From assembly GCA_030549175.1 (NCBI GenBank), contig JAUKUA010000014.1, positions 1 through 21,614 of the forward strand: DNA of 21,614 nucleotides, written 5' to 3'. The notes beneath the pieces are model-generated. The model searched no databases and was not told where the DNA came from. It saw only the letters and a program-made list of their open reading frames with translations. The translations under genes were made by a program, and so were the position numbers. Each line of letters opens with the position of its first letter. Position 1 is the stretch's first letter. The DNA is from Lasiosphaeris hirsuta (lineage: Eukaryota > Ascomycota > Sordariomycetes > Sordariales > Lasiosphaeriaceae). Positions 1 to 21,614 of this stretch are shown here, piece after piece.

Positions 1-192
1 TTGCGAAGATTAACTCCCTAAGTTCGTCGTATGAAATCTCTAAACTAGACTAATAGCAATTGTCGGAGTGGTTCGCTGAACGGTTAAGTCGAGAGTTAGG
101 AAAAGGTTAAAGCTCTGTAGTCTGACTCTCCATTTGATACCTCACCTTGTGGTTGTCACATCCTAGACCTTCGTGGGCTGGCCTGTGTCACA
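1..192 (+). repeat. 3' end of an LTR, family A (cut by window edge)
   Basis: This stretch matches the last part of the solo LTR at 8448-9771, with shared blocks such as GAGAGTTAGGAAAAGGTTAA and the closing CCTGTGTCACA. The LTR terminus falls at 192. The rest lies outside the window. It carries fewer C-to-T/G-to-A changes than most other copies. The DNA that follows (193 on) aligns to the interior of a related LTR, so this copy was probably inserted into, or recombined with, an LTR B. Confidence 0.85.
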
Positions 193-693
193 GATTAGTA
201 GGACGTAAGAAATGAGCAGTTAAGGCCTTAAGCCAGCGAAGCGGCTAAGGAAAGATCTTTAGATATTCTAATACCCTTATATATTATACATAACCTCTAT
301 AAAAGAGATAAAGGCCTATAACGGATCCTCAAGAGGAAAAAGCTCCCTAGTTCTTTTTAAAAATAACCTAGAAAGATTATCAGCTGAACTTTAGTGAAGC
401 TGAGAGATAATATAACCTTATAAACCCTTCTATTTCTTATTAACTTATAACTACGAAGTATCATTTGTCATCTTCCTTATAATCGTTCCATATCCCTATA
501 TCTACCTTCTCCCTCATAACTACCAGGACTTTAGGTTACGAAGATCATCTCCCTCACCTTGTGTAAAAGCTCTGAGTTAGACTAACATCATTACTGGCTT
601 AGAGTGGACGGTTAAGTTGATCTAGATCATAGCTCTACAGTTTGGTTACACTGAAGGTGACACCCCAGCCCTCGGTGGCTGGCCTGTGTTACA
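193..693 (+). repeat. 3' part of an LTR, family B
   Basis: From 193 the sequence follows the middle of the LTRs at 7201-8319 and 8448-9771 (shared GGATCCTCAAGAGGAA, CTCCCTAGTTCTTTT and AGAAAGATTATCAGC). It ends at 693 in CCTGTGTTACA. The last 100 bases resemble the 7201-8319 copy more than family A, so I treat it as subfamily B. The 5' part is missing, replaced at 192/193 by the end of an LTR A. It is less RIP-altered than the B copy on the other side of the island. Confidence 0.8.
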
Positions 694-859
694 TTAATAT
701 AAGCTTAAGTTAAAAAATAATTATATACTTTATATAAGAAAAATATACTTTTGTTATTCATTTTATTATAAAGATAATATTATATTTCCCTAGAATCATA
801 AAGAAGATTAGAAAGATGAAGAAACAAACTCCAGCACTCTATAATACACAAAGAATGAC
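694..859. other. AT-rich transition into the gene island
   Basis: Very AT-rich DNA follows the LTR B end and grades by about 800-850 into normal composition. I see no gene. It is probably the decayed flank of the LTR. Confidence 0.5.
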
Positions 860-1222
860 TTGCTCAGACTACCTATTCTAGCTCTCTTTGTGATGTTAAT
901 GCTGATGTTGATCTTCATCTTTATGATCCTGATCTTCATCTTCAATTCTTCCACTCTAGACTCACGTTATCATGCATGCTCCTCATTCTACTCTCTCAAG
1001 CTATTACCAATTATCCCAATCATTCCAATCATGGAGGTCATCGAGGTCGTTGTCGTCGTCGTTATGGTGGAGATGCTCTAGATTGTGATTGTGATTATCG
1101 AGATTGTAAAACCAATCGTCGTCGTCCTCGTTGTCATCCTCCTCCTCCACATCCCCCCACACTTGATGCTTTTATACTGAGGTCGAAACGCTAAAGTCAG
1201 TCTGCGAAATCTTAGGCTCAGG
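860..1222. other. Low-complexity GAT/GTC trinucleotide region, no confident gene
   Basis: The stretch is rich in GAT, CATC, GTC and TCC triplets. On the minus strand about 1176-1004 reads as an open, very acidic Asp/Asn/Glu-rich segment (runs such as EEEDDNEDDDDW) that ends in a stop. On the plus strand short hydrophobic or His/Arg-rich frames overlap it. Triplet-biased DNA gives open frames by chance, so neither is called. The minus-strand segment lies just downstream of the stop of the 1223-1582 reading frame and could be a separate remnant. Confidence 0.4.
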
Positions 1223-1582
1223 TTAGCTTACAACATCCTCATGAGGTCCCCCAGATACGTAATTCCCTTCCAAACTACGACGACTCAACCAGTATGTTTC
1301 TTGGGAGATATCTGTGACTGTGGGTTCTTTTTTACTCACATTTATTTTCTTTTTTGCAGGCGCTGAGGCGTGACGTTAATTAGACTCGTTTTCAGATGCT
1401 AATAACGCACTCACCCCCAATCCCTCATGATACTCGGAATACCGTTGACTCATGAAAGACTCAATCTCTAGTCCTGGCTCTGGGATAAATCGTGAGATTC
1501 CTGGTCGTGAGCCTGGGAATCGTGAGATTCGTCCTGAAATTTGCGCCTCAAAAACTGCCGCTTTTAACCCCAGATTTCCCAA
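1223..1582 (-). pseudogene. Unrecognised minus-strand gene-like C-terminal region
   Basis: I do not recognise a family. On the minus strand a reading frame (LGLKAAVFEAQISGR ... MSQRYSEYHEGLG) reaches a GTGAGT donor at 1414. A 52-bp candidate intron (1363-1414) ends in CCTCAG and contains the only in-frame stop between the two halves. Beyond it comes a lysine-rich segment (APAKKKINVSKKEP), then SQETYWLSRRSLEGNYV, with a TAA stop at 1223-1225. Joining the exons at these sites puts them one base out of phase: the donor follows a run of five G, and six would restore the frame. An AAG acceptor further on would also keep frame. Upstream on the same strand, about 1583-1913, are further protein-like but frame-broken pieces, including an acidic DKDDEDNKDNDE run. 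It could be a decayed MAT-locus neighbour or chance. Confidence 0.3.
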
Positions 1583-2160
1583 AAACTTGTGCCAAGGAGC
1601 TCCTGGACCACAACCACAGGATGTGGCAATTGGGATAATGCCACTCGTCGTTGTCTTTGTTGTCTTCGTCGTCTTTGTCTTCGGCCTCGTTTCTGATCAT
1701 CACCGACCCGTCCACGATTTTGGTATCTTACATGCCCAGAAGGAAGCCAGGCCGGCCAATTCAGTTTTTGTGAAGCTCGTACGCAGTTTTAAAGGTTTCC
1801 ACAAGCCTTTGCCCTCCTTGAACCATTTTTTGGAGCTATATGTTGCCACAAGGCAGCTCAGTGACTTTTTCGAGAAAATCCAGGTATGCGAGGATGTTCT
1901 TGGGACCACGTGAACTCGTGGAGTTTGAGTTATCTCATACTCGAGATCTTCAATTGACGTATTGAAGGATTCTCATTCTAAGTGTTATTCATTTTAACGT
2001 TGGGCTTCAAGTTATCTCAGTCTCAGTGGGGATTTCCCAACGTTCAACACTGCAAATGAAGCTAATGTTTCTGGGCGACTGGCTGTCCAATCATCTTCAT
2101 TTATCATCTCGCTTACCGCGCTAAGGAAGAAAAGGTTAAGTGTGACAGTGTTAATTATTG
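1583..2160. other. Gene-like but unresolved stretch upstream of the HMG gene
   Basis: Normal-composition DNA with short open frames on both strands and no recognisable domain. On the minus strand, pieces such as NILAYLDFLEKVTELPCGN (about 1905-1850) and LVETFKTAYELHKN look protein-like but sit in frames interrupted by stops. I looked for a MAT1-1-1 alpha box and for the usual MAT neighbours APN2 and SLA2 and found none. A CCAAT pentamer lies at 2087-2091. Confidence 0.35.
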
Positions 2161-2496
2161 ACGGCGGGTGCGAGAACAAAGACGTATCACGTGGCTTTTT
2201 CATTTCCAATTTCTTTCACTCTACCCCTCTCTCCCGCTAATTTTCTTTCTTCCTACTTCATCCTTTTCCACCAATTCTTCTTTCTTCCTACTTCACCTTT
2301 TTCTACCAATTCCTCTTTTCTTTCCTTCTTACCTTTCCACAAAACTCATCAGGGCCCAGTAAATTTGCCAACGACACTCCCATTCCCAATTATCACCCCT
2401 TATTCTTTGGAGTCTGGTACTTCAATTCCCCTCAATCATCAATTATTGAGTTCCGTGCTTGAATCTCAATTTTGAACTTCCCATTACCAATTCATT
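2161..2496 (+). promoter_or_regulatory. Pyrimidine-rich promoter/5' leader of the HMG gene
   Basis: A long C/T-rich tract on the coding strand (about 2195-2345), followed by mixed sequence up to the candidate ATG at 2497. Such tracts are common just upstream of filamentous fungal transcription starts. It lies outside the 153-bp inverted repeat, so only the plus-strand HMG gene has it. No TATA box or defined operator can be assigned. Confidence 0.45.
2243..2312 (+). repeat. 35-bp tandem duplication in the leader
   Basis: Two adjacent 35-bp units (2243-2277 and 2278-2312) begin with TTCTTTCTTCCTACTTCA and end with ACCAATTC, differing at only a few positions. A shortened third start (CTCTTTTCTTTCC) follows. 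Each unit contains a CCAAT pentamer. Confidence 0.8.
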
Positions 2497-2679
2497 ATGT
2501 CAAAACAGTTCAAAATGGAAATTCATGATCCCGCTTGGGTCCTTCAAACCGTGGCCGAACACTGGAGTTATTATCTGCTCAGCTTGGTCACTGGAACGCG
2601 AAGAATATATCGCGATAGATTCTCCCATGTACCGTCGACTTCCCAAGCCCGTCCTCACAGGCCTATCTTCTGAGGCTTC

Positions 2680-2725
2680 GTAAGTTCCATTCCCTACTTT
2701 CTTTTCTTTTCTGACATTGCTTCAG
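2680..2725 (+). other. Intron 1 of the MAT1-2-1-like gene
   Basis: 46 bp, with a GTAAGT donor at 2680, a CTGAC branch-point-like motif at 2711-2715 and a TTCAG acceptor ending at 2725. Splicing joins the ...LTGLSSEAS frame to KTLGTDCIWLRDGCN without a break (phase 2, serine TC|C), and this is what supports it. Confidence 0.8.
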
Positions 2726-2747
2726 CAAAACACTCGGAACCGACTGC

Positions 2748-2900
2748 ATATGGTTGCGCGATGGTTGTAACACAGATATTTATCTACTCGGTCCGAAGAC
2801 AACGTTTGAGCCAGATATCATTACTATCAACGATGTCATTTATTGGGACCCAAAACAAGCCCAGATCCCCCCTCAGATTCCGCCGACCATTCTCCCCGTC
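2748..2900 (+). repeat. Left arm of a perfect 153-bp inverted repeat
   Basis: Compared base by base, 2748-2900 equals the reverse complement of 4949-5101 at every position. Identity stops abruptly on both sides (2747/5102 and 2901/4948). The arm lies wholly within exon 2 of the MAT1-2-1-like gene and codes for the tail of CIWLRDGCNTDIYLLGPK through PPQIPPTILPV. At 153 bp it is shorter than the few-hundred-base duplications usually needed to trigger RIP, which may be why it is intact. Confidence 0.97.
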
Positions 2901-3005
2901 ATTAAAGAAAAAGTATCACGACCCCCAACGCCTACATTTTGTACCGTAAGGACAAACACAAGGAGCTGAAGGAGAGCCACGGTGGGATTCATAATAATGA
3001 GATCT

Positions 3006-3053
3006 GTGAGCGTCTCTTAACAATTTACTCCTCTATGTTACTAATTCTTTCAG
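3006..3053 (+). other. Conserved HMG-box intron of the MAT1-2-1-like gene
   Basis: 48 bp. The donor GTGAGC follows ...AATGAGATCT, ACTAAT is the likely branch region, and the acceptor is TTCTTTCAG. It interrupts the serine codon of NNEIS (phase 1). Its length is a multiple of three and it contains no in-frame stop, so an unspliced transcript would carry 16 extra residues inside the HMG box instead of terminating. Confidence 0.9.
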
Positions 3054-3675
3054 CCGTCCTCACTGGTGCCATGTGGAAGAACGAGACGCCTGAAGTTCGA
3101 GCGAAATACTACGCAAAATCTCTGGCTATGAAGGACGAAATTATCCGTCGACATCCTGAATACCGCTACAAACCACGAAGGTCGTCCGAGATCAAGAGAA
3201 GAAACCTGCCCCCAATGGCAGGAAAAAATAAGTTTGAGCTCAAGCAGTATAACGTTCGAAGACGAAGGCTGGCCTCACCTGTTGACCCCGACGAAACGCT
3301 CTGCGACCTCTTCCCTGATGTCATAGACGTTGACAATAACGACAAACCCATACAACCGAAGGTCCCATGGTCGCCGTCGCTAGTCGACAGCGACCTACAG
3401 CCTTTCTTCACATCATCAAGCGACTTGTCCATGGTTGACCGAAGCGTGCTTTTTGGGCCTGCGTGCCCTGGGGCTGGGGAGTTTTGGGCTGATTCCTGGG
3501 GAGCTCGGGGTGGGAACAAGCTGTAAAAACTCTTCCTCAACTTGACTCCATCTCCCTCATTCAACGCCTATTCACCCTTCTGGCTGCAGAGTTCACGGCC
3601 GTGATTCACGACAATCAGGTCATTGTTCGAATCACGCCGTCTGGTTCGCCGATGATGCAGTACTTTTTGGAATAG

Positions 3676-4072
3676 GGAGCAGGTTATGGACAATACGAGT
3701 GAGTTTTTCTCTCTGGTTATAAATTTTTCCTCTCTGCCACACAAATCTAACAAATCAGGATGATGACTGGGAAGAGCGTGCTTGCGCAGAGTTCCACAGG
3801 GGAGATTTTGATAGTTGGAGGGCCAGCAGGACTGGGTATTTTGGGGGGGGGTATTCAATTTTGATGGGTGGGTGTGTGTATTTTTTTCGTGGTTTTTGTG
3901 CTCTCTCATTCTAGGATCACGTATCTGAGCCGTGATGCAAGCTGGATACTTTTAACGTGGACTATGAAGCGCTAAACTACGAATGAAGCGCTATAGACTA
4001 CGAACTTAGAAATCTCAGAAATCACTTTATCACTGAACTTATCTCCTCAACAGCCTCCCTCGATCATCTCCA
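3676..4072. other. Convergent intergenic region between the two HMG genes
   Basis: It separates the 3' ends of the plus- and minus-strand HMG genes. A well-formed intron-like segment lies at 3699-3758 (GTGAGTTTTT donor, CTAAC branch at 3747-3751, ATCAG acceptor). It could be a 3' UTR intron, or part of a longer C-terminus if the TAG at 3673 is a mutation. A nine-G run is at 3843-3851, next to GT-rich sequence. A short direct repeat (ATGAAGCGCTA at 3964-3974 and 3983-3993, with ACTACGAA between and after) lies near 3961-4005. Confidence 0.5.
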
Positions 4073-5134
4073 TCATCTCCCTCCCATCTCAACCTCTCGA
4101 AACCTGACTCGATAGGGGGACTGAGACTGAATCTGAGTCTCAATCTCAGTCTTCGTCTCAGTCTTCTTCGTCGTCTCAATAGTCTTTGATGCTATCGACT
4201 TTGGGTGACCTCTGGGGTACTTCAGAGGCTTTCGTGGCTCGGTCCTCGCATATTGATATCCTGGATATTTCTCCTTGTGCTTCTTGTCTTCTTGTTTTGC
4301 AAGTTCAGAAAAATGTCGAATAACAGAGGCATCTTCTGATCGCCACATTTCACCAATGAGTTTGGCTGCCTGCGTTAGTAAAAACGATATTTGTGGATAA
4401 GAGAACTCACACAAAACCCCCGCTGTCAACCCTGGATTTTCTTTTCTCATACTCTTTGCCTTCCATTGTCGATACAACATGAATTTGTTTCTTGGGCGGG
4501 GGATTTTGGACTGTGAGTGAGGCTGCTGTCCTGGTTCTGTCCAAGATATCCATGTTAGGTCAGACTCTGACTCGCCTGGCTTTGACAAACAGGACGATGT
4601 CCAGGTTTTTGGGCATGTCGAGGCCAATGTCCAGTTTGCTGTCGAGTTTGTTGTCGAGTTTGCTGTTGTTGATGTCCAGTTTTTTGCCATTTGCCAATCC
4701 TTTCCTGCCCAGGAATTCTGGAAATTCTGTCCTGTATGGCCCCAGGAATCTTGCCCTGATGTTTGGCCTGCCCAGGAATCCTTTTGGCCAGAATCTTGTC
4801 CAGAAATCTTTCCAAGATTCCCAGCGTCCCCTCTCCACGAATCTGCTGAATCACCAAAACTTTGCCCTGCCCACGGAAAAGTCGAAAAATCCCAATCTGT
4901 GCCTGTGACTGTCCCTGCCTCTGTCTTTGTCTCTGTCTGCCGTCGTGCGACGGGGAGAATGGTCGGCGGAATCTGAGGGGGGATCTGGGCTTGTTTTGGG
5001 TCCCAATAAATGACATCGTTGATAGTAATGATATCTGGCTCAAACGTTGTCTTCGGACCGAGTAGATAAATATCTGTGTTACAACCATCGCGCAACCATA
5101 TCTCAAACGTTGTCTTCGGTCCGAGTAGATTTAT
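4073..5134 (-). CDS. Headless HMG-box gene, MAT1-1-3-like, fused to a MAT1-2-1 N-terminal segment
   Basis: A reading frame open from 5134 to a TGA at 4073-4075. From its N-terminus: a duplicated LLGPKTTFE piece, then the 153-bp repeat segment (WLRDGCNTDIYLLGPK ... PPTILPV) identical to the plus-strand gene. Next comes a low-complexity Gln/Trp/Ser/Thr linker of about 145 residues, then an HMG box: IPRPRNKFMLYRQWKAK, NPGLTAGVL, an intron at 4366-4410, SKLIGEMWRSEDASVIRHF, KYPGYQYARTEPRKPLK. The tail is Thr/Glu/Lys/Gln-rich. The intron has a GTGAGT donor and a TACTAAC branch and splits a serine codon, as in the other gene. The RPRNKF/ENPGLTAG style differs from MAT1-2-1 and resembles MAT1-1-3 as I know it. 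No ATG, first exon or promoter is visible; a TAG at 5135-5137 closes the frame upstream. It may be a silent 3' cassette, a pseudogene, or use an unseen start. Confidence 0.75.
   Translation of the reverse strand: MNLLGPKTTFEIWLRDGCNTDIYLLGPKTTFEPDIITINDVIYWDPKQAQIPPQIPPTILPVARRQTETKTEAGTVTGTDWDFSTFPWAGQSFGDSADSWRGDAGNLGKISGQDSGQKDSWAGQTSGQDSWGHTGQNFQNSWAGKDWQMAKNWTSTTANSTTNSTANWTLASTCPKTWTSSCLSKPGESESDLTWISWTEPGQQPHSQSKIPRPRNKFMLYRQWKAKSMRKENPGLTAGVLCEFSYPQISFLLTQAAKLIGEMWRSEDASVIRHFSELAKQEDKKHKEKYPGYQYARTEPRKPLKYPRGHPKSIASKTIETTKKTETKTEIETQIQSQSPYRVRFREVEMGGR
4366..4410 (-). other. HMG-box intron of the minus-strand gene
   Basis: 45 bp. The donor GTGAGTTCTC begins at 4410, a perfect TACTAAC is at 4380-4374, and the acceptor GGCAG ends at 4366. 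Using this second CAG gives T|CC serine followed by KLIGEMW. The nearer CAG (ending at 4370) would lead to an early stop. The length is divisible by three and stop-free, as for the matching intron in the plus-strand gene. Confidence 0.8.
4949..5101 (-). repeat. Right arm of the 153-bp perfect inverted repeat
   Basis: Exact reverse complement of 2748-2900. It reads in frame into the minus-strand HMG gene. The left arm is preceded by exon 1 and intron 1 of MAT1-2-1. This arm instead borders directly on the hairpin at 5102-5161, so it is cut off at its 5' coding end. Confidence 0.97.
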
Positions 5135-5161
5135 CTACTCGGACCGAAGACAACGTTTGAG
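5102..5161. repeat. Perfect hairpin: 29-bp arms, 2-nt loop
   Basis: 5102-5130 is the exact reverse complement of 5133-5161, with TT between. Each arm is a further copy of the 29-bp segment found inside the inverted repeat (2782-2810 and 5039-5067), differing at one base in the centre of CGG(A/T)CCG. That segment therefore occurs four times in the window, three of them within 5039-5161. Confidence 0.95.
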
Positions 5162-5450
5162 CATATCTGCCTCTGAAATAAATGATGACATGAATGTCCC
5201 TGTTTCCAACGAATCTCCTGTCGAATTCTCTGACATCAATGCTGTCGAATCTGTCGTCGTCGTCTCTCTCCCAAGAATCCGTCTATCTCCCTGTCTCTGT
5301 CCTCGTTAGAAAAGTCCAGAGTAGAATGGTATTGAAAAGGCAGAAAACCTCGACTAAGATTGAGTCCAAGACAAAGGACAAAAAGATAAAAGTAAAGTGG
5401 CAGACAGAAATATAGGGAGACTAACCTCCAGATACTTAGATCCTTATTGT
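5162..5450. other. Island edge: unassigned open frames after the hairpin
   Basis: On the plus strand the hairpin arm (LLGPKTTFE) ends after a few codons at TGA in its own frame. A second frame stays open with an acidic start (ASEINDDMNVPVSNESPVEF) and stops after SPCLCPR. A third overlaps it with a Lys-rich end (QKTSTKIESKTKDKKIK) and stops at 5413-5415. No domain is recognisable. These could be remnants of a third MAT-gene fragment joined at the hairpin. Composition falls to AT-rich from about 5430. Confidence 0.4.
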
Positions 5451-7200
5451 TTCATCTAGTCACTATTTACTATCGATTTCTAATTCGTCCCATTGCAGAT
5501 GTTTGGCTTATTTTGGGTTAATTTATATGTTAAAAATACGAGACTTGTATTAAGAGTGTTATTTATCTATAATCTTAATAATTTTCATTGATAACATAGC
5601 TCTTTATATTAAATATATTAAAAGAACTATCTTATACCCAATCTTAATGATATTAATTGAAGTTTATAGTTTAGCTCTTATTTTAAATACGCTAAAATAT
5701 TTAAGACTTATCTTATACGAATTATCTTTAAAATTGATCGTAGAAATTTTACTTTATTAGCTAACATCTTACATTAAATATATTAAAAATTTAAAACTTT
5801 TGTTAAGAACTGTAATTTTATACTTTATTTTAGTACTCTTGATTTATTACCAACGTTATTTTAAATATATTGAAAGATTTCAAAACTTTTATATAATAAC
5901 TATTTCATTATTTAATAGTATTAACCTTGACTAGTAATTATCATTATTTAACTATTGCCTTAATATATAAAGAATATATAAGACTTATTTTAAGATATGG
6001 TTTTATACGTAATCTTATTAATCTTAATTTAACTTTGAAATTTAAATATTCAAGATATATTTTGACAATTATCTTTATAGTTAATCTTTACAATCTTAAT
6101 TTATAATCTAACCATTTTATTTAAATACGTTGAACTTATTTATTACTTACCTTAGGAGATCTATTACCGTTCTACTTAATCTTAGTAATTATCATTGAAA
6201 TTTATAGTTTAATAATAACTATTATCTTCACATTTAATTTTAATAATTTTTTATATAAGCTTATGAGCTTATACAGCTTTTCTTAAATTAAATAACTTTA
6301 AAATAATTGATACTTATTTTGTTTAAACTATTGTCTTATAATAAGTTATAGTAAGTTTAATTTACGTTTATAATTATTATTTATATAATTAATCTTAAAA
6401 ATCTTAATTGAAGGTTATAATTACTTACCTCTTTATATTCAATGTCTTTTCCATATGTAAGATATTTAAAACTATTACTTCATCTTAATAAGTACTTAAC
6501 TTAAGATTAAATATGTTAAAAGTATTTAAGCCTTATTATTAAAACTTTTATCATCTTACAAAAATATAGGGTTTAAGTTAATAATTTACAGTTAACCATT
6601 TTATATTATATAATATAATACATCTTTAAAAACATATGTCTTACTTAATTTCTTTTACTCAATATATTAATATAACTTAAATGTTAACTATACGAGCTTT
6701 AACTTTATCTTCCTCAGAAATCTTTACTATAGTAAGTATATAATCTTACTTAGAAAATATCATCTTCTATAATAGTTATTAACCTTAGTAAGTCCTTAAT
6801 GAACGTTTTAGTCGTTAATTAACTCTATTATATTTGGCACCTTGGAAAATCTTAAGCTACGCTCTTTATTATACTTAACCTTAACTACCTTTCATTACCT
6901 TATAATTTATTTTACTCTTACTATAATAAACTCTTTGAAATATTAAAACTTTTAATTTTAGAAGAACTATTTTATTATATTTCATGACCTTATGAATCTT
7001 CATTTATCTTTATACTTAATCATCGCAGCATTAATTTTAATTTCAAGTTACGTACCTTTTCATATTAAATACATTAAACCTATATAAGATGTATCTTCTA
7101 AAAAGATTATATTATACTTAAACTAAGTAATTATAATTTATTACGTAACTCATTTTTCAAGTACATATATTTTTGACTTAATCTTATTAACCATAGTTTA
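5451..7200. repeat. Very AT-rich, strongly decayed tandem-repeat block
   Basis: No gene. A blurred period of very roughly 80-100 bp is visible: TTAAATATATTAAAA-type starts recur near 5610, 5690, 5780 and 5860, with TAATCTTA and GTTTATAGTTTAG between them. Near 6660-6780 the text (AAATGTTAACTATACGAGCT; AGAAATCTTTACTATAGTAA; TATAATCTTACTTAGAAAAT) lines up with the better preserved array at 10754-12625, so both blocks are probably one repeat family. The extreme lack of G and C fits heavy RIP. Confidence 0.6.
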
Positions 7201-8319
7201 TATCACACTGTTAGGCTTACCTAAGGTTAACAGGGTAACTTACTCCTCTAACTTAAGCCCACAGTGATGGCTACATTGTAGCTCAACCTATGGAACACAC
7301 ACACCTAGATTCACACTAATAGGTTTATACGACTTCATGAAGCGGAACTAAAATCTACGAGGGAACTAAGGGATATTTAGGCTAGGCCTCGGGAACTTAA
7401 GTACTACTCATAAGATGATCTGGCCTACCTAGTGGACCTAGCCTACACTTAGTATGTTATCTGACTTTAGAATTGTTATATACGGCCGTATAACCTTAGT
7501 ATTGTAGTCAAGAGTTACATTAGCTGCTAAAAGACCTACCTAATATTTCAACGGTTTTTTAAATGACAAACCTCTTAGCTATTGTAATAGCTTTAGTAAA
7601 AACCTAAATCCTGACATTTCTAGAGTCTAACTTTAGTAGTAACAAATATCAGTAGTTAAACCTCTATAAGTCATAAAGAGAAACGTTATCATTTGACGAA
7701 AGTACTAAGAACGTAAAGGAACCTTCGTAGTCAAGAATATCATGTTATTGGAGTAAGTATTAATATCGGCTGTAGACTATTCGGCTATAGACTATTAAGA
7801 AGAAGGTTAATAGTACTTAACTTAAACCTTAATTTATAAGATGTAAGAGATAAGTGACTAAGGTTCTATACTGGTAGGTAACTAAGGAATGATCTTTATA
7901 TATCTAGCCTTTATAAGAGACGAAGGTTCTATAATCGATCCTCAAGAGGAAGAAGCTCTCTAGTTCTTTTTAAAATAGCTTAGAAAGCTTATTACTTAAA
8001 CTTTAGTAAAGTTAAGAGGTATATAACTTTATAACCCTATTTACTTCTTATTAACTTATAATTATAAAATATCGTCAATTATCTTTTTTATTATCGTCTT
8101 ATCTCCTTAAATCTACCTTCTTTCTTATAACTATTAAGACTTTAAGTTATGAAGATTATCTTTCTTACTTTATAAAAGCGCTAATTTAAACTAATATTAT
8201 TACTAGCTTAGAGTAGATGGTTAAGTTAATTTAGATCGTAGTTTTATAGTTCGGTTATACTAAAGCTAATATAACTTGTGATTATTATATCTTAGTCTTA
8301 GTAACTACCCTATGTTATA
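7201..8319 (+). mobile_element. LTR, family B, heavily RIP-altered
   Basis: It begins TATCACACTGTTAGGCTTAC, the counterpart of TGTCACACTGGTAAGCTCAC in the solo LTR A, and ends in CCCTATGTTATA, the counterpart of CCTGTGTTACA at 693. Most differences are C-to-T or G-to-A. No internal region is recognisable on either side and flanking bases show no clear target duplication (GTTTA versus AATAA), so it is a solo or fragmentary LTR with decayed ends. Confidence 0.8.
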
Positions 8320-8442
8320 AATAATCTTTTTACTTTAAAAATACTTACTTTAATAATGACTAAGATAATATCTTTACTCTTCTCTAACTTAAACGTTATA
8401 ATAATTTAGGAAAGAGAGCTTAACGTAACTACAGAAACGAAA
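8320..8442. other. Short AT-rich spacer between two LTRs
   Basis: AT-rich sequence between the end of the LTR B and the target duplication of the solo LTR A. It looks like more of the surrounding decayed array. No gene. Confidence 0.5.
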
Positions 8443-9776
8443 CTTATTGTCACACTGGTAAGCTCACCTAGGTCAACAGGGTCACTGACCCCTTGACCGA
8501 GCCCTACACCAGTGGCACGAACTACATACATACACATACCCATTGACCCACAAACATCTATCATAGATTACGTGGATAAGGAAACTATCACAGAGGATGG
8601 CCACAACGTGGCTCAACCTCGGAACATGATCCCACGTGTGGCTAATAGCCTATTCAGCCCACACACAGGTCAGCGGATCCCCCGAAGCACCTACGGGTTA
8701 CGATAGAATACCCAGAACCACTCACAAGCCAGAGTAGCCATACAATAGATCTCACCCGTGCTAAGTAACGTTATCAGACTTTAGATTTGTCATAAACAAG
8801 CTACTTAACCTTAGTATCGTGGTCAGAGCCTACACAACCAGCCCAGACCCTGTAGCTAGCCTTTTAAATCATAGACCTCACTACTATCGCTGGCATTCCT
8901 TTGGAAGACCTAGAACCCGCCGTTCTCCGGAGTCTAGCTTCAGTGGTGACAAGTAGTCGTGACCCCCGTGTGTAAGTCACGAAGGGAACCGTTGCTATGA
9001 CAGCCGATATAGGATCGACCTAACAGTGCTATAGCCAACGTAAGTACTAAGGACGTGAAGGAACACCTATAGCAATAGATACCACGTTACTAAAGCTATA
9101 TGGATAAGTACTAATACCGGCCGTGGACCGACGTGTAATAGGCCGGCTTCACTTAGCTTGTAGCCGTTGATTTGTAGGGCGTGAGAGACGGGCGGCTAGA
9201 AAGGAGATTCAGGACCGACGGACAGCTAGGAAGATCTTTTAGGTATTTTAATATCTTTATATCCTATACATAACCTTCCATAAGTAGAACAGGTACGCTA
9301 CGACGGATCCTTAAGAGGAAGAAGCTCCCTAGTTCTCTTTGGACAAAACCTAGAAAGATTATCAGCCGAACTTCAGTGAAGCTGAGGGGTAATATAACCT
9401 TATAAACCCTTCTGTTTCTCCTGACTTGTAACTACGAAGCATTGTATCTTATCTTCTGTTAGATCATTCCATCTCCCTAAACCTCCTTCTCCCTGGCTCT
9501 CCACCACTTTACATTACGACAGTTAACTCCCTCACCGTTCTGTTCTAAACCTCTGAATCAGACCTTGAGCTTATTAGCCTTACGACGATTAAGTCCCTAA
9601 GTTCGTCGTGTGAAAGCTCTGAACTAGACCAACAGTAATTGTCGGGGTGGTTCGTTAAACGGTTAAGTCGAGAGTTAGGAAAAGGTTAAAGCTCTGTAGT
9701 CTAATCCCTCATTTAATATCTCACCTTGTGGTTATCACACCCCAGACCTTCGTGGGCTAGCCTGTGTCACACTTAT
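8443..9776 (+). mobile_element. Solo LTR, family A, with perfect 5-bp target duplication
   Basis: The LTR itself is 8448-9771 (1,324 bp), starting TGTCACACTGG and ending CCTGTGTCACA. It is bracketed by CTTAT at 8443-8447 and again at 9772-9776. A 5-bp duplication is typical of Ty3/gypsy integrases. There is no internal region, so the element was reduced to one LTR by recombination between its two LTRs. It has the highest GC and the fewest RIP-like changes of the full-length family A and B copies here, which marks it as comparatively young or less exposed. A 64-codon open frame at 8512-8706 lies inside it and is not supported as a gene. Confidence 0.92.
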
Positions 9777-10322
9777 AATTTATGGATTTTTTAAGATAAC
9801 TGTTATAATTATTAAGAAATATCAATTACTTTCTTAAACCTCTCAAATTATCTCTAATATACCTAGATAACTTACAGAAGCTTACTAGTTAATAGTAAAT
9901 ATATGTTAAGAACTTCGTTTTTATATAATTAACGTCTAAAACAATAAAAGCTAGTTTAATATCTTAGTTAATAACTTACTACTTTGGATTATACATATAT
10001 GAAAGAACATAGCGAAGGGCTTTGAGATTATTACCATGTACATTATAACCTCTCGCATTCATACGAAGGTAAGGCTTATGAAATTCGTTACAACTTGTAA
10101 CCTTGTAGAACGATTTAATACCATACAATTTGTAACAAGAATAACTAACGGATATTACGATTTTAAAAATTGAGATAATGTTAGTAGAGTCGTGATAACA
10201 AGCGGTAAAGAGACGAGGTTTCTTAGTAACACAATTGTTAAGTATGATACAAAAGGAAGAAGGAAAAGGTTTATCCCGTAGTCCTTTATAAGAAAAGAAC
10301 CGAGGAAAAGGAAGGAGGTACG
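9777..10322. other. AT-rich stretch, possible remnant ahead of LTR C
   Basis: The first 150 bases resemble the surrounding array (AAGAAATATCAATTAC). The rest is unassigned and has no open frame of note. It contains a 15-bp palindrome (GTTACAACTTGTAAC, near 10088) and ends in a purine-rich tract (GGAAAAGGAAGGAGGTA) directly before the LTR C start. That could be a polypurine tract with the tail of a decayed internal region. Confidence 0.35.
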
Positions 10323-10753
10323 TATCACATCCTATTTCATACTAAGAAGTCATATGATATGGAGCGTGAGATTAGATGGCGAAGTAACTAATTAACAATG
10401 TAGGTAGAGAAGAATACTCTTACTCTCCTTACACTTTGCTACAAAGTAACAGAATAAGTAGGTCAAAGGATATAATCTACTTAGTACGACTACCTTCTAA
10501 ATAGATACAAATTGCTAACGTATAGACACCTTAGAACGTGAGGATTCGTATTCCTACGTAAATAATTATATTTTATTATATCCCAAGGTACTACTTCACA
10601 ACTCTGTTAATAATAATCTGTTTGACAGAATGTGACACACGTCTAAGAACTTTACCTTCAAATTAATCAATCCCTTCATCCACTTAGGCGTTCTACCTTA
10701 CGATCTATTATTCAACACTGAGTAATCTATTACTCAGTGCACAGGTTGTAACA
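10323..10753 (+). mobile_element. LTR, family C, copy 1 (RIP-altered)
   Basis: It starts TATCACATCCTATTTC and ends ACAGGTTGTAACA, matching the copy at 11795-12268 along its length, including CAATCTGTTTGACAGA-like and AGGCGTTCT blocks. It is shorter than copy 2 through internal deletions. Flanks show no clear target duplication. Near its 3' end is an 11-bp-arm hairpin (CACTGAGTAAT, CT, ATTACTCAGTG). Confidence 0.8.
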
Positions 10754-12625
10754 GAAATATCAATTATAGACACAGGGCTTTGTAATCTAGTCTACCATAA
10801 CTCTCCCATCCTCCTTTACGTTAGATAAACCTTGGGAAATCCAAAGTGTAGGCGGCTCCGTGAGCGTGTAACTTTACCTAAGAAATAGGTTACCTTCCTC
10901 TAATCTATCTTTTCATATCTCAATATGAGCTTAAGAAATCTTAACTATAGGTAGCTCTGTAAGCATGAAATCTTACTTAACTATCATCTTCCTTTATACT
11001 CAACGACCTTAAAGAAATCTTAACTATGGATAGCTCTATGAGTGTATACTCTTACCTAAGAAATATCTCATTCTCCTTTTGCATTTAACGACCTTAAGAA
11101 ATCTCAACTGTAGGCACTCTATGGGGGCTGTCAAGGCTTTAAAATCTAACTAAGAACTATTATCTTCCCTCATCTGCCTTTTAAATATTAATACGGCCTC
11201 AAATGTTAACTGTGGAGCTCTGTGAGCTTGCAATCTATCCTAAGAACCATTTTGATACTACCTCAAATCTTAACTCTTGGCGTTGTAATCTCTCAATATG
11301 AGCTTAAAGAAATCTCAACTGTGAGGCTTTGTAAACGTCTCTATGGGCTGATGGTTTGTTTATCTAACACTCCTCCTTCATACGTTAGATATATCCTTGA
11401 CAAATGTTAACTAGGTAGCTTTATAAGTATATAATCTTACATAAGAAACATCTTGATACGGTCTTAAATCTTAACTCTGAACGTTATAATCTACTTACCC
11501 AACTCTCTTATCCTTCTTTAATACTTGATAGGTAAGAAATATTAATTCTAGATATTATATTTAACCTAAGAACCATCTAGATACAACCTTAAAGAAATGT
11601 CAATTTTAGACGGCTCTATAAGTGATATAATCTTTTTACCTAACTCTCCTTACGTTAGATATACCTTAAGAACTACTGGAGACTTTATAATCTTGCCTGG
11701 AATTATCATCTACCTCTCATCTACCTTTGCATCTTAATATAACCTTAAATTTTAACTATTAGCGGCTTTATACGTTGTAATCTTACTAAGAAATTGTCAC
11801 ATCCCACTTCGTGACAAGGAGTCATGTGACATAGAACACATAATTGGACGGCGGAACAGCCAATCGTACGACGACGCTCTCGTGCTCTCTCCACTCTGTC
11901 ACGGAGCGACAGAGCAAACAGATAAGGACGCTCCTAGTTCCCCAGCACTCCCACACAGGGCAGCAGAGTAGGCAGATCAAAGAATACAATCTACTTGATA
12001 TGACTACCCACTAGATAGGTATAAGTAGCCAACGTATTAGACACCTTGGAGCGTGAGGATTCTTGTTCCTCACGCAAGCAATTACATTCTGCTGTATCCC
12101 AAAGTTTACTCTATAACTCTGGCGATAGCAATCTGTTTGACAGAGTGTGAACCCCGTCTAAGAACCTTACCTTCCAATTAATCAATCCTCCCGTTCTATT
12201 AGGCGTTCTGCCTAGCGATCTGTCATTCAACACTGAGTAGCCCTCTACTCAGTACACAGGTTGTAATAGAAATATCATCCTCTTTTATACTTAACGACTT
12301 TAAGAAATCAAACTATAAGTATCTCTATGGCTAAAATCTATTTCTTAACTTTCCTCTATACTAAATATAACCTCAAAGAATCTTAACTATATGTAGTTAA
12401 TAAGCTTTAATCTATTTACCCTCTACTATTCGGCTTATCTACGTTTTCCACCTTTACCTCGACAACCTTAAATATTAACTATAGGTTATAATCTTAAGAA
12501 ATATCAACTCTAGTTATTATAATCTTACTTAAGAATTATCCCGTATGACCTTAAAGAAATTTCGAGATAGCTCCATACACGATGTAATTTATTTACCTAA
12601 CTCTCTTCTTTTATAAAAGATATAA
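10754..12625. repeat. Degenerate tandem array, units of roughly 85-110 bp
   Basis: Recurring blocks in the same order and orientation: (GA)CCTTAAAGAAATCTTAACT, then TAGGTAGCTCTGTGAG or similar, then TATAATCTTACCTAAGAA, then a pyrimidine-rich ATCATCTTCCT segment. I see more than ten units of varying length, well separated in sequence. The array is interrupted by the solo LTR C (11795-12268) and its right end by the Fot1-like element. No coding signal. It may be a satellite, or an old tandemly repeated element, now eroded by RIP-type change. Confidence 0.75.
11790..12273 (+). mobile_element. Solo LTR, family C, copy 2, with perfect 5-bp target duplication
   Basis: The LTR is 11795-12268, starting TGTCACATCCCACTTCG and ending CAGGTTGTAATA (TG...CA form before mutation). 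It is flanked by GAAAT at 11790-11794 and 12269-12273. The insertion splits a unit of the tandem array. It contains a 9-bp-arm hairpin near its middle (GCGTGAGGA ... TCCTCACGC) and another near the 3' end (ACTGAGTAG ... CTACTCAGT) that matches the one in copy 1. It has fewer RIP-like changes than copy 1. Confidence 0.88.
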
Positions 12626-12628
12626 CGT

Positions 12629-13589
12629 ACGTGATAAGCGAGTGATACAGATAAGCGAGTGACACACTTTCTACCACCTCAATATAACCAACGTCAATTA
12701 CACAACCATAATACTAGGAAACAACAATAACTAAATCAGAAACAGATGAATCAGACGACTCTACAGCCTCCTTACATGTACGTACATTATAGCCAGGCCT
12801 TCCGTACACGCTACAGCACCGAATCTTCGTACGAGACCCCCCTGAACCACTACCATTTTGCCGTGTTTCCTAAATTACCTACTCACCCATAGCCTTCTGA
12901 TCCAGTAGATCCTATACCTCTTGTACAGTAAGTAACCCTCTAAGCCGTACACGTGTTTTTTTAGCTCTCCGTCACTTACTAAGCCCCTTATTAGCCTTTC
13001 GAAGTACTGAGACCTCTATACGTAGAAAAGCCACTTCGTATATCACAGCCATCGTACCTTTAGCTAATTGGTCCATAGTAGTTAACATTAGGGTTAGAGA
13101 GCTACCTTGATAGTTAGAAATTTAAGTTTTGATAAATGCTGACTATGAGTTAGCCTCTCGAGGGTTATATAATGTTTAGGAGATCTAATATAATACTGTA
13201 GTTAGGCTTGAGGCTAGGGGTGTTAGAGTCCGGATACGCACATCCAACGTAGATATTACCCTCTCTGGGTCGTATGGTATAAGACCGGCTCTAGTAAAAC
13301 CTTTCTAGATATTCTTTTCTATGATCGAAGTAAAAAATACTTCTTTAAACTTACAAAGAAACTTTAACTTACTGATATGTATAATGTTTATCCGTATCAA
13401 CTACTTAATTTAGTAGCTATACACTTTCTTTAACGGCCTAAAACAACTAACATCTAATGGCTAAAGTAGATGTGAAGAGTACGGAGGTATATAGAGTATG
13501 ATGATATTATACTCCTGGCAGTAGGTCTCGAATTCTTCGGAGTGGTAGCTATCGTAGCCGTCGAGAATCAACAGTCGGTATATACCTTT
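12629..13589 (-). mobile_element. Fot1/pogo (Tc1-mariner superfamily) transposon, 3' half
   Basis: The minus-strand coding remnant at 13589-12714 is followed by a terminal region at 12629-12670. That region holds two direct copies of GATAAGCGAGTGA with a variable ACA, which I take as the terminal/subterminal repeat next to a TA dinucleotide at 12628-12629. The 5' half is missing because the chromovirus inserted at 13590; if retained it lies beyond the window. The element sits in the right end of the tandem array. Confidence 0.75.
12714..13589 (-). pseudogene. Fot1-like DDE transposase, C-terminal half, RIP-inactivated
   Basis: DDE transposases of this group cut and rejoin the transposon ends at TA sites. 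Visible in one frame on the minus strand: RLLILDGYDSYHSEEFETYC (second catalytic Asp), then IIILYIPPYSSHLL*PLDV (third Asp in PLD; the stop sits where the family has Gln), then GLIPYDPERVISTLDVRIRT. The end is the usual C-terminus RVRLRGLLTVQEV*DLLDQK and RCCSVYGRPGYNVRTCK, with TAG at 12714-12716. About ten in-frame TAA/TAG codons, several at expected CAA/CAG or TGG sites, are what RIP produces. The N-terminal DNA-binding domain and the first Asp are absent, cut off by the LTR at 13590. Confidence 0.9.
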
Positions 13590-14901
13590 TGTGACACAAG
13601 CCAGCCCTAGGAGGTCTGGGGTGTGACAACTACAAGGTGAGATATCAAATGAAGAGTCAGACTGTAGAGCTTTAACCTTTTCTTAACTCTCGACTTAACC
13701 GTTCAGCGAACCATCCCGACAATTGCTATTGGTCTAGTTCAGAGCTTTCACACGATGAACTCAGGGACTTGATCTTCGCAAGGCTAATAAGCACAAGGTC
13801 TGATTTAGAGGTTTAGAACAGAACGGTGAGGGAGTTAACTGTCGTAATGTAAAGTGGTAGAGAGCCAGGGAGAAGGAGGTTCAGGGAGATGGAATGATCT
13901 AACAGAAGATAAGACATAATGCTTCGTAGTTATAAGTCAGGAGAAACAGAAGGGTTCACAAGGTTATATTACCCCTCAGCTTCACCGAAGTTCAACTGAT
14001 AATCTTTCTAGGTTTGTCCAAAGAGAACTAGGGAGCTTCTTCCTCTTGAGGATCCATCGTAGTATACCTGTCCTACTTATGGAAGGCTATATATAAGATA
14101 TAAAGATACCAAAATACCTGAAGGATCTTCCTAGCCGCCTGTCGGTCCCGAATCTCCTTTCTAGCCGCCCGTCTCTCGCGCCTTACAAATCCGTGGCTAC
14201 ATACTAAGTAAAGCCGGCCTATTACACATTGGTCCATGGCCAGTATTAGTACTTATCCATATAGCTTTAGCGGCATAGTATCTATTGCTATAGGTGTTCC
14301 TTTATGTCCTTGGTACTTACGTTAGCTATAATGCTATTAGGTCGATCCTATGTCGGCTGTCATAGTAACGGTTCCCTTCGTGACTTATACGTAGGGGTCG
14401 CGGCTACCTGTTACTACTAAAGCTAGACTCCGGAGAACGTCGGGTTCTAGGTCTTCTAAAGGAATGTTAACGATAGTAAGGAGGTTTATAATTTAAAAGA
14501 CTAGCTGTAGGGTCTAGGTTGACTGTGTAGGCTCTGACCACGATGTTAAGGTTAAATGGCTTGTCTATGACAAATCTAAAGTCTAATGACGTTATCTAAC
14601 GTAGGTAAGATCTGTTATACGGCTACTCTAACTCGTGAGTAGTTTTGGTCATTCCGTCGTAACCCGTAGGTACTTATGAGAATCCGCTGACCTACGTGCC
14701 AGCTGAGTAGGTTACAAGCTACGTGTAGGATCATGTCCTAAGGTTAAGCTATGTTATAGCCTTTCTCTGTGATAGTTCCCTTATCTACGTAATCGTGGGT
14801 TAATAGATATATACTTTTTGTATATAGTTCGTGCCGTTAGTATAGGGCTCGGTCAAGGAGGTCAGTGACCCTGTTAACCTAAGTGAGCTTACTAGTATAA
14901 T
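13590..14901 (-). repeat. 3' LTR of the chromovirus
   Basis: 1,312 bp. On the minus strand it starts TATTATACTAGTAAGC (decayed TGTCACACTGGTAAGC) and ends GGCTTGTGTCACA at 13590. The half nearest 13590 is well preserved and close to the solo LTR A. The half nearest the internal region is more AT-rich. Confidence 0.9.
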
Positions 14902-14917
14902 ACCATCCCCCCTCCTA
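14902..14917 (-). other. Polypurine tract
   Basis: On the minus strand a purine run (AGGAGGGGGGATGG) abuts the start of the 3' LTR. That is the position and composition expected of the primer for plus-strand DNA synthesis. Confidence 0.75.
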
Positions 14918-17900
14918 GAAGGACTTATCTCAAGTCCTAGGGTTAAGAACCCTAGGGTCTTTTAGCTTATATAGGTACTTAATGTAGAAGTCCCAAAGTT
15001 TCTAGATGTTAAAGAAGTGTTTATATGGTTCCTAGGTCTAATCCTTCTCTTCGGGGTATCTATCCCATTTAACGAGATATTTTACTATCCTTTTCTTAGT
15101 ATAGGAATTTATAATTTCTTCTACTACGAATTTCTCAAAGTAAACATCTCCTACTTGCTCCAAGACCTAAATAAGGTCAGGGATCGGCTAAGAGCCGGTT
15201 CGGAAAGGTTTAATAAGAGAGACATAGAAGGTAGGATAAATTTTCTAACGCTTCGGAAGTTCGAGTTTCATAACTATGGGAGATATTATCTTAGAGATTT
15301 TAAATAGGCTGAGTAACTTTCTGTCTAGCTTTTTGGAAGGTCTCTTAGTCTTAATATTCCGTACGTTAAGTATTACTAGTTACTTTTTCTCAAAGGAAGA
15401 TATTTCCGTTTACTTCCGATCTATATACTTTTTTATCTGTTCCTAAGATTTCTTAAGGGTTTCGTAGAGGTTCTCATAAACCGTGGTCATCTAATGTATT
15501 ATAATTTTATTATACGGGTTACGTGTAGATTTATTAGGTAGGTTATTCGTGGCCGGATGATATCCGTAGTTAACGTAGAAAGGAGAGCTACTAATAGAAG
15601 TCGACCTAGTGTTATTTTATGTAAATTCGGCTGTAGGTAATAAAGTGTCCCAGTTATTTATCTCATAGTTAACGAAGGCTCTGAGGTAAGCCTTGATATA
15701 CTAATTAAGACGTTTAGTCTAACTATCTATTTCGGGGTAGAACGAGATTAATATCTTTAGCTTAACTCCGACGTATTTAAGAAAGTCGTACCAAAGGCCT
15801 ATGTTAAATCGTAAGTCCCGATCAGAGATGATATCAAAGGGTATACCGTGGTATTTCTAGCATTTGTAGGTAAAGAGAGAGATTAAGTTTTTTATCTTCT
15901 TAGTGTTATCCTTTAAAGGTATAAAATGTACTATCTTAGTAAAGGTATCGATAATGACTTAGATAAAATTATATCTATTAGAGAGAGAAAGGTCTATTAT
16001 GAAGTCTATTAAAATAAGCCTCTACGGGAAATATTCTAGCTCGATAAGATAAAATAGTCCGAAAGGAAGGTAACGTCTTAGCTTGTTACTTTGACACTTA
16101 TGATAAGAGTATATAAAGTCAGTGACGTCTTTCTTGAGATTCTGCTAGAACATGTACCGTCTGATAAGTTTAACGGTCTTATTTATACCTATGTGGCCTA
16201 CTACTTTAATGTCGTGTTTAGAACGGATGATCTAGATCTTAAGTTCCTTGTTGTTAGAGATCTAGATACGATTCTTTATAAATAAGATTCCGTCTTCGTT
16301 AGTTATGTCTTTTCTAAGGGAAACCAAGGCCTTTTAATAAGTCTCGTCTATAAAGGTAGTAACTTTAATTTACTCGAAGAATTCTTCGTTCCATTTTAGT
16401 GTTGAAATGTTATAAAGACGTACTTTTAAAAACATAAATATAAGAACTTTAGAATGTAAGAAATGTTCTTTGTTTAAAACAGAGGTTATTAGTTAGTTTT
16501 TATCCCCCCCTTCCAGAAGGTACTTTTCGTGCTGTAAGAGAGTATTTGCCTTAGCATTTTGTGTACCGGGACGGAAATTAATGACGAAATCGAAGGTAGT
16601 AAGCTACTAAGCCTATCGGGCTTAGTAGCAGTTAAGGACCTTGGTAGTCTAGAAGTATTCTAGATTATAATAGTCTAAGAAGACCTCGATATGATATTTA
16701 ACTCTTTTAAAGTAATATCTCTAACGTTAGAAGTAATTAACTATCGCTAAGAGTTCCTTATCGTAGATCTCGTAGTTAATTTCTATAGGAATTAGCTTCC
16801 TTAAGTAGAATATTATAGGATATATCTTGTCGTTATCTTACTTCTATGATATTATTTCTTCTAACGTATAGTCTGACGTGTTAAGTTCGATAATAGGTAG
16901 TTTATTAAGGTTAAAATAGACTAGAATAGAAGCTTCGGTAAATGCTTTCTTTAACGCTTTAAATGCCGTGTTCATTTAGTTGTTCTATGTCTAGGTCTTT
17001 TAGGTAAGGTTTGTAAAATCAATAAGTAACTTAGTAATATGTAAATAGCCTTTGATATAGTACCTATAAAAGTTTACAAATCTATTAAATTACTAAACTT
17101 CTTTTACCGATTTTAGCTATTCTTATGAAAGGATATATTCTATCTTATCCTTCGATATTATGATACCTTTAATATTGATAATATAGCCTAGGTATTCCAA
17201 TTCCTTAGTATCTTATATGTATTTAATAAGATTAATAGTTAGATTATATTTCTAAAGTCACTTAAGGACTTTAATAACAATTTTGTCATGTTCCATTTTA
17301 GAACTTGTATAGATAAGAAAGTCGTCAATGTAAGACAGGAGGCCTTAATCAATAAGGTCTCGAAAGATATGATTTATCATATCTTAAAAGGCCATAGAAA
17401 TATTAGTAAGGCCGAAAGACATTACGTTAAACTTAAAAAGACCGTAACAAGTTCGAAATGTTATTTTCTACTTATAATCTTTTTTTATCCGAATCAAATT
17501 AAAGCCTAATTTCAGATCTATCTTTATAAAGATAACAAATCTAGTGAGGGCGTCTTAGAGTTTAGTAATTAGAGGTAGTAGGTAACGGTTCTTAATAGTT
17601 CATTCGTTAATCTTTCGGTAGTCAACTACTAGGTAGAGATTCTCCGGATCTCTTATAGCCGCCTTTTCTAATGATACTTCCTTATTTATAAAGAAAATAA
17701 GTAAAGAATATAATGATTTTGATTCCCGTATCTTACCTTTTCTAAGTATTTAGTTTAGTTATTTATAAAGGATTTTCTTTTCTAAGGGTGATATAGGATA
17801 GAAAGGTCCTTATAGAAGTTTCTTGTCTCTAATGATATTAATCACATAGTTCCAAGGCTGGTGATTTAATAACTGTTAAGCCGCTTTAAGAGATATTAAA

Positions 17901-18598
17901 GAAGTAAAGATTTTAAATCTTTCGGAGATATTTAAAATGTAGGAAGTCGTAACGTTTACGATAGAGCTTTTACTTCCTAAGATCATAAAGGAAATATAGT
18001 TTTGTCAATAGTAGTCGGAACTGAAAGCTACTTTCGTTATGTTAAGATCCCATAGGTAATCTGGCTAATACTATTATAACTACTAGTATAGAAGAAGGAT
18101 GTCATATTCTATGTCAAGGGGAGAGATTTCGAACGTGATATAAGAGAAGTATTTTACTTAGTACTATAAAACAATTTCCTTAGTATACTCCTTATCTGAT
18201 TTAAGGTTGATAGTTCTATTAAAGGCTTCTAAGGGTTTTAGGATCGTTTTACATTTGTAAGAGATGTTTTATTTTTTAACAAGGTTTTTACTTATGACCG
18301 GGCTAGAGGTACTAGGATCTAAGAGTACTTAGACAGGGATTTCCTCAGCTCCATAGTAGACGATAGTCATAGGGACGATCTTATAAGTACCATAATATAG
18401 TTCATAGTTTCGTTTAACCTTCTTACGAGAGGGTTTCTCTATGTTATAGTTGGTACGTTTTTTAGTAAAGGTACGGCGGGTCGAGGTATGATTCCCGATG
18501 CCGCGAGTTTCGGGATACCTATTAAAAATCCGATATATCTTCGCTATCGGATAGTTTAATAATATGAGGAAAGAGTTTGGAGGGTCTTTTTCTGTCAT
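14918..18598 (-). pseudogene. pol: Chromovirus pol (protease-RT-RNase H-integrase-chromodomain), many stops
   Basis: Minus-strand landmarks, N- to C-terminal. Protease-like VYYGAEEIPV*VLLDPSTSS (about 18370-18300), where DPST probably decayed from D-(S/P)-G-A by G-to-A changes. Reverse transcriptase with YIDDFLIYTSSKMEHDK (YIDD codons at 17332-17321), ELEYLGYIIN and FVNFYRYYIKGY. RNase H start KAFTEASILVYF, then PIIELNTSDYTLEE (about 16950-16850). Integrase core with LIDFIIDLS, VIIDTFTKIVHF (about 15960-15935), HGIPFDIISDRDLRF (SDRD at 15826-15815) and an eroded SQTKR. C-terminal chromodomain EKFVVEEIINSYTKK, YLVKWDRYPEEKD*T*EPY (about 15140-15010), which can target integration to marked chromatin. 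Dozens of in-frame stops make it non-functional. The open frame at 18598-18329 is a surviving piece just upstream of the protease. Confidence 0.9.
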
Positions 18599-20971
18599 TG
18601 TAGAGACCTTGGCCTTTTTCGATAGTTAGGGAGAAATATCCTCTTCTTTATCTCTTCCACACTTAGTCTTAGCTCCGGAGATCTTTCTAGGTAACTTAAG
18701 GATATCCTTACTATCCTCAGTTTTCTACTATAACATTTAAGAGTGTTATAGCCTTGACGTTCGTACGGTAGTATCCCTTATTTACCTTATGTTTATTAAT
18801 TTTAGCTTATTCTATCTTGGCGATAGCCTCTTTATAAGTTTACTAGTGCTTCGTTCGGGTAGATGCTGAAGGGTTGTCCTTTCTATCTTATTACTCCTAC
18901 TTTAGACCTTTCTTAAGTTTTTCTTTTACAGGTACTAGATGTAGACGGGAGCTAGAGATATTAGTTTCCTCCTGATAACTATCTTTTTTGAGCGTTCCTT
19001 ATTATTCGAAGTAGACTCTCCTTTTCCTTACTTGGCTTTGTGATTAATTTCGCGGTTCTTCATTTTATCTTTATGAATTAAGTTAGTAGTAACGACGGCT
19101 TCGAGAAAGTCGGTATCATTAGTAAGAAGATATCCCGTACGTGAATAAATTAAGTTTATTATAGCGTCAGGGATAGTATTAGTAACTAGTGATTATAAGG
19201 CCTAGCCGTTGAGATCGACGGTATGATTAAGTTTCTAAAACTTTATTACGTACTCGTTTATATCTCTATCGTAAGTTAGGGTTTTCATAGCTCGTAGTCC
19301 TTAGCTCTTTGTACTAGGTTACAAAAACGTTCGACTATGACGGTGGCATAGTTGTTCTATTGATTTACTAGGCCGAGCTTTTCGATTTAGGTTCTTCTTT
19401 TCTGATACTATTCGAAGGTAGTACTTTTAGTAAGAGTACGACAAAGTAATCTTAGCCTTATCATCGAGGAAACTTCGTTTATAGATACTAAAATACTCCT
19501 TAACGGAGTGTTACCATATCTTAAATTCACTTTTATCCTTTCTATTGTACTTTTCGGGTTTCGCCATGGTTACGGCGGTACCTTAACCACGGGATTCCTA
19601 AATTACATTGGTATTGTTACGAATTAGGTCTTGATTAGTCCGGATAAGGTTGAGGAGGATTACTATAGGGTCACGTGGAAATAAAGGGCTTTGGGATCCC
19701 GGACCCTAAGGTCCTAGGGGTCCCGGAGGCTTAGGTAGGCTTCCTAATAGTCCGGGAGAACCGGGAGGTAGACTCGTATAATAGAAGTCGTCGTCTAAGT
19801 TATTATTGTTATTACCGTCGTCCAGAGGAGGTAAAGTATCTATCCTAACATAGCGGAGAGCCGAGTTTCCTCTTATGTTTCTACTTCTTATTTTAATATC
19901 AAAATTTTATATGTTATCTACCTGTCTCTAGGCTCGTACCGAGATTTCTTAGGTAGCCCTTCTTTAGAGGTTACGGTCTAGAGGGGTCTTCGTCTTAGTC
20001 GAAATATCGTATGGAAGTTGACTTTTTAAACGGTTATAACGGCCGTCGTGAGGGTTTAACAGAAGGGGTTTTCTATAAACATGTCATAGCCCTCTAGATG
20101 ATTTGTTCTTTATCATAAGACCTTACCCGTGTTAACCGTGATACGAGGGCTTTTTCGATAAGGTTATTAAAGTAGGCCTTAAGCTAATCAAACAATTCTT
20201 AGTCTTTTAGAGTTTGTAATACTCTAGGTTACTAAAATGTTATAAGGAAATTAAACTGGCTCTAGGCCGTAGTAGACTAGTAGCTAAATTCCGTGTTATA
20301 GTAGTCTTATCGAGCTTACTTTTCTTCTTAAATTCGAAGGAGTTCCTTAACTCGGACAAGCTCGGCGTTTTATTTTCTAACCCTTACTTCTTAGTCTCGT
20401 ACTTGTTATACTTACTGTAACTTTTACTTGGTAATTTCCTTACGGAGGGCTTTATACGTGTAACAATAAGATTAAGAGATTTTTTACGTTAGGCTATTTA
20501 GGTAGTAAACTAAGCTAATTTTAGTTGACTTTAATACTAAAGTAGTATAAGATATTTCTAATTTTTACTAAGTACTTTTAAGGACATATTAATTTATCTT
20601 AATATATTATACTATTAACTGATAGTCGGTAACTAAGGTAGTAAATATTAAGTAAGTAAATCGAGCCTTTCCTTATCTTCATATATATTGTTAATAAAGA
20701 AGTAAAGTTCCTTATAAGCTTTAACGACTTAATTGTAGAGATAAATAAACTATTGGAATAGTTTAGTAAAGGTTTCGGAACTCGATAGGAATATAGGAAA
20801 CTTTTTAATAGTTTATATTTCTATCTTAGGAGGTTCTTAGATCATAAGGTCAGTTCCGGGGTTAGGTTCGGTTTCCCGGCCCCGAAGTACCGTTAAGTAT
20901 GATATAGGATTACCGGCTATTATAAATGGAGCGGTAGATAAAAGGATTGTTCGTAGAGTAAAAAGATTATC
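18599..20971 (-). pseudogene. gag: Chromovirus gag/leader region, decayed
   Basis: By position between the 5' LTR and protease this should hold gag and the primer-binding site. The minus strand shows only short open pieces broken by stops, with Lys/Glu-rich text near 18660-18600 that continues into the protease frame. I could not see an intact CCHC zinc knuckle. The primer-binding site should begin at 20971 (GATAATCTTTTTACTC on the minus strand), but RIP prevents me from matching it to a tRNA. Confidence 0.6.
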
Positions 20972-21614
20972 TGTGATATAGGCTAGCTCTAAGAGATCTA
21001 GGATGTAATAACCATAAGGTAAGATATCAAATAAAGAGTCAGACTATAGAACTTTAACCTTTTCTTAACTTTCGACTTAACCGTTTAACGAACTATCCTA
21101 ACAATTATTATTAGTCTAATTTAGAGCTTTCACACGACGAACTTAAGGACTTAATCTTCGTAAGGCTAATAAGTATAAGGTCTAATTTAGAGGTTTAGAA
21201 TAGAACGGTAAGGGAGTTAACTATCGTAATATAAAGTAATAGAGAGCTAGGAAGAAAAAGGTTTAAAGAGATAGAATGATCTAACAGAAGATAAGACATA
21301 ATACTTCGTAGTTATAAGTTAGGAAAAAGAAGGGTTCATAAGGTTATATTATCTCTTAACTTCACTAAAGTTCAGTTAATAATCTTTCTAGGTTTGTCTA
21401 AAGAAAACTAGGGAGCTTCTTCCTCTCGAGATCTATCGTAATATACCTGTCCTACTTATAGAAGGCTATGTATAAGATATAAAGATACTAAAATACCTAA
21501 AGGATCCTCCTAGCTACCCGTCGGTCCCGAATCTCCTTTCTAGCTACCCGTCTCTCACGTCCTACAAATCCGTAGCTACATGCCAAGTAAAGCCGGCCTA
21601 TCACACGTTAGTCC
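20972..21614 (-). repeat. 5' LTR of the chromovirus (3' half; cut by window edge)
   Basis: On the minus strand this LTR ends at 20972 (TATATCACA, decayed TGTGTCACA). It aligns along its visible length with 13590-14240, for example AAGAGTCAGACT and AACCTTTTCTTAACT blocks. It has clearly more C-to-T/G-to-A changes than the matching part of the 3' LTR. Confidence 0.9.

What the first reader, a model, noticed from the sequence alone, without database searches (positions are those of the whole stretch)
2748..5101. Perfect coding inverted repeat that could swap the HMG half of a mating-type gene by inversion
Seen: two 153-bp arms, identical at every base, in opposite orientation, 2,048 bp apart. 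Both encode the same N-terminal segment and both read in frame into an HMG box, a different one on each side. Only the left arm has exon 1, intron 1 and a promoter-like leader; the right is headless. Known: MAT inversion between inverted repeats occurs in Sclerotinia sclerotiorum and in methylotrophic yeasts. Inference: inversion here would join the single expressed head to either the MAT1-2-1 HMG box or the MAT1-1-3-like box, giving two alternative regulators from one promoter. I know of no described MAT locus that exchanges protein halves in this way.
Basis: partly seen in the sequence, partly recalled or inferred. Interest (0 to 1): 0.9.

Follow-up and report, generated by a model that had tools for sequence, protein, structure and literature searches.

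The report
Mating-gene inversion swaps DNA-binding halves
In the fungus Lasiosphaeris hirsuta one genome assembly holds the same 2-kb piece of the mating-type region in both orientations between two identical inverted repeats, and each flip is predicted to join the one gene start to a different DNA-binding half, which would likely switch the mating identity of a nucleus.

Summary
The 153-bp arms are real, identical, inverted and 2,048 bp apart. The window is a complete 21.6-kb contig (C6) of an assembly that, by one named protein, is Lasiosphaeris hirsuta (Sordariales). The same locus lies inside the 6.7-Mb contig C7 with the inner 2,048 bp in the opposite orientation. With the inside flipped, C6 and C7 align end to end with 0 substitutions and 49 one-base indels, mostly in homopolymers. 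So one assembly, and very likely one culture, holds both orientations. In C6 the only start-bearing head (exon 1 plus arm) leads into the MAT1-2-1 HMG box. In C7 it leads, open as far as the HMG intron, into a MAT1-1-3-like HMG box. A MAT1-1-2 exon lies beside it, the MAT1-1-1 alpha box 127 kb away, and COX13 and SLA2 matches lie on either side. Best reading: a reversible switch deciding which HMG regulator the single head makes. Cautions: the MAT1-2-1 frame is one base short in both contigs, at different homopolymers; no reads or RNA were available. Inversion at MAT is known (Sclerotinia). Swapping the DNA-binding half behind a shared N-terminal domain turned up in none of nine paper searches.

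The parts
2748..2900 (+). left arm of the perfect inverted repeat; encodes residues 70-120 (strand part and linker) of the MAT1-2-1 N-terminal region
4949..5101 (-). right arm, identical in reverse complement; headless copy of the same coding segment
2901..4948 (.). 2,048-bp invertible segment; reversed in contig C7 (4885351-4887398)
2497..2679 (+). exon 1 of the shared head with its ATG; two bases shorter than in C7
   Evidence: gene model by inspection, homologous to MAT1-2-1 N-termini
2680..2725 (+). predicted intron 1 (gtaagt...cag, 46 bp)
2726..3005 (+). exon 2: end of head, left arm, first half of the MAT1-2-1 HMG box (frame one base short as printed)
3006..3053 (+). predicted intron 2, splitting the HMG serine codon T|CC
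3054..3526 (+). second half of the MAT1-2-1 HMG box and C-terminal region, open frame
4411..4948 (-). MAT1-1-3-like gene: 148-codon low-complexity linker and first half of its HMG box, in frame with the arm
4366..4410 (-). HMG intron of the MAT1-1-3-like gene, at the same serine codon (T|CC) in the named protein model
4073..4365 (-). second half of the MAT1-1-3-like HMG box and C-terminus
1426..1667 (-). MAT1-1-2 exon (PF17043 over its cut-off in C7:4883874-4884116); window coordinates converted from C7 by the differences
   Evidence: a 75-aa piece alone scores 17 bits, under the cut-off
5102..5161 (.). 29-bp palindrome made of two copies of an arm segment, at the outer edge of the right arm

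Best explanation
This is an inversion switch at the mating-type locus: one assembly carries the 2,048 bp between the two identical arms in both orientations, the flip likely arises by recombination between the arms, and it is predicted to give the single start-bearing MAT1-2-1 head either the MAT1-2-1 HMG box or a MAT1-1-3-like HMG box. Shown: both orientations, the identity of the arms, zero substitutions otherwise, the single head, and the open frame from the head to the first half of the MAT1-1-3-like box in C7. Inferred: the flip happens in living nuclei by homologous recombination and is reversible; only the box joined to the head is made at full length; the headless half is silent. Inferred further: because the MAT1-1-1 alpha-box gene lies outside the flip, orientation A (window) makes a nucleus with MAT1-1-1 plus MAT1-2-1, and orientation B (C7) makes one with MAT1-1-1 plus the MAT1-1-3-like protein. 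That is the FPR1 versus FMR1/SMR2 choice that serves recognition between nuclei in Podospora.
For: Two orientations in one assembly: window 1-2900 and 4949-21614 match C7 directly, while 2748-5101 matches it reversed. With the inside flipped, all 21,614 bases align with 0 substitutions and 49 single-base indels, 45 of them C6 shorter and 44 beside an identical base, so C6 is a second assembly of the same locus and not a diverged copy. A true duplicate would be expected to differ in the RIP-type flanks (inference): 18 of 22 blocks of 1 kb have a positive composite RIP index, and the four negative blocks are 1001-5000, the locus. The head plus arm aligns with the N-terminal region of MAT1-2-1 in 17 of the 18 hits, weakly in P0017 and P0018; the 18th, P0001, is the window's own protein and was left out. 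In a model of the Cercophora relative the fold ends near residue 99, followed by a low-confidence linker and HMG helices from 127, so the swap point falls in the linker. The arm-to-HMG spacer on the MAT1-1-3-like side is 444 bp, in frame and open; 154 of 5000 dinucleotide shuffles are open. MAT context on C7: MAT1-1-2 exon about 0.8 kb left of the ATG, MAT1-1-1 alpha box at 5014605, COX13-family match at 4.677 Mb, SLA2-domain match at 5.095 Mb. FPR1 and FMR1/SMR2 carry internuclear recognition in Podospora (PMC3036917, passage).
Against: No reads: C6 is of single-read length and could rest on very few molecules. The MAT1-2-1 frame is broken by one base in both contigs. C7 also needs a different acceptor site in the MAT1-1-3-like HMG intron. 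In Sclerotinia the inversion was not seen during mycelial growth and Inv+ strains still self (PMC3574095). No RNA and no second isolate. The MAT1-1-3 label rests on position and intron; searches found no relative but its own record. The headless MAT1-1-3-like half has an internal ATG before its HMG box and might be made anyway.
Confidence: 0.68

Rival explanations
1. The inversion is real but passive: recombination between a chance inverted duplication flips the segment, and the MAT1-2-1 tail, the fused MAT1-1-3-like gene or both are decaying leftovers with no regulatory role.
For: Neither contig has an intact frame from arm into the MAT1-2-1 HMG box; the linker of the MAT1-1-3-like fusion is low-complexity; MAT1-1-3 is dispensable for fruiting bodies in Sordaria macrospora, where SmtA-3 lacks the HMG box (PMC7344243, passages).
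Against: The two frame breaks lie in different homopolymers, and taking the longer run at each gives an open frame reading VSRPPNAYILYR, the family motif. The MAT1-2-1 HMG box is 33-48 of 71 identical to 17 relatives and lies in an open frame of 206 codons in the window, its intron included. The fused gene is open to its HMG intron in C7.
Confidence: 0.17
2. C6 is an artefact: a chimeric molecule or assembly error made the second orientation, and the living fungus has only the C7 order.
For: C6 has about 2.3 indels per kb against C7, as expected of a low-coverage contig, and is one of four contigs of 21-30 kb; the other three also look like alternates of main contigs.
Against: A ligation chimera would not cross over inside both arms while keeping 2.7 kb and 16.5 kb of correct flank on the right sides. 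Repeats of 153 bp are far shorter than long reads (recalled). My arithmetic: the chance that one of four random contigs of this size spans the 2.35-kb locus is about 0.2%.
Confidence: 0.1
3. The culture is a stable mixture or heterokaryon of two nuclear types with opposite orientations inherited from the parents; flips are rare on the scale of generations. (Overlaps with the best explanation, which needs only that flips occur.)
For: Both orientations come from one assembly. Dikaryotic spores carrying both mating types are known in ascomycetes (PMC9949647, abstract start in a search listing). In Sclerotinia mycelia were of one orientation only (PMC3574095).
Against: Two long-separated types should differ by substitutions, most of all in RIP-prone flanks; there are 0 in 21.6 kb. 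A very recent flip remains compatible.
Confidence: 0.2

Closest known systems
Sclerotinia sclerotiorum MAT inversion (Inv- / Inv+), also proposed for Ciboria shiraiana
   Same: Identical inverted repeats made of a piece of a MAT gene flank a MAT segment that occurs in both orientations; single locus; the inversion changes which MAT coding sequence is complete (PMC3574095, sections read; PMC10569646, passages).
   Different: There the repeat is 250 bp of MAT1-1-1, the segment 3.6 kb, and the effect is loss of most of the alpha box. Here the repeat is 153 bp of MAT1-2-1, MAT1-1-1 is outside, and the two orientations give one head two alternative HMG boxes.
MAT inversion in methylotrophic yeasts (Hansenula polymorpha, Pichia pastoris)
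   Same: Inversion between inverted repeats chooses which of two MAT loci is active (stated in PMC5608430, passages).
   Different: There whole loci exchange an active and a silent place; here a gene is cut in the middle and the headless half is inferred to be silent.
Deletion switching in Chromocrea spinulosa and Sclerotinia trifoliorum
   Same: Repeat-driven change of MAT content among the offspring of one parent (PMC5608430, passages and abstract start; PMC4891775, abstract start in a listing).
   Different: Direct repeats and one-way loss; here inverted repeats, nothing lost, reversible in principle.
Sordaria macrospora MAT locus with the hybrid gene SmtA-3
   Same: Homothallic Sordariales with genes of both idiomorphs and a hybrid mat A-3 gene (PMC3036917, passages).
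   Different: SmtA-3 has a mat A-3 5' end and a mat a-like 3' end without HMG box; here a mat a-1 head joins a mat A-3-like HMG box and the join is invertible.
Bacterial inverting hsdS genes and shufflons (recalled, no call)
   Same: Inverted repeats inside a coding sequence swap the recognition half behind one start.
   Different: Bacterial; often with a dedicated recombinase. No recombinase was looked for here.

Membership tests
Sclerotinia-type MAT inversion | identical inverted repeats derived from a MAT gene flank a MAT segment | tested here: met
Sclerotinia-type MAT inversion | both orientations exist, otherwise identical in sequence | tested here: met
   (two contigs of one assembly, no isolates; 49 one-base indels, 0 substitutions)
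Sclerotinia-type MAT inversion | single-copy locus, not two loci | tested here: met
   C6 aligns end to end with C7 with 0 substitutions; the search found no further full arm copies. Read depth not seen
Sclerotinia-type MAT inversion | MAT1-1-1 is truncated by the inversion | tested here: not met
   the MAT1-1-1 alpha box lies 127 kb outside
Sclerotinia-type MAT inversion | 1:1 segregation among ascospores | not testable with these tools
   needs progeny
Homothallic Sordariales MAT locus | MAT1-1 and MAT1-2 genes in one genome between COX13/APN2 and SLA2 | tested here: met
   matches to COX13 family, MAT1-1-2, MAT1-2-1, MAT1-1-1 and SLA2 domain in that order on C7; an APN2 neighbour was not found (GRF domain matches on C1 and C9 only). 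Selfing itself not tested
MAT1-2-1 | Sordariales MAT1-2-1 N-terminal region plus MATA-type HMG box with an intron at the conserved serine codon | tested here: met
   frame one base short in each contig
MAT1-1-3 | MATA-type HMG protein next to MAT1-1-2, not a copy of MAT1-2-1 | tested here: inconclusive
   HMG box and neighbour met, about equally far from MAT1-2-1 and other HMG boxes; no MAT1-1-3 reference could be compared
Deletion-type switching | direct repeats and loss of MAT1-2 genes | tested here: not met
   the repeats are inverted and both orientations keep all sequence

The most novel reading that the evidence does not exclude
A reversible DNA inversion acts as the nuclear-identity switch of a self-fertile fungus: one start and one N-terminal domain are handed alternately to the MAT1-2-1 (FPR1-like) or the MAT1-1-3 (SMR2-like) DNA-binding box. 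The two regulators are thus never made by the same nucleus, and genetically identical nuclei become unlike partners.
Probability: 0.42. Interest if true: 0.92.

Novelty: new variant of a known kind. Interest (0 to 1): 0.83.

Why it matters
How the nuclei of a self-fertile ascomycete, which carry the same genome, recognise each other as partners is an old open question (recalled). In Podospora FPR1 and FMR1/SMR2 serve recognition between the two nuclear types (PMC3036917, passage), and a cited paper's title states that co-expressing the recognition genes is lethal (Coppin and Debuchy 2000, title seen in a reference list only). An inversion that makes MAT1-2-1 and the MAT1-1-3-like gene mutually exclusive by sharing one head would make identical nuclei unlike in just this respect, and a simple PCR on single-spore cultures can test whether it flips. 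My nine searches of an open-licence library showed no such switch in Sordariales and no MAT locus that exchanges the DNA-binding half of a regulator in this way.

Tried and rejected
A duplicated second locus was considered and rejected: C6 aligns over its whole length with C7, with no substitutions. A chance repeat was rejected: 153 identical bases, coding on both sides, four full copies found in 44.4 Mb, all at this locus. That the MAT1-1-3-like HMG box is a recent copy of MAT1-2-1 was rejected: 30 bits between them, against 63-117 bits between the MAT1-2-1 box and its 17 relatives. Protein searches for MAT1-1-3 relatives found only the window's own record at E <= 0.001, among 678 and 9 candidates. 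A conserved APN2 neighbour was not found. A spliced start for the headless side was looked for by eye in three frames: there is a short frame ending at a stop inside the 29-bp palindrome, and no continuous start. A 90-aa piece beside the MAT1-1-2 exon gave no Pfam match, and a 75-aa piece of the exon itself gave MAT1-1-2 at 17 bits, under the cut-off of 26.3. A paper on Sordariales genomes tried by a recalled DOI is not held. Literature searches for Lasiosphaeris hirsuta with mating gave 0 papers, and for mating type switching with Sordariales and inversion 0 papers.
Full report
WHAT IS THERE. The window contains two 153-bp arms, 2748-2900 and 4949-5101, identical in reverse complement and 2,048 bp apart. 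The next-longest matches to the arm are a 34-bp and a 29-bp piece in a small palindrome just outside the right arm. The search of the whole genome found four full arm copies, two in this window and two on contig C7, at 4885198-4885350 and 4887399-4887551; the tool calls such counts lower bounds.

WHERE IT COMES FROM. The window is contig C6 of the assembly, 21,614 bases in full; the assembly has 14 contigs and 44.4 Mb. The only database protein found for the minus-strand gene, P0001, is named as a partial hypothetical protein of Lasiosphaeris hirsuta on a contig of 21,614 bases, a species of Sordariales.

THE KEY RESULT. Contig C7 (6.67 Mb) holds the same locus with the middle reversed. Window 1-2900 and 4949-21614 match C7 in the forward direction and window 2748-5101 matches it backwards. 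After flipping only the inner 2,048 bases in a script, C6 aligns with C7 from its first to its last base with 0 substitutions and 49 one-base indels. Of the 49, 45 are C6 shorter, 4 are C6 longer, and 44 lie beside an identical base; one further mismatch is a placeholder N that I put in for a base not fetched. C6 therefore looks like a thinly covered second assembly of the same place, and the C7 order is likely the commoner one in the sample (inference). The breakpoints lie within the arms; where in the arms cannot be told, since all four copies are identical.

CONTROLS. Four contigs are 21-30 kb long. The first 60 bases of each of the other three match the inside of a main contig at 100%, so the small contigs look like alternates of main ones, as far as those 60 bases show. 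By my arithmetic, four random contigs of this size would span the 2.35-kb locus with a chance of about 0.2%, so C6 was probably kept because of the inversion.

ANATOMY. Exon 1 (ATG at 2497; C7 4884945), a 46-bp intron and the left arm form a 120-residue head. The head aligns with the N-terminal region of MAT1-2-1; the search gave 18 hits, one of them P0001 itself, and the other 17 were aligned, 15 of them closely enough for the structure alignment A1 and two (P0017, P0018) more weakly. Identities to Cercophora newfieldiana (P0002) are 31 of 61 in exon 1, 17 of 51 in the arm and 38 of 71 in the HMG box; in the HMG box the range over the 17 is 33-48 of 71. A predicted structure of P0002 from 15 sequences (mean pLDDT 62.9, pTM 0.40, so weak overall) has a helix-and-strand domain up to residue 99, a low-confidence linker around 111-116 and HMG helices from 127. 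The arm thus covers the strand half of that domain and the linker, and the swap point falls just before the HMG box. In the window the head leads into the MAT1-2-1 HMG box (C6:2924-3031 and 3062-3166). In C7 it leads through 148 open codons into the other HMG box. A spacer of this composition is open in 154 of 5000 shuffles, so openness is moderate evidence only. Both HMG boxes are predicted to be interrupted by an intron at the same serine codon, T|CC.

FRAME PROBLEM, AGAINST THE READING. As printed, neither contig is open from the arm into the MAT1-2-1 HMG box. C6 has 5 A and 5 C, C7 has 4 A and 6 C; an open frame with the family motif RPPNAYILYR needs 5 A and 6 C. C6 is shorter than C7 at 45 of 49 places, so its missing C is probably an error. 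The missing A and a missing G in C7 are two of only four places where C7 is the shorter, and both lie in the inverted segment; mixed read orientations could have disturbed polishing there (inference). A true frameshift is not excluded. With the C7 letters the MAT1-1-3-like HMG intron would need the acceptor four bases upstream.

LOCUS CONTEXT. A MAT1-1-2 exon lies on the other strand about 0.8 kb upstream of the head (C7:4883874-4884116, 31.1 bits, cut-off 26.3); a 75-aa piece of it alone scored only 17 bits. The MAT1-1-1 alpha box is at C7:5014605-5014985 (116.8 bits), 127 kb away. The COX13 family (PF02046) matches at C7:4677205 and the SLA2 domain (PF01608) at C7:5094770. The order COX13, MAT, SLA2 matches the MAT position of other ascomycetes (recalled; PMC12734299 passages, give APN2 and SLA2 as borders). 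No APN2 neighbour was seen. The flanks are AT-rich with RIP-like composition: of 22 blocks of 1 kb (the last one shorter), 18 have a positive composite index, and the four negative ones are 1001-5000. Arms of 153 bp may be short enough to escape RIP (recalled from Neurospora, not tested).

THE SECOND HMG GENE. Its HMG box scores 30 bits against the window's MAT1-2-1 box and 23-45 bits against the 17 relatives and three other HMG loci of this genome that it matched, of seven given, so it is no recent copy of MAT1-2-1. I call it MAT1-1-3-like because it is an HMG gene of the mating-type kind beside MAT1-1-2. Two database searches found no relative other than its own record, so this label is not confirmed by comparison.

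HOW IT LIKELY WORKS. Shown: both arrangements exist in one assembly. Likely: recombination between the arms flips the segment in living nuclei. Predicted: only the half joined to the head has its start, so a nucleus makes either MAT1-2-1 or the fused MAT1-1-3-like protein. The MAT1-2-1 half has no in-frame ATG between the arm and its HMG box, while the MAT1-1-3-like half has one in its linker and could be made in shortened form. MAT1-1-1 is outside and constant. In Podospora FPR1 (the MAT1-2-1 protein) and FMR1/SMR2 (MAT1-1-1/MAT1-1-3) carry internuclear recognition (PMC3036917, passage). A flip would thus make nuclei with the same genome unlike. In Lachnellula the two mating types carry only MAT1-1-3 or only MAT1-2-1 (PMC10569646, passage), so this HMG pair may suffice for identity elsewhere.

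COMPARISON. Sclerotinia sclerotiorum is the nearest relative in mechanism: a 3.6-kb segment between identical 250-bp repeats, inverted in half of the progeny, leaving 15 of 197 alpha-box residues in Inv+ (PMC3574095: abstract and outline, section 5 part 1, section 14 part 1, section 20). Its authors already propose that the two orientations serve recognition between nuclei. They also report that Inv+ strains still self and that no inversion was seen during mycelial growth, two warnings: one orientation need not be sterile here, and a mixed culture need not mean flipping in mycelium. What differs here is the shared head with two alternative HMG boxes. Nine paper searches showed no described case of this; the library holds open-licence papers only, and of most papers I saw listings or passages.

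VERDICT. A real, very likely living inversion at a Sordariales MAT locus, a new variant of a known kind, with a predicted and untested exchange of DNA-binding halves.

Noticed in passing
5102-5161: A 29-bp perfect palindrome made of two copies of an arm segment abuts the right arm, perhaps a scar of the event that made the inverted copy.
   Followed up: partly
5135-5236, minus strand: Short frame with ATG (MSENSTGDSLETGTF...) that ends at a stop inside the palindrome; possibly a remnant of the original N-terminus of the MAT1-1-3-like gene.
   Followed up: no
G000 contigs C3 (30,392), C4 (26,228), C5 (24,315): Each begins with 60 bases that occur at 100% inside a main contig (C8:5758707, C1:1700543, C1:8605251); they may mark other structural variants or chimeras in this culture.
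   Followed up: partly
1-1000 and 5001-21614: AT-rich diverged repeats with RIP-like dinucleotide bias; most direct and inverted copies are 73-91% alike.
   Followed up: partly
G000:C7 4.68-5.09 Mb: MAT region spread over about 418 kb between the COX13 and SLA2 matches, with MAT1-1-1 127 kb from MAT1-2-1 and large AT-rich blocks between.
   Followed up: partly
G000:C7:4885878 and 4887388: Two of the four places where C7 is shorter than C6 lie in homopolymers at the two HMG boxes inside the invertible segment, which might reflect polishing with mixed orientations.
   Followed up: partly
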